This document shows, one piece after another, positions 1-64,000 of a DNA stretch of 64,000 nucleotides (positions within the stretch are counted from its first letter, which is position 1; each line of letters opens with the position of its first letter). The notes beneath the pieces are model-generated. The model had not been told where the DNA came from and did no database searches. It saw only the letters and a program-made list of their open reading frames with translations. A program made the translations under genes and the position numbers. The stretch lies in contig JAAHII010000002.1 of NCBI GenBank assembly GCA_010671905.1, positions 310,001 through 374,000 on the forward strand. The letters run 5' to 3'. Source of the DNA: Leptolyngbya sp. SIOISBB. GTDB lineage: Bacteria > Cyanobacteriota > Cyanobacteriia > Phormidesmidales > Phormidesmidaceae.

Positions 1-2271
1 TATGAGGATGTCTGCATGGCTAAGGGCGGCTTTATTTGATAAAGATGCAATCTGGATTTGGTCACTGGCTCCGGTACCATCAGCGTCAAAGAAGAGTGCG
101 CCAGTGGATTGATTGTAAATGAGTCGGTCATTGGCAGTAGTGGAAACTGAACCCAATACAAACCGATTAGCATCCAAAAGCCCCTCAACCAAGCCACCAC
201 CGAAACCGCTAGCCACAATCTGTAGCTTGTCGCCTTGTGCCTGAGAAAAGTCTCTAATTCGGTCAACCCCGTATTCAAGGGAAGCGAAACGGAACAGATC
301 AGCACCAGTGCCTCCCCTCAGCACATCATCATCCTCTCCACCCACTAAAATGTCGTCGCCAGAGCCCCCGCTGAGGTAATCGATTCCTCTACCACCATCG
401 ATGATGTCGTTATCTTGCTGACCGTATAGTCTGTCATTGCCAGCATCCCCTTTGACACTATCGTTTCCTTTACCACCACGGATAGTGTCTTGACCATTGC
501 CGCCATAGAGTTTGTCGTTTCCAGAACCATACTTACGATTTAGGTCAGCATTGTCCGAACCACCCCAGATTAGGTCATTACCAGAGCCACCATAAACTGT
601 GTCATCACCCCCATCAGCATAGATGCGGTCATTACCGGAACCGCCATTGAGATAGTCATTCCCAGTCCACCCGGCAATAAAATCATTACCGGCACCGCCG
701 TAGGCCTTGTCATTGCCCTCGTCAGCATAAATGAGGTCATTGCCGGAATCACCATAGAGTTGGTCGTTGCCGGAGTCACCATCGACTAAGTCGTCACCTT
801 GGCCGCCACGGATAGTGTCTTGACCGCTGCCACCACGGATAGTGTCTTGACCGCTACCTCCGTAAAGTTTGTCGTTTCCAGAACCATACTTACGATTTAG
901 GTCAGCATTGTCTGAACCACCCCAGATTAGGTCATTACCGGAGCCACCATAAACTGTGTCATCACCCCCATCACCATAGATGCGGTCATTACCGAAACCG
1001 CCGCTAAGATAGTCATTGCCAGTCCACCCAGCAATGAAATCATTGCCGGCACCGCCATAGGCTTTGTCATTGCCCTCATCAGCATAGATGTCATCGTGGC
1101 CGGAATCACCATAGAGTTTGTCGTTTCCGGATTCGCCAGCGACTAAGTCGTTGTCTTCGCCCCCACGGATAATGTCGTGACCACTACCGCCGTAGAGTTT
1201 GTCGTTACCAGAACCAAACTTACTATTTAGGTCAGGATTATCTGACCCACCCCAGATAGTGTCGTTACCGAAGCCACCATAAACTGTGTCATCGCCCCCA
1301 TCACCATAGATGCGGTCATTGCCATAACCACCGCTGAGATAATCATTGCCAGTCCACCCAGCAATAAAATCATGACCTGAGCCTCCAAAGGCGCGATCGT
1401 TGCCACCATCAGCGTAGATAAGATCATTACCTGAATTACCGTAAAGCCTGTCGTTACCATCCTTGCCATAAATCTGATCAGCACCATCTTCTCCATTAAT
1501 TTCGTTTGGTTTGTGATCGCCGATAATTTTGTCGCTGCCTTGGCTACCCACAAAGTTTTCTATGCTAATTAGGCGGTCTACACGAGTAGAGTTATCGTTT
1601 GGAAAGCTTACTATCCCCGTGTTTAGATCGGCTTCAATGCCTCCGCGATAGAAGGCATAAGTCGCCCTATCCAACCCAGCGCCGCCATTCAAAGTATCAA
1701 AACCAAAACCACCGTCCAGGAGATCGTCACCTGTGCCTCCCAGAAGAGAATCATCGCCGCCTCCACCATACAGACGATCATTACCGCCATAACCCATAAT
1801 GACGTCATTTTTACTGGTACCAGAAAGTTCCTCGGAAGCAGATGTTCCACGAATAATGTTGTCATCGCGCGAAGGCCCAATATCAACCGATAGGCTATAG
1901 CTCCGCCCTTGATAACCAAGCAGCAGATTTGTGCTAACCATTAAGAAGTAGTTGCCGGAAGACAGATTATCGAACGTAAATAGTCCTGCCCCGGTTTTTC
2001 CTGATAGCCTCCTGCCCCTACTGTCCAATAGTTCAACAGCTACATTGGCATTTGTACCAAATGCTTTGCCTTGGCTAAACACCCCTATACTTTGGTTTCC
2101 TGTCAAGGAAAAGCTGTAAACGTCACTGTAGTCCCATGGGCTATTGGAGCCAATAGCACCAATGAAACTATGCTTTCCATTACTTAGCGAACCAACGTTC
2201 TGTGCTGAATATATGGTGTTATTTTGTGTCAAAGAGCCTGGAAAACGGTCAACATCATTAAACCCTGCCAT
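1..2271 (-). CDS. RTX calcium-binding repeat protein (C-terminus beyond window)
   Basis: Reading the minus strand from ATG 2271-2269 gives 757 uninterrupted codons to base 1, so the gene continues outside the window. Roughly the first 120 residues look like a beta-sandwich of the bacterial pre-peptidase (PPC) type. From about residue 150 to 640 the protein is dense in GGxGxDxLxGG-type nonapeptides (for example GGNDRLYGG, GGAGNDFIAG), which in RTX proteins form calcium-binding parallel beta rolls. After the repeats comes the usual DLFRF...DRIRDF...GDKL capping segment. Such proteins are normally exported by type I secretion using a C-terminal signal, which lies outside the window. No N-terminal signal peptide is evident. 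No catalytic domain is visible, so a surface or S-layer/adhesin-like role is inferred. The repeats show a longer 110-119-residue periodicity. Confidence 0.9.
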   Translation of the reverse strand, partial: MAGFNDVDRFPGSLTQNNTIYSAQNVGSLSNGKHSFIGAIGSNSPWDYSDVYSFSLTGNQSIGVFSQGKAFGTNANVAVELLDSRGRRLSGKTGAGLFTFDNLSSGNYFLMVSTNLLLGYQGRSYSLSVDIGPSRDDNIIRGTSASEELSGTSKNDVIMGYGGNDRLYGGGGDDSLLGGTGDDLLDGGFGFDTLNGGAGLDRATYAFYRGGIEADLNTGIVSFPNDNSTRVDRLISIENFVGSQGSDKIIGDHKPNEINGEDGADQIYGKDGNDRLYGNSGNDLIYADGGNDRAFGGSGHDFIAGWTGNDYLSGGYGNDRIYGDGGDDTVYGGFGNDTIWGGSDNPDLNSKFGSGNDKLYGGSGHDIIRGGEDNDLVAGESGNDKLYGDSGHDDIYADEGNDKAYGGAGNDFIAGWTGNDYLSGGFGNDRIYGDGGDDTVYGGSGNDLIWGGSDNADLNRKYGSGNDKLYGGSGQDTIRGGSGQDTIRGGQGDDLVDGDSGNDQLYGDSGNDLIYADEGNDKAYGGAGNDFIAGWTGNDYLNGGSGNDRIYADGGDDTVYGGSGNDLIWGGSDNADLNRKYGSGNDKLYGGNGQDTIRGGKGNDSVKGDAGNDRLYGQQDNDIIDGGRGIDYLSGGSGDDILVGGEDDDVLRGGTGADLFRFASLEYGVDRIRDFSQAQGDKLQIVASGFGGGLVEGLLDANRFVLGSVSTTANDRLIYNQSTGALFFDADGTGASDQIQIASLSNKAALSHADILI
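520..1400 (-). repeat. Higher-order tandem repeats inside the RTX gene
   Basis: The segment encoding GGSDN-D-LNRK-GSGNDKLYGG and its flanks occurs three times. The marker CATAAACTGT is at 591-600, 948-957 and 1278-1287, giving periods of 357 and 330 bp (119 and 110 residues). The 27-bp difference is a local duplication of one nonapeptide (GQDTIRGGS) around 797-850. This points to recent amplification by unequal recombination. Confidence 0.85.
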
Positions 2272-2719
2272 AGTCTTATATCCTCCAAGATTTGCTAGGT
2301 GAGAGTGGACTAAACTAATTCAGAATCATTGCCAATCCGTATAAAAGACAAAGTTCATGAGAATTATGTCTTTTATACGAATGAGGCATGAATGGTCAGA
2401 CGCTCTACAGATAAGAAGAAATCTTCCTCGAGATTTACCTAATGAGAAGCTGTTTAACGCCGAGAAGAATAATCAATCAGTTCTTTCGCCGAATAATTGA
2501 TCATCAGTTTCTTGTTTTTAAGAGCCGAAGAGTTTGTGGGACTAAAAACTATCAATCAGCTTGAATTCAGAATATTGAAAGCAGCTGAATAATTCGCCTC
2601 ATGCTGTAGCAAGTTTCATGGAGGCAGCATGGAGAATTGCTATGGAGTTCTCCATGGGTTGGAGGCTGAGAATTGCTACGTTAAGATCGCTCCGTAGTGT
2701 CTTGGTGATGGATTGAACC
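2272..2719. promoter_or_regulatory. Divergent intergenic region with an inverted repeat
   Basis: This 448-bp AT-rich spacer separates the leftward RTX gene from the rightward HTH/NB-ARC gene and must hold promoters for both. A perfect 9-bp inverted repeat, CATGGAGAA / TTCTCCATG, lies at 2628-2636 and 2648-2656, with two further ATGGAG copies beside it. It ends 63 bp before the ATG at 2720, a plausible place for an operator or 5'-leader hairpin. That role is inferred from position only. No gene is visible in the rest. Confidence 0.4.
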
Positions 2720-4126
2720 ATGACAGTTGCCGCAGAGAGCTTTGCTAGAGCAGCGCAGGACTGGCATCTAAAGCCCCTCTATCACGACCTGGGCATTGCC
2801 AAGGGCAGTGAACTAACAGAGACTGAAAAGAAATATTTGCGGGGCTTACTTTGTGGTTATAGTCCTAGCGAAATTGCTCAGCAGTGCTATGTTGGGGCGG
2901 ACACTGTGCGGCAGTGCTTATCGAAATCTGTGTACCGCGTCATTGAGAATTTAATTGCCAATCAGTTGCACGAGCAAGCCAGCCAAGCTGCTCAGGTCAA
3001 AGATTGGCGCTGGGTACCTCGGCTGTTAGAGCAAGCTGGATACCGCGTTCAAGAATTAGCCCAAACTGGCGATGCCGGGCAAACCCTTTCCCGGAACTCA
3101 GTCGCTTCCTTACCTCAAGGCCATGAGAGTTGGGATAGCCAGCCGGATATTTCGGTCTTCTATAATCGCACCTCTGAACTTGCCCTCCTTAAACAGTGGG
3201 CATTGACAGACTCCTGCCGCACGATCGTGCTGTATGGCTTAGGGGGTGTTGGCAAAACCGCTTTAGCGGCAAAATTGGTCTACGAAATCAAGGAGGAATT
3301 TGAGTGCTTAGTTTGGCGATCGCTCCGCAACCAGCCAGATATTCAAGCCTTGTTAACCAACATCTTGGAGTTTCTCAACTGTTTACCCTCTAATTCTTCC
3401 CAGCTAACTTCATCAGGGCTGGTCTCTCACCTCATCCAATACCTTCAGGTACATCGATGTCTCTTAGTTTTTGATGATGTGCAGGCGATTCTCAGTGGTG
3501 GCGAATTATCGGGTAAATATCAGGAAGGGTTTGAAGGTTATGGCGAACTGCTGAGACGTTTAGAAGAAGAACCTCATCAAAGCTGTATCATCCTCACCAG
3601 TTGGGAAAAACTACGAGAGGCTTCTCGAATTAGCGGTCCCGATATGCCTGTGCGCTCATATCGGGTGGAAGGGTTAGGAGATGAGTCCAAATCAATCTTG
3701 ACCCATGAAAAGCTATCCGACGAAAACTGTTGGGATGAGTTGATATCAGCTTACTCGGGCAATCCTTTAGCACTCAGAATCATTGCCGCGACTATTCATG
3801 AACTCTTTGACGGCAGTGTTGCTGAGTTCTTATCCCAAAATACCCTGTTTTTAGGAGACTTTAAATATCTGTTGCATCAACAGTTCAAGCGTCTCTCTCC
3901 GATGGAGCAGGAAGTCATTATGGTGATCTCCCAACACAATGCATCTATAACCTTATCTGATATTTTTGAGAGCATTACGACAGAGATACGAAAGTCTGAG
4001 TTGATGGCCGTTGTGAATTCTCTGAGTCGGCGATCGCTCCTTGAACAGGCTAAACGAGATAACGTGACGGTCTATTCCCTACAGCCGACCGTCGAAAAAT
4101 ATGTCAAATATCATTCCAGACAATAG
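2720..4126 (+). CDS. HTH and NB-ARC (STAND) NTPase regulator
   Basis: The 468-aa protein begins with a helix-turn-helix-like segment (about residues 35-75, SPSEIAQQCYVGADTVRQCL) of the kind found at the N-terminus of cyanobacterial vWA-MoxR-associated proteins. An NB-ARC-type NTPase follows, with Walker A GLGGVGKTAL near residue 172 and Walker B LLVFDDV near 247. The C-terminal part resembles the winged-helix region after STAND ATPases. Unlike many relatives it has no WD40 or TPR sensor tail, so sensing may depend on a partner. The next gene starts about 44 nt downstream if its ATG at 4170 is used, suggesting an operon with the membrane kinase. STAND proteins usually act as ligand-triggered switches in signalling or conflict systems; the ligand is not visible. 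Confidence 0.8.
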   Translation: MTVAAESFARAAQDWHLKPLYHDLGIAKGSELTETEKKYLRGLLCGYSPSEIAQQCYVGADTVRQCLSKSVYRVIENLIANQLHEQASQAAQVKDWRWVPRLLEQAGYRVQELAQTGDAGQTLSRNSVASLPQGHESWDSQPDISVFYNRTSELALLKQWALTDSCRTIVLYGLGGVGKTALAAKLVYEIKEEFECLVWRSLRNQPDIQALLTNILEFLNCLPSNSSQLTSSGLVSHLIQYLQVHRCLLVFDDVQAILSGGELSGKYQEGFEGYGELLRRLEEEPHQSCIILTSWEKLREASRISGPDMPVRSYRVEGLGDESKSILTHEKLSDENCWDELISAYSGNPLALRIIAATIHELFDGSVAEFLSQNTLFLGDFKYLLHQQFKRLSPMEQEVIMVISQHNASITLSDIFESITTEIRKSELMAVVNSLSRRSLLEQAKRDNVTVYSLQPTVEKYVKYHSRQ

Positions 4127-4169
4127 TTCCTCGACTCACCAATCACTGCTGGTTTACACGTGCAACATC

Positions 4170-6284
4170 ATGCTTGAGCCGGGTTTACAACTGAATGGCC
4201 AGTATCAACTGATTCAGCAGCTAGGTCAGGGCGGGTTTGGTCAGACCTGGGAGATCCACGCAAATGGCACTGTCAAAGTCTTGAAAGTGCTGCTTGAAGA
4301 CTTTCCTAAAGCGGTTGAACTCTTTCAACGCGAAGCTGAGGTATTGAGCCAACTTAATCATCCCGGTATTCCCAAAGCGGAGGCTAACAGCTACTTCTGT
4401 TACTCGCCCGAAGATTCCTCTGAGCCACTCTACGGCTATGTGATGGAAAAAATATCTGGGATGCCTCTGAACCAGTGGATGAAACTGCGAGACCGTCAGC
4501 CTATTAGTCAGTTTGAAGCGATTGACTGGCTCACGCAGCTTACTCAGATTTTGCACTATCTCCATCAGCATGGTCTTTTACATCGGGATATCAAACCTGC
4601 CAACATCATGCTGGCAGACGACGGCCATTTAGTGCTTATCGACTTTGGCGGCGTAAAAGCAGCAGCGGCGACCTATTTACAAAATCAATTGGGAGACGTA
4701 ACGGGGACTCGAATTGCCTCGCAAGGCTATACACCCACTGAGCAAATTGAAGGCCAACCCACTCCTCAATCTGATTTCTTTGCTTTGGGGCGTACGTTTA
4801 TATTTCTGCTAACTGGCAAGCAGCCCTCAGAGTTTGCTTCTAGCTCAGGCAAGCTTAATTGGCAGATGTCTGCCCCCTATGTTCAACCTGAGTTTGCAGC
4901 TTTTCTGGAGGAATTGATCGCACCATTTCCAGAGCAGAGGCCTCAAACTGCGGAAGAGATTCTAGAGCAACTTACTCTGCTTCGTCGAGTCATTGAGCAA
5001 AACAAACAGAAAAACTATCGCAGCGCAAACTTAGGCAATCTAGTTGCTCATTACGTTTATCAGCCCAGCACTATCCCAATCGCTAAGCGCATCCGCATCG
5101 GACTCTTCAGCGGCATGGTGGTATCGATTGGCCTGGTGGTCCTGCGATTTTTGGGCGGGTTACAACCGTTAGAACTCAGAGCATATGATGCATTCTTACG
5201 GCTCCGGCCATTGGAATCCCCCGATGACAGAATTGTTGTGGTGACGATTAGTGATGATGATCGTCAGTTTCAAATAGAGCAAGGCTATTTTCTTAGAAAT
5301 GAAGAGCAGTCAATTGCCTATGATGGAGCCCTGCAGAACCTTTTGCGTATCTTAGAAAAACATCAACCCAGAGCTATCGGTTTGGACCTTTACCTGGATT
5401 GGATGACCGAACAGGAAAGCCAAAACTTTCTGCAAAGCCTCGATAAACCTGAACGTCTGGTGACGGTTTGCCTGGCCGCAGACAATGAAATTTCTCCCCT
5501 CAAGACCAGTCCTCCTCAGCAAATTGCCTTCACCAACTTTGAGGTCGATGCAGACGAGCGGGTTCGTCGCCATTTACTGTTAGCTAATTTTGATGTGCGC
5601 GGTGACTGCAAAGCTGATTATGCCTTGAGCACTCAACTAGCTTACAAATATCTCCAGCCAGAAGGCATTTCAAGTCACTTTACTGAGCAGGGAGATCTTG
5701 CATTTGATGACACTATTTTTCAGACCTTATCTCATCGTGCAGGAGGGTACCAAAGTCTGAATTCTGCTGTTGGTCAGGTTTTACTGAACTATCGAGCCAG
5801 CCAATCACCAATGGCTATGGCCAAAACCCTTTCCCTTAAAGCAGTCTTGACGGACAGCTTTCAGCCAGCAGACATCCAAGATCGGATCGTGTTAATTGGA
5901 CTGGAGAGAGAAGGCATTGATACGTGGGCTACGCCTTTAGGTGACGAAGTTTCAGGCGTCTTCATTCATGCTCATATGACGAGTCAGCTGATTAGCAGTG
6001 TTTTAGAAAATCGCTCTCTGCTTCGGCCCCTTGCCCAACCATTAGAAGTCCTCCTGATTATCGGAATGGCTATTGTTGGCAGCACCCTCACGGTCCTCAG
6101 TGTTCGCCGGTCTGCCAAGTTATTAATTTATGCCTTCGCGATCGCGACCTCCATAGGAATCCCCTTTATTCTTTTCCTGCAAGGTTGGTGGCTTCCAGTG
6201 GTTCCTTCAGTTTTTGCCTTAGCAGGTGCAGGTGGTCTGAGCGCGATCTCACTCCAGTCAAAATCTCTCCGCAAATTGCTTTGA
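4170..6284 (+). CDS. Membrane Ser/Thr protein kinase with CHASE2 sensor
   Basis: An upstream in-frame ATG exists at 4101, but it overlaps the previous gene. ATG 4170 gives the usual cyanobacterial kinase start (MLEPG...) just before the glycine loop. That start yields 704 aa. Kinase landmarks are GQGGFG (about 19-24), HRDIKPAN (about 138) and DFGG (about 158), so the kinase should be active. Residues about 305-330 form a membrane helix, followed by an extracytoplasmic CHASE2 domain (about 327-600; RAYDAFLRLRP, then IGLDLYLD) and three hydrophobic helices at about 625-690. CHASE2 domains bind unknown extracellular ligands. The protein probably relays an external signal to the neighbouring NTPase or exported proteins. 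The DUF928 gene starts 9 nt after its stop. Confidence 0.9.
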   Translation: MLEPGLQLNGQYQLIQQLGQGGFGQTWEIHANGTVKVLKVLLEDFPKAVELFQREAEVLSQLNHPGIPKAEANSYFCYSPEDSSEPLYGYVMEKISGMPLNQWMKLRDRQPISQFEAIDWLTQLTQILHYLHQHGLLHRDIKPANIMLADDGHLVLIDFGGVKAAAATYLQNQLGDVTGTRIASQGYTPTEQIEGQPTPQSDFFALGRTFIFLLTGKQPSEFASSSGKLNWQMSAPYVQPEFAAFLEELIAPFPEQRPQTAEEILEQLTLLRRVIEQNKQKNYRSANLGNLVAHYVYQPSTIPIAKRIRIGLFSGMVVSIGLVVLRFLGGLQPLELRAYDAFLRLRPLESPDDRIVVVTISDDDRQFQIEQGYFLRNEEQSIAYDGALQNLLRILEKHQPRAIGLDLYLDWMTEQESQNFLQSLDKPERLVTVCLAADNEISPLKTSPPQQIAFTNFEVDADERVRRHLLLANFDVRGDCKADYALSTQLAYKYLQPEGISSHFTEQGDLAFDDTIFQTLSHRAGGYQSLNSAVGQVLLNYRASQSPMAMAKTLSLKAVLTDSFQPADIQDRIVLIGLEREGIDTWATPLGDEVSGVFIHAHMTSQLISSVLENRSLLRPLAQPLEVLLIIGMAIVGSTLTVLSVRRSAKLLIYAFAIATSIGIPFILFLQGWWLPVVPSVFALAGAGGLSAISLQSKSLRKLL

Positions 6285-6293
6285 GGAAAGTTT

Positions 6294-7127
6294 ATGTATC
6301 TCCCTATTAGACCCTTAGGAACCCTGATCCTGGGTGCGATACCACTGGTTGGGCTGATGCCAGTTCATGGCAAGCATCTGCCATTGCACGAGTCGCTAGA
6401 ACCAGCAGATCAATCGTTGTCTAGGCCATTCAATTCTGAGCTATCCAATAAATCTCTCTCTCCCCTTCCGAATGATCGTTACCCACCAACGACGCCACCA
6501 CCTACGGGCGGGGGTGGTCGTGATACCTGTCCATCGGAAGATGAGAGCCCGAGCCCTCTAATGCCATTGGCTCCAGAAGTTTATGCCTATGGAGGACTTA
6601 CCCTAGCTGAACAACCAACTCTCTGGCTCTACCTACCTTTTGATGTCACACCTGAGATGGCGATCGAGCTGTCGATTGAGCCTTCAGAAAATGACTCTCT
6701 CGATAGCCTCACGCGAACTTTTACGGCTCCAGATCTGCAGCAAGGATTTGTGGGCATTCCCCTATCGTCAACTCAGTTCTCGCTCCCCTTGGATGAATCC
6801 TTTTTATGGACGTTGCGACTCTACTGCGGCGGTATTGATGAGACTGATGGATTAGACTACCTGTTTGCTAAAGCCTGGATTACTCGCGTAGATGAGACAG
6901 ATGTCTATATCCCGATTCCAGAAAATGCTGTCGGCGAAGTTCTAAGCGAAGCCTATCGAGACAACGGCTTATGGTACGACGCGCTTACTGTATTAGGCGA
7001 ACCCCTAGCAACTGGTGACGCCACTACTGGGAGCAGCGCCGCTTGGGAAGGCCTGTTGGAAGATGGGGGCTTTGAGTCCTTAACGGAGGAGTCCCCCGTG
7101 CAATTTCTCGTGTTACCTACTGAATAG
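6294..7127 (+). CDS. DUF928 family exported protein
   Basis: The 277-aa protein has a hydrophobic N-terminal segment (about 8-25) consistent with a signal peptide. A low-complexity proline/glycine linker follows (TPPPTGGGG, about 63-71), then the conserved DUF928 core with PEVYAYGGLTLAEQPTLW and a C-terminal helix containing NGLWYDAL. DUF928 proteins are found next to CHASE2 and CHAT/haemagglutinin-like genes in many cyanobacteria, but their biochemical role is unknown. It lies 9 nt after the kinase gene and 43 nt before the TPS-CHAT gene, so the three are probably co-transcribed. A periplasmic or outer-membrane function in the secretion or assembly of the next gene product is inferred only from context. 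Confidence 0.85.
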   Translation: MYLPIRPLGTLILGAIPLVGLMPVHGKHLPLHESLEPADQSLSRPFNSELSNKSLSPLPNDRYPPTTPPPTGGGGRDTCPSEDESPSPLMPLAPEVYAYGGLTLAEQPTLWLYLPFDVTPEMAIELSIEPSENDSLDSLTRTFTAPDLQQGFVGIPLSSTQFSLPLDESFLWTLRLYCGGIDETDGLDYLFAKAWITRVDETDVYIPIPENAVGEVLSEAYRDNGLWYDALTVLGEPLATGDATTGSSAAWEGLLEDGGFESLTEESPVQFLVLPTE

Positions 7128-7170
7128 TCAGTTCGCTTTGCCCTATTTCTGCTCAAGGAGCCCCGCTGGC

Positions 7171-10100
7171 ATGGATATCTTGGAGAAAGTTTCGAGGCAG
7201 GCAAAGCCAAAGGTGCTACTCCCACTGGCTTTCAGCCTCTTGCTTGCAGAGGGCTACTCAGCTCAAAAGGCACTTGCTAATCCCATTGTCCCCACTGAAA
7301 ATGGCACTGGCTCCATCGTCACCACAGAGGGGAATCTCCACATCATTACTGGAGGGACTGTGTCGGGGGATGGCAGCAATCTCTTCCACGAGTTTCAGCA
7401 GTTCAATCTGCCGACTAACAACATTGCAGACTTTATCAGCACACCAGAAATCAACAATATTCTTACCCTCACCAATGGAGGAAATGTTTCAGTACTAGAT
7501 GGCCTGCTCCAAGTCACAGGAGGAAATGCAAACCTATTCTTTGTGAACCCAGCGGGTATTCTCATTGGCGAAAACGCTGCCTTAAATTTAAGAGGTGGCT
7601 TTACTGTCACCACTGCCGACCAAATTGGTTTTGGTAATAATTTCCTCAGTCTTTTTGATGACAACAACTACGCCACGTTAGTAGGCACCCCCAGCACATT
7701 CGGCTTCTCTGCGAGTAATCCCGGCGTCATCGTCAATGAAGGGGACCTGGGCCTTGCAGAGAATCAGTCATTAACCCTTTTAGGTGGAACTGTCATCAAT
7801 ACTGGGAGCCTCTCTACCGAAGATGGCATCATTACCCTCGCATCGGTCCCTAGAGAACATCTCGTCCGGATTAGTCAAACAGGTAGTTTGCTCAATCTCG
7901 AAATTGTTCCTACGAACGAACTCGCCACCCTCGAACCCGGAGCAGCTATCCCCTTCGACCCGCTCTCGTTGCCCGAATTGTTGACAGGAAATAGTGGCGA
8001 TGCTGTTTCCCCGTGTGGCGGTGGATGCCGATGGCTCCATTCAACTCATTGGTTCCAACACCACAGTTTCAACAGATACTGGCACTAATTTGATATCGGG
8101 GGTGATCTCAACTTCAGGTGAGACCGGTGGCTCAATAACAGTTGTGGGCGATCGCGTCGGGCTGCTAGGAGCCGATCTCAATGCCTCCGGAATGGAGGGT
8201 GGGGGTGATATTCGTATTGGGGGTGATTACCAAGGCCAAGGAGATATTTCCAATGCCAGCCGAACTTTGATTGATGCCAACTCAACAATTGCTGCAGATG
8301 CTTTGCTAAATGGAGACGGAGGGCGTGTGATCATTTGGGCCAATGAAGCCACTAGGTTTGATGGCAGGATTAGCGCCCAAGGCGGAACTCAAAGCGGCAA
8401 TGGTGGTTTTGTTGAGGTTTCTGGCCTGAATTTTCTGGACTTTCAAGGCTCAGCGGATACGTCTGCAAGCAATGGTGAATTTGGTTCATTATTGCTCGAT
8501 CCAACAGATATCGAGATTGTCGAGACTGGCGGCACGGCTAGTTTAGAGGATGTTCTAGCTGCTGATCTTAATCCTGGTACTAGAAGTGTGATTAACGCCG
8601 ATTTAATCAATGCCGCTGTTGGAGACGTAATCTTACAAGCTACGAACGATATTATCTTCAGTGCAGATATTAACATTGCAGCGTTTGGTATTGGCCTGAT
8701 CGCCAATGCCGGAAATGACATTGATGTTAATTCAAATATCACAACGAATGGTGGTGATGTTGTCTTAAATGGAAATTTTGATGGCGTAGAAGCTGGAGCC
8801 GTATCAATACAAAACAGCGAAATCAATACGCTTGGCGGAAATCTACATGCATCTGGCCAGGCTGGCGCTGGTTCCCTTGGAAATGATGGTGTTGAGATTG
8901 GAGGGGGGAAGCACAATTGATACAGGTGCTGGAGATATCGAACTTATAGGAATAGGGCAGACAGGGCCTGATATTGGCAATAATATCGGAGTATTTATTA
9001 GTGGAGGTACTTTACGAACAACTTCTGGGAATATCGAAATTAGAGGCCAAGGCGGCAATAGCAATCTTACTGCTAATAGTGGAGTGCTTACTAGTGACTC
9101 AACGTTAATCACTGATACAGGGTCAATAAATATAACCGGAACTGCTGGCAATGGAAGCAGCAGTTCTATTGGGGTTGCTATTAATCCTGCTACAACAATC
9201 TCTACAAATAGTGGAATCATTAATCTCACAGGTGTCGGAGATCGGACTTCTATAGGAAGTCAAGGATCTGGAGCAGGCATAATTAATGATGGTATTAATG
9301 TTCGGGAAACTAGTCGTATTGAAGCATTAGCTGGTGGCGAGATTCGCCTAAACGGTACTGGAGGAGACGTACAGGATCAATTTTCAGATGAGAATAACGC
9401 CAACACTCGCGGTATTCGCTTGGGTGATGATAGTGAAATATTTGCTAATAATGGCAATATATTCCTGACAGGTCGTTCCCAGTCTAATAACAATAATGTT
9501 CAAGGACTCACGATTGCAGGGCTCATTCAAACTACTGGTTCTGGAAATATCCTTCTAGATGGGCAAGGCGGAACAGGTGAGGCGGGCAATAATGGAGTTC
9601 GGATTGTAGGAGATGCACTGATAACTGCTGAGGATGGCAACATTCAAGTAAACGCAATTAGTGGAAATAGCGTCATCAATAATCCCTCAGGATTCAGATT
9701 TGAATCAGGAACGATTCAGACGACTGGATCGGGCAACATTGCGATCAATTCCGAAGCTTCAACACAGATTTCATTCGACAGAATTTTCAGACTTGATGGC
9801 ATTTTTTCTACACAAAATCCAGTTCAGTTATCAAGTCCTCAAGATCTCATATTGTCCGACTTGACTTTGAGTTATCCCTTATCGCTTCAAAGTACTGGAG
9901 GCAGTGTCCAAATTGGATCGTTAGATACACAGGGTTTCAGCTTTAGTTCTAGTGCTTTAAATTCATTGGCGATTGGTAATATTTCCTCTCAAGGCACACC
10001 CAATTCAGGAGACGTTTCCCTAATTGCTGAAAACAATATCCTGCTTGATTCAATACAGGCCCAGTCTGATACTGGAAACGGCGGCAACGTTCTAGTCCGC

Positions 10101-12137
10101 AGTAATACGGGCAGCGTTACCGTCAACGGCCAGATTTCCACCTTCAGTACAAGCGCTGTTGGAAATGGAGGCTCAGTTAGGGTTGAAGCACTCACAGAAA
10201 TTCAAACCGGTTTCATCGACACCAGCAGCTTAAATGGCAATGCCGGTGATGTGCTTCTCGATCCAATTGGTGACATTGAGGTCGCGGGCATTAATGCCAC
10301 AGCACCTAATGGCACTGGCGGAACAGTTGATATTACAGCCGGGCAATTCTTTAGAGCCACTGAAAGCTTTATCGATTTCAATGGTACCGATGCCAGCATC
10401 TCGACCGCTGGTGCTTCTAACGGCTCGGTTACGATTCGTCATGGTGGCGGTATCACAACTCCTTTCATCGTTGGAGATGGGAGCTTAAACGGAACCCAAG
10501 CAGCGATCACAACTGGAATCGATAACATCTTGCCAACTAGTGCTTTTCTTGGCCCCTATTTTCAGGGAGATATTCAAATTATTACGACTCCACCGCAAGA
10601 GCCTATCCTTGCCCCCCCTCCAGACGACGATATTTTTATCAACGACTCGGAAGATCTTAACGCCTCGGCAAGCTCAGCAGAGCCTGTATTTTTGACTGTG
10701 ACGTATGAAGATGAAGACGTCATTGAGTCAATCCTAAATGCCGTCGATGAAACGTTTCAACAGCAATATGAGGACTATTTTCAATCATCTTTAGAGCAGA
10801 CATCAGTAGAAAGCTCGTCCGAAGAAGACTCTATATTAATCAATGCACAAAATACGATTCGCCGAATCGAAAGTGCGACTGGTGCAAAACCTGCTATTGT
10901 CTACGCCTTTTTTGCGCCTAGTGACAAGTTCCTTTCTGAAAACCCTCTTGACGGAGATATATCGGAAGGCATGTCTCAACCTACTACACAGCCAGCAGAA
11001 GTGATTTGGGCATTTAATAGTGAAGCACCTTTTGCTCAACTTTTAGCGCAATTGCAATATCAAGAAGGTTGCGAAGGTAGGGAAGAAGATCAGTTATTTT
11101 TGATTTTGGTTACTAGTAGTGAAGAAGTGATTTCTAAACATGTTCCTAGTGCCACTTGTGCAGAGGTGATTGATACAGCTAGGGAATTTCGGGTAGGCAT
11201 ATATGAGCAAAGTCGAAGCTATCTCTCATCATCTCAAAAGCTTCATGCATGGTTGATCCAGCCTTTGATTCCTCATCTAGAGGAGAATGACATCAACAAT
11301 CTAGCGTTCATTATGGATCAAGGACTTCGGGCCACGCCATTAGCGGCTTTACACAATGGCCAAGAGTTTTTGATTGAGGACTATAGCTTAGGTCTATTAC
11401 CCAGCCTCAATATCACTGACACACGCTACCAAAACGTTCAGGAGAGCTTCGTCCTCCCTGCAGGAATTTCTGACTTCTCAGACCAAAATCTAGCCAATTT
11501 GCCAGCGGTTCCGTTTGAAATTACTAGCGTTACCGAAAATTGGTTCGGTAATGGAGATCCATTGTTGGATGAGTCTGCAACTCAAAACAATCTACGTAAC
11601 GCGAGAAGTGAAACGGCCTATGCAATTGTGCATCTTGCCACCCATGCTTCATTTGTACAGGGTGATCCAAGTAAGTCTTTTATTCAGTTATGGGATCAAA
11701 AGCTGAGGCTATCTGATGTCCGGACCATGGGTTGGCATGACCCTGTAGTAGAACTGCTGATTCTCAGCGCTTGTGAAACAGCTAGTGATAGTTATGATGC
11801 TGAACTTGGATTTGCTGGTTTTGCGAGTCAAGCTGGAGTGAAGTCTACAGTAGCAAGTTTATGGGCTGTATCTGACATTGGCACTGCCGGTTTGATGGCT
11901 GAGTTCTACACCCAACTACGCACTGCCGACATTCCGGTTAAAGCTGAAGCGGTGCGACAAACCCAATTAGCAATGCTCAATGGTGAAGTTCAATTCGAAT
12001 CTGAAGTGTTGTTGTCCAACGGAGGACGCACTTCCCTGCCTGAAGATTTACAAGCAATACTTGCAGACAACCAATTGCCTGATTTATCCCATCCTTTCTA
12101 CTGGTCAGGCTTTACATTGGTTGGCAGTCCTTGGTGA
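7171..12137 (+). pseudogene. TPS-domain exoprotein fused to CHAT protease, two frameshifts
   Basis: Three consecutive frames together encode one protein of about 1650 residues. ATG 7171 has AAGGAG 10 nt upstream and is preferred to the TTG at 7138. The first frame gives a signal peptide and a filamentous-haemagglutinin N-terminal TPS domain (DGLLQVTGGNANLFFVNPAG). The second starts usefully near 8005-8012 (TTTCCCC, one extra base) and the third after a G6 run at 8903-8908 (one extra G). The middle is a long glycine/asparagine-rich beta-helix-like region. The last 350 residues are a CHAT peptidase with HLATHASF (catalytic His) and LILSACETA (catalytic Cys). TPS proteins are exported through TpsB pores such as the one at 25125-27065. 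Whether the frameshifts are real, phase-variable or sequencing errors cannot be decided here. Confidence 0.8.
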
Positions 12138-12619
12138 GAATTATTTTCTGGGAGAATGTATTGACTCAGTGCTTCGCTAATTACTACTCATTTGCTCTTG
12201 TTCCTGTGCAAATCTCTGCAAGAGTACGCAAGAAATTAGCACAGAATCTAGTACATCATTCTTTGGGGGACCTTTATACCTTGCAAGGCAAGGGCTCCAA
12301 AACTCGTTCAGCTGATTTGTAATCAGCCGGTCAGTAAATCACGCGAGGTTTAGCTCCCGCGAGTACTCATTACCGTTCCCATGCGCCAACTTTATTTTCA
12401 TGCTTGTGGACGGAGCAGTACAAATTCTTCGCGCTCATGCGTCAAGTTTATTTTTTCTGACTCCAAAAAGCTCAACAGGAACATGAGGGTTTCAGTCACT
12501 GTCATGCGCCGACTTTATTTTTGATGCGCCCTTTCGGGTATTTTGAGACTCACTCTGTAACTTTGACCGCGACTCTTCTAATGGGACTACTGGCTGGCGA
12601 GGCAAAAAGTCGAGTCTCC
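12138..12619. other. Non-coding stretch with three copies of a 19-bp motif
   Basis: No convincing gene is seen. The motif CATGCGYCRASTTTATTTT occurs at 12380-12398, 12436-12454 and 12503-12521, all in the same direction, with a partial GATGCGCC just after. Repeats of this kind spaced 50-70 bp are typical of IS21-family ends, so this may be a relic terminus of a vanished element. A short stem-loop at 12311-12327 resembles a tRNA anticodon arm, but no full tRNA can be folded. Confidence 0.45.
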
Positions 12620-14084
12620 ACACGACTTGGCAAAGTTCATTGCAAGCAGAGGATCGTGGCTCCGCCTAGGGAGTTTAAGCTGGCATCATCACCTCCACAA
12701 CTTGCTCAACCGATTGCCCCTGCCCAGCCAGTGAGTGAATCAATTGCACCATCGGTATGAGGGCTTCGCGAGTCAGACCATAGAGCTTCTGGCCGATGCT
12801 TGGCGTTTCCATTGCAAAGCTAAATTTTTCCGATTTTCGCCCGGCCATCGGTGCATCCTGGAGCATCGACTGCGCTAAGCAACTTAAACAGAGATGACGT
12901 TTCACCGCCTCCTCGTTGCGGAGCTGAGCCGCTTCCAGGCCACAGATTTCCTTGGTGAACTCATGAAAAATCTCACAGGGCCAGCGATAGCTCCAGGTGA
13001 TGGCAATCCGTTTGACATCCCAATGCAAAGCATCGGTGACTAAAAAGCGCGGGGCGTCCGATAAGTCCGCCTGCTCGTGTAGGATGACAATGCGCTTGCG
13101 GCCAATTTTCTTGAGGCGTAAGACTTTGCTAAATGCCCAGTGGTCCTTCTGCTCACCATTACGCTGACGGATTTGATAGTGGCGAAAAGCACTCTCTGAA
13201 CGCTGGCGCAACTCGACGGCCACCGCATCAATGCGAGTCCACTGGTTGTGCCACAACACCGAACGATTACAGGCCAACTCACTGACCCAATGTTTGTCGG
13301 CCTGCTCAATGACTTGCGTTAACTTGGCGGCACAGACGCCCCCATCAAAGGCATAGTCGGCTTGGCTAAAGTGCCCTTCCGCCTCGATTTGCTGCACCAC
13401 TTCAATCAAAATTTCGGTGCGGGTGCGATAGGCGTCACGGTTGCGCTGATAGGCTACCAATTCGCTGAGACGCTCCATCACGGCGGCGGTCTCGTCGTAG
13501 TTGTCTTGACAGGTCGCTTGTAAGTAAGCCCATTCCTCGGCTTCCCATTTGGCTCCCTGGACTTCGACCGCGATCCCATCGAGACGTTGGCGGCTAGCCA
13601 ACACGGCGGTGAGGATGGTGTGATACTGGCTCATCCGACCATTGACATAGTCGTACTGACGCTTGACACCAAATATCTGCGAACCACGTTCATGGTGACC
13701 ATGAGTCCAGTCCAAGCTGATTACCTGGCGTTCTTGAGGGGAGTAGTGGTCGGCCACGGCAATTCGATGGCGGGCCATCAAGGCCTCTTTTTCCCATGGC
13801 GCTTCGAACACCCCAGCATGCATCGTTCGACGCTGAACTCGTTCCGACTCATCCGGCCAGACATACTGACTGTGAATGCCTTGCAAGGTTTTATTGGCAC
13901 TCAACAGCAGGCCATTGATGTAGCGCTCTACATGCTCAAAGGCCGATCGCCGCGAAAACAACTCTCGGTAAGCCGACATGCCTCGGCTGATGGTGGCGGC
14001 GATGCCCACTAAGGGAAACATTGACTCTACCCAGCAAGACCTTGCCTGAGAGGATACCTCGGATCGAACTCTGCCAAGTCGTGT
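12620..14084 (-). mobile_element. IS701-like insertion sequence, 1465 bp
   Basis: The ends are imperfect inverted repeats: ACACGACTTGGCAAAGTTC at 12620-12638, and its complement with one mismatch at 14066-14084. They are flanked by the 4-bp direct repeat CTCC (12616-12619 and 14085-14088), consistent with a target duplication. The element carries one transposase gene. Its right end is only 15 bp from a 52-bp palindrome. Confidence 0.8.
12675..14021 (-). CDS. IS4/IS701-type DDE transposase
   Basis: The protein is 448 aa from ATG 14021, which is the first ATG inside the inverted repeats. A longer frame opening at GTG 14150 starts outside the element and is rejected. The presumed catalytic acidic residues are the D in SLDWTHGHH (about 103), the D in YAFDGGV (about 226) and the E in EIFHEFTKE (about 352). 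The last sits in the Y-(2)-R-(3)-E-like context WSYRWPCEIFHE that marks the IS4/IS701 group. The frame is intact, so the element could be active. Confidence 0.85.
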   Translation of the reverse strand: MFPLVGIAATISRGMSAYRELFSRRSAFEHVERYINGLLLSANKTLQGIHSQYVWPDESERVQRRTMHAGVFEAPWEKEALMARHRIAVADHYSPQERQVISLDWTHGHHERGSQIFGVKRQYDYVNGRMSQYHTILTAVLASRQRLDGIAVEVQGAKWEAEEWAYLQATCQDNYDETAAVMERLSELVAYQRNRDAYRTRTEILIEVVQQIEAEGHFSQADYAFDGGVCAAKLTQVIEQADKHWVSELACNRSVLWHNQWTRIDAVAVELRQRSESAFRHYQIRQRNGEQKDHWAFSKVLRLKKIGRKRIVILHEQADLSDAPRFLVTDALHWDVKRIAITWSYRWPCEIFHEFTKEICGLEAAQLRNEEAVKRHLCLSCLAQSMLQDAPMAGRKSEKFSFAMETPSIGQKLYGLTREALIPMVQLIHSLAGQGQSVEQVVEVMMPA

Positions 14085-14099
14085 CTCCAGCCTCTTCAA

Positions 14100-14151
14100 A
14101 GTGTTAGGGAACAAACTTGCCTTTTGAGATGCCAGCTTGTTTCCTAACACT
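14100..14151. repeat. Palindromic repeat element, copy 1 (52 bp)
   Basis: AGTGTTAGGGAACAAACTTG is mirrored by CAGCTTGTTTCCTAACACT with few mismatches and a loop of about 12 nt. It lies 12 bp after the stop of the minus-strand gene at 14164-14640. The same arms recur at 16657, 34391 and 40538. There is no T tract, so a simple rho-independent terminator is less likely than a MITE- or REP-like mobile palindrome. Confidence 0.75.
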
Positions 14152-14163
14152 CTGGAAACCCTA

Positions 14164-14640
14164 TCAAGCTGCGGTAGAGTCGGCTGTGGTCCAGATCGGA
14201 ATACACCAGCAAATCAGCACGCGATCGTAGAGGGCATCGGTGGAGTCGCCCACAAACTCATGCATCCGCTCCACCTGCCAACCTTCCAGAGGAGGGGCTT
14301 CTTTACCGATGTGGGGCAGGCACTCGGAGGGCTCCGGCCAAGTTAGGGCAAAGTCTTCACTGCTGAAATAGAGATGCAGTAACCGCTGGTCGCCGACGCG
14401 AAGTGAAAGGGGGTTGGCCAAGGTGCCATCCGGCGTCAGTATCGCGACGCTGAAGCAATTATTAGTCTCAGTAGAAGGAGAATAGGTGTCGACATGAGCG
14501 ACATGCCATGCCTGCTCATCCCAACGACGAACGTCACCTATCTGCAAGGGAATCAAGCCAATTTCGAGGGAGTGACCTTCGTCTTTATAGGCCAGGGGGA
14601 TTTCTCGGGGTCGTAATGGCAATTTTATCCCCAATGGCAT
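14164..14640 (-). CDS. Uncharacterised CHAT-associated protein, paralogue 1
   Basis: I do not recognise this family. The 158-aa product shares long identical stretches with two other loci in the window (16720-17060 and 41056-41532): KDEGHSLEIGLIPLQIGD, the LHLYFSSED..LTWPE core, PLEGWQVERM and a CWC(I/V)P end. Similarity begins only at RPRE near residue 11. The residues before that come from an overlap with the truncated CHAT gene upstream, so the original N-terminus was probably lost by deletion. It overlaps the CHAT frame by 56 bp and may be translated by coupling. No transmembrane segment or catalytic motif is obvious. Its association with CHAT proteases suggests a partner or substrate, which is inference. 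Confidence 0.55.
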   Translation of the reverse strand: MPLGIKLPLRPREIPLAYKDEGHSLEIGLIPLQIGDVRRWDEQAWHVAHVDTYSPSTETNNCFSVAILTPDGTLANPLSLRVGDQRLLHLYFSSEDFALTWPEPSECLPHIGKEAPPLEGWQVERMHEFVGDSTDALYDRVLICWCIPIWTTADSTAA

Positions 14641-15058
14641 CGTTTATGCCCACGACGTAGGGAATATGCTGAGTGATCGTCTCCGCTTGATCAACGGAAT
14701 AGCAAGCGTTGAGCACGACCGCATGTACATGCTCGGCGGCAATTTCAAAAAGACCGGCTAAAGCCTCTGGATCAACTGGCTGGGCGGATCCATCCATGCT
14801 CTCGAAGCACAATTCGCCAGCGTCATATCCATGACCTGATAAGTGTATAATATACGGTCCGACTTCAAGAATGGCTTGTGAGATATTCCCGGGGTGTGCT
14901 GCGGGTCGAATCTCTAGCTGAAACTTTTCCCGGTGCTTAGACATCCGAATCTGTTCTTGGATATCTCGAAACTCCTGATCAACGCGCAGTGGAACCGATG
15001 AACCGTAAAGCGGATTGGCCGACATAAATGAGATTTTGATTTTGCCATACGCAGCCAT
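14585..15058 (-). pseudogene. Truncated CHAT-domain (caspase-like) protein
   Basis: The 157-aa product has the front half of a cyanobacterial CHAT domain: an IKISFMSANP opening, LRVDQEFRDIQEQIR, then HLSGHG (catalytic His, about residue 75) and VVLNACYS (catalytic Cys, about 117). Intact relatives continue past IGDKIAI with a further 60 or more residues of fold and often other domains. Here the frame leaves the conserved sequence and stops after 10 unrelated residues, at the junction with the downstream unknown gene. The gene therefore looks like a deletion fusion, probably inactive despite keeping both catalytic residues. Confidence 0.65.
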
Positions 15059-15212
15059 AAGCAGCCAGGGAGCTATTTTGCGTTTACCTTCTAAGACGCC
15101 CTCTCCTAAATCAGAAGAGCTATTTTACTGACAATTTTTCCTTGATATCCGCCGCTGTGTCCAGACCAGACCAGACCTTGATAGGCTACGAAGCATCAGC
15201 ATTGCCGTATCT

Positions 15213-15758
15213 ATGACCCGTCGCCCTGTCTCGCTCCAAAAGCCGCCCAACGAAACAGTAACCGCCACCTTCTGTTCCCTCACGCTGGCGCATGTGGAGC
15301 AAATTGATATCTTTTGGCGAGCTATCCTCCAAGCAGCGCAAGAACCCGATATCAGTTGGGATTGGGCCTACAAACTCCGCTTGGCTGTGAACAACAGTCG
15401 TTACGAAGCTTACGCTATTGAGTGGGAGGAGTTGGTGCAAGGCGTCATGCTGCTGGAGACTCAGTGGCACCGATCCTGGTTGCCAGCGCGATCGCCCCTG
15501 GTCTACTTGGAGTACCTGGCTTCGGCCCCGTGGAATCGTCGGCCCATTGAAGATCCTCCTTACCTGGCAGGCGTCGGTCGAGCACTCCTCTTGCTGGCTC
15601 GTCAGCGCAGCGTAGAACTTGTATACGGGGGTCGCGTCGGCCTGCACTCACTCCCTGGAACTGAAGCCTTCTATCACCTCAACAATATGGCCGACTATGG
15701 CCCCGATCCAGATAAAGACGGATTGGTATACTTCGAGTACCCGGCATTACAACGTTAG
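15213..15758 (+). CDS. GNAT-type N-acetyltransferase
   Basis: The 181-aa product carries features of the GNAT fold: a central VYLEYLASAPWNRR strand, an acetyl-CoA loop of the form LAGVGRALLLLARQ (about 123-136), and a C-terminal GRVGLHSLPGTEAFYHLNNM followed by YFEY. The substrate cannot be read from sequence. It precedes an uncharacterised 181-aa gene by 9 nt on the same strand, so the two form a bicistron. GNAT genes paired with a small unknown gene can be toxin-antitoxin modules that acetylate aminoacyl-tRNA, but here the GNAT gene comes first and the partner lacks an evident DNA-binding motif, so this is only a possibility. Confidence 0.7.
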   Translation: MTRRPVSLQKPPNETVTATFCSLTLAHVEQIDIFWRAILQAAQEPDISWDWAYKLRLAVNNSRYEAYAIEWEELVQGVMLLETQWHRSWLPARSPLVYLEYLASAPWNRRPIEDPPYLAGVGRALLLLARQRSVELVYGGRVGLHSLPGTEAFYHLNNMADYGPDPDKDGLVYFEYPALQR

Positions 15759-15767
15759 GCAGCTTCC

Positions 15768-16313
15768 ATGAACGACGAGATTTTGGCTCAGCAACTCGCG
15801 AAAACGGGCAACTTACTGGACTTGCTCAACGATGAAGCCTGGGTGCGAGAAACGGAGGCGATTGAAGCCGAGTGCGGTGGGCAGGTTGAAGCCGGCCTGG
15901 GGCTAAAAGGCTACGTTGAACAGTTAGCCGCCGTGACCCCAGCTGCCTTTCGGCAGCAGCGCCGCCAGGTGCAACTGTTATCGATTTTGTTGCCAGAGCT
16001 GAAAGCATGGCTGCAATCGTGGGAATTGGGGCTGAGCTTTGAGGCCGTCTACATCGAAGCGCAACGACGACTGTTTGAGCGTCTTCAGCAGCCCACACCC
16101 GAACAAGCGACCTGGCTGGAGGATCTACTAGCAGAAGATGCCCAGCAGATTGCTCCTGAGCAGAAAACTGTGCGATCGCAAGCGATCGCGATGCTGTCGC
16201 AAATGTTCACTGAGGATGATTGGCAAGCGCTAGCCCAAACAGCAGCTAAGGAGACAGCGAAGGGTATTTTGCAAGTTCGGCAACGAGGGGCTGTTCAAGT
16301 TGCTGTGGTTTAG
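15768..16313 (+). CDS. Uncharacterised helical protein, partner of the GNAT gene
   Basis: The 181-aa product is not recognised. It is rich in Ala, Leu, Glu and Gln with predicted long helices, acidic overall in the first 150 residues, with a basic C-terminal tail. No transmembrane helix, signal peptide, Walker motif or clear HTH is visible. It begins 9 nt after the acetyltransferase gene and is surely co-expressed with it. It could be a regulator, adaptor or substrate of the acetyltransferase. After its stop the DNA becomes non-coding. Confidence 0.6.
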   Translation: MNDEILAQQLAKTGNLLDLLNDEAWVRETEAIEAECGGQVEAGLGLKGYVEQLAAVTPAAFRQQRRQVQLLSILLPELKAWLQSWELGLSFEAVYIEAQRRLFERLQQPTPEQATWLEDLLAEDAQQIAPEQKTVRSQAIAMLSQMFTEDDWQALAQTAAKETAKGILQVRQRGAVQVAVV

Positions 16314-16656
16314 AGAATCCACGTAATTGAGCTTGTTAGCAACGAACTACTATCTAAAGACCTTAGAACGCGAACATGCGACTATTTTTGCGGTTGAATT
16401 CGAGGAATGGCTTTTATGAGATGCGACAGGCCATGAAAAGTATTGGCGGAACAGTGGTTAAAGTCTCTTGAGGCTTAACCAGACTGTGGACTAAAAATCG
16501 GCGTTGCATAATTAGACGATGAATCAGGGTAATTTGCGATGCAATAAATCAAACCAGGTCGGTCAGCCTGGTAGGTGCGCCGAAGAGTTGCCCAACCTCT
16601 CCACTTATTGAAAATGCTCCATCTTGGGAGAGCGATCTCGCTTCACATTCCTGAAA
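16314..16656. other. Non-coding spacer
   Basis: No gene, RNA or repeat is supported in this 343-bp stretch between the GNAT bicistron and palindromic copy 2. Confidence 0.5.
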
Positions 16657-16706
16657 GTGTTAGGGAACAAACTGGTATTTCAAAAGGTGAATCCATTCCC
16701 TAACAC
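16657..16706. repeat. Palindromic repeat element, copy 2 (50 bp)
   Basis: GTGTTAGGGAACAAACTGG on the left is mirrored by CCATTCCCTAACAC on the right. As with copy 1, it sits about 13 bp downstream of a stop codon of the same uncharacterised gene family, and the intervening CTCTCAAGCTGCGGT-type sequence is shared. The hairpin and gene end were therefore copied together or arose from the same ancestral locus. Confidence 0.75.
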
Positions 16707-16719
16707 CGTAGAAGCCCTC

Positions 16720-17060
16720 TCAAGCTGCGGTGGAATCTGCTGCTGCCCGGATAGGGAATGCACCAGCAGATGAGGACGCGATCGTAGAGAGCATCCGTGC
16801 GATCGCTGACAAATTCCTGCATCCGCTCCACCTGCCAACCTTCCAATGGCAGAGCTTCATAGCCCTCGCTGGGCAGACATTCATCTGACTCCGGCCAAGT
16901 AAGGGCAAAGTCTTCGCTGCTGAAATAGAGATGCAACCGTCTCTGGTCGCCGATGCGGAGCGACAGGGGTTAGCCAAGGTGCCATCCGGCGTGAAGAGGG
17001 CTAAATGGAAGGTGTTGTTGGTCTCGACTGAAGCGGCATAGGTTGCGACGTGAGTTATTG
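16720..17060 (-). pseudogene. Decayed copy of the CHAT-associated gene, paralogue 2
   Basis: The conserved segments of the family are present but split over two minus-strand frames. HVATYAASVETNNTFH and FTPDGTLANP are in one frame. LYFSSEDFALTWPE, PLEGWQVERM and the CWCIP end are in another, with a shift near 16970. The terminal ADSTAA returns to the first frame after another shift near 16750. The N-terminal 50 residues of the family, including the KDEGHSLEIG block, are missing. This is a remnant with no product expected. Confidence 0.8.
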
Positions 17061-17296
17061 ATAGGGCCGTCGATTTTATGGCAGCAATCCTCTGTAGTTG
17101 GGCGATACCGCAGTGATATCGCGCCCTCACTTGTTGCAGCTAGGCCTCATTGCTACGCAAAAATGAGCGAGACCGCGTAGAAAAGTAGCGCAGATTTTAG
17201 GTCAGCATTTTTGGAAGAGCCTTGAAGCTTTGTCGGTAAGGGCTTCTAAAATCTGAACAGCTGCTCTATAGTCAGCTGTGCGTTAAAAAGCTAAAG

Positions 17297-18775
17297 GTAA
17301 CTGCCCAGGTCATGTTGACAAGACAGTAGGGGTCTGACCTTGAACTGCGATGACAAGAACGTCGAGCAAATTCAAGCCTCGCTTCTGAGCCGTTGAGAGG
17401 ACTGAGCCAATCGTCATGAAGGCTTCAGCCCCTTTGACTGAGCGAAAACCGCCTGAAATCTTCTGCTTCAGTTTCATCATGCGCAGGTCCCGTTCTGCCT
17501 GATTGTTGCTGAAGGGAACGATGGGTTGTCGTAAAAAGCGTAAGACAGCCTCGTCAAACTGCTGCATCCGTAGGAGAAAGTTGTGGCCGATGCGGCGCTT
17601 AGGACGACCGCGCCGAGGTGTCTGCGGTAACGGTTCTAGGGCCTGATGAAAGGCTAGCCCTCGGGCCACGATGCGGCGATAGAGAGCCACAATGCGCTGC
17701 TGCAAAGGCAAGGGGACGCCATCTGGATAACGGTGATGATAGCGACAGGCGACTTGCAGCAGTTGGCTCAAGCGCTGCGCCCACGATTCCTGGTCTAGCT
17801 CTGCTAAGGCTTTGAGCTCACGCAGATGATGGGCATTGCACAGGGCATGGACAACGCCATCGAGTTGAAAATAGGCTTGCCAGTGGTCATGTACAACGAC
17901 GCCCCCCAAAAGCCTTGCAGGGGGCTCTAAGTCCTTGCGCCGAGCACACCGCCGATACCAGGTGGTGGTAGCCGTTGAGACCACATGCAGCCATTGCCGA
18001 TGCCCCTCGATGCGACAGCCCGTTTCGTCGAGATGTTTGACCGGGGCGGCTGCCAGTTGATTGGCCAACTCAGTGACGACGGGTTCAAGGGCCTCACAAG
18101 CGGTTGCTGTCAACGTCGCTAACGTCGCCGGACGCAACGAGCACCCATACAGCGCTTGGAGTAACTCACTCAGCCGGTCTTCCGGGATGAAGTGGTAGTG
18201 ATGCAGATACAGCGCGACTGCGCGAATCCGCTCACCGTACTGCACCGGGGCGCTCACGCCAGCGGGAAACTGCCCTTGAACTCGGTGTTGACAGCCAGGG
18301 CAAATTTTGAGGCTGACTCGATGCTCTGTGACTTGCGGCAAGGGGGCAGGAATATCGAAGACCTGGCGCTTGAGCACCCCACTCACAGGCACGGCTTGCA
18401 GACCATAGCCACACTGACCACACACCTGGGGCGCGGCATGCTCCATCACCTCATCAGGATGCTCTACCCTCTCTAGCGTCTGACCACGATGACCGGGCTG
18501 ACCACCGCTGCGGCGCTGGCCCTTGGGGCGTAAACTTTGCGTCCGCCGAGGGGCCTTGGGACACCCTTCACTACTCGGGGGCTTAGAGCTATTCGTACTA
18601 TTCAGTGACAGCCGTCGTTCCAGCGCTTCTAAGCGCTCTCGCAGGGCTCGGTTCTCCGTTTCTAAAGTGGCGATTCGTTCCAGCGCTTCTGCTAAGTCCA
18701 TCCTGGAACGCTAACATCACTAGCGGGCAAAAGCATCACTCTAGTTGCATCCTGTTACCCTAGCTGGGCAGTTAC
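17297..18775 (-). mobile_element. IS66-family element with 8-bp target duplication
   Basis: Inverted ends GTAACTGCCCAG (17297-17308) and CTGGGCAGTTAC (18764-18775) bound a 1479-bp element. The perfect 8-bp direct repeat AGCTAAAG lies outside both ends (17289-17296 and 18776-18783), the hallmark of IS66-type insertion. It carries only the large transposase gene. The accessory tnpA/tnpB genes of classical IS66 are absent, as in ISBst12-like members. Confidence 0.92.
17310..18701 (-). CDS. IS66-family transposase
   Basis: The 463-aa protein has an N-terminal coiled coil (ALERIATLETENRALRERLE), the NSSKPPSSEG signature and two CxxC zinc-binding pairs (CGQCG, CPGC). A DDE catalytic core follows, with HLDETGCR, VVHDHWQAY and NNQAERDLRMMKLKQKISGG. 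The motif order and length are normal for the family and no frame disruption is seen. Its stop lies 13 bp inside the left inverted repeat. Confidence 0.93.
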   Translation of the reverse strand: MDLAEALERIATLETENRALRERLEALERRLSLNSTNSSKPPSSEGCPKAPRRTQSLRPKGQRRSGGQPGHRGQTLERVEHPDEVMEHAAPQVCGQCGYGLQAVPVSGVLKRQVFDIPAPLPQVTEHRVSLKICPGCQHRVQGQFPAGVSAPVQYGERIRAVALYLHHYHFIPEDRLSELLQALYGCSLRPATLATLTATACEALEPVVTELANQLAAAPVKHLDETGCRIEGHRQWLHVVSTATTTWYRRCARRKDLEPPARLLGGVVVHDHWQAYFQLDGVVHALCNAHHLRELKALAELDQESWAQRLSQLLQVACRYHHRYPDGVPLPLQQRIVALYRRIVARGLAFHQALEPLPQTPRRGRPKRRIGHNFLLRMQQFDEAVLRFLRQPIVPFSNNQAERDLRMMKLKQKISGGFRSVKGAEAFMTIGSVLSTAQKRGLNLLDVLVIAVQGQTPTVLST

Positions 18776-18783
18776 AGCTAAAG

Positions 18784-19330
18784 TCTTTGCGGCAACGCTG
18801 ATCACGTCTCCCGATAGAAGAAGTTAAAAGGTGTCAAACGATGGTAACGACTGGTGCTTGTTTCTGTCTTATGAAGGAAATAGATGAAACTGGTTCCTGT
18901 TGTCCATTGAAACGCTAGTGGCACAAATCCAAGATTTAGCAAAACACATATAGTTCAGCCTAAAACGCTCTCTGAACAAAGAACCCAGAGATTAACTCTT
19001 CCTTTTTTTGATTTGGTCAATATCGCCTATATTAAATCGCAAACTGCTAACAGCCCTTAACTCCCAGAATTGCATAGCTCAGCCTACTCTAAGTGCGGAG
19101 TTTGTTGCAGAGAAGGGAAGTAATTAGCAGCGATCATGCCTAAAGTTAGCAAGGCTATTCAAAGATAAAGCCATCTGCAGTGTGGGAAACTCACTTGCCT
19201 GGGCACTAACTCAACAGATCTCGATAAGAAATCAGTCATTTTGCATATACTTAACTCGATAGCTTGGTTCTGGAGTGTCTGACTGGTCATTAGTTGTAAG
19301 GGGCTTCCTACATAATCTGTCAGAATCCAA
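18784..19330. other. Non-coding spacer
   Basis: This 547-bp stretch lies between the IS66 target duplication and the end of the TPR-CHAT gene. No gene with homology-like features, RNA or repeat was recognised. It may contain the 3' region of the minus-strand operon. Confidence 0.5.
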
Positions 19331-21777
19331 TTACCAATCAGCTTCGCCAATTAATGTGAATGCTCCCCAGGCACTAGGGTCAGAATATTTCATCCTTTCA
19401 AGCATGGCTAACCTTAACGCACTAGCTTTATCCTGCCCTTGCTTGAGTTGACTATAAAATTCAATCATTAAGTCAGCAGTTGGGTTGTCGGGGATAGCCC
19501 ACAGGGAAACCACAACACTGGGTGCGCCAGCCGCAATTAGTGACCGAGAAAGACCAATGACGCCATCTCCACTAAGGGTTCCTAGCCCTGTGTCGCAGGC
19601 ACTCAGAACTACCAAATCGGCAGTCAAGTCGAATTTCAATAACTCTTCAGCAGTTAACAGACCGTCATGAGTTGTATCTGGCGTTAGGGCGATCGCACCT
19701 GGAATGTCTGAAATTGCTGATGCCTGGAGATCACCATATTCCAATAACCCGTGTGTAGCTAGATGAATGATGCGAGCCGAAGGCAAGCTTTGCCGGACCC
19801 TACCTTCTGTCGCCATTGAACCGATGAGGATACTACCATCACCATCGGAGGAAACGCCAAATTCATTGGCAATTGCGATGGCTTCAGCTGCGGCACCTGG
19901 CAGAGGGGGAGAGCTTTTTTTTTGACAGGGGTTTGCGAACCGGAGCTGAGTTCAAAAACCTCAGGCATATCAGGATCGCCGACGATGAGAAAGTCTTCGG
20001 CTTGGAGGGTTTGCCCACCTGACCTGCTTCGCGATGCCAGAATTTGTCGAGTTAAATTTAACGATTGAATCGAAGGTGCAGTTTGTACTGTGTAATGCTC
20101 AACCAAAAACTCCCCTTTCTGGTTGATGAGGGCTGGAAAAGGTACTAAAAACAGCTCACCCTGTGGGATAAAAATAACCTTTTCTGCAGTTTGATCATCC
20201 TTAGAAGACGGAGGCGGAAGATATTTTGAAATGGGGTCAATTAGTATGTCATAAAGTTCTGTAAGCTTTGCATTAAAGATTTGAGATGTGTCTTCTACTG
20301 TGTCGACGGGTAAAAGACTCCCTGCCCTACTACGATCTAAGGCATTCCGAGTAACTTCAATTAGCTTGTCTAGCTCTAAATTGTCGTCTAAATCCTGTTC
20401 TTCAAAGTCAACTTTGCCCTCGGGTGACACGATCCAGACATAAAGTTTTCCATATGGGCCTCCGGATTTCCCCTGGTGGATAACGCTATCTTCAGGAATT
20501 AGAGCGAATTCGACGATCGTCGCGTTTTGTTCATTGGCAATAGCTTTTAGTTGTGTTAGCGAAACGTCGCTCTGGATAACACGTTGCCTTTCTTCAAGGA
20601 GTCTAGCGAAGGGCCTTGAGCGACCTTGCTCGGTTACCTCAAGGGCTTTTTCATATTGTTTACGGGCAACTAAAACCTGCTGAAGCAGGTTATATGTCAT
20701 CACTTGAGTGTCGAATAAAGAAACGCGATTAATGTCTAACGTTAAGTTCTCTTGTAGGCTTTCTAAGATTGTGATAGCCCCATCTAAGTCATTGGTTGCT
20801 GACTGTAGGAGTTCTTCTCGAACTTGAGGCTCTATTTGACTGGCATCACTCCAAACCAGTTGAGCATGAGCCCGGTTATTCAGTGACATCGCAGCCGATG
20901 CCAGAGCACCGACTTCATTAAAGAGGGTAATGCTTTGGTCGTAAAATTCTAAAGAGCGCTCAAACTGACCCAGGCGCTCATAAGCAAAGCCTTGACTGGC
21001 TACAACTTCAGCGATCAATCCCTGATCACCGATCGCCTGAGCAATGGTTTGTGCTTGTTGAAGGGTCGAAATCGCCTGGTCATAATCACGAACCTGCACG
21101 TTGTAGGCAATACCCATGTTGAGCAATACAGAAGCCTCAGCCTCCTTATTATTCAAGGCTTGAGCCAGATCAAGACTTTGGTTGTAATAATAGACCACCT
21201 GATCATAATCATCGCCCTGATCAGCATAGGTCGCCCCTAAGTTAGCCAACACATTTTGCTCAGCTTCCTTGTCTTGCAACTCGCGGACAATTTGCAGTCT
21301 TTTGTACTGCAATTCCAGAGCGAGTTCATAGCGACCGATGATGGCATAAGCGTTACCCAAGTTGCCGAGAAGTCCCTGCAGTTGAGCTTGATTGCCTAAC
21401 TTCTCATAAAGCTCTCTTGCCCGCTCGTAAAAGGAAATCGCGTCACCATAATTGCCTAAGGCTCGGTGAGCAAGACCTAAGGCTTCTGAAGCACGGCCTT
21501 CACCAAGGCGATCATCCATGGCTTGATAGCTAACTAACGCAGATTGCCAGACAGATATTGCTTCAGAATACTCACGGCTCTTATACAAGGCTAACCCTTC
21601 CCCAAGCAAGCGATCGGCTAAGGCTGGGATATCATTGTTGGCGTAATGCATCGGTCGCGACCAACTTGCGGCCAGTCCTATAGTTGCCATACCTAGAGAA
21701 ACCTGGCTAGTCACGATCAAACCTATGGCAAGCTGACACCATGGCAATGGAGAGAGTCTTTTGTTATTCATCGTCAT
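19331..21777 (-). pseudogene. TPR-CHAT exported protein, frameshift at an A9 tract
   Basis: The first frame starts at ATG 21777 with a signal-like segment (LAIGLIVTSQVSLGMATIGLA). At least six tetratricopeptide repeats follow at about residues 55-290, with units such as LGNLGNAYAIIGRYELALE, then a linker and the start of the CHAT domain (IFIPQGELFLVPFPALINQ). At 19915-19923 there is a run of nine T (A9 in the mRNA). Beyond it the CHAT domain continues in another frame with SARIIHLATHG (catalytic His) and LVVLSACDTGLG (catalytic Cys). One more A would restore a single protein of about 815 aa. A9 runs are known sites of transcriptional slippage, so the intact protein might still be made. It is the third gene of the tpsB-exoprotein-TPR-CHAT operon, 38 nt after the exoprotein. 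Confidence 0.8.
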
Positions 21778-21815
21778 GAATTAAAGTTGTAGCTAAGTGC
21801 GGTTTTACGGTGGGT

Positions 21816-24767
21816 CTATTCATCATCGGAGGCCGAACCGGGGAGACACGCTGCCGGCGTCACATCTTCGACGTTGAGGACGCCGCTAGGAGCAAATTCT
21901 TCACAAACTTCGTCATCTTCCTCAGTTTGGGTGTCTACAGCTTGAACGTTTCCAGGTGTAGACTCTCCCGTCTCAAGATTTTGAGTTTCAGGGCTTGTAC
22001 CTTCAGGCGTTGAAGACTCAGTTTCAGGATTGCGAGTAGCTATTGCGACTGTACCTGCCGTAGTTCCAGTCTCTGTTGTAATTCCAGTCTCTGTTGTAAC
22101 GCCGTTATGCTCAGTTGGAGTAGTGATCCGGTTAGGAACAGAAAATGGTTCTGATATTATCTCGCTTGCTACGATACCAGCCACATTGTCCTGATATGTA
22201 GCAGCCTGCCTTCCATTTGACACTCGGGAAAGCACTGCTCCGACTGTCCCGCTAAAACTGATGCCGCTATCTATTGCATCTTCGAAGTTGTCGGTATCAC
22301 CAACATAAAGCGCCTGTATATCCAAATTAGACACATCAGCAGAAACACCTTCTAGAGGCGTGCTGTCATCCTCACCTGTGACAAGCTCGCCATCTACTAC
22401 CAACATCTGACCATCAAATTCCTGACCACCGTGCGTGATACGAATTCTCCCGCCCAGAAAAAATTCTGGGTTTGCATCGCTCAGTGCATCAAGTTGATCT
22501 TCAAAAGCCGCAAATTGTTCATCATCAAGTTCAAGAACAGTTTTTGTTTCCTCTTCATCAAACTGAATCGGCTCCCTTAGGCCTTCAAAATAATCTCTGG
22601 TGTCATCATAGTTATCACCAGGACCAATTTCATAATTCACACCATCAATTTCAAAATCCTCGTCATCTGCGGGCAACCTGCCAATACTCCCAATGCTAAG
22701 GCCATCGGTTCCATCACCGCCGCCTTCACCTCCTTCTTGTACATTGCCTTCAAAGATTGTCGCAGTAGCTCTGAAAAGTGTGTTGGCTTTAATGTTGATG
22801 TCTCCGCCTCGGGTACCCAAATATTCTGAAATTCCCTCGTTTGCTTCTCCACCGCTAGAAAAGATATAGCCAACAATGGTGCTGCCTACAGTCGAAGTTA
22901 AGCTGACATCGCCCCCGTCTCGTCCAGCATCAGCAGAAGCATCAATATTGCCGGTCAAAATGCTGGAACCCTGTATATTCAGGTCCCGGCCGTTAGTGTT
23001 AATGGTTTGGCCTGGAGCCGTGATTTCATTGATTCTTACAGGGTCTTGAACTTGCGCTATTCGATCAACAATAGCTTCAGGGTCGCCCACAATAAATAAG
23101 CCATTGTAAGAATCATCACTGGTATTTTCTGGAGGATCGGCTAAGTCTGATGGCTCAATCAAATTTGGAAATGTATCGGCATCCGCAATAAACGTAATGC
23201 TTCCTTCACCCGCGGCAAACGTTAAGTCGACATCCTCATCAATGATGATGTGGTTGCTAGCTTGCAGAATGATATTGCCAGTTTGTGCCTCTAGATCAGA
23301 TGCCTGAATCGTAATGGTGTTATCTGATAAGGCATCAAACCCAATAAACAGCTCGCCATCACCGTCAATAAATTCGTCTAAGCCTGTAAAGGCGCTTAAA
23401 TTTGCAGCAGCGTCTAAATCTGTCGAGGTCAACTCATTCGAAATAATGATGTTTTTCGGATCGAGGAGTAGGGTGCCGACGAGACCATTCGGTGCTTCTA
23501 CATTCACATCGCCTCGAAATGCTAGGTTTTCCTTGCCAGAGACTTCTACTAAGCCCCCATCGCCTGATTCCGCACCACCGCGAGCACTAATCGCCCCTTC
23601 AAACTGGGTGGCACCATCCGCCCAGATCACCACCAATCCGCCATCTCCCTCTGCACCCCCGTCGGCGTTAATCGTCGCTGTTTCCGCAATATAGGTGTTT
23701 TGGGCCGCCAGCAGAGATTCTTCCCCTTGAAAGGCTCCGCCAATGCGCACGGTGCCGCCGTCACTGGCTCCAGAAGCCTCAATCGTGGCATTCAGCAGGG
23801 CTACTTGCTCACCCAACACTGTGACTTCTCCCGCCTCGGCACCGGAGACATCCACAATGCCTTCTACCACCGTAAAGCCGGTTTCATCCGGCAGCAGTAC
23901 CTCCGAGCGCGTGAGTGCAACCGTGCCATCCTCATTCACCGCGACAGCAAGGTTACCCATCGTTTCCGGCGCACCGGTCAGTAACTCTGGCAAAGTTTCA
24001 GGAGTCAGGCCAGCAGCGGTAGTGGCTGAGTCTGGCCCCTCCGGCAGGGTGTCGAGCCGGAGGCTGAGCAGGGTATTTTCTTGACTGATGCGTACCTGGT
24101 TGGCACCGGGTACCGCTGCCACAGTAATTTCGCCCCCATCAGGTGCGGTCAAGGTGCCAATGTTGATGACGGTGCCGCCGACTAAGGTCAGCTGTTCCCC
24201 TGCATCCACTGCCAAATCACCCGCATTCACAATCGCCCCTGCAGACTCGCTCGCAAAAATCAAACTCGTGGGGTCGCTGTTCAGTTGGGCATAGTTTTGC
24301 GTGCTAAAGGCATCGTAGAAGTTCTCACCAAAGCCCAAGCCCGTCGCCGTCGCCGCCGTAAACGCACCATCTAGGTTGAGAGCCGCATTTTGCCCAAAGA
24401 CAATTCCCGCTGGGTTCAGCAGATACAAGTTGGCGCTGCTGCCCGAGACTTGCAGCAGACCATCGATAAAGGACGGCCCACCGAGAACACTGCCGACGAC
24501 ATTTTGGGTCGCGGGGTCGGTCATAAAGTTGGCGATTTGCCCAGCGGTGAGGCCAAACTGCTCGAAATTATGAAACAGATTAGCCCCATCGCCAGATGTA
24601 GCGCCGCCCGTAATGTCAAATTGTTCTCCTGTTTGGGTGACTTGGGTATTGGTGCTGCGAGCTCCGGTCTGGGCCTCGATGGATTGTGCCTGAACGGGCC
24701 AGGCTACCCCCAGCGATGCGACAGAGGCTGTGAAAAGAAAGAAACTAGAGCAACGCAAGCAAACCAT
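21816..24767 (-). CDS. Two-partner-secretion exoprotein (TpsA-like)
   Basis: The 983-aa product has an N-terminal signal peptide (FFLFTASVASLGVAWPVQAQ). A TPS/haemagglutinin secretion domain covers about residues 45-290, including the conserved LYLLNPAGIVFGQNAAL with its NPxG motif and DGLLQVSGSSAN. A long repetitive beta-helix region rich in G, D and N follows. The last 150 residues are acidic and rich in T and E (TTETGITTETGT), ending in a short Cys-containing tail (DEVCEEF, PAACLP), which may serve anchoring or disulphide formation. Unlike the exoprotein at 7171-12137 it has no CHAT domain. It is downstream of the TpsB gene on the same strand and is its likely substrate. The TPR-CHAT protein encoded next could process it. 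Confidence 0.85.
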   Translation of the reverse strand: MVCLRCSSFFLFTASVASLGVAWPVQAQSIEAQTGARSTNTQVTQTGEQFDITGGATSGDGANLFHNFEQFGLTAGQIANFMTDPATQNVVGSVLGGPSFIDGLLQVSGSSANLYLLNPAGIVFGQNAALNLDGAFTAATATGLGFGENFYDAFSTQNYAQLNSDPTSLIFASESAGAIVNAGDLAVDAGEQLTLVGGTVINIGTLTAPDGGEITVAAVPGANQVRISQENTLLSLRLDTLPEGPDSATTAAGLTPETLPELLTGAPETMGNLAVAVNEDGTVALTRSEVLLPDETGFTVVEGIVDVSGAEAGEVTVLGEQVALLNATIEASGASDGGTVRIGGAFQGEESLLAAQNTYIAETATINADGGAEGDGGLVVIWADGATQFEGAISARGGAESGDGGLVEVSGKENLAFRGDVNVEAPNGLVGTLLLDPKNIIISNELTSTDLDAAANLSAFTGLDEFIDGDGELFIGFDALSDNTITIQASDLEAQTGNIILQASNHIIIDEDVDLTFAAGEGSITFIADADTFPNLIEPSDLADPPENTSDDSYNGLFIVGDPEAIVDRIAQVQDPVRINEITAPGQTINTNGRDLNIQGSSILTGNIDASADAGRDGGDVSLTSTVGSTIVGYIFSSGGEANEGISEYLGTRGGDINIKANTLFRATATIFEGNVQEGGEGGGDGTDGLSIGSIGRLPADDEDFEIDGVNYEIGPGDNYDDTRDYFEGLREPIQFDEEETKTVLELDDEQFAAFEDQLDALSDANPEFFLGGRIRITHGGQEFDGQMLVVDGELVTGEDDSTPLEGVSADVSNLDIQALYVGDTDNFEDAIDSGISFSGTVGAVLSRVSNGRQAATYQDNVAGIVASEIISEPFSVPNRITTPTEHNGVTTETGITTETGTTAGTVAIATRNPETESSTPEGTSPETQNLETGESTPGNVQAVDTQTEEDDEVCEEFAPSGVLNVEDVTPAACLPGSASDDE

Positions 24768-25124
24768 AGTGTCACCTCAAATATATAAAAGCGAGTTGGT
24801 TAAAAGGGGTACTCAAAAAAGTCGGGCAAATAGAGAATTATGGATAGATGGCACGGGTAGCACTGTAACCACTGCGATCCTCGGGTACTCTATCGCTTGG
24901 CTATAGAGCCAGACAAACTTTCCTAAGGGAGGAGAATCAAGCAACTCACCAGCCCAGAAGGCTCTAGATGAGTACGAGGGAGCAGCAATTTCAAAACGAT
25001 TTAATTTAATATTTGACCATGGAAGTAAATATTTTTTGATATGAACTTTACAAAAATTCAGTGCTTCCACGGCTTTTTGCTCTATGAGTCAGTTCAGCGA
25101 GAACTAGGCAGCATGCGTAATGGC
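24768..25124. other. Spacer between tpsB and tpsA
   Basis: This 357-bp stretch between two minus-strand genes shows no convincing coding sequence. It is long for an intra-operon gap, so a separate promoter for the exoprotein gene is possible. No clear -10/-35 pair was identified. Confidence 0.4.
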
Positions 25125-27065
25125 TTAAAAGCTGTAGCGGAGATTGAAGTCCACCAATACATCAGGAGAGCCCTCTACCGAGATTAGTGGCACTCCCAGT
25201 TCAACACTGGCGTTTAAGCCCTCTATTGGGCTCGTAATCAAGCCCATCCCTGTGCTTAGCAGAAAGTTTTCCTGCCCAATGGCGTCTTGCACATCGGCAT
25301 TGTTAAACCAGGCGTAGCCTGCATCCACAAACGGCACCAACTGAATAATGGAACGGTTATCGGCATCTCTGAGCAGGGTGATGTAGTCGGCAATAGAAAC
25401 TTGCACCCCGTTATCCCCGAATCGTTGGTTCTTAAAATAACCGCGTACTGAGCCAGGTCCTCCTAAAAAGAACTGTTCCGACCCAACAAGATTGTCTGGG
25501 GTTAACTGGGTATCGAGTTGCATAACGAGCAGATGACGACTGCTCAGTCGCTGGACGCGTTGCACCTGTCCGGACCAGAGAAAGAACTGGCCATCGGGCT
25601 GTGGGTCAGGGCGCTCAGTCGCACCAAAGAGGTCTGTGCCGATACGGAACTCAGAGCGTGCCACCCAGGTACCCTGGGCATCACGCCGCCGATAATCCTG
25701 CCCCAAAGTAAAGACACTGGTTTCAATCGGGGGAGTGACAAATCCATTCAGCACGGACGAGCCGTCGCGATAGCGAAAACCTAACGACACCGCTAATTCT
25801 TCTTCAAAGGTGCGAATCAGGGGCTGACGCACTTGGACTTCATAAATATCAGATGTCCCATTCGATTCAGACCCCCCGGTTACGGCGGTATTCGTAATGC
25901 GGAAATTACTGGGAGCAAACCGTAATGATATCGTCCCGTTCATCGGGTTAAGCGGAATTTGGTAAGCCATCTCGTAGGATTGGGAGCCACCGGTAGTCGT
26001 GATATTCGCCGAAGCAGAGAAGCGATCGCCCAATCCAAGTAAATTGAAGTACTGCAAAGTTGAGCCAACTCTGTATCGACCCACACTCAGCGGTGAATCG
26101 GTGTCGAAGCCGATATTGCCCTGCAATGGGTTAGCTGGATCTACCTGAGCCGCCACAATACTGCTGCCCGGCTGGGTTCCCCTCAGCAAGTCGGCCTTCA
26201 CATCATCGAAGAGGGGGTCGGTTCTTAACAAGCGGAGCTGACTTTCTAAGGCTTGGGCATTTAAGGGTGACTGACCCGCTAACGCGATGCGGCTGCGAAC
26301 ATAGTCTGCCAGGCGATCAGTACCCTCAACTTGAATTTCCTCTAGCGTTCCTTCGATGACCTGAATCTGCACCCGGCCATCTGCGATCGTCTGTTCGGGA
26401 ATGGTAGCTCGCGAGGTGATGTACCCTGACGTCAAGTAAACATTGGTTATCGCATTGGCCGCCTGCCGTAGCTGCCCAAGAGTAACTTCCACACCGCCTT
26501 CTAAGACGTCTATATGAGCAGCCCTTGCGTTGATTTCAGCATTATGGGTGCCTTCACTATCACTATCAACTTCGCCAGGTAAATCTGTTGGCAAACTTAC
26601 CAAGAACGGGATCGCGACTTTTTTTAGTTCCTCTTCGCTAAAGACGGTGCTACCAATAATTTCAAGGTTTGTGATCTCAAAAGACTGTCCATCAGAAGGT
26701 TGCTGCGGTTGAATTTCTGGATCCGGGCGTTGAAAGTCTTCTTCATCTTCACTAGGCAAATCCAAGGTTCCTGGTGGTCTATCATCTTCTGGGAACCGAT
26801 CTCGACTTGGGTCAACCTGGGTCAAATAAACACCATAAGGCTGTATGAATTCACCCAAGCTACCACCCTCATGCAAGCTAGAATCTACATCACCTAAACC
26901 ATTGTCATGAGTGAATAAATCTCCACCATAAGCGCTACTTGACAAGATTGATGAAGGAATCGTCTCTGATGGACTTTCCGTGAAGTGAGATGCCAGGCTC
27001 TCTTGAAAATTCAGGGAAAGTAAGCAGCCGGCAAAGCTCAAAACCCTGCAAGAGAGCCTTTTCAT
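25125..27065 (-). CDS. ShlB/FhaC-type outer-membrane transporter (TpsB)
   Basis: The 646-aa protein begins with a signal peptide, then a proline/acid-rich linker (PEDDRPPGTLDLPSEDEEDF). POTRA domains cover about residues 130-310 (ITNLEIIGSTVFSEEELKK, then GRVQIQVIEGTLEEIQVEG). An Omp85-superfamily beta barrel ends in the C-terminal aromatic signature LVDFNLRYSF. The conserved barrel motif GGPGSVRGYF (about 555) is the VRGY/F loop that projects into the pore. TpsB proteins recognise the TPS domain of their partner in the periplasm and thread it across the outer membrane. Three genes here encode or once encoded potential partners or neighbours. The gene is intact. Confidence 0.92.
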   Translation of the reverse strand: MKRLSCRVLSFAGCLLSLNFQESLASHFTESPSETIPSSILSSSAYGGDLFTHDNGLGDVDSSLHEGGSLGEFIQPYGVYLTQVDPSRDRFPEDDRPPGTLDLPSEDEEDFQRPDPEIQPQQPSDGQSFEITNLEIIGSTVFSEEELKKVAIPFLVSLPTDLPGEVDSDSEGTHNAEINARAAHIDVLEGGVEVTLGQLRQAANAITNVYLTSGYITSRATIPEQTIADGRVQIQVIEGTLEEIQVEGTDRLADYVRSRIALAGQSPLNAQALESQLRLLRTDPLFDDVKADLLRGTQPGSSIVAAQVDPANPLQGNIGFDTDSPLSVGRYRVGSTLQYFNLLGLGDRFSASANITTTGGSQSYEMAYQIPLNPMNGTISLRFAPSNFRITNTAVTGGSESNGTSDIYEVQVRQPLIRTFEEELAVSLGFRYRDGSSVLNGFVTPPIETSVFTLGQDYRRRDAQGTWVARSEFRIGTDLFGATERPDPQPDGQFFLWSGQVQRVQRLSSRHLLVMQLDTQLTPDNLVGSEQFFLGGPGSVRGYFKNQRFGDNGVQVSIADYITLLRDADNRSIIQLVPFVDAGYAWFNNADVQDAIGQENFLLSTGMGLITSPIEGLNASVELGVPLISVEGSPDVLVDFNLRYSF

Positions 27066-27439
27066 ATTGCAGCCCCATCAAAAAAAAGTACATATATCAG
27101 TTTCACTTTCTCACAAGAAAAATATATTCAGCAGATCATAAGTAGATTTTAGAGAAGATTAACAAGGCATAAATTAGGCTCATGTTTTTATATCTGTCTG
27201 TGGAAGTTTAGTGAGGCTATGCTACACAGCAATTTTCTGATAAACGTATTCATCTAACTTTGAGTTCGTTAGAGTTGGTTATATCTAAAAGAGTGGCGCA
27301 GCTAATTAAGTCGCGTTTCTGCTTTTGGGATTAATTCTGTATATTTTGTGACGTAAATCCAGGAATTTTGATCTTTGGCATTAATAGAAAACGTAATTGG
27401 TTTGTACTTATAAGAAGTCGAAATTAGTGTGTGAAGAGT
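27066..27439. promoter_or_regulatory. Divergent promoter region between tpsB and the caspase operon
   Basis: This AT-rich 374-bp spacer separates divergent genes and must contain promoters for both the leftward TPS operon and the rightward caspase operon. No specific operator could be assigned by eye. Confidence 0.4.
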
Positions 27440-29759
27440 ATGCCTGATATCTATCGCCGTCATTTTCTAAAAGGCTTAACCGCAGCCCTCGGGACCATTG
27501 GCCTGAGTCAGGTAAATTTAGAGCATCGAGCCCTTCGCTACGGCAAAGTACTTGCCCAGCCAACCCGCCGCAAAATTGCTCTGCTGGTGGGTGTCAATGA
27601 TTACACCAGGGAGCCTTTAGCCGGTGCCCTCAACGATGTCGAACTCCAGCAGCAGCTGCTAATCCATCGGTTTGGCTTTCTCCCCCAAGATATCCATACC
27701 CTCACCAATGAAGACGCTAGTCGTCAGCGCATTCTTGAAACCTACCAAGACAAAAATCCTTGGACAGGTGGGAGTCAACGACGTGGTGGTCTTCCACTTC
27801 TCCGGCCATGGGGCCAGGGTGCAGGAATATCAGTTTATGCGCGAGTTTCTGCAAGATCTGGGTCGGGGCTGCATCAACCCAGATAGCAGTTGCCTGAACA
27901 CCACCATTGTTCCCTACGACGCTGGTGATCCTGGCGGTCCAGTGGTGCAAGACGTCATGGGCCATACCCTACTGCTGATGCGGTCGGCTCTGCCGACTGA
28001 CAACGTGACCTTCGTACTGGATTGCTGCTACTCTGGCGGTGGCAAACGGGGCAATGTGGTAATGAGATCGCGGGATGCCACTCTTATTAACGGCTCCGCC
28101 CAACTGCCCCAGCTCACCGATAAAGAATGGCCTTATCAACAGCAGCTGCTAGAACGCCTTGGATGGGGCCCCCAGGACTTCGTAAACCAGATCAATTCCA
28201 AAGAAGGCAAAGGCTTCTTTGTCGCTGCCTCCCGCGCTAATCAGCAGTCGGCAGACTATCCCTTCGATGGCTTTTCGGCGGGGGCCTTTACCTACCTGCT
28301 GACCCAATACCTGTGGCACGAAACTAACCCCCTGTCGGTGACGATCCCCATCGTGGCGGGTAGCACCAGTCGCCTTTCCGAGCATAGCCAGGTGCCTGAG
28401 TATGACCCCACCGAAATCGCCCGGGTTCGAGAAGCCCCCATCTACCACGAAGATCCCAGTAGAAAATCAGCTGAAGCTGCCGTGAAAGGCCTCACAGCTG
28501 ATGGCCAACTCCAGCTCTGGCTGGGTGGCCTAGAACCCACCAGCCTGGAAGCATTTAATCGGGGAGCAGTGTTTACCGTTATCCATCGCGAAAACGGGAC
28601 ACTTCTGGGCCAGGTAACCCTGGTGGATGGCTCTCGCGATGGGCTCAATGCTCTGGGTCAGTGGCTACCTGCTACCGCCGGGGATACTTTAGAAATCGCT
28701 ATCGGTCATCTGCTGCGGGAAAAATTGCGGGGCCTTCCCGATGTGATTACCTTGCGGGTCGGGCTAGACGATACCCTGTCTACCTCTGAGCAAGACCAGG
28801 CAAAATCGGCCCTGGCTCGCCAGTCCAGCATTGAGGTTGTGGAAGTTGGCAGCGGCCAAGATGTACATGTGCTCATCGGGCGCTACGACTCAAATGTACA
28901 GGCCCGTATGAATCAGAGCGAGGTTCCTCCCGAGTACACTCCTCCGCTAAATAGCATTGGCTTCTTTTCAGCCACCCAGGAACCCTGGTATCGGAATTCC
29001 TTTGGGGGACCCGGCGAAAGTATTGAGCAGGCTATAACTCGACTGGCTCCCCGCTTAAGCAGTTTGCTTATTCGTCGCATGTTAGCGTTGATGGCGAATC
29101 CTTATTCTCAACAATTGGGGGTAGGGTTAATTATTGAGCACCAGGGTGCAGAAAGCGGTATTCGTAACCGTCGAGGCGAAACCGTAACGTTTATTCCCGT
29201 GCAAGAAGAGCGAGGCATTGAGCGGGTGCCCGCCTGCAATTTGATTAACGTCATTGTCGATAACAGCGGTGACGATGACTTGTATGTGGGGCTGGTCGTG
29301 ATTGACGCCGCTGGGTTGGTAAATGTGGTGTTTCCTTTCACTACCGATGATGCTCGCAACAACTTAGTGTTTAAGGGGGAACGCAGGCAGATTCAAACTT
29401 TACGGGGTGACGTGCCCTACGGGTTACCCGAGCTGCTACTGCTGGCTAGTCCCCAGCCTTTAGACTCCACATTGACGAAATTGCGTCAGGTGGTGAACAC
29501 CCTGGCCATAGACGACGGCACCCTTGAGGAGAGCTTATGCTCATCGACCAATACCCAAAGGGGAACATTGATGGCTAGGCTTAAGCAAACGTCTGACGCT
29601 CCCTCGGCGGTAGATGTAGTGATGACCGATATGTTTGGCGCATTGGATGGCAGTCGAGGAAATGCTGCCAGCGGAGACTTACCGGCGGGTCCGCGAGCCG
29701 TGGGAGTAGACCAGATTGCGGTGATTTCTCGGCTGTTCCATGTGGTGCCGGCAGAATAA
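27440..29759 (+). pseudogene. Tat-exported caspase-like (C14) protease, frameshifted
   Basis: ATG 27440 is preferred to the GTG at 27431, giving MPDIYRRHFLKGL, a twin-arginine signal. The peptidase C14 domain opens with KIALLVGVNDY. At an A5 run (27752-27756) one extra base moves the reading frame. The continuation encodes VVVFHFSGHG (catalytic His) and FVLDCCYSGG (catalytic Cys), then a long C-terminal region with a DUF4384-like domain (VIVDNSGDDDLYVGLVVIDAAG, about residues 600-650 of the repaired protein). Repaired length is about 772 aa. It probably acts in the periplasm as an arginine/lysine-specific cysteine protease. It heads a three-gene unit with the TPR and FecR-like genes. If the frameshift is an assembly error the gene is intact. 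Confidence 0.8.
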
Positions 29760-29791
29760 GCCCCAACATTAGTGCATCAAGAGAAGACAGG

Positions 29792-31052
29792 ATGAGCACA
29801 CCCGAGCCTTTACAGCATGCTTACAACAAATACCACCAACTCGTTGCTAACCTGGGCCAGCTCTCTCAATGGAGCCATGCCGATGTCTTGGGCTTGCTCC
29901 AGCAGCGCGATCGTATCCAGCAGCTTATTGACCACTTGGCCCAACAGCCTGACTCACCCTATATTTCTCCCCAGTTCTGGTTAAGATTGGCCGAAGATGA
30001 TAAAACTCTGGGCCAGCAGCAAGCTCAGTTACTTGATAAAGGCCACTTCAACGATTGGCGAAAGAGCCTGAACCCGCCTGCTCATTATTGGTGGTGGCAC
30101 CTTAAGCAAGACGATAAACCCCTCAAGCTAGGCTGGCTCTGGACAGGTCTTACCTTGGCCTCTATCCCCATCATCTTAGCTCTGGCAAAAGATATATCTA
30201 CCCGCTTTGTAACCGATGCCCCTGGTTTTTGGGGGATCCATAGGGTTGGTGTTACCGGCGGCTTTAGGGCTGTTTGCCGCCGGGGGCGTGCTGACTAAAC
30301 TGGGGGGGCAGGTGCTGGAAGTATTGTTTGCCTCTAAGCCCGGTGCCAAGCGGTTCTTTCCATTAATTCAATTTGGGTTAGCAACGGTTTTACTGCTGGC
30401 GCTGTTGGGGTTTCACATTTGGGGTTTGCCTTGGGCTGCCAACCTGTCCTACCAGACCGGGCGGCAACAGTATTTTTCTCAGGGGCAGTTAGCCCAGGCC
30501 CAGAGTAGTTTTCAGCGGGCATTGAAGCTACAGCCTGATTTCCCGGCTGCCCAACACAACCTAGCCCTCACCTATGAAGACCTGCAAAAGTTTGATCAGG
30601 CCAAGGCCGAATATGCCAAAGGGGTGAGCGCAGGCTATGTGAAATCCTTCAATAACCTGGCCCGGCTGCACATCTTGGTGGATGATGACCCAGATACCGC
30701 AGCGGTGCTACTGCTCAGGGCACTGGAGGATGACAACCGAGATCGCACCGACAAAGACCTGGACTACACCTTGCGGAAAAACCTGGGCTGGGCCTACCTG
30801 AAACAACAGCGTTATTTAGAAGCTCAAGCCTCCCTGAACCAGGCGATTGCGTTAGAGGACGAGCTAGAGCGCACCTGGCCCGATGCTCATTGCCTGATGG
30901 CCCAAACCCTAGAAGCCCAGGGTCAGGAAGCCACCGCCGAACGGGAACTCTGCCGCCGATACATTGAACTGCCCGAAGACGACATCTGGGCCAGCTATCT
31001 TAATCAACCATCCCTCCAAAAGGAGACTACCGATGCCACTGAAACCCCTTAA
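29792..31052 (+). pseudogene. Membrane-anchored TPR protein, frameshifted
   Basis: The first frame (from ATG 29792) encodes a helical cytoplasmic domain of about 115 residues followed by a membrane helix (GLTLASIPIILALAKDI). Around 30226-30235 (T5G5) one extra base shifts the frame. The second frame continues with two further hydrophobic helices (SIGLVLPAALGLFAAGG and ATVLLLALLGFHIWGL), then TPR units (AQSSFQRALKLQPDFPAAQH, LGWAYLKQQRYLEAQASL). Repaired length is about 419 aa. It lies 32 nt after the caspase gene and overlaps the FecR-like gene by 20 bp, so the three are one operon. A scaffold for the protease is the simplest inference. Confidence 0.7.
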
Positions 31053-32154
31053 CCGATCCTTAATGTTGCCCAACCGTGCCAAGACCCTCAGCCTCACCCT
31101 GGGGGTCACGATCCTTGCCTGGACGGCCCTATCTGCCGCAGCCCAGGCCCGTCTTGCCCGAGTGCATTCGATGGACGGCCGCCTGCAACTCAAACGAATG
31201 GACTGGGAAACTTTTCAGCCGGTCTCTCCGGGGGCGGCCCTCTATGGGGATGACTTACTGCTGCCCGACCCTGGCACCACCGTGGTGATTACCTGCCCCA
31301 ACGGCAGAGTGTCTAATAATCCACCTAGTCCTGGGTTAGAAAGCAGTGTCAATCGAGCCTGCCCGCGAACCCCCCGCAGCGATGTTAAGCCCAGTTTTGG
31401 CATTAGTGAGGTGTGGGGCGGCAGTGACCTGGCTATTCCCTTTATGCTCACTCCCCGTACGGATTTTGTGCTGGATAGTACCCCCACTCTGCGATGGAAT
31501 CCGGTGCCTGCCGCCGAGGAATACACCGTGACCCTGACAAGCTTTGGGGAAGAGCTCTGGAGCCTCACCACAGACCAAACGACTCTTCCTTATCCAGGCC
31601 ATGAGCCAGAACTCATGGCCGATGGCACCCCCTATGAGTTGGTGGTCACGGCTGACACGGGCACGGCTTCTACCAATGAAGACACCGGGCAGGTGTTTTT
31701 GCGGGTGGTGGGGGATGAAGTGGCAGAAGCGGAAGCCGAAATCGCCGCTGTCCAGGCCATGGACCTGCCAGATGATATTAAGACCTTAGTGCTGGTGGAA
31801 GAGGTGTATCCCAAATACAGTCTGACGGGGGAGGCCATCGATGCCCTGTTGCCCCTGGTGGATCACGGCACTGAAACCGTCCATATCTATCGCTTACTGG
31901 GGGATCTCTACGTCAAAAGCGGGTTGCAGCTTCCTGCTGAAGAAAGCTACCAAACTGCAATTGAGCTGGCGAAGGTAGAACCCAACCTGGAGGAAGAAAC
32001 CCTGGCTCACCTGGGGTTGGCTACCCTGTATCTGGAGGTCAATGCCCCCGAGAAGGCCAAAGAAGCCCTGGAACAAGCTCAGTTGAGGGCAACTGAGTTG
32101 GGGAGTGCAAAGCTTACAGACAATATCGCAACCCAGTTATCTAGGTTAGAGTAA
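31033..32154 (+). CDS. FecR-like exported protein with C-terminal TPRs
   Basis: ATG 31033 is chosen because AAAAGGAG lies about 8 nt upstream and a signal peptide follows (TLGVTILAWTALSAAAQA). An in-frame ATG at 30964 falls inside the previous gene. The 373-aa product has a FecR-type segment (VHSMDGRLQLKR, then GDDLLLPDPGTTVVITCPNG) and an Fn3-like strand region (TPTLRWNPVPAAEEYTVTL). The C-terminus has two or three TPR-like units (IYRLLGDLYVKSGLQLPAEESY, LAHLGLATLYLEVNAPEKAKEAL). It is predicted to be periplasmic. In cyanobacteria this type commonly accompanies caspase-like and TPR genes, and its function there is unknown. Confidence 0.75.
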   Translation: MPLKPLNRSLMLPNRAKTLSLTLGVTILAWTALSAAAQARLARVHSMDGRLQLKRMDWETFQPVSPGAALYGDDLLLPDPGTTVVITCPNGRVSNNPPSPGLESSVNRACPRTPRSDVKPSFGISEVWGGSDLAIPFMLTPRTDFVLDSTPTLRWNPVPAAEEYTVTLTSFGEELWSLTTDQTTLPYPGHEPELMADGTPYELVVTADTGTASTNEDTGQVFLRVVGDEVAEAEAEIAAVQAMDLPDDIKTLVLVEEVYPKYSLTGEAIDALLPLVDHGTETVHIYRLLGDLYVKSGLQLPAEESYQTAIELAKVEPNLEEETLAHLGLATLYLEVNAPEKAKEALEQAQLRATELGSAKLTDNIATQLSRLE

Positions 32155-32306
32155 TCAGCCAATGAGCAACTTACTTCACGCGCTCAGTGCTGTTTTGAAG
32201 CCAGTCCTTGTTACACCACTGTTAATACACAGCAGCTTCATACATTCAGCTGTTTGAGTTGGAGGCCCTGAAAGCATATTTGTTACTTCACCTGTCCATT
32301 AAAGAG

Positions 32307-34200
32307 TTACTTGAATTGTTTCCCATTACGCTGATCTAATCGGGCTGGGTTCCAAGGAATGTCGTAGTGCAGCACGATATAGGCCGTTTCCTGAAGGTTC
32401 AGCCCCTCAGAGGCCGCATCTGTGGCCACCAGCACTCGAATGGGATTGTCTGGGTCATTAAAGGCCTGCTTGATCTCATCACTCTGGCGATCGTCAATGC
32501 CGCCATAGAGTTCGCGCACAATCTCCGGCTCATCGGCATACTCCTCCTTCAACCGCTGCACCAGGTAATCCAGTGTGGTCTTTGTACTCGGTGAAGATTA
32601 CCAGGCGATCGCTGCCCTTCCACTTGGTACCGACCCGCAGTTGTTTTTCAATCGTGTCAAGTAGCCTTTCCCAGCGCTCATCCTCACGAGGATAGGTAAC
32701 CTCGCCCGCTTCATTAAGCTCCAGGCCCAAAGCCGCGAGCGCTTCATCCACCGCCGCAATTTCCGCTTGGAGATGGGGAATTAACGGTTGAAACCAGGCA
32801 CCAGTCGTTTTTGCTGCATGTTGGTAACGACCTTCTGCCTCTTGTTCATCATCGAGATCTTCCTGCGTTGCCCGACGTGCTGCCTGCACGGCACCGACCT
32901 CAGCCGCTTCCTCGCTGGCCGTCCCTTCGCGGAACCGGAACCAAGAGTTAGCAAAGGTATACGGACACAACAGCAACCGCTTATTTAAGACCTCAACCGC
33001 AAACGCCCCTGCTAACTGATCGGTCTTGCTAGAGGTCGCAATCAAGTGTTTTACAGAACTCCGAAACGCTTCAAAGGCTTCAGACAGCTGCCTTTCTAGG
33101 CGAGAAAAGTACAGTGGAATGGGTTCTGGCAACCTGCGACAAAATCGAGGAATCCGGTCTTCCTGTTCATCCAGGGCATTGATTTCCCGCTTCAGCCGTC
33201 GAATCACCACCTCCTGAATACGCTGCTACATGTCGTCGGTGAAGTCGCTAATCTGAGTAAAACGCACCGGATCCAGTCGCTCCAGCAAGCCCGAGAAACA
33301 GCGGGTATGCCCGTTGTGGGGCGTCGCACTGAGGAATAGCTTGTGCTCAAACCACGGGGCGATCGCCCGCAGCATTTGCGACAGGTCACTATCTTCCCAA
33401 AAATTGGAAGGCATCAGGTTGTGGCATTCATCCACAATCAGCAAGTCCCATGGCAACTGCGCCGCTCCTTCCGGCTGACGGCAAACCGCCCGAAACTGCT
33501 CCAGCACGTCCGGCTGCCGTAGGTAGTGGTAGAAGGTGATAATGCGCGGAAATGTCCGCCAGGGATTGGCATCGAGCCCCAATCGTTTCTGCAAAGCGTG
33601 GGTTTCAGCCCGATCAATTACATCAAAGGACAGCGCAAACTTTGTCTTCATTTCCTGCTGCCACTGCTTCCGCAGCGCTGCCGGGCAGAGAATCAACACC
33701 CGTCGAATCCGCCGTCGCAGCAGCAACTCCGTCAGAATCAGGCCAGCCTCGACCGTTTTACCCAAGCCCACATCATCGGCGAGCAGTAGCGAGATGCGCG
33801 GCATCTGTAGCGCCTTGAGCAGCGGTACCAACTGAAAATCTTCTACCTGTACCGCGCCGAAGAAAGGTGAAGCGATCGGGGGTTGAGATTGCGGAGCAGA
33901 GCGATCTAAGCTCAAATAGGGCGAAAGCGCTGTCCACCGCGTTGCCCGCAACTGGGCGTCATATTCAAAGGCCGACATCGGCTCCGAGTCAGTCACTGGT
34001 GGCAGTGCTGTCGGCTCCAACAGGGTCTTATTGACCTCCCGCTCCCAAATCAGGCTATCTTCGGGCGATCCATCGGAGTCGATGTACTCCAGTCGCACTA
34101 GGTGGATCTGCCCTCCGGTCCAGCCTCAAAGGGTTCGACAGCCGCAATCAAGGCGCGACGATTACGCAAAGTCGCTAGCATCCCCACATGAGGCACTGAG
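32307..34200 (-). pseudogene. drmD: DISARM-type SNF2 helicase relic (drmD-like)
   Basis: Minus-strand fragments join into one SNF2 helicase: VGMLATLRNRRALIAAVEPF and VRLEYIDSDGSPED at the N-side, LLADDVGLGKTVEAGLILTE (Walker A), LLIVDECHNL (motif II), LFLSATPHNGH (motif III), and [12 protein letters not shown] (motif V). Lesions are a one-base loss near 34112-34118, a TAG at 33226-33228 in place of a likely CAG, and a one-base gain near 32575-32584. The gene breaks off at LDQRNG, just where motif VI should continue, and the extreme N-terminus is absent. Domain order and the SPFFGAVQVEDFQL segment resemble DrmD of class 1 DISARM, though other SNF2 helicases of that group cannot be excluded. 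No drmA, drmB, drmC or drmMI is present. Confidence 0.7.
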
Positions 34201-35138
34201 AAGGAATCTAAGATTCTTTACCTCTAAATTCTGCCCAAAGAAAAGTCAGAAAGGTGCTTCTCTTACAGACCTTCATGAGTTTTTTCAGCAGCCGGTGGCA
34301 TGCTTCCATACAATCTTGCGACTATAGTTTTCGCCGCAGGGCAGGAAAGCCCTTCAGTCAAAACAATCATTTCGGATATCGGACGATGACTTGTTAGGGT
34401 ATATGGGTGATGAAATACTTTGGTGTATTCCCTAACAAATAGACTCTCCATGAGCTGGGGCGACATTCATGAATGGCGCAATAGTAACAGAAGAAGATGT
34501 TGCTGAAGACAGCTGAGAAGAATGGGAGATCCGAGACCTCCATGCAGGCAATTAGAAAGGGAGGGATATGATTGCGAATCCATCCCTCTCATAAGCGCGC
34601 TGTAGCGATTGATAAGACCCCTAACGCCCACGAGTTAGCCAAAACGGCTGCCGAGTAGGTGCATAGGCCAGCAAAGTTAGCGACTGGACCCACTTTCAGA
34701 AATCGCTGGAACATTTTCATAGGCTTTACCTTCCTTCCTCCACGGGTGCTGGGAGGACGCTTTTTTGGGTAGGGCTAGAAAAAGCAGACCGATTATGAAA
34801 ACAAGACACCGGACCATTGGGGCAGGGGTCATCCCTTCGGCTGGGAAGCTTGAAAGCCCGAGAAATTTTGGTGTGGGCGTTCCCAATGGCATTTACGTAT
34901 CTTAACCCACGTCTTCGGGTGGACTTGGTCGACATAACCGCTAGCTGAGGTCGTGAAATTGCACCCCGTGGCTATCCGGAGCAAGCCTGCTCGTTAAGAA
35001 TCTGGCGGTTGGTGTGGTTCGTGTGAAGTGTTATGTTCCGACTGTTACGGATAATTTGCTCTCAGGTAGTTTAGGTATCTTAAAGATAAGGTCACGATCG
35101 CCCTCTGGGCCGGTTTTTGAACCATCGCCAGCGACACC
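34201..35138. other. Non-coding stretch between drmD relic and ietA
   Basis: No gene is supported in this 938-bp stretch. It contains palindromic copy 3 at 34391-34438. Two short minus-strand frames at 34677-34935 have no recognisable features. The promoter of the ATPase gene at 35139 must lie near the right end. Confidence 0.45.
34391..34438. repeat. Palindromic repeat element, copy 3 (48 bp)
   Basis: TTGTTAGGGTATA on the left is mirrored by TATTCCCTAACAA on the right, with a central loop of about 20 nt. It is the most divergent member of the GTGTTAGGGAA palindrome family. It lies just beyond the upstream end of the drmD relic and about 700 bp before the ietA-like gene. Confidence 0.65.
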
Positions 35139-36188
35139 ATGAAAGGAGACGTGCTCAAACGGTTGTTTCGGGCGGTTGCCAGTGACGATTCACAGGCAAT
35201 CGACAGCATGCTGTCTGTCGTTGTCGCCGAAGAGCGCAAGCTGGGCCACACCAAACTAGCCGATCAGCTCGATTCCATTCTGCAAAAACGAGATCGCCTC
35301 GCCAACTCTAAACAGCTATCCTTAGCGCCCCAGCAGAAAACCGATTCAGGCAGTCCCCACCAGTCTGCCCCCAGCATCCCAGCGACCCAACCCCTCAAGC
35401 CGCTATCGAGCGATCGGCGTTTCAACCATCCCTTTGTTGTGACGATCCCCCGCGATCGCCTGCGGCATCATATGGTCTTGTCCGATGCCGTTGAGGAGCG
35501 CTTCTGCCGCATTGAGCGCGAGTATGCCGCCCGCGATCGGTTGGCCCACTACGGCCTGAAATATCGCCAAAAGATTCTGGTGTATGGCTCTCCAGGGTGC
35601 GGCAAAACCATGGGAGCCGAGCGCATCGCCTGGAACACCGGGCTGCCTCTGGTCAAGGTGCGCTTCGACGCGATGGTGTCTTCCTACTTAGGCGAAACCG
35701 CCACCAACCTCCGGGAAGTCTTTGAGACCGCTGCTGTTAATCCCTGCTTGCTGTTTATCGACGAGTGCGACGCCCTCGCTAAGTCCCGCGAAGATGCTCA
35801 GGAAGTCGGCGAAATCAAGCGAGTCGTCAACACCTTTCTTCAGTTGCTCGATGAGTATGAGGTATCTAACGGACTACTCATCGCCGCCACCAACTTGACC
35901 AAGTTTTTGGATGAGGCTGTCTGGCGACGCTTCGATGACGTCATCGAAGTTCCTAAACCGACCGATCCCGAAATTCGCACCATTCTCAAGCAGACCCTGG
36001 CCTCCGTCGAAGTCGGCTCAGTGGATTGGGATGCGGTCATACACAAGCTAAACGGTTTTTCCGCCGCCCAAATTGTGAAAATTGCCCAAAATGCTGCGAA
36101 ACGCGCCATCTTAGATCGGGAAGACTTGGTTATCCAAGAACATTTGGAAGCTTCCATTCAAGACCTTATAGTTTCCCATGCCGGATAA
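35139..36188 (+). CDS. ietA: AAA ATPase, IetA-like
   Basis: The 349-aa protein has an N-terminal helical region of about 100 residues and then a classical AAA module: YGSPGCGKT (Walker A, about 148-156), LLFIDECDAL (Walker B, about 203), LLIAATNL (sensor 1) and WRRFD (arginine-finger region), with a helical lid. It resembles FtsH/Vps4-type AAA proteins. Its stop overlaps the start of a subtilisin-like protease gene (ATG 36178). AAA ATPase plus subtilase is the composition of IetAS, originally described as a plasmid-stability pair in Agrobacterium and later as an anti-phage system. The assignment rests on this pairing and order. The gene itself looks intact, but its partner is broken. Confidence 0.75.
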   Translation: MKGDVLKRLFRAVASDDSQAIDSMLSVVVAEERKLGHTKLADQLDSILQKRDRLANSKQLSLAPQQKTDSGSPHQSAPSIPATQPLKPLSSDRRFNHPFVVTIPRDRLRHHMVLSDAVEERFCRIEREYAARDRLAHYGLKYRQKILVYGSPGCGKTMGAERIAWNTGLPLVKVRFDAMVSSYLGETATNLREVFETAAVNPCLLFIDECDALAKSREDAQEVGEIKRVVNTFLQLLDEYEVSNGLLIAATNLTKFLDEAVWRRFDDVIEVPKPTDPEIRTILKQTLASVEVGSVDWDAVIHKLNGFSAAQIVKIAQNAAKRAILDREDLVIQEHLEASIQDLIVSHAG

Positions 36189-36556
36189 CGCCTCGACATT
36201 TCCCCATATCCCACTCCGATTAGCCAGACAAGGAATGGCTTCTCTGCCAGGAGGGGGCGGACGAAAAAGTTTCCCCAATTACTGCAGCCAATAAAGGAGA
36301 TGCTGGAGGACATGGTCGAAGACTCAGTTCGTCAGTTGATTTGATTACGACTAACTGGCAAGCAGAACAGGAGCAACGCAAAGAAGCAGGCAAGCCCGAC
36401 CTCCCCGATGCCGTTTCATTCATCCTGCAGGTTGATCCCGCTGCCTTTGACGCCGATAACCTCAAGAGCTTCGGCATTGAAGTCGTTGCTGACTTAGAAG
36501 AAGGCTATATCATCGGTGCCTCGACAGACACTGAGCTATCCGAACTCAGGAAAAAG

Positions 36557-38133
36557 GTAACCGTCCCAGGAAGATGCAGAAATCTTAGGAAATGTCGATT
36601 TGGAGATTCGCTAAAGTTGGGAGTATGAGCGAAGACATCGAGATTGCAGGCATCAAGGTACCGCAAGCGGATTGGGCGGCGACACCGCCCAGTATCCGTA
36701 CGCTGGTGTTGTTGATGAGCCAGCGGTTGAAAGAACAAGACGAACGCATCAGGCAGCAAGACGAGCGTATTCGGCAGCTAGAAGAGCGTCTGAATCAGAC
36801 CTCCAAGAATTCGTCAAAGCCGCCCTCAAGCGATGGTTTCAGTCAGTTTCAAGGCAGTCAGAAAACTGACCAGAAAGGCAAACCCCAGAGAAGCCGGCAG
36901 CCCTCGCCCCGACAGGTGCGTAAGCTGAAGCCGCGCGACACGTGTGACCAAGTTTGCGAGTTGATGCCATCGGTGTGTTCAGCATGTGGGTCATCCGTGA
37001 GCGGCTATGATCCCCACCCCATCGGCATCAAGAGATCGAATTGCCGCCGATAGAACCGAGGGTGATTGAATATCGCCTCCATCAGCTCAGTTGCCCTGTC
37101 TGTGGTCATCAGACCCGAGCCAATTTACCGACGGGGGTATCGCCATCGGGCTATGGCGAGCGCTTGAGTGCCATCGTGTCCCTGTTGAGTGGCCCCTATC
37201 GTCAGAGCTACCGCCAAGTGTGTGGGCTGATGGATGACCTGTTTGGTGTGGGCCTCTCACGTGGGGCGGTGGGTCGTTTGCGGGCTGAGATGGTCGCAGC
37301 GCTGAGTGCCCCGGTGGCTGCTGCCAAGGACTATGTTCAGACCCAGCCCGTTATGCACAGCGATGAAACCGGCTTTCCTCAAGGGAACCGGGATGGGGGC
37401 AATCCGCATCGGACCAAAGGTTGGATGTGGGTTTTGGTGAGCTTTTTTGAGGTGGTGCTGAGCCGGTCTCAGCAGACGGCCAAGGCGCTCATTGGCGAAG
37501 CCTATGAAGGTATTGTCACCTCTGACCGCTACAGCGCCTATGGTTGGATTGACTTGGCGCAATGGCAAGTGTGTTGGGCGCATCTCAAGCGAGACTTCAC
37601 GGCGATGGCCGAGCGCACAGGGGGCTCCCAGGAAACGGGTGAGGCGTTGCTGCGTCGTCAGCGTCGTCTATTTCGTTGGTGGCATCGAGTTAGGGATGGC
37701 ACCTTGGCGCGTGAGCAGTTTATCGCTCGGGTCGCCCATCTGCGGCAAGGCATCAAAACCACCTTGGCCGAGACCGCAGCATTACCGATTGAAGCCGATG
37801 AAAAGTCGCCCCTCGCCAAAACCATCAGAACCTGCAGGCGCTTGCTGAAGGTCGAACCGGCCCTCTGGACCTTCGTTTACACCGTTGGGGTGGAGCCCAC
37901 CAATAATGCCGCTGAACAAGCCTTGCGACCGGCCGTGATTTGGCGCAAGACCAGTTTTGGTGCCCAATCTCAAAGCGGCAGTCGGTTCGTTACCCATCTG
38001 CTGACCGTCTCCGCCTCTCTCAAGGCTCAAGACAGAAACATCCTCGATTTCCTCACCCAAGCTTGCTTGGCTAACCGAGCCGGAACAGAACCCCCTTCTT
38101 TACTCCCATAACAGCAATCCTAGGGACGGTTAC
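36557..38133 (+). mobile_element. IS66-family element inserted in the protease gene
   Basis: The 1577-bp element has inverted ends GTAACCGTCCC (36557-36567) and GGGACGGTTAC (38123-38133). It is flanked by the perfect 8-bp repeat GGAAAAAG (36549-36556 and 38134-38141). Its ends and transposase differ clearly from the IS66 at 17297-18775, so it is an independent arrival. Confidence 0.93.
36625..38111 (+). pseudogene. IS66-family transposase, frameshifted
   Basis: The first frame from ATG 36625 encodes a coiled coil (QDERIRQQDERIRQLEERL), NSSKPPSSDGF and a zinc pair (CSACG). Near 37016-37021 (CCCC) one base appears to be missing. The rest continues in another frame from IELPPIEPRVIEYRLHQLSC with a second zinc pair, HSDETGF, SDRYSAYGW and NNAAEQALRPAVIWRKTSFG, the normal IS66 catalytic blocks. 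As it stands the transposase is split at about residue 135, so the element may be immobile unless the shift is a sequencing error. Confidence 0.85.
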
Positions 38134-40408
38134 GGAAAAAGATTGAAAAGTGCATAAATGCTCAACGCGGTGGTGGTCAAGTTCCAGCGATTTGGGAAAT
38201 TTTGGAGGGCACCAATCGGCCTGAATTCATTCTGTCTGACCAACTCAGAGCTGATTGGGACCAGATTCAGGACCACCAGGAATACATTGTCGACGTCGGG
38301 ATCTCCTGTATCGATATCCAAGAGCAATATTCTCGATGCCCCCAAAGGGAAAGCTACAAGACTGATGAAAGTTTCCAACAAGGAATTGAAAGATGGTTAT
38401 CCAAACACAATCTCACTCGCGAGGAATGGGATAACCTCTACTTCAAGCGTTCGGACAAGCTAGAAGAGTTTGTCCGGCAATATCGGGGAGAGATTCTGAA
38501 CAACGTTGAAGGAAATGAAATTGGCGTCTCACGCCTACCTGATAGCTTCTCTTGTCGAATTCGTATCTCTGGAAAGGGATTGAAAGATCTTGTCCTCAAT
38601 TTTCCCTACATTTTTGATGTATGTGAGTACGAGGACGTTGATCTTCCCCCTGTCGATCCAGATGCCCGTGGGGATGATCGCGATGGTTTTAACCTGGAGC
38701 CACCTGAGCCTAATGCCCCTAAAGTTTGCGTCATTGACAGTGGGATCCAAGAACGCCATCCTCTGCTCAGAGGAGTGATCGACGAGCCCAATTCAAGATC
38801 CTGGGTACCTGGAGAGCTTGATCAGACGGCAGACTACGTGCCCAATGGCGGACATGGCACTAGAGTCGCCGGAGCCGTGCTCTATCCGCGTGAAGTTCCC
38901 CGAACAGGGCAACTTCAGCCTATATGTTGGCTCCAAAACGCGAGGATTCTGGATCGCAACAACCATCTTCCTAGAAACGTATTTCCTCCAGAGGTGCTAG
39001 AAGAGATTGTCGCTTTCTACTTCAGGCGTACCAGAACTCGCCTGTTCAATCACTCCATTACCAGCATCACCCCTTGCCGAACCCAATTCATGACCGCCTG
39101 GGCCGCTGCTATCGACAAACTCACTTGGAACGTAGGGGGAGACCTGCTCTTCATCGTGGCAGCCGGAAATCTAAATGCGAGAGGTGATTACCCGACTCGT
39201 CCTGCGATCGCTGCCCATTTAAGCGCTGGTAGAAGCTATCCAGACTACTTGCTCTCCCCGTCCGTAAGAATCGCCAGCCCAGCACAAAGTTTTCAAACCC
39301 TGACAGTCGGTTCCATTGCTCATGCTACGTATGATTCGCCCCCTCTGCGATCGCTTGCCGACGCCGACGGTCCGTCCGCCTTCTCCTGCACAGGTTTGGG
39401 GATCTGGAACACCATCAAACCCGAAGTGGTCGAATACGGCGGCGACTATGTCATAGATTCCAGCATTCCGCCTAATTTCATCACGCCTGAACCTGTCTGC
39501 CCTGAATTAGTGCGTTCTACCCGAGATGGCGGCCCAGTCGTTAGCCGGAATACCGTCGGCACGTCATTTGCCGCCCCTAAAGTCACCCACATTGCAGCCG
39601 CATTGGCAGCCGCATACCCAGAAGCCAGCGCTCTACTCTACCGCGCCCTGATTGTTCAGTCAGCCCGCTTACCCACCTGGGCAGAAGAATCTGATGAAAA
39701 GCGTTACCACGCTATCCGGACAATGGGCTATGGCATTCCTGACCTCGACCGAGCTTTAGGCAATTCTCCTAGCCGAATCACCCTAACGACTCCAAGCAGT
39801 GAGTCTATAAAAGCTCGACAGGCCAAGGTTTATCAGGTTGCAATTCCGGATTTTCTACTCAGGGAAGGCGAGGGCTATGACATCCGCATCGAAATCACCC
39901 TCTCCTACGCTGCTGAGCCTCGCCGCACCCGCCGCGATCGCCGCAAGTACCTCTCCACTTGGCTCGATTGGACCTGTAGTAAACGAGGAGAAGACCCAGA
40001 CGCCTTTCTTGCCAAAGTCCTCAAAGAATACGATCAAGCCTCACCCGACGCTGAAAATGGAGAAAGTAGCTTTCCCTGGACTTTAGGGAAAAGGCGAGCA
40101 AGAAAACGCGATGATGGCACAGTTCCCTCGCAGGGGATCGATGGCATCGTCAAGGAGGTTTCCCGAAGTGCAGGAACCATTCAGAAGGATTGGGCGATCG
40201 TCAAATCATACGAGCTTCGCGAGGGGTTCTGCATCGCCGTAGTGGGTCATGAAGGTTGGAACAAAGACTCAGAAGCCACCGTGCCCTATTGCCTGGTTGT
40301 CAGCTTCGAGGCCATTAATTCTGAAGTGCCTATCTACGAAGCCTTTGCTCAGATTCAACAACCTTTGCAGGTTCAACAGCAGCAACAAGTCAGTATGACG
40401 GTAAGTAG

Positions 40409-40498
40409 ATGAGCCTAATTAAACGTAGTCCTGAATCGCTGGAAGTCTTTCAGCTCCATGATCGAGATGCTGATTACTTAGGTCTACCTACTGATTAG
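40409..40498 (+). CDS. Possible 29-residue coupled ORF after ietS
   Basis: An ATG overlaps the protease stop codon (ATGA at 40409-40412) and opens a 29-codon frame ending at TAG 40496-40498. The overlap would allow translational coupling. The peptide is not recognised. It may be the remaining start of a deleted third gene or chance. Confidence 0.25.
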   Translation: MSLIKRSPESLEVFQLHDRDADYLGLPTD

Positions 40499-40537
40499 GA
40501 TGGCTCGAATGACCTCGACTTTGGGTTTTGTTGGTTA

Positions 40538-40586
40538 GTGTTAGGGAATATAATTAGACAGCAAGAGCAAGTTTGTTCCCTAACAC
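40538..40586. repeat. Palindromic repeat element, copy 4 (49 bp)
   Basis: GTGTTAGGGAATATAAT on the left faces GCAAGTTTGTTCCCTAACAC on the right. The complement of the right arm is identical to the left arm of copy 1 over 20 bp, which shows recent common origin of elements 26 kb apart. Confidence 0.75.
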
Positions 40587-41055
40587 CCTGTGAGTTCAGC
40601 CTGTAATCGCGACGAGATGCTGTGCAAAGGTTAGCTGCCTGCTAAAATTCACTTTCGCCGCAGGGTTCACAATTGAGCCAGAGAGCAGGTAGCTGGGGGT
40701 CGTAGCGAGCAAAAGCGAGGATAGGCTACTAGCTACCAAATCAATTATTTCAGTAACTTGTGTGAGAGCTAGAACGATGAGCAACTAAAAAGTCCCAGGG
40801 GTTGCAACCAAACAGTTGCCAGAGGCGCTGATCGAGAGGATGCCGCTTGTGAGTGCTGGAGACGGCAGAGAGGCTACTACTGGGGACCTCTCTGCTTGAA
40901 CGGTTGGGCGGTGCCGTTAGCGTCCATCATGATTAGACTCCGGTCATTTAATTGGGAAATATTGGTCAACGGTATGAAGTGCGGCAGATCGCAGTTGAAG
41001 AGAATCAGCCCATATGCAGAGAAGTCATAGAAAGCGGGATAGCTCAGCGCCAGGG
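40587..41055. other. Non-coding spacer
   Basis: No supported gene in this 469-bp stretch between palindromic copy 4 and the end of the paralogue-3 gene. Confidence 0.45.
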
Positions 41056-41532
41056 TCAGGCCGCTGTTGCAGCTGATGCCGCATTGATCGGAACGCACCA
41101 GCAAACGAGGACGAGATCGTAAAGCGCATCGGCGCAATCGCTCAAAAACTTCTGCATTCGCTCCACCTGCCAGCCCTCTAGTGGCGGGGCTTCATCGCCT
41201 AGGTGGGGCAGACATTCATCCGGCTCTGGCCAAGTTAGGGCAACGTCTTCACTGCTGAAATAAAGATGCAGGAGCCGCTGGTTGCCAACGTGAAGCGCAA
41301 GAGGGTTGGCCAGAGTGCCATCGAGCGTCAATACTGCCAAATGGAAGGTGTTGCTGGTCTCGGTTGAAGCGGCATAGGTTTCGACATGAGCAACTTGCCA
41401 AACTCCATCGTCCCAACGGCGCATATCGCCTATCTGCAAGGGAATGAGACCGATTTCGAGGGAGTGCCCCTCATCTTTGTAGCTGCTGGGTGTTTCTCGG
41501 GGGCGTAGAAAGATGAGCTGAGTAATGTTCAT
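41056..41532 (-). CDS. Uncharacterised CHAT-associated protein, paralogue 3
   Basis: This 158-aa product is the best-preserved member of the family seen at 14164 and 16720. It reads MNITQLIFLRPRETPSSYKDEGH at the start, then SLEIGLIPLQIGDMRRW, LHLYFSSEDVALTWPEPDE, PLEGWQVERM and a CWCVP end. ATG 41532 is chosen because longer frames to the right run into the IS21 terminal repeats. The outer IS21 sits 3 bp upstream of this start codon, so the native promoter and ribosome-binding site have been displaced. Expression would depend on the element. No function can be assigned. There is no adjacent CHAT gene here, unlike paralogue 1. Confidence 0.6.
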   Translation of the reverse strand: MNITQLIFLRPRETPSSYKDEGHSLEIGLIPLQIGDMRRWDDGVWQVAHVETYAASTETSNTFHLAVLTLDGTLANPLALHVGNQRLLHLYFSSEDVALTWPEPDECLPHLGDEAPPLEGWQVERMQKFLSDCADALYDLVLVCWCVPINAASAATAA

Positions 41533-42607
41533 GGGGGGTTGCAAAATCACCCCAACTTCGGCACCTGAATGACGCCACCTTCGGCACCTGAATGACGCCA
41601 CCTTCGGCACCTGAATGACATCAACTTCGGCAGGTCGTGTCTAGCCCTGAGGAAATGCTCATACCCTGCGCTCAATTCAGCGTCAGGGAGCAGAGCATCC
41701 TCATGAGACGAAGTGGTCAAGGAGCCAAATTGCCGATGGTGAAATTTCGAGAAATCATCCGCCTGCATGAGTTGGGGTATAACCAGAGCGAAATTGCGCA
41801 AAGCTGCTCGGTGGCCCGTTCCACGGTGCAGGACTATATCCGACGGGCGAATGGTAAAGGCTTGCGCTATGCCGAGTTATGCCAACTCAGTGATAGCGAA
41901 GCTCAAGCCCAACTGGGTAAAGGCAAACCACCTCCAGCCAATCAACCGGTGATTGACTTTGCCACTGTGCATCGTGAGTTGCAAGGCAAAGGTGTGACGC
42001 TGGCTCTGGTGTGGCAAGAAGGTCTGGACCAGCAGCGTTGGAGTCTGAGCTACGGGCACTTTTGTCGTCGCTATCGCCACTGGTCACAGCAGCAAAACCT
42101 CTCGATGCGGCAGATGCATCCGGGTGGCGAGAAGCTGTTTGTCGATTATTGTGGCCAGACGATGAGCGTCCACGACCCCGTGAGCGGCGAAGCGCAGAGG
42201 GCGCAAATCTTTGTGGCCTGCTTGGGAGCCAGTAACTACACCTTTGTCGAAGCGACGCTGACGCAAACCTTACCGCACTGGATTGGCTCCCATGAGCGGG
42301 CTTTAGCATTCTTTGGGGGCATACCTAAAGCCATCGTCCCAGACAATCTGAAATCTGGCGTCACAGATCCTTGTCACTATGAACCGGGGGTGAACCAGAG
42401 CTATCAAGCCTTCGCGGAGCACTATCAAGTGGCGATTCTGCCAGCGCGCGGGAAGAAGCCACGGGTATTGAATGTCAAGCGTTTAGCGTGACGCGACAGC
42501 TAGATAGTCGAGTGTGAGGATCCGCGAGCGCGATCGGCAACGGCATTGTCCTCTTGTCGCGACAGCAATGATCGAAACGACAACGATGATCGCTAATGCC
42601 GCTAAGC

Positions 42608-43405
42608 TCAGTCTGAAGGATTGGCTGCAGTTGAGCGAGAGGCGGCCGCGCGTTTGCGATAGCTATCGGTATGGATTTCGACAATCAAGGCATGATGCAC
42701 GAGGCGATCTACCGCCGCGACGGTCATCATGTCATCAGCAAAGATGGTGTCCCATTGACTGAAGGGCTGATTGGCCGTGATGAGAAGACTGCGCCGTTCG
42801 TAGCGATGGGCAATCAGCTCAAAGAGGACCGAGGTTTCGGCCTCCGACTTTTTGACGTAGCCGAGGTCATCAATGACGAGCAAGTCAAATCGGTCCAGCT
42901 TTTTGAGCAAAGCGGGCAGTTGCAACTGGAGTTTGGCCTGCTGTAGTTGTTGCACCAGAGCGGTAGCCGTGAAGAATTTCGCCCGTTTACCCAGTTCGAC
43001 GATAGCCCGCGCCAGGGCTGCCGCCAAATGGGTCTTCCCCACCCCGGAAGGCCCGAAGATTAAACAGTTTTCGGCTCTCTCTAGCCAACCAGCATCGGTG
43101 GCCAGTTGCATCAAAGGAGCGGGATTGAGCTTCGGGACATGTTCCCAGTCAAAGTTGGAAACCGTTTTGGCGGCGGGCAGTTGAGCCTCTTGCAGGGCAC
43201 GTTTGAGGCGCACACTCCAGCGTCGGTCCACCTCCAATTCGCAAAGTGCCAGCAAGAATTGAGCGTAAGACCAGTGTTCTTGCATGGCCTGATGTTCCAG
43301 GGTCTCCCAATGCTGGAGCATGTGGGAGAGGCGCAAGCGTTTGAGGTGGAGGCTGAGACTCTGGTAGGGACTCAATTGCGGCGTCTGGCTGGAGGAGTTG
43401 GTCAT
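42608..43405 (-). CDS. istB: IstB transposition helper ATPase (inner IS21)
   Basis: The 265-aa protein is a DnaC/DnaA-like AAA+ ATPase with GPSGVGKTHLAAAL (Walker A) and DLLVIDDLGY (Walker B), followed by HRYERRSLLITANQPF and a C-terminal VDRLVHHALIVEI helix. IstB helps IstA select and bend target DNA. It overlaps the end of the IstA frame, as is usual. The gene is intact. Confidence 0.92.
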   Translation of the reverse strand: MTNSSSQTPQLSPYQSLSLHLKRLRLSHMLQHWETLEHQAMQEHWSYAQFLLALCELEVDRRWSVRLKRALQEAQLPAAKTVSNFDWEHVPKLNPAPLMQLATDAGWLERAENCLIFGPSGVGKTHLAAALARAIVELGKRAKFFTATALVQQLQQAKLQLQLPALLKKLDRFDLLVIDDLGYVKKSEAETSVLFELIAHRYERRSLLITANQPFSQWDTIFADDMMTVAAVDRLVHHALIVEIHTDSYRKRAAASRSTAANPSD

Positions 43406-44896
43406 AGTCTTTCAAGTCATGTTGTTGCACCTGCACAGTCGGTAGAGTCGTTTCCTTCAAGAGCTGAAAGTGTCGTTGCAAGGTAGATAAAGTTAGGGTG
43501 CCAGCAGCCAACTGAGCCACTAGATACTCGGCGACAGCAGATTCTTTGTCCTGAGTAGCGGCAATGTAGAGCGCTTCCACCATCAGGACGGCGGCGCTAT
43601 CGATATCAAAGTCAGCTTGAAGCTGTTGCCACAACTGCCGGTAAGGGGCATTGGGTAATAAGTCTTGCTGCCAGGTGCAGTAGATAAAGGCTCTGGGTTT
43701 ACGCCTGAGCCCTTCAATGACGTGACGATAGTTGATGCACCGAGCGCGGCGTTTGTCTTTGGCGGTGACACGCAGGCGCGGCAGTTCCACGACGACCTGG
43801 CGTTCGAGATAGCCACAGATGCGGTCATGGTAGAGATGGAGTTCAAGCTGGCGACCAATCAATCGGGACGGCACGGTGTAGAGAATGCAACGCACATCAA
43901 TGGTGCTGCGACTGCTGACCCTGGCAGTGAGGACTTCGTAGTCGGCCACCCGTTTGGGCGGTAAGGGCTGCAGATGCTTCTGCTCTTCGGCAAACTTGGC
44001 CTGATGCTGCTGGTTGAGCTTGGCGACAATGCTGTTAATGAAGGCTTGATAGTCGCTCACGCTAGCAAAGTCACGGCTGCCGCGAAGGTAGAGCGCCTGG
44101 GTAATGCGGTTCTTGAGATGACCGTGAGGCGATTCAATCGCACCATTCTCATGAGCAATCCCTTTGTTGTTGCGCGTCGGTCTCAGACGATAGTGGTGAC
44201 ACAGGTCGTCATAGAGGCGTGTCAACGGTTTGTGCCCTTGCCACCGGTATTGCGATAGGCCGCACTGAGGCTATCCGTGCGATGCTCTTGGGGCGCGCCG
44301 CCACTGGCAAATAGGGCATTCTGTAGCCCTTCCGACAAGGCGATGAAGCTCTCGCCGCCTTGAATCACTTGGGCATAACGCCAGCCACTGTAGGCCAAAC
44401 GGTAGTGATAGAGCAGATGCTCAAATGGCTTTCCGCTGATAGTGATCTCCACCCCTTTTAGCTCAGTAAAGTCGGAGATGCCCATCACACCAGGCTCGTG
44501 GCGCAGCTCGAACATGACTTCCGGGGCTTCGCCATGCAATGCTTTCCAGGTTCGAACGCGCCGTTGCACGGTCCGCAGCACTTGGGGATATTGTCCTGGA
44601 TAACGCTCTTGCAAATACTCGAACAGTGTTGTCGGCTTTAGCCGTGGCTCCCGTCTCAGCATCGGTTCAAGTTCTTCTTCCCATACCCCCCGCGAGCGGG
44701 TCAGCGCTGGTGCGCCAGTCCCGCACCCGACCGCGATTGGTTGATGCGTTCCGGCCTCAATGCGCTGGCCGGTGCGGTCCGAAAATTCGGCAATCGAAGC
44801 TGCATCGCTCTGCGTTAAACCGAGCTCTCGGGCGTTCATATACACTCTGATTTGATAACTTTGAATCGTTTGTTTGGGCACTGGAGGCTTCCCCAC
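43149..44896 (-). pseudogene. istA: IstA of the inner IS21, frameshifted
   Basis: The first frame (from 44896) has an HTH region (LTQSDAASIAEFSDRTGQRIEAG) and the core start (GISDFTELKGVEI). It ends at GGKGTNR near 44222. The second frame continues with PLTRLYDDLCHHYRLRPTRNNKG, ENGAIESPHGHLKNRI (DDE glutamate) and the C-terminal domain. One A seems missing in the ACAAACC stretch near 44236. A single base would restore a protein of about 500 aa. The last part of this frame overlaps istB. Confidence 0.82.
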
Positions 44897-45837
44897 TTCT
44901 TGGGAAAACGCCTTCAGTGTCTTTTTTTAGGGCGATAGCTGGAACAAGGGATGGAGAACGTCGCTCTCAACCCGTCTCGGTAGCTGTCGTCGGCAGGGCT
45001 TACCCGCCGATGTCATTGTCATCTAATACACGGGATAAGGCGAAGGTGGAAAAAGCGGTCCAAGAGGTGGAACGTCAGATTCTTGCCCCGCTGCGGCATC
45101 AGCGCTTCACGAGTTTCACTGATCTGAATGAGGCGATGCGAGAACGCTTAGAGAAGCTGAATGGTCGGGTGATGAAAAGCTATGGCTGCTCCCGTCGTGA
45201 CCTCTTTGAGCAAGTCGACCAACCCGCCTTGCAACCTTTACCCACCCAGTCATTTGTCTTCGCTCGTTGGAAGTCGGCCAAGGTGAACTTGGATTATCAC
45301 CTAGAAGTCGATAAACACTACTACTCGGTGCCCTACTGGTTTGTGCGCCGTGAGGTCAGCGTCAAAATCAGCGAAAGCCTGGTGGAGGTCTTCTTTGACT
45401 ATCGCCGCATCGCGGTTCATCCCCGCTCCATCACTCCGTATCGTCATACGACCTTACCCGAGCATATGCCGCCGGAGCACTGGGCCTATAAACGCCAGTC
45501 AAAAGCGACGTTTCTGGCCTGGGCGCAGCAGATCGGTCCTCAGACGCACCGCCAAGTCACCGCCATCTTTGCCGCGAAAGCGCATGAAGAACAAGCCTTT
45601 CGCACCCTCAAAGGCTTGCAATCTCTAGCGACTCGCTATGGCAGCCAGCGGTTAGAAGATGCCTGTCGTCGCGCCAACACCTTTCATCTGGTTGGCTATC
45701 GACGGCTCAAAGCGATTCTCAAGGCCCAACTGGATCGGCCCCCGCAGCTCGTAGAGGTGCCCCAATCACCCTCCGCGCAGCACGACAACGTACGCGGCGC
45801 TGATTACTACCACTGATCTACTATCGGAGTTTTTTAG

Positions 45838-46605
45838 ATGCAACAGACCTTAGAACAGTTGAAAACCCTGCGGCTTAGCGGATTGCTCGAAGCTTGGCAA
45901 GAGCAGCAGGGACAACCGACTTACCATGACCTGACCTTTGATGAACGCTTTGCCCTGCTCGTTGAACGGGAGTACCTCAGGCGACAGCACCAAAGGCTGC
46001 AACGACGACTCAAGCAGGCACAGCTCTCGACGCCAGCGACTTTGGAGGCAGTCGATTTCAATGTGCCGCGTGGCTTGAGGAAAACTCAGTTCCTGGAATG
46101 GGCGCAGGGCCAATGGTTGGACCAGCACCTCAACCTCATCTTCATGGGACCGACTGGGGTGGGCAAGACATTCTTGGCTTGTGTGTTGGCCGACCATCTT
46201 TGCAGGCAAGGCTATACCGTACGCTATTTCAAAACCGCTGAACTCCTCTCAGAATTGAAGTTTGCCAAGGTTGACGGCTCGTTCCCAAGACTGCGTAAAC
46301 AACTCGCCGCCTTTGACCTCATCATTCTCGATGAATGGCTCCGCGATGCCCTCACACCCAATGATGCTCGGGAAATCCTTGATTTCTTGGATGACCGCTA
46401 TCGCCGCTCCTCTTGCCTACTGGCCACCCAGTTTCCCGTGAACCAATGGCATCCCCAAATTCAAGACCCAACGTTAGCTGATGCCATCCTTGACCGCTTG
46501 GTGCATGACTCTCTACGCCTTGTTCTCAAAGGCGAGTCCATGCGCAAACTCACCAGTCCCCTCAAGCAGACTGATCTCAGGGTGGAGGAAAACGCCATGT
46601 CTTAG
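45838..46605 (+). CDS. istB: IstB transposition helper ATPase (outer IS21)
   Basis: The 255-aa protein carries MGPTGVGKTFLACVLADHL (Walker A), FDLIILDEW (Walker B) and a C-terminal ILDRLVHDSLRLVLKG helix. It starts 21 nt after the istA stop. The gene is intact although its partner istA is interrupted. Confidence 0.92.
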   Translation: MQQTLEQLKTLRLSGLLEAWQEQQGQPTYHDLTFDERFALLVEREYLRRQHQRLQRRLKQAQLSTPATLEAVDFNVPRGLRKTQFLEWAQGQWLDQHLNLIFMGPTGVGKTFLACVLADHLCRQGYTVRYFKTAELLSELKFAKVDGSFPRLRKQLAAFDLIILDEWLRDALTPNDAREILDFLDDRYRRSSCLLATQFPVNQWHPQIQDPTLADAILDRLVHDSLRLVLKGESMRKLTSPLKQTDLRVEENAMS

Positions 46606-46915
46606 AAATGTCGATCGCCGTTGTCGTCAACTGACGACATAATGAAATTGACCTGCCCGACAACAGCGAAATTCCTTCAGGTTTTCAGGGGTGCCGAAGT
46701 TGATGCAACTTGGTGCCGAAGTTAGGTGAATACGCAGGGGTCTCTCAAGTGAATGAACGAGGAGATGAGCCTGCTTCTAGCGACTCGAAAGGGCTAAAAA
46801 TTCGGACTGCAAACTGAGCCTCACCGCTGGATGGGTGATAGCTTGGGGACTATTTCTATGGGCTTCCAAAAAGTCTGTTGCGGGACTGGAAATCTAGCGT
46901 TTATCCATTGCCGCC

Positions 46916-47330
46916 TTAATCTTCAGACGTCCGATCCAGCAAACTCCGAATCGCAGCCCGAAACTCGTCATGGTCCCGTTGGTTTGCTTCTCGTTGACGC
47001 CGCATCTCGTCACGATCCGCTCAGGCATCGGCTAGCAAATTGTTGAACCGTAAGTCGTTTTCTGTCTTATGCCGCTCGTAGCGCTCCCAGTTGGCGCGAT
47101 TTTCCGTGATGAAGGCATCGATTCGATGGCTGGTCGTTTCGACAGCTTGATGAGTCACGGCATTGTATATCTGAGTTCGGCGTAGTCTTCCGTCCGCTGA
47201 ATGCGCTCATCTTGTACCGATGCCGCCATCCGTTCCATGCGGTCTGCAATGCGCTCTAGAACTATTTCAAGGCGATAAAGCGATCAAGGCGATCGCTGGA
47301 ATGACCGTTCTGGTTGCTGTTAGTCATCAT
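46916..47330 (-). pseudogene. Decayed coiled-coil protein gene
   Basis: From the ATG at 47330 the minus strand encodes MTNSNQNGHSSDRLDRF and, after a shift, LERIADRMERMAASVQDERI. After a further shift come QAVETTSHRIDAFITENRANW and ERHKTENDLRFNNLLADA, then an in-frame stop, then RDEMRRQREANQRDHDEF and RSLLDRTSED. Joined together this is a small charged coiled-coil protein of a kind common in cyanobacteria, whose function I do not know. At least two frameshifts and one nonsense codon make it a clear pseudogene. Confidence 0.65.
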
Positions 47331-47410
47331 GACCACCTTCAGTTAGCGTCAACATCTGCAGGTGGAATTTCGCCACGTTCCTCAGCTTCTCTGACAGCTT
47401 TCTCGATTAA

Positions 47411-47840
47411 GAAATTGCACAAGGTCGCCCTTCAGCTCATGGCGAACTCGGCACGATCTCCGGAGAGGGACAGCCCAGAGTCTTCACCGAGCGTGAAGCA
47501 GCTCTGCTAGTGGCTTATCGCCGAGATCGCCTTAAAGCCCCTACCAGAAAGGTGCAAAGAGTAGACGTGACGGTAGAAGCCGGTAATCATGCTCAATCTC
47601 TGACAGTGCCTGAAATCAAGGGCTCCACCTTTTCGCTAGAGCGCTTTCGGGCCGACGACATCACTGCGCTGACCTTTGAGCATCCGGACGCGATCGCGGA
47701 TGAGTTTCTTGCCGTTGCCGATGTCCTGATTCAGGGCATGGATGCCGACATCCGCAGCCGCGAGCAGAAGCTCCAGCAGACCCGCAGCGCTAAAGGCAAG
47801 GTTGCTGCCAAAGCTCAGGAAGTGAATGCTCCGCTCATGA
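47411..47840 (+). pseudogene. Unrecognised gene fragment truncated by the IS605 element
   Basis: An open frame from about 47411 encodes GRPSAHGELGTISGEGQPRV, TEREAALLVAYRRDRLKAP, GNHAQSLTVPEIKGSTFSLE and an Arg/Lys/Gln-rich helical stretch to EVNA. A stop lies just upstream and no good start is visible. The coding pattern ends where the IS200/IS605 element begins. The family is not recognised. Confidence 0.45.
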
Positions 47841-49170
47841 CGCTGTGCGTTCATCAGCGGCTTCCCAATCCCAGAGGTGAGAGAGGGTGACCGGCATTCT
47901 CGGTGTAGCGCAGGAACTTTTGCCTTTCGCTACCTGCCCGTCCTTGCGGCGGGTCAGCTTCAGTTTGTCAGCCAAGTATCGGGCAGCAATGTTATAGCTT
48001 GCGCTGAGGTCACAGCTATATTGCTTGCCGCTCGCAAACGTCGCTAACTCGTACTGGGTCTTAGACCGTTGCACCTGGCCACTCCCGTCAAAGGCCCAGG
48101 AGGAAGTGCCCCGAGCATAGACATACTCCGTCTTGCCGCCCTCTTCCTGAAACTTTTGTTCAGTTAGGGTAACTAAGCGACGGTGCAGCCAACCGTGAAA
48201 CTTTTGCTTCCAGGTTAGACCGTTTTCTACCCCCTTTGGGACGCCAGCCTTTCAAGTCTTCAAAGACGATAGTACTGGCTCCATACTCCAGAGCAAAATT
48301 GACGATTTGCCGGGAAACCTGCTGAGCAATATTGGCGTTGATGCCTTTGCCTTTGCGGTACGGCGTTTTGGCAAAGCCACGGTGCAACCTTTGGGTCTTT
48401 CGAGCCTTGCGTCGGATGATGCGGGCCTGTTTATCTCGACGGTCTATGTCAGAGGCCGGATGCATGAACTGCCGCGCCAATACAGTGCCGTCAGGACGAA
48501 CAATCGAAGCTGTCGCCAAGGTGTTAATCCCTACATCTACAGCGCACACCACATCGGTTTCCCACTTGGGTGGAACGATACCGAAGGGCACTGCCAAATG
48601 ACAGTGTTTCTTCGAAATCACTAGAGAGGGGGATTTGATGGAGCCGATGAGATGCCGTTGCCGCTTACTGGTAATCGAGACTTCCGCCCAGACCCAATCA
48701 GAGCCGTTCCAAACCTTAATCCAGGCCCTCAGCAAGTGAGCATCGAACTTCACCAACTGCCCTTTGTAGAGGACCGGATAACATCCAGCATCCACATTGA
48801 AGACAGGTGGCTTGGCCTCCCGACGCTGCCGCACCCCTGACTGCCATTGCCGATATCGAGTCAGGTAGGACGAAACCTGTCCTTTGACAAACTCGATAGC
48901 TGCCCGCCTGAGATAAGACGGGAACTTGTAAAATCGCTTCTCGAAGTAGAGATATTTCGGGCTTGGGTTCTTACGGGTGCGGTGAATGAGTTGTTCCGTT
49001 GCCGCACAGAAGCTTGTTGCGGCCACCAACTCCGGCCAGTGGCCCATGACCACATAGCTCAGCGCCTTGCAGTAAGCTCGGTACTCGTCAACCGTGGCCA
49101 ACAGGTGAAGCCTCACTTCAGGCGACGGTTGCAAAGGCCATTTATCTGTGCGTACAATTGTCCTACTCAT
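47835..49170 (-). pseudogene. tnpB: TnpB RNA-guided nuclease, frameshifted
   Basis: From ATG 49170 the protein has the TnpB N-terminal domain and RuvC motifs: Asp in AVDVGINTLATASI and Glu in IVFEDLKGWRPKG. At the G5 run near 48237-48242 one extra base shifts the frame. The continuation encodes WKQKFHGWLHRRLVTLTEQK and CDLSASYNIAARYL, which carries the third RuvC Asp. The zinc-ribbon cysteines usual between the last two RuvC motifs are not evident, as in many cyanobacterial TnpBs. Repaired length is about 445 aa. Confidence 0.82.
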
Positions 49171-49651
49171 GGTGAAGTTGTACCACAGGCAGCGAGATTT
49201 CGCGACCTTCAAAACCCAGAACCATAGCGCTTATCGGTTGTGCTATCACCTTGTTCTATCCATGCAGTATCGCCACAGATGCTTGAGTGCTCAGATGCTG
49301 GACCGGTTGGAAGCAATCTTTACGGACTTGCTGGCTAAGTGGGGAGGGGGATTGATTGAGTTTGGCGGGGAACCTGACCATGTTCATCTGCTGTTCGAGG
49401 TTGACCCCACGATTCGGCTGTCTGACTGAGTGAAGAACTTGAAGTCAGTATCCGCCCGAAAGATGCGCCAGGCGTTTGCCGATGCACTACGGCCCTTCTA
49501 CTGGAAGCCCTATTTCTGGAATCGGGCCTATGGCCTAATCACGACTGGAGGAAGAGCCAGTATCGAAACTCTATTGAAGTACATCGAAAATCAGGATGAC
49601 CCGCGAAAACTTCGTCCGCCGCTAACTAGCGGCGGCTTTGCTCAACGGTGA
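49169..49651 (+). pseudogene. tnpA: TnpA Y1 (HUH) transposase with a nonsense codon
   Basis: The frame carries the HUH motif (PDHVHLLFEV), the lysine-rich SVSARKMRQAF helix and the Y1 tyrosine in ETLLKYIENQ. It is interrupted by TGA at 49427-49429, where relatives usually have Leu after IRLSD; the frame continues unchanged after it. ATG 49169 shares the CATG palindrome with the tnpB start. The element would need a TnpA in trans to move. Confidence 0.85.
49616..49635. repeat. IS605 end hairpin
   Basis: Perfect inverted repeat CCGCCGCT / AGCGGCGG separated by AACT, near the end of tnpA. It is typical of the single-strand hairpin bound by TnpA at the ends of IS200/IS605 elements. Confidence 0.7.
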
Positions 49652-49787
49652 CCTGCCGTCGATAATAAATCATGTCAATGCTCTCAGTGAAAGTTTTTCG
49701 ACATTGAGGACATTTGAAGCGTTGATTGCCTTTACTCGTTCGGTCGTGCTTGTGAGCTTTCGGGTGGTCACAGTAGGGACATCGCAT
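49626..49787 (-). pseudogene. Zinc-ribbon transposase fragment (IS1 InsA-like)
   Basis: ATG 49787 opens a 53-codon frame with two CxxC pairs: MRCPYCDHPKAHKHDRTSKG then FKCPQCRKTF. This is the usual zinc ribbon at the N-terminus of IS1-type and related transposases. The frame stops inside the IS605 end, so the IS605 insertion probably truncated the gene. Confidence 0.55.
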
Positions 49788-49858
49788 TACACATCACCTG
49801 ATTCATCAGATGCCGATGACGAATCCCACGTTTGTTTAGTTCACGACCGATACGTTGA

Positions 49859-50107
49859 ACGATACAGCAGCAGTAGAGGTTGGGCAAGACGCAGCACAAA
49901 ACGGTATTACGGCCATCTCCGATAGGATGTTGCTGGACTACATCACCAACAAGCCTGTCAAAGACAACGGCAAAGAGCAGGTGCGGTAGCGGATCGCAAG
50001 ATCGCAGTTCCATGAGTACGGCATCAACGTGGAAGGCGTAGGGCTGGACTTCAAGATTCCCAGGGTAGGCCACAACAAGAATGCTTGCCACCTCATACTA
50101 AGAATGC
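49859..50107 (+). pseudogene. Decayed duplicate of the methyltransferase gene start
   Basis: The plus-strand frame reads GITAISDRMLLDYITNKP, VKDNGKEQVR, stop, RIARSQFHEYGINVE, LDFKIP. It matches residues about 20-75 of the N6 methyltransferase encoded at 51578 (GVTAIPDGMLLDYITNKP, KDNSKEQVRQRIARALFHEY). There are no indels over about 190 bp, but a TAG at 49987-49989 replaces the CAG of the intact gene, and similarity stops near 50091. It is 1.7 kb upstream of the intact gene on the same strand. It is either a remnant of an earlier system copy or a partial duplication. Confidence 0.85.
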
Positions 50108-50273
50108 CAATCATCTAGGTACTTCTGCAGACGTGTTTCTGGAGTATCGTTTATAAAAGGCCGCTAAGGCAGGTGGATTAGATTATTCATCCGTTGCAGC
50201 TGGTTTAGTTAGCTTCTTGTGTGTTTCCCATCAGCCAGTCGGATAACGTTGAAAATTAATCAAACGAAATAAA

Positions 50274-50831
50274 ATGGGATTTTCAGATTTTTTAGAACTA
50301 GCAAAACAAGTGTTTGATGGCCAACTCAACTTCAAAGCCATAGCCCCTATCTTGCTAGCTCTAATATTATCCTTTACTTTTACTTACCACAAGCTTATCA
50401 TTCGAAAATCAAGAAGCTTTTATAGCTTCATTCGTCAAGATGATGAAGTCAAGCAACTAAAGAAAAAGATCTCCGACATAAAAGTTAGGCTCTATGCCCC
50501 TCTTTACCAGCTCAAGACGGAAGATGAAGCTTTTAATCAAAGGATTAAAGATGTTATAGATAAAATTAGTAATTCCGAAAGAATTTCAACGCCAGAAGTT
50601 GAATATATCTCTAAAGAGATTGAGTCACTTTTTGAGACCTACCATGAAGCGATATCGGAGATAAGGAGGCTGATTCAATCTATAAATGATGATCTAGATC
50701 GTGCAGATCAAATGGGCCTCACCAGAAAAGAGAGGATTGACAATATAGTTGACGATATCTACCCAGACATCCCCATGACCGAGGCATCAGAGGGAATAGA
50801 GTCACGGAGCGACATCAAAAAAAACGTTTAA
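50274..50831 (+). CDS. Small membrane-anchored coiled-coil protein, unknown
   Basis: The 185-aa product has one hydrophobic helix (IAPILLALILSFTFTYHKL, about 22-40) followed by a charged, helical cytoplasmic part (DDEVKQLKKKISDIKVRLYAP and EVEYISKEIESLFETYHEAI). I do not recognise the family. Base composition is clearly more AT-rich than the genes to its right, suggesting separate acquisition. It converges with the next gene, with only 3 bp between their stops. It lies between the methyltransferase-gene fragment and the MADS-like operon. It could be an accessory membrane sensor or effector, or simply cargo. Confidence 0.65.
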   Translation: MGFSDFLELAKQVFDGQLNFKAIAPILLALILSFTFTYHKLIIRKSRSFYSFIRQDDEVKQLKKKISDIKVRLYAPLYQLKTEDEAFNQRIKDVIDKISNSERISTPEVEYISKEIESLFETYHEAISEIRRLIQSINDDLDRADQMGLTRKERIDNIVDDIYPDIPMTEASEGIESRSDIKKNV

Positions 50832-50834
50832 TTT

Positions 50835-51311
50835 TCAGCGGAAATTCATTTTAGAATTTTTGATAAGTGCGTTCGGATTAGTTACAAGCTCGGCAAACGC
50901 ATCCCTCAATAGAGTCATGTAAATCCTTTCAGTTGTATGAGTGCTTTCATCAATCAGTCTTTGAAAGGCTTTGACGTAATAAATCACATCTTGAGAAGCT
51001 AGTTTCTTGATGCCATTTTGTTTAGCAAGAAAACCTAAACCCCATTTATATAAAATCTCTGCGTCGCCAGCTCTTAGGCAGTGCTCTACCATCTCATCGT
51101 AATTAGCGATGTCCTCTTTAAAGTTTTCTTTAGTCGGCGACCGCCCAGCCAAGAACAAACTACCTTCCTTGTCTCGTTGAGTGTAGTACTCGTTTATGAT
51201 TTTTTTGTATTTATCCCTTGCAATAGCCATTTGCTTGATTACTACCTCAACCTCTTGCTTTTTGCGTCCGCTAAGCCTGCGAACAAAGTTTTGATAGCCT
51301 TTTCGTGACAT
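50835..51311 (-). CDS. Small helical protein, unknown
   Basis: ATG 51311 is supported by GGGAGG about 6 nt upstream; the longer TTG start at 51326 is less likely. The 158-aa product is basic and wholly helical in appearance (KGYQNFVRRLSGRKKQEVEVV, then YDEMVEHCLRAGDAEILYKWG), with no signal peptide, membrane helix or catalytic motif. It is AT-rich like its convergent neighbour. The family is not recognised. Its start is divergent from the methyltransferase operon, so it could share the regulatory region 51312-51577. Confidence 0.6.
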   Translation of the reverse strand: MSRKGYQNFVRRLSGRKKQEVEVVIKQMAIARDKYKKIINEYYTQRDKEGSLFLAGRSPTKENFKEDIANYDEMVEHCLRAGDAEILYKWGLGFLAKQNGIKKLASQDVIYYVKAFQRLIDESTHTTERIYMTLLRDAFAELVTNPNALIKNSKMNFR

Positions 51312-51577
51312 GAAAGCCCTCCCCAATTTTGCTTGTACCGGTAATTCCAGGTACTTTTACGCAGGGAGCAGGCTCTACTCAGGAAGATTCAGTCCCACAA
51401 CCATAGTACATATAAACTAAAAGGTCAAATATACTATCTTCGATTTTGCAGCTCGGGGTTTGCCCATCCGGGCATCTAAACAGAATCAGGGGCTTTTGGA
51501 AAAAACTGGCAGAGCCCCCTAAGATCAAGTTCCTGATATGGATAGCCTGGTTTAGATAGGACAGCAGAAGCAGTTAT
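51312..51577. promoter_or_regulatory. Promoter region of the MADS-like operon
   Basis: This 266-bp intergenic region separates the leftward small gene from the five-gene rightward operon and must contain its promoter. No HTH regulator gene (MAD1-like) is adjacent and no operator was recognised. Confidence 0.4.
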
Positions 51578-53707
51578 ATGGCAAATAGTTCGGTAGAGCA
51601 GACGGTAATCGAAACCAACCACCAGGAGGACGACGGTGTTACCGCCATCCCGGATGGGATGCTGCTGGACTACATAACTAATAAGCCCTTCAAAGACAAC
51701 AGCAAAGAGCAGGTGCGGCAGCGGATTGCGCGGGCGCTGTTCCATGAGTACGGCATCAATGTGGAAGACATGGAGCCGGACTTCAAGATTCCTATTGGGG
51801 GTCGCAATAAGAAGGTCAGCATTGCGATCTTTCGGCACGGTAAGGAGCATGAGCTAGAGAACGTGCGGCGGGTGGTGGTCTGCGAGAAGGAGCCCACCGG
51901 GCGGGGCATCACCAAGATGCGATCGCACGACCAGGCGAAGAAAGACCTACAGGTGCTGCAAGACTTTATGGCAGCGGCTGAAAATTGTGACTATGGGTTG
52001 TGGACCAACGGTCTGGAGTTCTTTTTTTTGGAGAAGGAAGTGACCCGGTTTGACGTGAAGTTCAAGCCGGTGGGTGACTGGCCCATGGGAGATGAGACCC
52101 TGGGTACCCGTGATGTGGCTTCCATTGCGCGGATGCGGAAGGCAGATCCAGAACTGCTGCGGGTGACGTTTCGCCGCTGTCACAACTTCATTCACGGCAA
52201 TGAGGGAATGTCGAAGGATGTAGCCTTTCGGCAGTTCCTGTATCTAATTTTTGCCAAGATGCACGATGAGCGAAACCGCAACGGTCATGAGCCGCGATTC
52301 TGGGCCGGGGCAGAGGAACAGTTTACGGATGAAGGACGGAAGGCGATTCGAGAGCGCATTGAACCTCTATTCGAGGAAGTCAAGCAGCAATATGGCCCCA
52401 AGCCAGTTCAGGAAGACTCTTTAGACAAGAAAACCAATCCTGATAACGAGAAGCCAAAACAAGCAAGTATTTTTCAGGGGAATGAGCAGATTGAGCTGTC
52501 GGATCGCGCCCTGGCGTTTATGGTGTCGGAACTGGCGAAGTATGACTTCAACCGCACCGATATTGACGCGAAGGGGGCGGCCTATCAAGAAATTGTGGGA
52601 GACAACCTGCGGGGCGATCGCGGCCAGTATTTCACCCCAAGGGGAGCCATCAAGCTGATGGTGGATATGCTGGATCCGCAGCCCCATGAACGGGTGTTGG
52701 ACCCGGCCTGTGGCACGGGAGGATTCTTGATTAGCACGGTGAACCACCTGCTGAAGCAGCGCCAGAAGGTGGAGGGGATTGACCCAGCAGATGAGTCTAC
52801 GACGGAGTTTTTGTCGCTGAAAGCAGAAATCAAGGAGTATGTGGAGACGAACCTGTTTGGGGCGGACTTTGACCCGGCGCTGGTGAAGACCTCGAAGATG
52901 AACCTGATGATGTCTGCCAATGCTGAGGGGGATGTCTTTCATATGGATTCGTTGGCGTTTCCGAAGGGGCACCTGGATGGCAATGACCCGGCGAAGGAGG
53001 CGATTCCGCTGGGGTCGATTGATGTGCTGATGACGAATCCGCCGTTTGGATCGGATATTCCCATTAGCGATCCGATGATTTTGAATGCCTATGAGCTGTC
53101 GGCTAAATGGAACAAGCGCAAGGACGATGGCTCATTTGTTCGAGGGGATGGCTACCAGACGGCGGTGGCTCCGGAGATTCTGTTTATTCAGCGGAGTATT
53201 GATTGGCTGAGACCGGGGGGACGCATGGGCATTGTGTTGCCCGACGGCATTTTGGGCAATCCGGGGGATGAGTACATTCGGAGCTGGATTCTCAAGCACT
53301 GCTGGGTGCTGGCCAGTGTAGACCTGCCGGTGGAGGTGTTTATCGTTGAGGCGAATGTGAACATTCTCACCAGTCTGCTGTTCTTGAAGAAGAAGACGGA
53401 TCAGGAGATGAAGGCTGAAGCCCTGGGCCAGGTGACGGAGTATCCGGTGTTTATGGCGGTGGCTGAAAAGGTTGGCTTTGACCGACGGGGTAATACGCTC
53501 TATAAGCGCAGCCCGGATGGTGAAGAACTGGTGGAAACGGTTATTGAGACGGAAACGATTCGGCTTAGTGGAGAGAAAGTGAAGCGTATCCTTCGCCGCA
53601 AGCAAAAAATTATTGACGATGATCTACCTAGAATCGGCGAGGCTTATCACGAATTTCGAGCAAAGAATCCTGAGCCGGGTTTACCAAGAAGGAAAGTAGC
53701 CGCTTAA
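51578..53707 (+). CDS. mad2: N6-adenine DNA methyltransferase (MAD2/HsdM-like)
   Basis: The 709-aa protein has an N-terminal region of about 200 residues resembling the HsdR-type nuclease domain (DYITNKP...EQVRQRIARALFHEYG, VVVCEKEPTG). A helical HsdM N-terminal domain follows, then the methyltransferase core with motif I DPACGTGGF (about 374) and motif IV NPPFGSD (about 487), and a long C-terminal helical region. The usual nuclease Asp before the E-x-K pair seems replaced (KKVSIAIF), so that domain may only bind DNA. It is predicted to methylate adenine for self-marking together with the specificity subunit 8 nt downstream. Assignment to MAD2 rests on its place in the operon with a NERD-kinase giant. 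A plain type I HsdM is the alternative, but no hsdR is present here. Confidence 0.75.
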   Translation: MANSSVEQTVIETNHQEDDGVTAIPDGMLLDYITNKPFKDNSKEQVRQRIARALFHEYGINVEDMEPDFKIPIGGRNKKVSIAIFRHGKEHELENVRRVVVCEKEPTGRGITKMRSHDQAKKDLQVLQDFMAAAENCDYGLWTNGLEFFFLEKEVTRFDVKFKPVGDWPMGDETLGTRDVASIARMRKADPELLRVTFRRCHNFIHGNEGMSKDVAFRQFLYLIFAKMHDERNRNGHEPRFWAGAEEQFTDEGRKAIRERIEPLFEEVKQQYGPKPVQEDSLDKKTNPDNEKPKQASIFQGNEQIELSDRALAFMVSELAKYDFNRTDIDAKGAAYQEIVGDNLRGDRGQYFTPRGAIKLMVDMLDPQPHERVLDPACGTGGFLISTVNHLLKQRQKVEGIDPADESTTEFLSLKAEIKEYVETNLFGADFDPALVKTSKMNLMMSANAEGDVFHMDSLAFPKGHLDGNDPAKEAIPLGSIDVLMTNPPFGSDIPISDPMILNAYELSAKWNKRKDDGSFVRGDGYQTAVAPEILFIQRSIDWLRPGGRMGIVLPDGILGNPGDEYIRSWILKHCWVLASVDLPVEVFIVEANVNILTSLLFLKKKTDQEMKAEALGQVTEYPVFMAVAEKVGFDRRGNTLYKRSPDGEELVETVIETETIRLSGEKVKRILRRKQKIIDDDLPRIGEAYHEFRAKNPEPGLPRRKVAA

Positions 53708-53715
53708 TCGAGTTT

Positions 53716-55104
53716 ATGAAGGTTAAAAGCGTTCCAAGTCGATGGATTTATGAAGAAGGGCTGCGCCTGGACTGCGGCCCATATATGTCTGGTGCGGTAG
53801 AAGCCAGAAAATTATTAGAAGATATTTCCATGCCAACAGAGCCTCTTAAAGAGATTACAGAAAACGGACTGGCAGGTATTTATCATGCTGGCCGAATCAA
53901 AAGGCTTTGGGTTGACTCTCCAAAGCATGGCTATCCGTTCCTGTCCAGTACAGATATTCTGCAAGCTGATTTATCAGAGTTGAGGAATATTTCAAAAATT
54001 TCTGTTGATGAAAATCCACAGTTAATCATTCAAAAAGATTGGACTCTAATCACTCGTTCTGGATCTATTGGGAAAACAGCCTATGCCAGAGCCGAAATGA
54101 ATGGTATGGCTTGTACAGAAGATGTTCTTCGTGTTGTTCCTGATGACCAAAAAGTTCTTCCTGGATATCTCTACACATACTTGAGTAGCAAATTTGGCAT
54201 GCCTCTAGTTACATCAGGAACGTACGGAGCCATTATTCAACATATAGAACCACACCACATAGCTGACATTCCTGTTCCACGAATCACAAGTGAAATCGAG
54301 ACAAAAATACATAACTTAATTCAATCTGCTGCTGATCTCCGTTCTGAAGCCAATCGTAAAAGACAAGAGGCTATCAACAAAGTTGAACAAGAACTTAACT
54401 GGAATTCCAAAGAGTTATATGGTCTATCGAACATTGTTGATTCAAATCAGCTAATTCGACGTTTTGATGGTTTTTATCACTCACACTCTATAGCTTCTGC
54501 TAGAAACACCTTGGCATCACATCCAGACTCGATTCTCCTTGAAAAAGTTGTAAAGGAAGTCTTTGAGCCGAATCGTGGAGCAAGAATTAAAGTTAAAGAT
54601 CTAGATTATGGTGTCCCTTTTCTTTCCTCATCAGAGGTTTTTCGTCTTGATCCAACTGGAGAATACTTAGTCTCCAAAAATATGCCTCATTTCGAAAGGC
54701 TCCTTATCTATGAAAACGATCTTCTTTTACCTCGTAGTGGGCAAGTAGGAGGAATTATTGGACGTGCTGTTCTTCCGCTAGCAACTAATTACGGCCATGC
54801 TGCAACAGAGCACCTGGTTCGGATACGTTGTTCTAGTCGGGAAGATGCTTGGTTGCTTTGGGCAATTTTTGCTTCTCAACCAGGATATTACGCCGCCATA
54901 GGAACTGCTTACGGTACCTCAATTCCAAGCTTGGATTGTGAGCTGCTGTCCCAGCTTCAGATCCCTTGGATTCAAGGAGAATTTAGGGAAGAAATCGTTG
55001 AATTGGTTTCTCAGAAAATCACAAAACTGACAGAAGCCATTCATAAAGAGCGGACTGCAATCCAAATGCTGGAAAACCACATCGAAAGTCTGGAGGCAGC
55101 CTGA
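53716..55104 (+). CDS. mad5: Type I-like specificity subunit (MAD5/HsdS-like)
   Basis: The 462-aa protein has the two-half layout of HsdS. The first target-recognition domain spans about residues 1-190 (YPFLSSTDILQADLSEL, then GTYGAIIQHIEPHHIADIPVP) and is followed by a coiled-coil spacer (SAADLRSEANRKRQEAINKVE). The second target-recognition domain (VPFLSSSEVFRLDP, then TSIPSLDCELLSQLQIPW) ends in a C-terminal helix. The gene is more AT-rich than its neighbours, as is common for exchangeable recognition domains. Its stop overlaps the start of the kinase gene (TGATG), so translation is coupled. It would set the methylation sequence of the system. Confidence 0.85.
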   Translation: MKVKSVPSRWIYEEGLRLDCGPYMSGAVEARKLLEDISMPTEPLKEITENGLAGIYHAGRIKRLWVDSPKHGYPFLSSTDILQADLSELRNISKISVDENPQLIIQKDWTLITRSGSIGKTAYARAEMNGMACTEDVLRVVPDDQKVLPGYLYTYLSSKFGMPLVTSGTYGAIIQHIEPHHIADIPVPRITSEIETKIHNLIQSAADLRSEANRKRQEAINKVEQELNWNSKELYGLSNIVDSNQLIRRFDGFYHSHSIASARNTLASHPDSILLEKVVKEVFEPNRGARIKVKDLDYGVPFLSSSEVFRLDPTGEYLVSKNMPHFERLLIYENDLLLPRSGQVGGIIGRAVLPLATNYGHAATEHLVRIRCSSREDAWLLWAIFASQPGYYAAIGTAYGTSIPSLDCELLSQLQIPWIQGEFREEIVELVSQKITKLTEAIHKERTAIQMLENHIESLEAA

Positions 55105-58100
55105 TGGCAAAAGTGATTGCGATCGGCCAACCCATCAACGATGCTGAACGCCTCGTCATCGCCCACCTTCGCGATCATCTTCCCGACACCTACACCCTTG
55201 TCCATAACTTCGAAATCACCCGCTACAACCAAGACTTCGAAGTCGATATCGCCCTCCTTGCTCCCCACGCCGTTTACCTCATCGACGTGAAAGGTACCCG
55301 TGGCACCATCAACGTCTACGGCTCCAAATGGTATCCCGAAGGTCGCCAGCCCTTCACCTCTCCCCTGCTCAAACTCAAAGGCCATGCCCGTGCCCTCAAA
55401 GGGCTAATCACCGACAGCAACCCCGCCCGTCCTGAAATTGACCGACTCTACGTCGATGCCGTAGTCGTGCTCCCCGCTCCCGATGCCACCCTCAACGACG
55501 ATCGCGGCAAAGACAAAAAAGCCACCACCACCCTCAAACGGGCCGAGCGCTTCTTCAAAGACAGCACCCGCATTCCCAACTGGGCCGAGCGCAACATTCG
55601 GGGCTTCCATCGCCTGGTGCTCAACGCCCTGCAAGCCAACAGTCGCCCCATCTCTGGCCCCGCACAACTCGGTAACTGGGTGCTCCTAGACGATGGTGAC
55701 AACAACAGCGACTATTGCCGTGTCTACAATGCCGCCGCTGGTCCTAGATCCGGTACTGCTCTACTTCGGGCTTACAAAGCCGATGCCTATCTCACAGACC
55801 CTGAAGTAAAAGCCCAACAGCAGGCTCGCATACGAAATGCCTACGTCGCCCTCAACTCCATGCCGCCCCATCCCAACATTCTGGGCGTGCGAGACTTTTT
55901 TGCCAGCGAGATGGAAGACTACTTCTACCTCGTCACCGACGATGTTCCCGGTAACGTCCTCAAGCTCTACTTCGAAAAGTCCGACCTGGCCCTCACCTAC
56001 GACCAAAAGCTCAAAATTGCCCAAGACATTTTCTCCGCCCTCCACTACGCCCACCGACACCACAACATTCACCGCAATCTCAACCCCAGCGCCGTTCTAG
56101 TCGGCACCAACGGCCAGACCTACCTGATTGACTTCGACTACGCCCGCACCGGCACCCAGCGCAGCCACACCATTGCCGGAGAAATCACCGAACAGCTCGA
56201 CAAAGACTACCTCGCCCCCGAATGCCAGGGGGGCAACCTGGCCGCCGCTAGCCCCGCTTCTGACGTGTTTGCCGCTGGGCTGCTGCTCTACGAACTGTTC
56301 ACCGGCCAAAAGCCCTTCGACGACCCCAGCGACTGCCGCAGTCGGGAGGCCATCTTCCCTGTCAAGCCCTCCGACCAGGAGCCCGACCTGCCCACCGGCT
56401 TTGATGACTGGCTTCAGAGCCTCTGTACCTTTGCCATCCAGGAACGCCCCACCGCCAAACAAGCCTGGACCCAGCTCCGAACCCTGATCCGCGAGGCCAA
56501 AGCCCAACCGGCTAAGTCCAAACCCGAACCACCACCGACACCGCCCGAACCCGCCGAACCGCCCGCCGAACTCGACTACCGTAACCTGGCCCCCGATACC
56601 CAGCTAGGCCGTAAGTTTCGGGTGGAGAAAAAGCTGGGGGAAGGCACCTTTGGCGTGGTTTACCAGGTGATCGATACTCTGGCGGACATGCGGCTCGTCA
56701 TCAAAATCATCCTGAAAGACCGCTATTCGGTTATCGAGCGGTTGAAGAAAGAGTTTCGACCGCTGCGGGGGCTGCCCGACCATCCCAACGTGGTCAAAGT
56801 CTTCTATCCAGACTTTTTACCCAACGAGGGGCCGCCCTTCATCGCCTTTGCCTATGTGGAGGGCATCGATGTCAAAGACATGGTCAAAGAGCGGCTGTTT
56901 TCCCCAGATGATGGTTTGCGGCTGGCCCTGGATGTAGCAGCAGGGCTAGACCATATCCACAACCACGACGTTTGTCATTGCGACATTAAGCCCAGCAACC
57001 TGCTGTGGACCGACGAAGGCACCAAAATCATCGACTTTAACGTCTCGGTGCAGGTGGGGCGCGGCGGCTCCCACGGTGGGGGTTCCCTGCGCTATCTGCC
57101 CCCCGATCTCGACCTCGACAGTGATGCCCAGAAGGCCGACCTGGTAGACCGAGATCTCTATGCCCTGGGGGTCACCCTCTATGAAGTCATCACCGGCTAC
57201 TATCCCTGGGAAACGGCTCAGCCCCCCGCCGGACAACCCGCCAAAGCCCCCCGCGACTATTCCGGCCTGACGGACCTGGCCCCCGAACTCGCCGACCTGA
57301 TGTTAAAGCTAATTTCCCCTAAAAAGTGCGATCGCTTCCAGACCGCTGCCGATTTGCTCCATGCTTTCCAGCAAATTCAGCAAGCCCGCCGCCTGCCGCC
57401 ACCCCCCGAAACCGATGTCACCCTATCCCACCTGGGGCGGGAGAGTGAAACGGGGAATCCCTTTGTCAGCTATCTGGTCACCCTGTACAGCCAGAGCCAC
57501 CGCAGCAACGCCGGTACCCGTGGGCTGGATGCCCTGGGCAACAAAACCTACGTCAATACCCTACTGGATGATGAGCTGCTGCCCGCCGTCCTCCAGGGGG
57601 AGTTCAAGCTGGTGATTATTACTGGGAACGCCGGGGATGGCAAAACCGCCTTTTTGCAAAAGCTAGAGCTGTATGCCGCTGAGCAGGGGGGCATCCTGGA
57701 CCATCAGCACAACGGCTGCCGCATGGAATTCGACGGTCGCACCTACCTCAGCAACTACGACGGCAGCCAGGACGAAGGCGAACAAACCAACGATGCCGTG
57801 CTTGATGCTTTCTTTGCCCCCTTTGCCGGAGAAAAGGCCAGCCAGTGGCAGCCTGCAGAAGTACGCCTAATTGCTATCAACGAGGGACGGCTGATTGACT
57901 TCCTCACCAGCCGAGGGGAAACCTTTGTCCAACTTAAGGAAGTGGTGTCTCGGGGGCTGCAAACCGGGCTGCCGGAAGCCGGGGTAGCCATCCTCAACCT
58001 CAACCTCCGCAGCGTGGTGGCCGATGTGCCCGACCGCGATGGCTCTATTCTGGAGCGGCAGCTCCGCAAGCTCACTCACCCCACCTTCTGGGAAGCCTGC

Positions 58101-59240
58101 AAGACCTGTGAGATTGCCGATCGCTGCTATGCCCTGCATAATGCCCAAACCTTCCAGGACCCCACCGCTGGGGAGAAAGTGGTCGAGCGGATTAAGACCC
58201 TCTACACCCTGACCCACCTGCGAAATCGGCTCCACATTACCCTGCGGGACCTGCGCTCTGCCCTCTCCTACCTGCTGGTGAGCGATCGCACCTGTGAGGA
58301 GATCAAACAGCTCTACAACGGCTATGCCCCCGATGCCCGCGAGGCCATCTTAGACAGCTATTACTTCAACAGTTGGCGCGGCGGCGAAAGGGAAAACAGA
58401 GATCGCTTGCTGACCCTGTTGAAGGATGTGGATATCGGCAACGCCACCGACGCCCGCTTAGACCGGGAGCTAGACTTCATGGCTCCGATGGCCGGGGGGC
58501 AACGCTTCACTTTTGAGCAGCGGTCGAACTTTGACCAGCAAATCTTCACCACCGTTTTTGAAGAACTGCCCCGCGATTTTTCCGGCATCGGTGGGCGCGA
58601 TCGCTTTGACGCTCACCGTCGTTATGTGGCCTCCCTCCGTCGTCGCTACTTCTTTGAGCAACGGGCTGAAGGCTGGCACCGGCTGTTGCCCTACCGCAGT
58701 GCCACTACCTTGCTAGACCTGCTCCAAAGTCATCCTCTGCCCGACCATGCTCTGCCTCGTGTGCTTTCGGCCATTAACCGGGGCGAAGGACTGACCAATC
58801 CCGAACGGCTGCAGGGGGACTTAGCGCTCCAGGTGCGGGAAGTGGAAAATGGCACCATCCGCAGCTATCGGATTTTTGGGTGCGATCGCTTTACTCTGGC
58901 CATTTACGACCAGGCCGAAGCCGCCCGCTTTGTAGAGCACATGCCTAGCGGTCTTGTGTTGCAGCACCAGGGCACTGCCAGCACCGACGCTGAGCTGATT
59001 ATCGACCTCGATATGTTCGAAATGCTAGAGCGGCTGAACGATGGGTACCGTCCCAGCATTGAACAGACCCAGGGGTATTATCTGAGCCTAGTGGTGTTCA
59101 AGAACCTGCTGGCCTCTGCCCCTTATCGGGAAGTCTTGCTGACCACCACTGGCCACGACTTTTACCGCGTTTGCCGGGAAGACTCTGGCCAACTCCAGTT
59201 TGATGCGCTCGATCAGGAGGTGGCCCATGGCGCTGTCTAA
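55104..59240 (+). CDS. mad6: NERD, double kinase and P-loop ATPase giant (MAD6/PglW-like)
   Basis: This 1378-aa protein starts with a NERD nuclease-related domain (about 1-115; DFEVDIALL then YLIDVKGTRG). A first kinase-like domain (about 200-450) has HRN in place of HRD (about 322) and DFD in place of DFG (about 343), so it is probably a pseudokinase. A proline-rich linker (about 470-495) follows. A second kinase (about 499-760) has GEGTFGVVY, HCDIKPSN (about 624) and IIDFN. The last 540 residues are an ATPase-like region with Walker A GNAGDGKTA (about 841) and two or more CxxC-type cysteine pairs (CKTCEIADRC). The NERD-kinase arrangement matches PglW of BREX type 2 and the MAD6 kinase of MADS. 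It overlaps both neighbours, so it is a core operon member. Confidence 0.8.
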   Translation: MAKVIAIGQPINDAERLVIAHLRDHLPDTYTLVHNFEITRYNQDFEVDIALLAPHAVYLIDVKGTRGTINVYGSKWYPEGRQPFTSPLLKLKGHARALKGLITDSNPARPEIDRLYVDAVVVLPAPDATLNDDRGKDKKATTTLKRAERFFKDSTRIPNWAERNIRGFHRLVLNALQANSRPISGPAQLGNWVLLDDGDNNSDYCRVYNAAAGPRSGTALLRAYKADAYLTDPEVKAQQQARIRNAYVALNSMPPHPNILGVRDFFASEMEDYFYLVTDDVPGNVLKLYFEKSDLALTYDQKLKIAQDIFSALHYAHRHHNIHRNLNPSAVLVGTNGQTYLIDFDYARTGTQRSHTIAGEITEQLDKDYLAPECQGGNLAAASPASDVFAAGLLLYELFTGQKPFDDPSDCRSREAIFPVKPSDQEPDLPTGFDDWLQSLCTFAIQERPTAKQAWTQLRTLIREAKAQPAKSKPEPPPTPPEPAEPPAELDYRNLAPDTQLGRKFRVEKKLGEGTFGVVYQVIDTLADMRLVIKIILKDRYSVIERLKKEFRPLRGLPDHPNVVKVFYPDFLPNEGPPFIAFAYVEGIDVKDMVKERLFSPDDGLRLALDVAAGLDHIHNHDVCHCDIKPSNLLWTDEGTKIIDFNVSVQVGRGGSHGGGSLRYLPPDLDLDSDAQKADLVDRDLYALGVTLYEVITGYYPWETAQPPAGQPAKAPRDYSGLTDLAPELADLMLKLISPKKCDRFQTAADLLHAFQQIQQARRLPPPPETDVTLSHLGRESETGNPFVSYLVTLYSQSHRSNAGTRGLDALGNKTYVNTLLDDELLPAVLQGEFKLVIITGNAGDGKTAFLQKLELYAAEQGGILDHQHNGCRMEFDGRTYLSNYDGSQDEGEQTNDAVLDAFFAPFAGEKASQWQPAEVRLIAINEGRLIDFLTSRGETFVQLKEVVSRGLQTGLPEAGVAILNLNLRSVVADVPDRDGSILERQLRKLTHPTFWEACKTCEIADRCYALHNAQTFQDPTAGEKVVERIKTLYTLTHLRNRLHITLRDLRSALSYLLVSDRTCEEIKQLYNGYAPDAREAILDSYYFNSWRGGERENRDRLLTLLKDVDIGNATDARLDRELDFMAPMAGGQRFTFEQRSNFDQQIFTTVFEELPRDFSGIGGRDRFDAHRRYVASLRRRYFFEQRAEGWHRLLPYRSATTLLDLLQSHPLPDHALPRVLSAINRGEGLTNPERLQGDLALQVREVENGTIRSYRIFGCDRFTLAIYDQAEAARFVEHMPSGLVLQHQGTASTDAELIIDLDMFEMLERLNDGYRPSIEQTQGYYLSLVVFKNLLASAPYREVLLTTTGHDFYRVCREDSGQLQFDALDQEVAHGAV

Positions 59241-60846
59241 ACGCGATAGCGAGTTTCGCTTACCTCGCATTAGTTACCTGGAATTCAAATTCACCGATAT
59301 GGATCGGGTACTGACGGCCTTCTTTGCCCGTCTCTGGCATGGCGGTGCGCCCAGTCGATTAAGCCGTAACTTCACTTTGGAAGTTGAAACCTTTGTTGAC
59401 TTTGCCTTAGAGCATCCCGAACTGTTCAATGGGTTTGCCGACCATCGCAACATTCTAGAGCGTTGGATGAGCACCCACCTGATGGATATGGTGAATCGCG
59501 GCAAGGGCGACAAAGAAGCGGTCGCTGCTCCCCGGCCCCTACATGGGTTTACCTATCGCCTGCGCAATCCCAAGCATTCCAGAGACTATGGCACCTCTCA
59601 GCAGCTCTATGAGATGCTGTACCACGCTAAAGGCGGCAGTGATGCACTGGATCAGCTCAAGCAGTTCTTTTTCCCTGGTATTGACCCGGTGACCCATCAG
59701 CAAAACCAGGATGCGGTAGATGTGGAGACCCAGGCACTCTTACACCTGCCCATGACCATCTCGGATGCTCCCGATACCAATAAACGAGGAGATCAGTGTC
59801 CTCCGGTGTGTCAAAGTTCAGGCAACCTCCTGGCAGAGGATGTGAAACGACTGCTGTTTTACCAGAGCTTCATCCCGCGATCGGTGATGGTGGAATATCT
59901 CAAAATTCTCTTTGCCTTCCACCTGGCCCTGTATCACCTGCGTCTGCTCAAACTCATCCCCGAAATGGTGAAGCGCCAGGGAGGCTTGACCTGGGGAGAT
60001 AAACCTTACTCCATGGGTATCCTGGTGGATGTGGCGAATCGACCGGACACGGACATTGCCGGTCTGGCTGAGTACAGCGCCGATTTCCACTTTCGCCGCA
60101 TCCCTAACTTTGTCAAAGCCCACTATGCCCTTCGTAAGCTGGATGAGTTCGGCAAACACCTGGTCAAAGTCGGCAAACTGAATAAGCAGACGGAGGAACA
60201 GTTCACCGTCACCGAAGTGGCCGCGCTGCAGGGTTCCATCTACAAAAACGAACGAGACCCGTTCTTCAAACAGCGTCTGGCCGGACTGCTGGAAGACAGC
60301 GGCAGCAATAGCGAAGAGCTGGATCCGGAAACCCAGGCGATCGTCAGCATGGACTTACCGGCTTTCGAAACCTACATTGAAATCCTGACGGCCCTCCGAG
60401 GGGAGTACCATCGCCGCTACATTACCCAGTGTCTGGACTCTCTGACCCTCAAAAATCGTCCAGGGGCCTTCCTGACCCAGGCCCGAACCCGTAACTCTCC
60501 CCGAAAATTCATCTTGGACAGCCGCTTGCTGGAGGTACTGCTACAAATCGCTGTGCTTCGGCCTGGCGGCAGTCTGGGCTTTTACAGCGGCCCCATGCGT
60601 ATTAATGAACTGCTCGGCTTTTTACGGGAGCGCTATGGCCTATACGTCGATCAATTGCCTGATGGAGATGGGTTTGGTCCGGCCAGTATTACCGAACGGC
60701 AGGCCCTGCAGGAAAATCGCCGCGCTTTTACGTCTCGTTTGCGTGAGGTAGGCTTCTACCGCGATTTGTCTGACGCTTATATCTCTCAGACTGTTACTCC
60801 CCGATACGAGATTGGTTTGGAAACTTCTACCGTGAAGCAATCATAG
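59227..60846 (+). CDS. mad7: Uncharacterised defence-operon protein (MAD7-like)
   Basis: ATG 59227 is preferred because AGGAGG ends 6 nt upstream; it overlaps the end of the kinase gene by 14 nt. The 539-aa protein has no motif I can name. It is mostly helical, with conserved-looking segments FARLWHGGAPSRLSR, KEAVAAPRPLHGFTYRLRNP, GSLGFYSGPMRINELLGFL and a C-terminal DLSDAYISQTVTPRYEI. No signal peptide or transmembrane helix is seen. The label MAD7 comes from position between the NERD-kinase giant and a large ATP-binding protein, and should be checked by profile search. Confidence 0.55.
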   Translation: MALSKRDSEFRLPRISYLEFKFTDMDRVLTAFFARLWHGGAPSRLSRNFTLEVETFVDFALEHPELFNGFADHRNILERWMSTHLMDMVNRGKGDKEAVAAPRPLHGFTYRLRNPKHSRDYGTSQQLYEMLYHAKGGSDALDQLKQFFFPGIDPVTHQQNQDAVDVETQALLHLPMTISDAPDTNKRGDQCPPVCQSSGNLLAEDVKRLLFYQSFIPRSVMVEYLKILFAFHLALYHLRLLKLIPEMVKRQGGLTWGDKPYSMGILVDVANRPDTDIAGLAEYSADFHFRRIPNFVKAHYALRKLDEFGKHLVKVGKLNKQTEEQFTVTEVAALQGSIYKNERDPFFKQRLAGLLEDSGSNSEELDPETQAIVSMDLPAFETYIEILTALRGEYHRRYITQCLDSLTLKNRPGAFLTQARTRNSPRKFILDSRLLEVLLQIAVLRPGGSLGFYSGPMRINELLGFLRERYGLYVDQLPDGDGFGPASITERQALQENRRAFTSRLREVGFYRDLSDAYISQTVTPRYEIGLETSTVKQS

Positions 60847-60855
60847 AGAATTGTT

Positions 60856-63800
60856 ATGGCACAAGGGCTTCAGGAACTCAATGGTCATGAACTTGCCGCT
60901 GCTCTAGAGCAGGTACTGTTGCCGTTATTGGCTGAGCAGGTTTGCGCTCGCCAACCGGGTCACTGTATGCGAGTGTCCAACCTCAGCACCGATTTGATGG
61001 TGCGTCTCTGTAGCGGCCTACGAGCAGAGGTTCCTGATTCTGAAGTCGTGTTGCTCTGGGACGGTAGGGCTGGGTCAATTCCCTCAGAGATGACCGTTAC
61101 CGGCACCAAACTGGTAGAGCTGCGTAATCCGCTTCCCGATGGTACCCAGCGCCCTCCTCTGCTGGTATTTATTCCTGATGACTTACGCACCTCTGCCGAA
61201 GACTCATTCGGGGTGGCCACCTTCGAAGACCTGCAGATTGGAGATGTCTACAAGCAGGTTGTGAGCGAACTGCTCAATCGTTTACCCACTGGCCTGCAAA
61301 ACCCATTACAGGAGATTGTGCGACGTTTAGTCGATAAAGCATGGCCCTATGCCGAATCAAAGGCGATCGCTCGTTTCTTGCTCACTATCGAAGTAAACGA
61401 GTTCGATCCCGCTGTCGTCGGGGCAGCGCTATTTGAAGTGTGCTTGGTGCCCGATTTTGAATTGCTAAGTGACCCCGCCAAAGTCATTCAGCGACTCGAC
61501 CGAAATCGGGACTGTGTTAGTACCCTCACCTGGTCTCCTAAATCTGAACGCTTGCGAGTCTTAGACCTGGACTTGGCGAACCGAGCCTTTCGCAATAAGC
61601 TTGCCAACTTTCTGGTTGAAGTCGGTCTTGAGGATCCCCGCCAGTGGACCCGCCGCATTGTTCTTGACCGCAACCTTTGGGAGTTTGCCTTTAACCGCTG
61701 GCAGTTTGAAGATGAGGGAGAAGACGCAGGCACCATTGCTTTGGAAGTAACGGGTCTGGAACTGCCCACAGTTGAGGAAGACGAAGAGGATCCTCGATTG
61801 GGAGATCTGCTGGGGCAAAAGATTCTCCCGGTCGGGAAGAAAGGACTGCGGAAGTTTTCGGTGAGCCTCCAAACCGACCCTCACCCCTCTAAGGTGCCAG
61901 GTCTGGCAAAGTTCGCGGCTCAGGTCATCTCCGTCGAAGCTGGCCCTGTCGGATTAGTCAGAACCAAATCCGTCTGGAAATCTAAGAAAGCCGAAGCCAC
62001 CATCTCTTTTTCTCGCTACAGCAAAGTGGATTGGGAAGAAGGATGGCATTTTGTGCGCATCGTCCCGCTGACTGACTCTGGCGACCTGTTGCCCCTGGTC
62101 GATGCCAGTGGACAGCCAGTCCCCTGGGGCGGCGAATCTGAGGGAGCGGTCGGGGTCTATCCTCATGAAAGCGATCTGTTCTATGTCTTGCCCGATGATG
62201 AGCTCGATATTGCGCCCGTTCAGCGAGCGAAACAGCGAGAATCTAGTCTGGTTCATGCTCAGCTGCGCCTACAGTTCATCGCTCTCCAGGATGAGCGCGA
62301 TCCAGACATGATTCAGCCGACGGGTGTAGAGTGGGCTGCTAAGTCTAACCGTTCCACCTCCACCACAAACTTTATTGAGATCAAATTCGGTCGGGAAGGC
62401 AGCGTCAATATTCCGGTCTCGGAAACCCTGAAGGTGATTGAGCAAAAGATTCTGGCCGAGCCAGCAGGCAGCGTGAACTGGCATTTATCCATTGATGCCG
62501 GTGTTGTGGGCACCAGCACCAGCCGACGCTCCGTTTGGCCCCAAGATGGCCCGACTCAACGATTCTTACAAGCGCGATCGCAGTACTTTGAAGCCGTTAG
62601 TCAGGAACAGCTGCATCTGATTACCCAGGCAGCAGACTTTTATCAACTACAGCTTCTGGTGTCAGACTATGCCAGCACCTACCAGGTAGCTCTACAGCAT
62701 CAAATACAGCTTGCTAATCAGTCTGACGGAGACACGAAGAAGCGAGCCCTGGCGGCCCTCAAAACTTTACTGGCGGTTGATACCATCGCAGTCACCATTA
62801 CCGATTACCGGGGCCGTATCCGTGAAGCCGCTCTCGTAAGTCCGACGCATCCTCTGAGAGCATTGTGGTTGGCCACCTGGGCGCAAGTGGGTAAGAACTG
62901 GCTCAAGCAGGCGGCTCAAAGTGCTGACGAATTTGTCGTATCTACCCGTGACACCCTACTGCGGTCTATGGCTCCCGTCAGCTTTCCGCCTGTCCTTACT
63001 TTGGGCAGCAGCCAGGTACTCACGGCCATTGATAACATTCATCCCCTGTGGACTCTCTATGCCCCTTCAAAGGAGGACGATCCACGCGGCTTAATCAGCG
63101 ACATTTGTACCGCATTTAGCCTGGATGAGCCCGGTATTGGTGGAGCCACCATTGATGGAGCCTATCTGGCCCAGCGCCTCAAGCGATACCTGGTCCAGCA
63201 CCCCTATGTCCGGACTCTAACCATCAACGCCTTCAACCCAGGGCAGGGAGCTGTCCTGGCGGATATGCTGCTAGAGCTTCAAAAAGCTCAGCCCTTCACC
63301 GATCTGAACTATGACATCCGCCTCTTCGTGCCGGATCCAGATGCCATGGGAGTCGGCAGTGCTCTCTTCAATCTGCTATCTCCCACTTCCTCAACCGCAG
63401 CCCAAGAAGCGGATAATTTTTCGACCCCCAGCAAGAACCATCTCTATCCCAAACTAAGCTTGGCGATTCGAGGGGCGCAGGAATTCCAACGCTCTCCCGA
63501 TCAGCATCTGGCCCACATAAGCATCCTGTTCGATGTTTTTCCGGCAGAACAGGTGTCCGCTGAGCCTGCCTCCAACAAAGACGTGACCACTCCCGTACAT
63601 GGCTTATATCAAACCTTTGAAGTCGATTACTTCGAGGATGACAGCACAGTGCGCTGGAACCGCAAGCCTAAGCACGGTAAAGTCCTACCGTGCAAAGACT
63701 GTAGTGCTTTAAGTGATTTGCTTTCGGGCCTACCCGCAATTATGTCCCAGGCGACGGCTGCGATCGCCACCGGACGCACCGGCCTCGACCTTCGTCCTGT

Positions 63801-64000
63801 GCTAGCCCTAGCTCTCGACGAGGATGACCGGGCCATGATCGTGCGCGTTCATGAGGTCAGCGACTGGGTGATTACCATCGATCGCAACATGGGCATCGAG
63901 TTCTATGACCACGGGCAGCGTAAGAATCGTCCCGACTACCTGATTGATCACTCACCAGAGCAGGCATCCAATCTGGGCCATAGCCTGGTGATTACCTCCC
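60856..64000 (+). CDS. mad8: Large DptH/FtsK-like protein (MAD8-like), cut by window end
   Basis: ATG 60856 opens 1048 codons that remain open to the last base, 9 nt after the previous gene. The N-terminal 110 residues (VVLLWDGRAG, LVELRNP, LLVFIPDDLRTSAEDSFGVA) and the later segments SPTHPLRALWLATWAQ, TINAFNPGQGA and DWVITIDRNMGIEF resemble the large ATP-binding proteins (DptH-type, FtsK/HerA-like) found in phosphorothioation and MADS loci. The Walker motifs expected further on are outside the window. These proteins are thought to act as DNA translocases or nuclease platforms in restriction. The frame shows no interruption over 3.1 kb. Confidence 0.65.
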   Translation, partial: MAQGLQELNGHELAAALEQVLLPLLAEQVCARQPGHCMRVSNLSTDLMVRLCSGLRAEVPDSEVVLLWDGRAGSIPSEMTVTGTKLVELRNPLPDGTQRPPLLVFIPDDLRTSAEDSFGVATFEDLQIGDVYKQVVSELLNRLPTGLQNPLQEIVRRLVDKAWPYAESKAIARFLLTIEVNEFDPAVVGAALFEVCLVPDFELLSDPAKVIQRLDRNRDCVSTLTWSPKSERLRVLDLDLANRAFRNKLANFLVEVGLEDPRQWTRRIVLDRNLWEFAFNRWQFEDEGEDAGTIALEVTGLELPTVEEDEEDPRLGDLLGQKILPVGKKGLRKFSVSLQTDPHPSKVPGLAKFAAQVISVEAGPVGLVRTKSVWKSKKAEATISFSRYSKVDWEEGWHFVRIVPLTDSGDLLPLVDASGQPVPWGGESEGAVGVYPHESDLFYVLPDDELDIAPVQRAKQRESSLVHAQLRLQFIALQDERDPDMIQPTGVEWAAKSNRSTSTTNFIEIKFGREGSVNIPVSETLKVIEQKILAEPAGSVNWHLSIDAGVVGTSTSRRSVWPQDGPTQRFLQARSQYFEAVSQEQLHLITQAADFYQLQLLVSDYASTYQVALQHQIQLANQSDGDTKKRALAALKTLLAVDTIAVTITDYRGRIREAALVSPTHPLRALWLATWAQVGKNWLKQAAQSADEFVVSTRDTLLRSMAPVSFPPVLTLGSSQVLTAIDNIHPLWTLYAPSKEDDPRGLISDICTAFSLDEPGIGGATIDGAYLAQRLKRYLVQHPYVRTLTINAFNPGQGAVLADMLLELQKAQPFTDLNYDIRLFVPDPDAMGVGSALFNLLSPTSSTAAQEADNFSTPSKNHLYPKLSLAIRGAQEFQRSPDQHLAHISILFDVFPAEQVSAEPASNKDVTTPVHGLYQTFEVDYFEDDSTVRWNRKPKHGKVLPCKDCSALSDLLSGLPAIMSQATAAIATGRTGLDLRPVLALALDEDDRAMIVRVHEVSDWVITIDRNMGIEFYDHGQRKNRPDYLIDHSPEQASNLGHSLVITS

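What the first reader, a model, noticed from the sequence alone, without database searches (positions are those of the whole stretch)
51578..64000. Compact MADS-like defence operon in a cyanobacterium
Five tightly coupled genes (methyltransferase, specificity subunit, NERD-kinase-ATPase giant, unknown, DptH-like) match the order MAD2-5-6-7-8 of the methylation-associated defence system. MAD1 (HTH), MAD3 and MAD4 are absent from their expected places: there is only 8 nt between the methyltransferase and specificity genes. This would be a reduced or rearranged MADS, or a MADS-like relative closer to BREX type 2. All five reading frames are open, in contrast to the broken systems to the left.
Basis: partly seen in the sequence, partly recalled or inferred. 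Interest (0 to 1): 0.85.

Follow-up and report, generated by a model that had tools for sequence, protein, structure and literature searches.

The report
Rearranged MADS anti-phage operon, cyanobacterium
This is a genuine member of a recently described bacterial anti-virus system (MADS) in a cyanobacterium; two of the three genes thought missing are simply next door, beyond the window and on the other strand, and the parts suggest it works by methylating its own DNA and attacking unmethylated DNA with a machine related to the Dnd/Ssp restriction complexes.

Summary
The five genes are real, open and tightly coupled, and all score above NCBI's curated cut-offs for MAD2, MAD5, MAD6, MAD7 and MAD8. 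mad8 runs on to 66402. The locus is therefore MADS, not BREX type 2 or type I R-M. Two premises of the finding fail. First, mad3 and mad4 are not lost: they lie directly behind mad8 on the opposite strand, tail to tail (window numbering 66407-68308), with mad4's frame interrupted near its end. Only mad1 is not found. Second, the compact order (1)-2-5-6-7-8 is not peculiar: about 18 of 40 other informative loci lack 3/4 between 2 and 5. None of those loci has 3/4 displaced as here. A congener has a 92-96% identical core with no mad3/4 and a different MAD5, so 3/4 is a presence/absence cassette and the specificity gene is swapped. Mechanism (inferred): MAD2-MAD5 mark self DNA; MAD6C-MAD7-MAD8 are relatives of SspFGH/DndFGH, with a PD-(D/E)XK-like nuclease and a HerA/FtsK-like translocase; MAD3-MAD4 are an OLD-like ATPase-TOPRIM pair. 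A new arrangement of a known system, of moderate interest.

The parts
51578..53707 (+). mad2: N6-adenine DNA methyltransferase (GTGG at residue 379, NPPF at 487), 709 aa
   Evidence: NF047738 1012 bits vs cut-off 720; PF02384 2e-35; motifs
53716..55104 (+). mad5: type I-like specificity subunit, 462 aa; GC 41.6% against 53-59% in its neighbours; only 29% identical to MAD5 of the congener
   Evidence: NF047740 519 vs 400; identity; GC
55104..59240 (+). mad6: NERD nuclease-like domain, degenerate kinase (HRN/DFD), second kinase (LVIK, HCD, DFN), SspF/DndF-like P-loop domain (GNAGDGKT at 841), 1378 aa
   Evidence: NF047741 767 vs 460; Pfam NERD and two Pkinase stretches; motifs; profile match of the C-terminal half to SspF, E 1.4e-14
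59227..60846 (+). mad7: SspG/DndG-like protein, 539 aa
   Evidence: NF047733 662 vs 410; PADLOC SspG 4e-7; profile match to SspG, E 2.5e-9
60856..64000 (+). mad8: SspH/DndH-like protein, 1848 aa in all; the gene runs on to 66402 in window numbering (L002:10856-16402). PD-(D/E)XK-like motif RTDLALFD...LVEVK (1151-1174), HerA/FtsK-like ATPase (GVQGGGKS 1490, VVFDEAHK 1720). BEYOND THE WINDOW, on the - strand: mad4 at 66407-67043 (L003:3407-4043), OLD-type TOPRIM-fold protein whose frame is interrupted at 66573, its conserved last ~53 residues continuing in another frame to a stop 4 nt from the mad8 stop; and mad3 at 67040-68308 (L003:4040-5308), ABC/AAA_21-type ATPase, 422 aa, Walker A GANGSGK and EELENG intact
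   Evidence: mad8: NF047742 234-235 vs 175; PADLOC mad8 8e-44 and DndH 6e-7; motifs in all 41 rows aligned. mad4: NF047734 185.7 vs 160, frames, model of a homologue matches OLD TOPRIM at Z 10.4. mad3: NF047739 501 vs 420, PF13304 3e-26
49900..50103 (+). decayed fragment of the 5' end of a second mad2 (codons 19-86, in-frame stop)
   Evidence: 68% aa identity, E 6e-23; 82% over 181 nt; NF047738 36.6 bits with one TAG

Best explanation
This is a MADS (methylation-associated defence) locus on a 463 kb, probably circular second replicon of a cyanobacterium, with mad3-mad4 displaced behind mad8 and with mad1 missing. MAD2 with MAD5 methylates adenine at a MAD5-chosen sequence and so marks the host DNA. 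MAD6, MAD7 and MAD8 form a restriction machine related to SspFGH/DndFGH: MAD7 (SspG/DndG-like) helps recognise DNA, MAD6 senses the signal through its P-loop domain and kinase pair, and MAD8 translocates on unmarked DNA with its HerA/FtsK-like ATPase and cuts or nicks it with its PD-(D/E)XK-like domain; the NERD domain of MAD6 may be a second nuclease. MAD3-MAD4 is an accessory OLD-like ATPase/TOPRIM pair that the core can do without. Shown: gene content, order, homologies, conserved motifs, presence/absence of the cassette. Inferred: every biochemical activity, the target of the kinase, the role of MAD3-MAD4, and whether the locus is active.
For: Curated cut-offs passed for MAD2, 5, 6, 7, 8 and for MAD3, MAD4. 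Canonical 1-2-3-4-5-6-7-8 on a Piscinibacter plasmid with 57% identical MAD7 and in about 20 other loci. MAD6 C-terminal half aligns with SspF over 481 columns (E 1.4e-14); MAD7 with SspG (E 2.5e-9); MAD8 with SspH (PADLOC mad8 model on a SspH, 6.6e-20) and DndH (6e-7). A cyanobacterial Dnd/Ssp-type locus encodes one 1430 aa protein made of a PglW-like kinase half plus SspF (SspF 2e-210, PglW 7e-59), followed by SspG, which links the two systems. HerA relatives in PDB by profile (best solved relatives 7e-6 and weaker). The nuclease-domain model finds McrC, HamA, SduA, Shedu and restriction enzymes (best Z 7.4). SspFGH damages DNA lacking the mark (PMC8092258); DndH has a REase followed by a HerA/FtsK domain, and some DndF carry NERD and tandem kinases (PMC10853773). 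mad3/4 presence changes at least 7 times on the MAD7 tree of 41 loci.
Against: No activity was measured. The MAD8 nuclease-fold support is middling (Z 7.4, Foldseek E not significant). The mark and its motif are unknown. mad4 is interrupted and mad1 not found, so the system may be unregulated or partly dead. A direct profile comparison of MAD8 with a single SspH failed. The MADS paper itself (Maestri et al. 2024) is not held, so its own deletion data could not be compared.
Confidence: 0.8

Rival explanations
1. A decaying MADS: the locus is a former eight-gene system losing parts (mad1 gone, mad4 broken, a mad2 fragment upstream), no longer a working defence.
For: mad4 interrupted; mad1 not found; mad2 relic upstream; in the congener mad2 has an in-frame TAG and mad5 a frameshift; broken DISARM-like DrmD and a split IetAS lie to the left in the window.
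Against: About 15 kb of mad2-5-6-7-8 is open with conserved motifs intact; many loci do without 3/4. The contig ends overlap imperfectly (93%, gapped), so a single indel in mad4 may be an assembly error.
Confidence: 0.25
2. BREX type 2/Pgl relative: the kinase gene is PglW and the system belongs to BREX.
For: MAD6 matches PglW over the NERD-kinase half (172 bits; 1e-52).
Against: 172 vs a cut-off of 990; the match stops at the kinase and the C-terminal half is SspF-like; no PglZ reaches its cut-off in the genome.
Confidence: 0.02
3. mad3-mad4 is not part of this system but an independent OLD/PARIS-like two-gene defence that happens to lie behind mad8.
For: Opposite strand, own start, absent from the congener with a near-identical core; unique position among surveyed loci; OLD-like fold.
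Against: Both genes pass the MAD3/MAD4 equivalog cut-offs, families otherwise seen here only between mad2 and mad5; in the whole genome MAD4 is found only here.
Confidence: 0.2

Closest known systems
MADS of Maestri et al. 2024 (Cell Host Microbe 32:1412; NCBIfam NF047733, NF047734, NF047738-NF047742); canonical example read here: Piscinibacter gummiphilus plasmid NZ_CP136338.1
   Same: All of MAD2-MAD8 present above curated cut-offs; order 2-5-6-7-8; MAD6 is the same fused NERD-kinase-ATPase protein.
   Different: mad1 not found; mad3-mad4 moved behind mad8 on the opposite strand, in convergent order; mad4 frame interrupted.
Compact MADS without mad3/mad4 (e.g. Sorangium cellulosum So ce26, Methylosinus sp. 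Ce-a6, Cyanobium sp. Cruz-8D1, Bacteroides plasmids)
   Same: mad2 directly followed by mad5-6-7-8.
   Different: Those loci show no mad3/4 within the ~21 kb looked at; several keep mad1.
SspFGH / DndFGH (DptFGH) restriction modules of phosphorothioate systems
   Same: MAD6 C-terminal half, MAD7 and MAD8 are sequence relatives of SspF, SspG and SspH/DndH.
   Different: Self mark is made by an N6-adenine methyltransferase with a specificity subunit, not by DndABCDE/SspABCD; MAD6 carries NERD and kinases, which only some DndF/SspF do.
BREX type 2 (Pgl), PglW
   Same: NERD plus tandem kinase at the N-terminus of the large protein.
   Different: No PglZ; the PglW match does not extend into the C-terminal half; separate MAD5 specificity subunit.
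OLD family nucleases / PARIS AriA-AriB
   Same: MAD3 is an ABC/AAA_21-type ATPase, MAD4 has the OLD TOPRIM fold (Z 10.4).
   Different: Two separate proteins bound to a methylation system; sequence similarity of MAD4 to known TOPRIM proteins in PDB is not detectable.

Membership tests
MADS | MAD2 methyltransferase, MAD5 specificity, MAD6 kinase, MAD7, MAD8 in one operon | tested here: met
   All above NCBIfam equivalog cut-offs, contiguous on the + strand
MADS | MAD3 and MAD4 | tested here: met
   Both above cut-off, behind mad8 on the - strand; mad4 frame interrupted
MADS | MAD1 HTH gene in front of mad2 | tested here: not met
   A MAD1 profile from 23 loci finds nothing in the window, its flanks or near the genome's best HTH matches; the 18 genome-wide HTH matches are of a generic family that rings in all 14 controls
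MADS | Canonical order 1-2-3-4-5-6-7-8 | tested here: not met
   3-4 displaced and inverted; about 18 other loci also depart from it by lacking 3-4, so the order does not define membership
MADS | Methylation-dependent phage defence | not testable with these tools
   needs methylome and phage assays
BREX type 2 (Pgl) | PglW | tested here: not met
   172 bits vs cut-off 990
BREX type 2 (Pgl) | PglZ | tested here: not met
   best in genome 22.9 vs cut-off 25, on the other contig
Type I restriction-modification | HsdR translocase-nuclease with M and S | tested here: not met
   None of the genes following S in the operon or behind mad8 (mad6, mad7, mad8, mad4, mad3) is an HsdR by Pfam or NCBIfam; an HSDR_N_2 domain occurs only inside the MTase
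DndFGH/SspFGH restriction module | F, G and H homologues in order | tested here: met
   (distant relatives, own families)
DndFGH/SspFGH restriction module | Coupled to a phosphorothioate modification module | tested here: not met
   mad2-mad5 in its place; no Dnd/Ssp modification gene recognised among the operon genes and flanking proteins scanned

The most novel reading that the evidence does not exclude
MADS is a DndFGH/SspFGH-type restriction engine on which the phosphorothioate module has been replaced by a type I-like methyltransferase and specificity pair, and mad3-mad4 is a separately moving OLD-type cassette that plugs into or falls out of it; the cyanobacterial locus shows the cassette docked at a new site, the 3' end of mad8, in one congener and not in the other.
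Probability: 0.4. Interest if true: 0.6.

Novelty: new variant of a known kind. Interest (0 to 1): 0.42.

Why it matters
How MADS restricts phage is listed as unknown (PMC12904381). Tying MAD6C-7-8 to SspFGH/DndFGH makes the question testable at named residues. The comparison of two congeners, with the same engine but a different specificity subunit and with or without mad3-mad4, is a natural experiment on which parts are core and which are accessory.

Tried and rejected
The MADS paper is not held. BREX type 2 and type I R-M: rejected on cut-offs and missing genes. The idea that the NERD-kinase-ATPase fusion is unusual: rejected, MAD6 is 1363-1490 aa in the loci with a complete gene. mad1 in trans: generic HTH matches only. 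MAD8 against one SspH by profile: no usable alignment, so the link rests. MAD4 against PDB by sequence: nothing. Sequence affinity of MAD3/MAD4 to trace their source: identities point different ways (MAD4 nearer the Pseudomonas type, MAD3 undecided), so no claim. Rfam behind mad8: nothing. An 18-bp palindrome between the mad8 and mad4 ends may be a shared terminator or chance; not pursued. PARIS AriB did not appear among the MAD4 fold matches listed; OLD did.

Full report
Observation. The window is G000:C2:310001-374000 of a two-contig, 8.34 Mb genome. Five frames on the + strand are open and coupled as described: mad2 51578-53707, 8 nt gap, mad5 53716-55104, mad6 55104-59240, mad7 59227-60846, mad8 60856 onward. 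Beyond the window mad8 ends at 66402, 1848 aa. The genome has two PsaA/PsaB genes, a family that rings only in Synechococcus among the 14 controls, so the host is a cyanobacterium. The first 7 kb of the 463 kb contig repeat its last 7 kb at 93% with gaps: it is probably a circular replicon whose ends were not trimmed, assembled from reads with indel errors.

Identity. Each protein passes NCBI's curated equivalog cut-off for its MAD family: MAD2 1012/720, MAD5 519/400, MAD6 767/460, MAD7 662/410, MAD8 235/175. PADLOC agrees for mad5, mad6 and mad7, gives mad2 as the second-best match and, once mad8 is read to its end, finds mad8. MAD7 rings in no control genome and passes its cut-off in 2 of 386 genomes of the phylum, both of this genus.

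The 'missing' genes. Directly behind mad8, on the - strand, lie a 156-codon frame and a 422-codon frame. They pass the cut-offs for MAD4 (185.7/160) and MAD3 (501/420). MAD4's frame stops after KPP, whereas in 18 homologues the protein goes on for about 55 residues with invariant K162, C193, D195, W208, F209. The matching stretch is present in another frame (58.9 bits to the MAD4 profile), ending 4 nt from the mad8 stop. mad4 is therefore either truncated or a victim of an assembly indel. A MAD1 profile from 23 loci finds nothing in or near the locus; genome-wide matches to the short mad1 model belong to a generic HTH family that rings in every control.

How unusual is the order? A scan of public genomes gave 44 named loci encoding MAD7 relatives; with four plasmids and the congener they were mapped gene by gene. 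Twenty-one loci other than the window keep 3-4 between 2 and 5. About 18 others show 2 followed by 5 without 3-4; five of these keep mad1. Three (L049, L051, L052) have two mad2-like genes. In Aeromonas popoffii the tail of mad4 is left between mad2 and mad5, a direct trace of loss. No other locus has 3-4 behind mad8 within the stretches held. On the MAD7 tree the presence of 3-4 changes at least 7 times among 41 loci, for example between L025 and L028, which are sisters at 100/98.

The congener. G170 carries mad2-5-6-7-8 with MAD2, 6, 7, 8 at 92, 93, 96 and 96% identity, but MAD5 at 29%, and has no MAD3 above cut-off and no MAD4. DNA collinearity stops 8 nt before the mad8 stop and resumes about 2.04 kb later in the window genome but 57 bp later in G170. 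So mad4-mad3 is a presence/absence block at the end of mad8; whether gained here or lost there cannot be told. In G170 mad2 has an in-frame TAG and mad5 a frameshift while mad6-8 are open. A decayed mad2 5' end also lies upstream in the window at 49900-50103. The GC of mad5 (41.6%) departs from mad6 (58.9%) and the rest (53-54%), in keeping with exchange of the specificity gene.

What the parts do. MAD2: N6-adenine methyltransferase with GTGG and NPPF. MAD5: Methylase_S. MAD6: NERD, a kinase whose catalytic HRD reads HRN and DFG reads DFD, a second kinase with HCD and DFN, then a P-loop half. That half aligns with SspF over 481 columns, E 1.4e-14. MAD7 aligns with SspG, E 2.5e-9. The PADLOC mad8 model hits a cyanobacterial SspH at 6.6e-20 and the DndH model hits MAD8 at 6e-7. 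In another cyanobacterium a single 1430 aa protein has the MAD6-type kinase half and a full SspF (2e-210), followed by SspG, in a locus with DndB/DndC-like genes (the DndB/DndC naming is by eye). Rakesh et al. had already described NERD and tandem kinases on some DndF, and a REase plus a HerA/FtsK domain in DndH (PMC10853773; repeated in PMC12839542). MAD8 keeps R-[TA]-D...E-[VI]-K in all 41 rows and Walker A/B motifs; its ATPase finds HerA structures by profile; a model of its nuclease region (pLDDT 86) lists McrC, HamA, SduA, Shedu and restriction enzymes on top, but at Z 7.4 or less and without a significant Foldseek E-value. MAD3 has the ABC/AAA_21 motifs. A MAD4 model (pLDDT 92) matches the OLD TOPRIM region at Z 10.4, with OLD in five of the six best entries.

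Mechanism. The best-supported reading is self-marking by MAD2-MAD5 and attack on unmarked DNA by an SspFGH/DndFGH-like engine (MAD6C-7-8). SspFGH is toxic and damages DNA when the mark is missing (PMC8092258), which predicts the same here. The role of the kinase pair and of MAD3-MAD4 is inference: sensing or regulation, and a back-up OLD-like nuclease.

Verdict. MADS is confirmed; 'reduced' and 'closer to BREX type 2' are not. The new element is the displaced, inverted, polymorphic mad3-mad4 cassette. This is an ordinary member in its core, with an unusual arrangement and a clear mechanistic hypothesis.

Noticed in passing
49900-50103: Decayed 5' fragment of a second mad2 (68% aa identity, in-frame stop), 1.5 kb upstream of the intact gene; its wording (NKPVKDN) is nearer the congener's mad2.
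   Followed up: partly
L016:7455-13441: In another cyanobacterium a 1430 aa kinase-kinase-SspF fusion followed by SspG in a locus with DndB/DndC-like genes: a MAD6-type architecture coupled to a phosphorothioate-type module.
   Followed up: partly
L015:4066-7839: Congener G170: mad2 with an in-frame TAG and mad5 with a frameshift, while mad6-mad8 are open; a modification-dead, restriction-open MADS unless these are assembly errors.
   Followed up: partly
L049, L051, L052 (about 1-4450): Two mad2-like methyltransferase genes in tandem before mad5-6-7-8 in Methylomonas, Gemmatimonadota and Thiogranum MAGs; the second lies where mad3/4 would be.
   Followed up: no
L011:23118-23783 and L013:23022-23684: Bacteroidota compact MADS loci carry a gene annotated (L011) as a PP2C-type phosphatase directly behind mad8, a possible counterpart to the MAD6 kinase.
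   Followed up: no
L042:4180-4520: Aeromonas popoffii MADS with mad3 and most of mad4 deleted, the tail of mad4 left between mad2 and mad5.
   Followed up: yes
35139-40412: IetA- and IetS-like genes separated by a transposase-like pair (36592-38111).
   Followed up: no
32530-34098 (-): Two pieces of a DrmD-like (DISARM) helicase in separate frames.
   Followed up: no
48160-49429: TnpB-like gene and a short transposase-like frame next to the mad2 relic.
   Followed up: no
L086:1-6837 and L087:13131-20000: First and last 7 kb of contig C2 are 93% identical with gaps: likely a circular replicon with untrimmed, error-bearing ends.
   Followed up: partly
L003:3400-3417: 18-bp perfect palindrome TGAACGTCTAGACGTTCA between the convergent ends of mad8 and mad4.
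   Followed up: no
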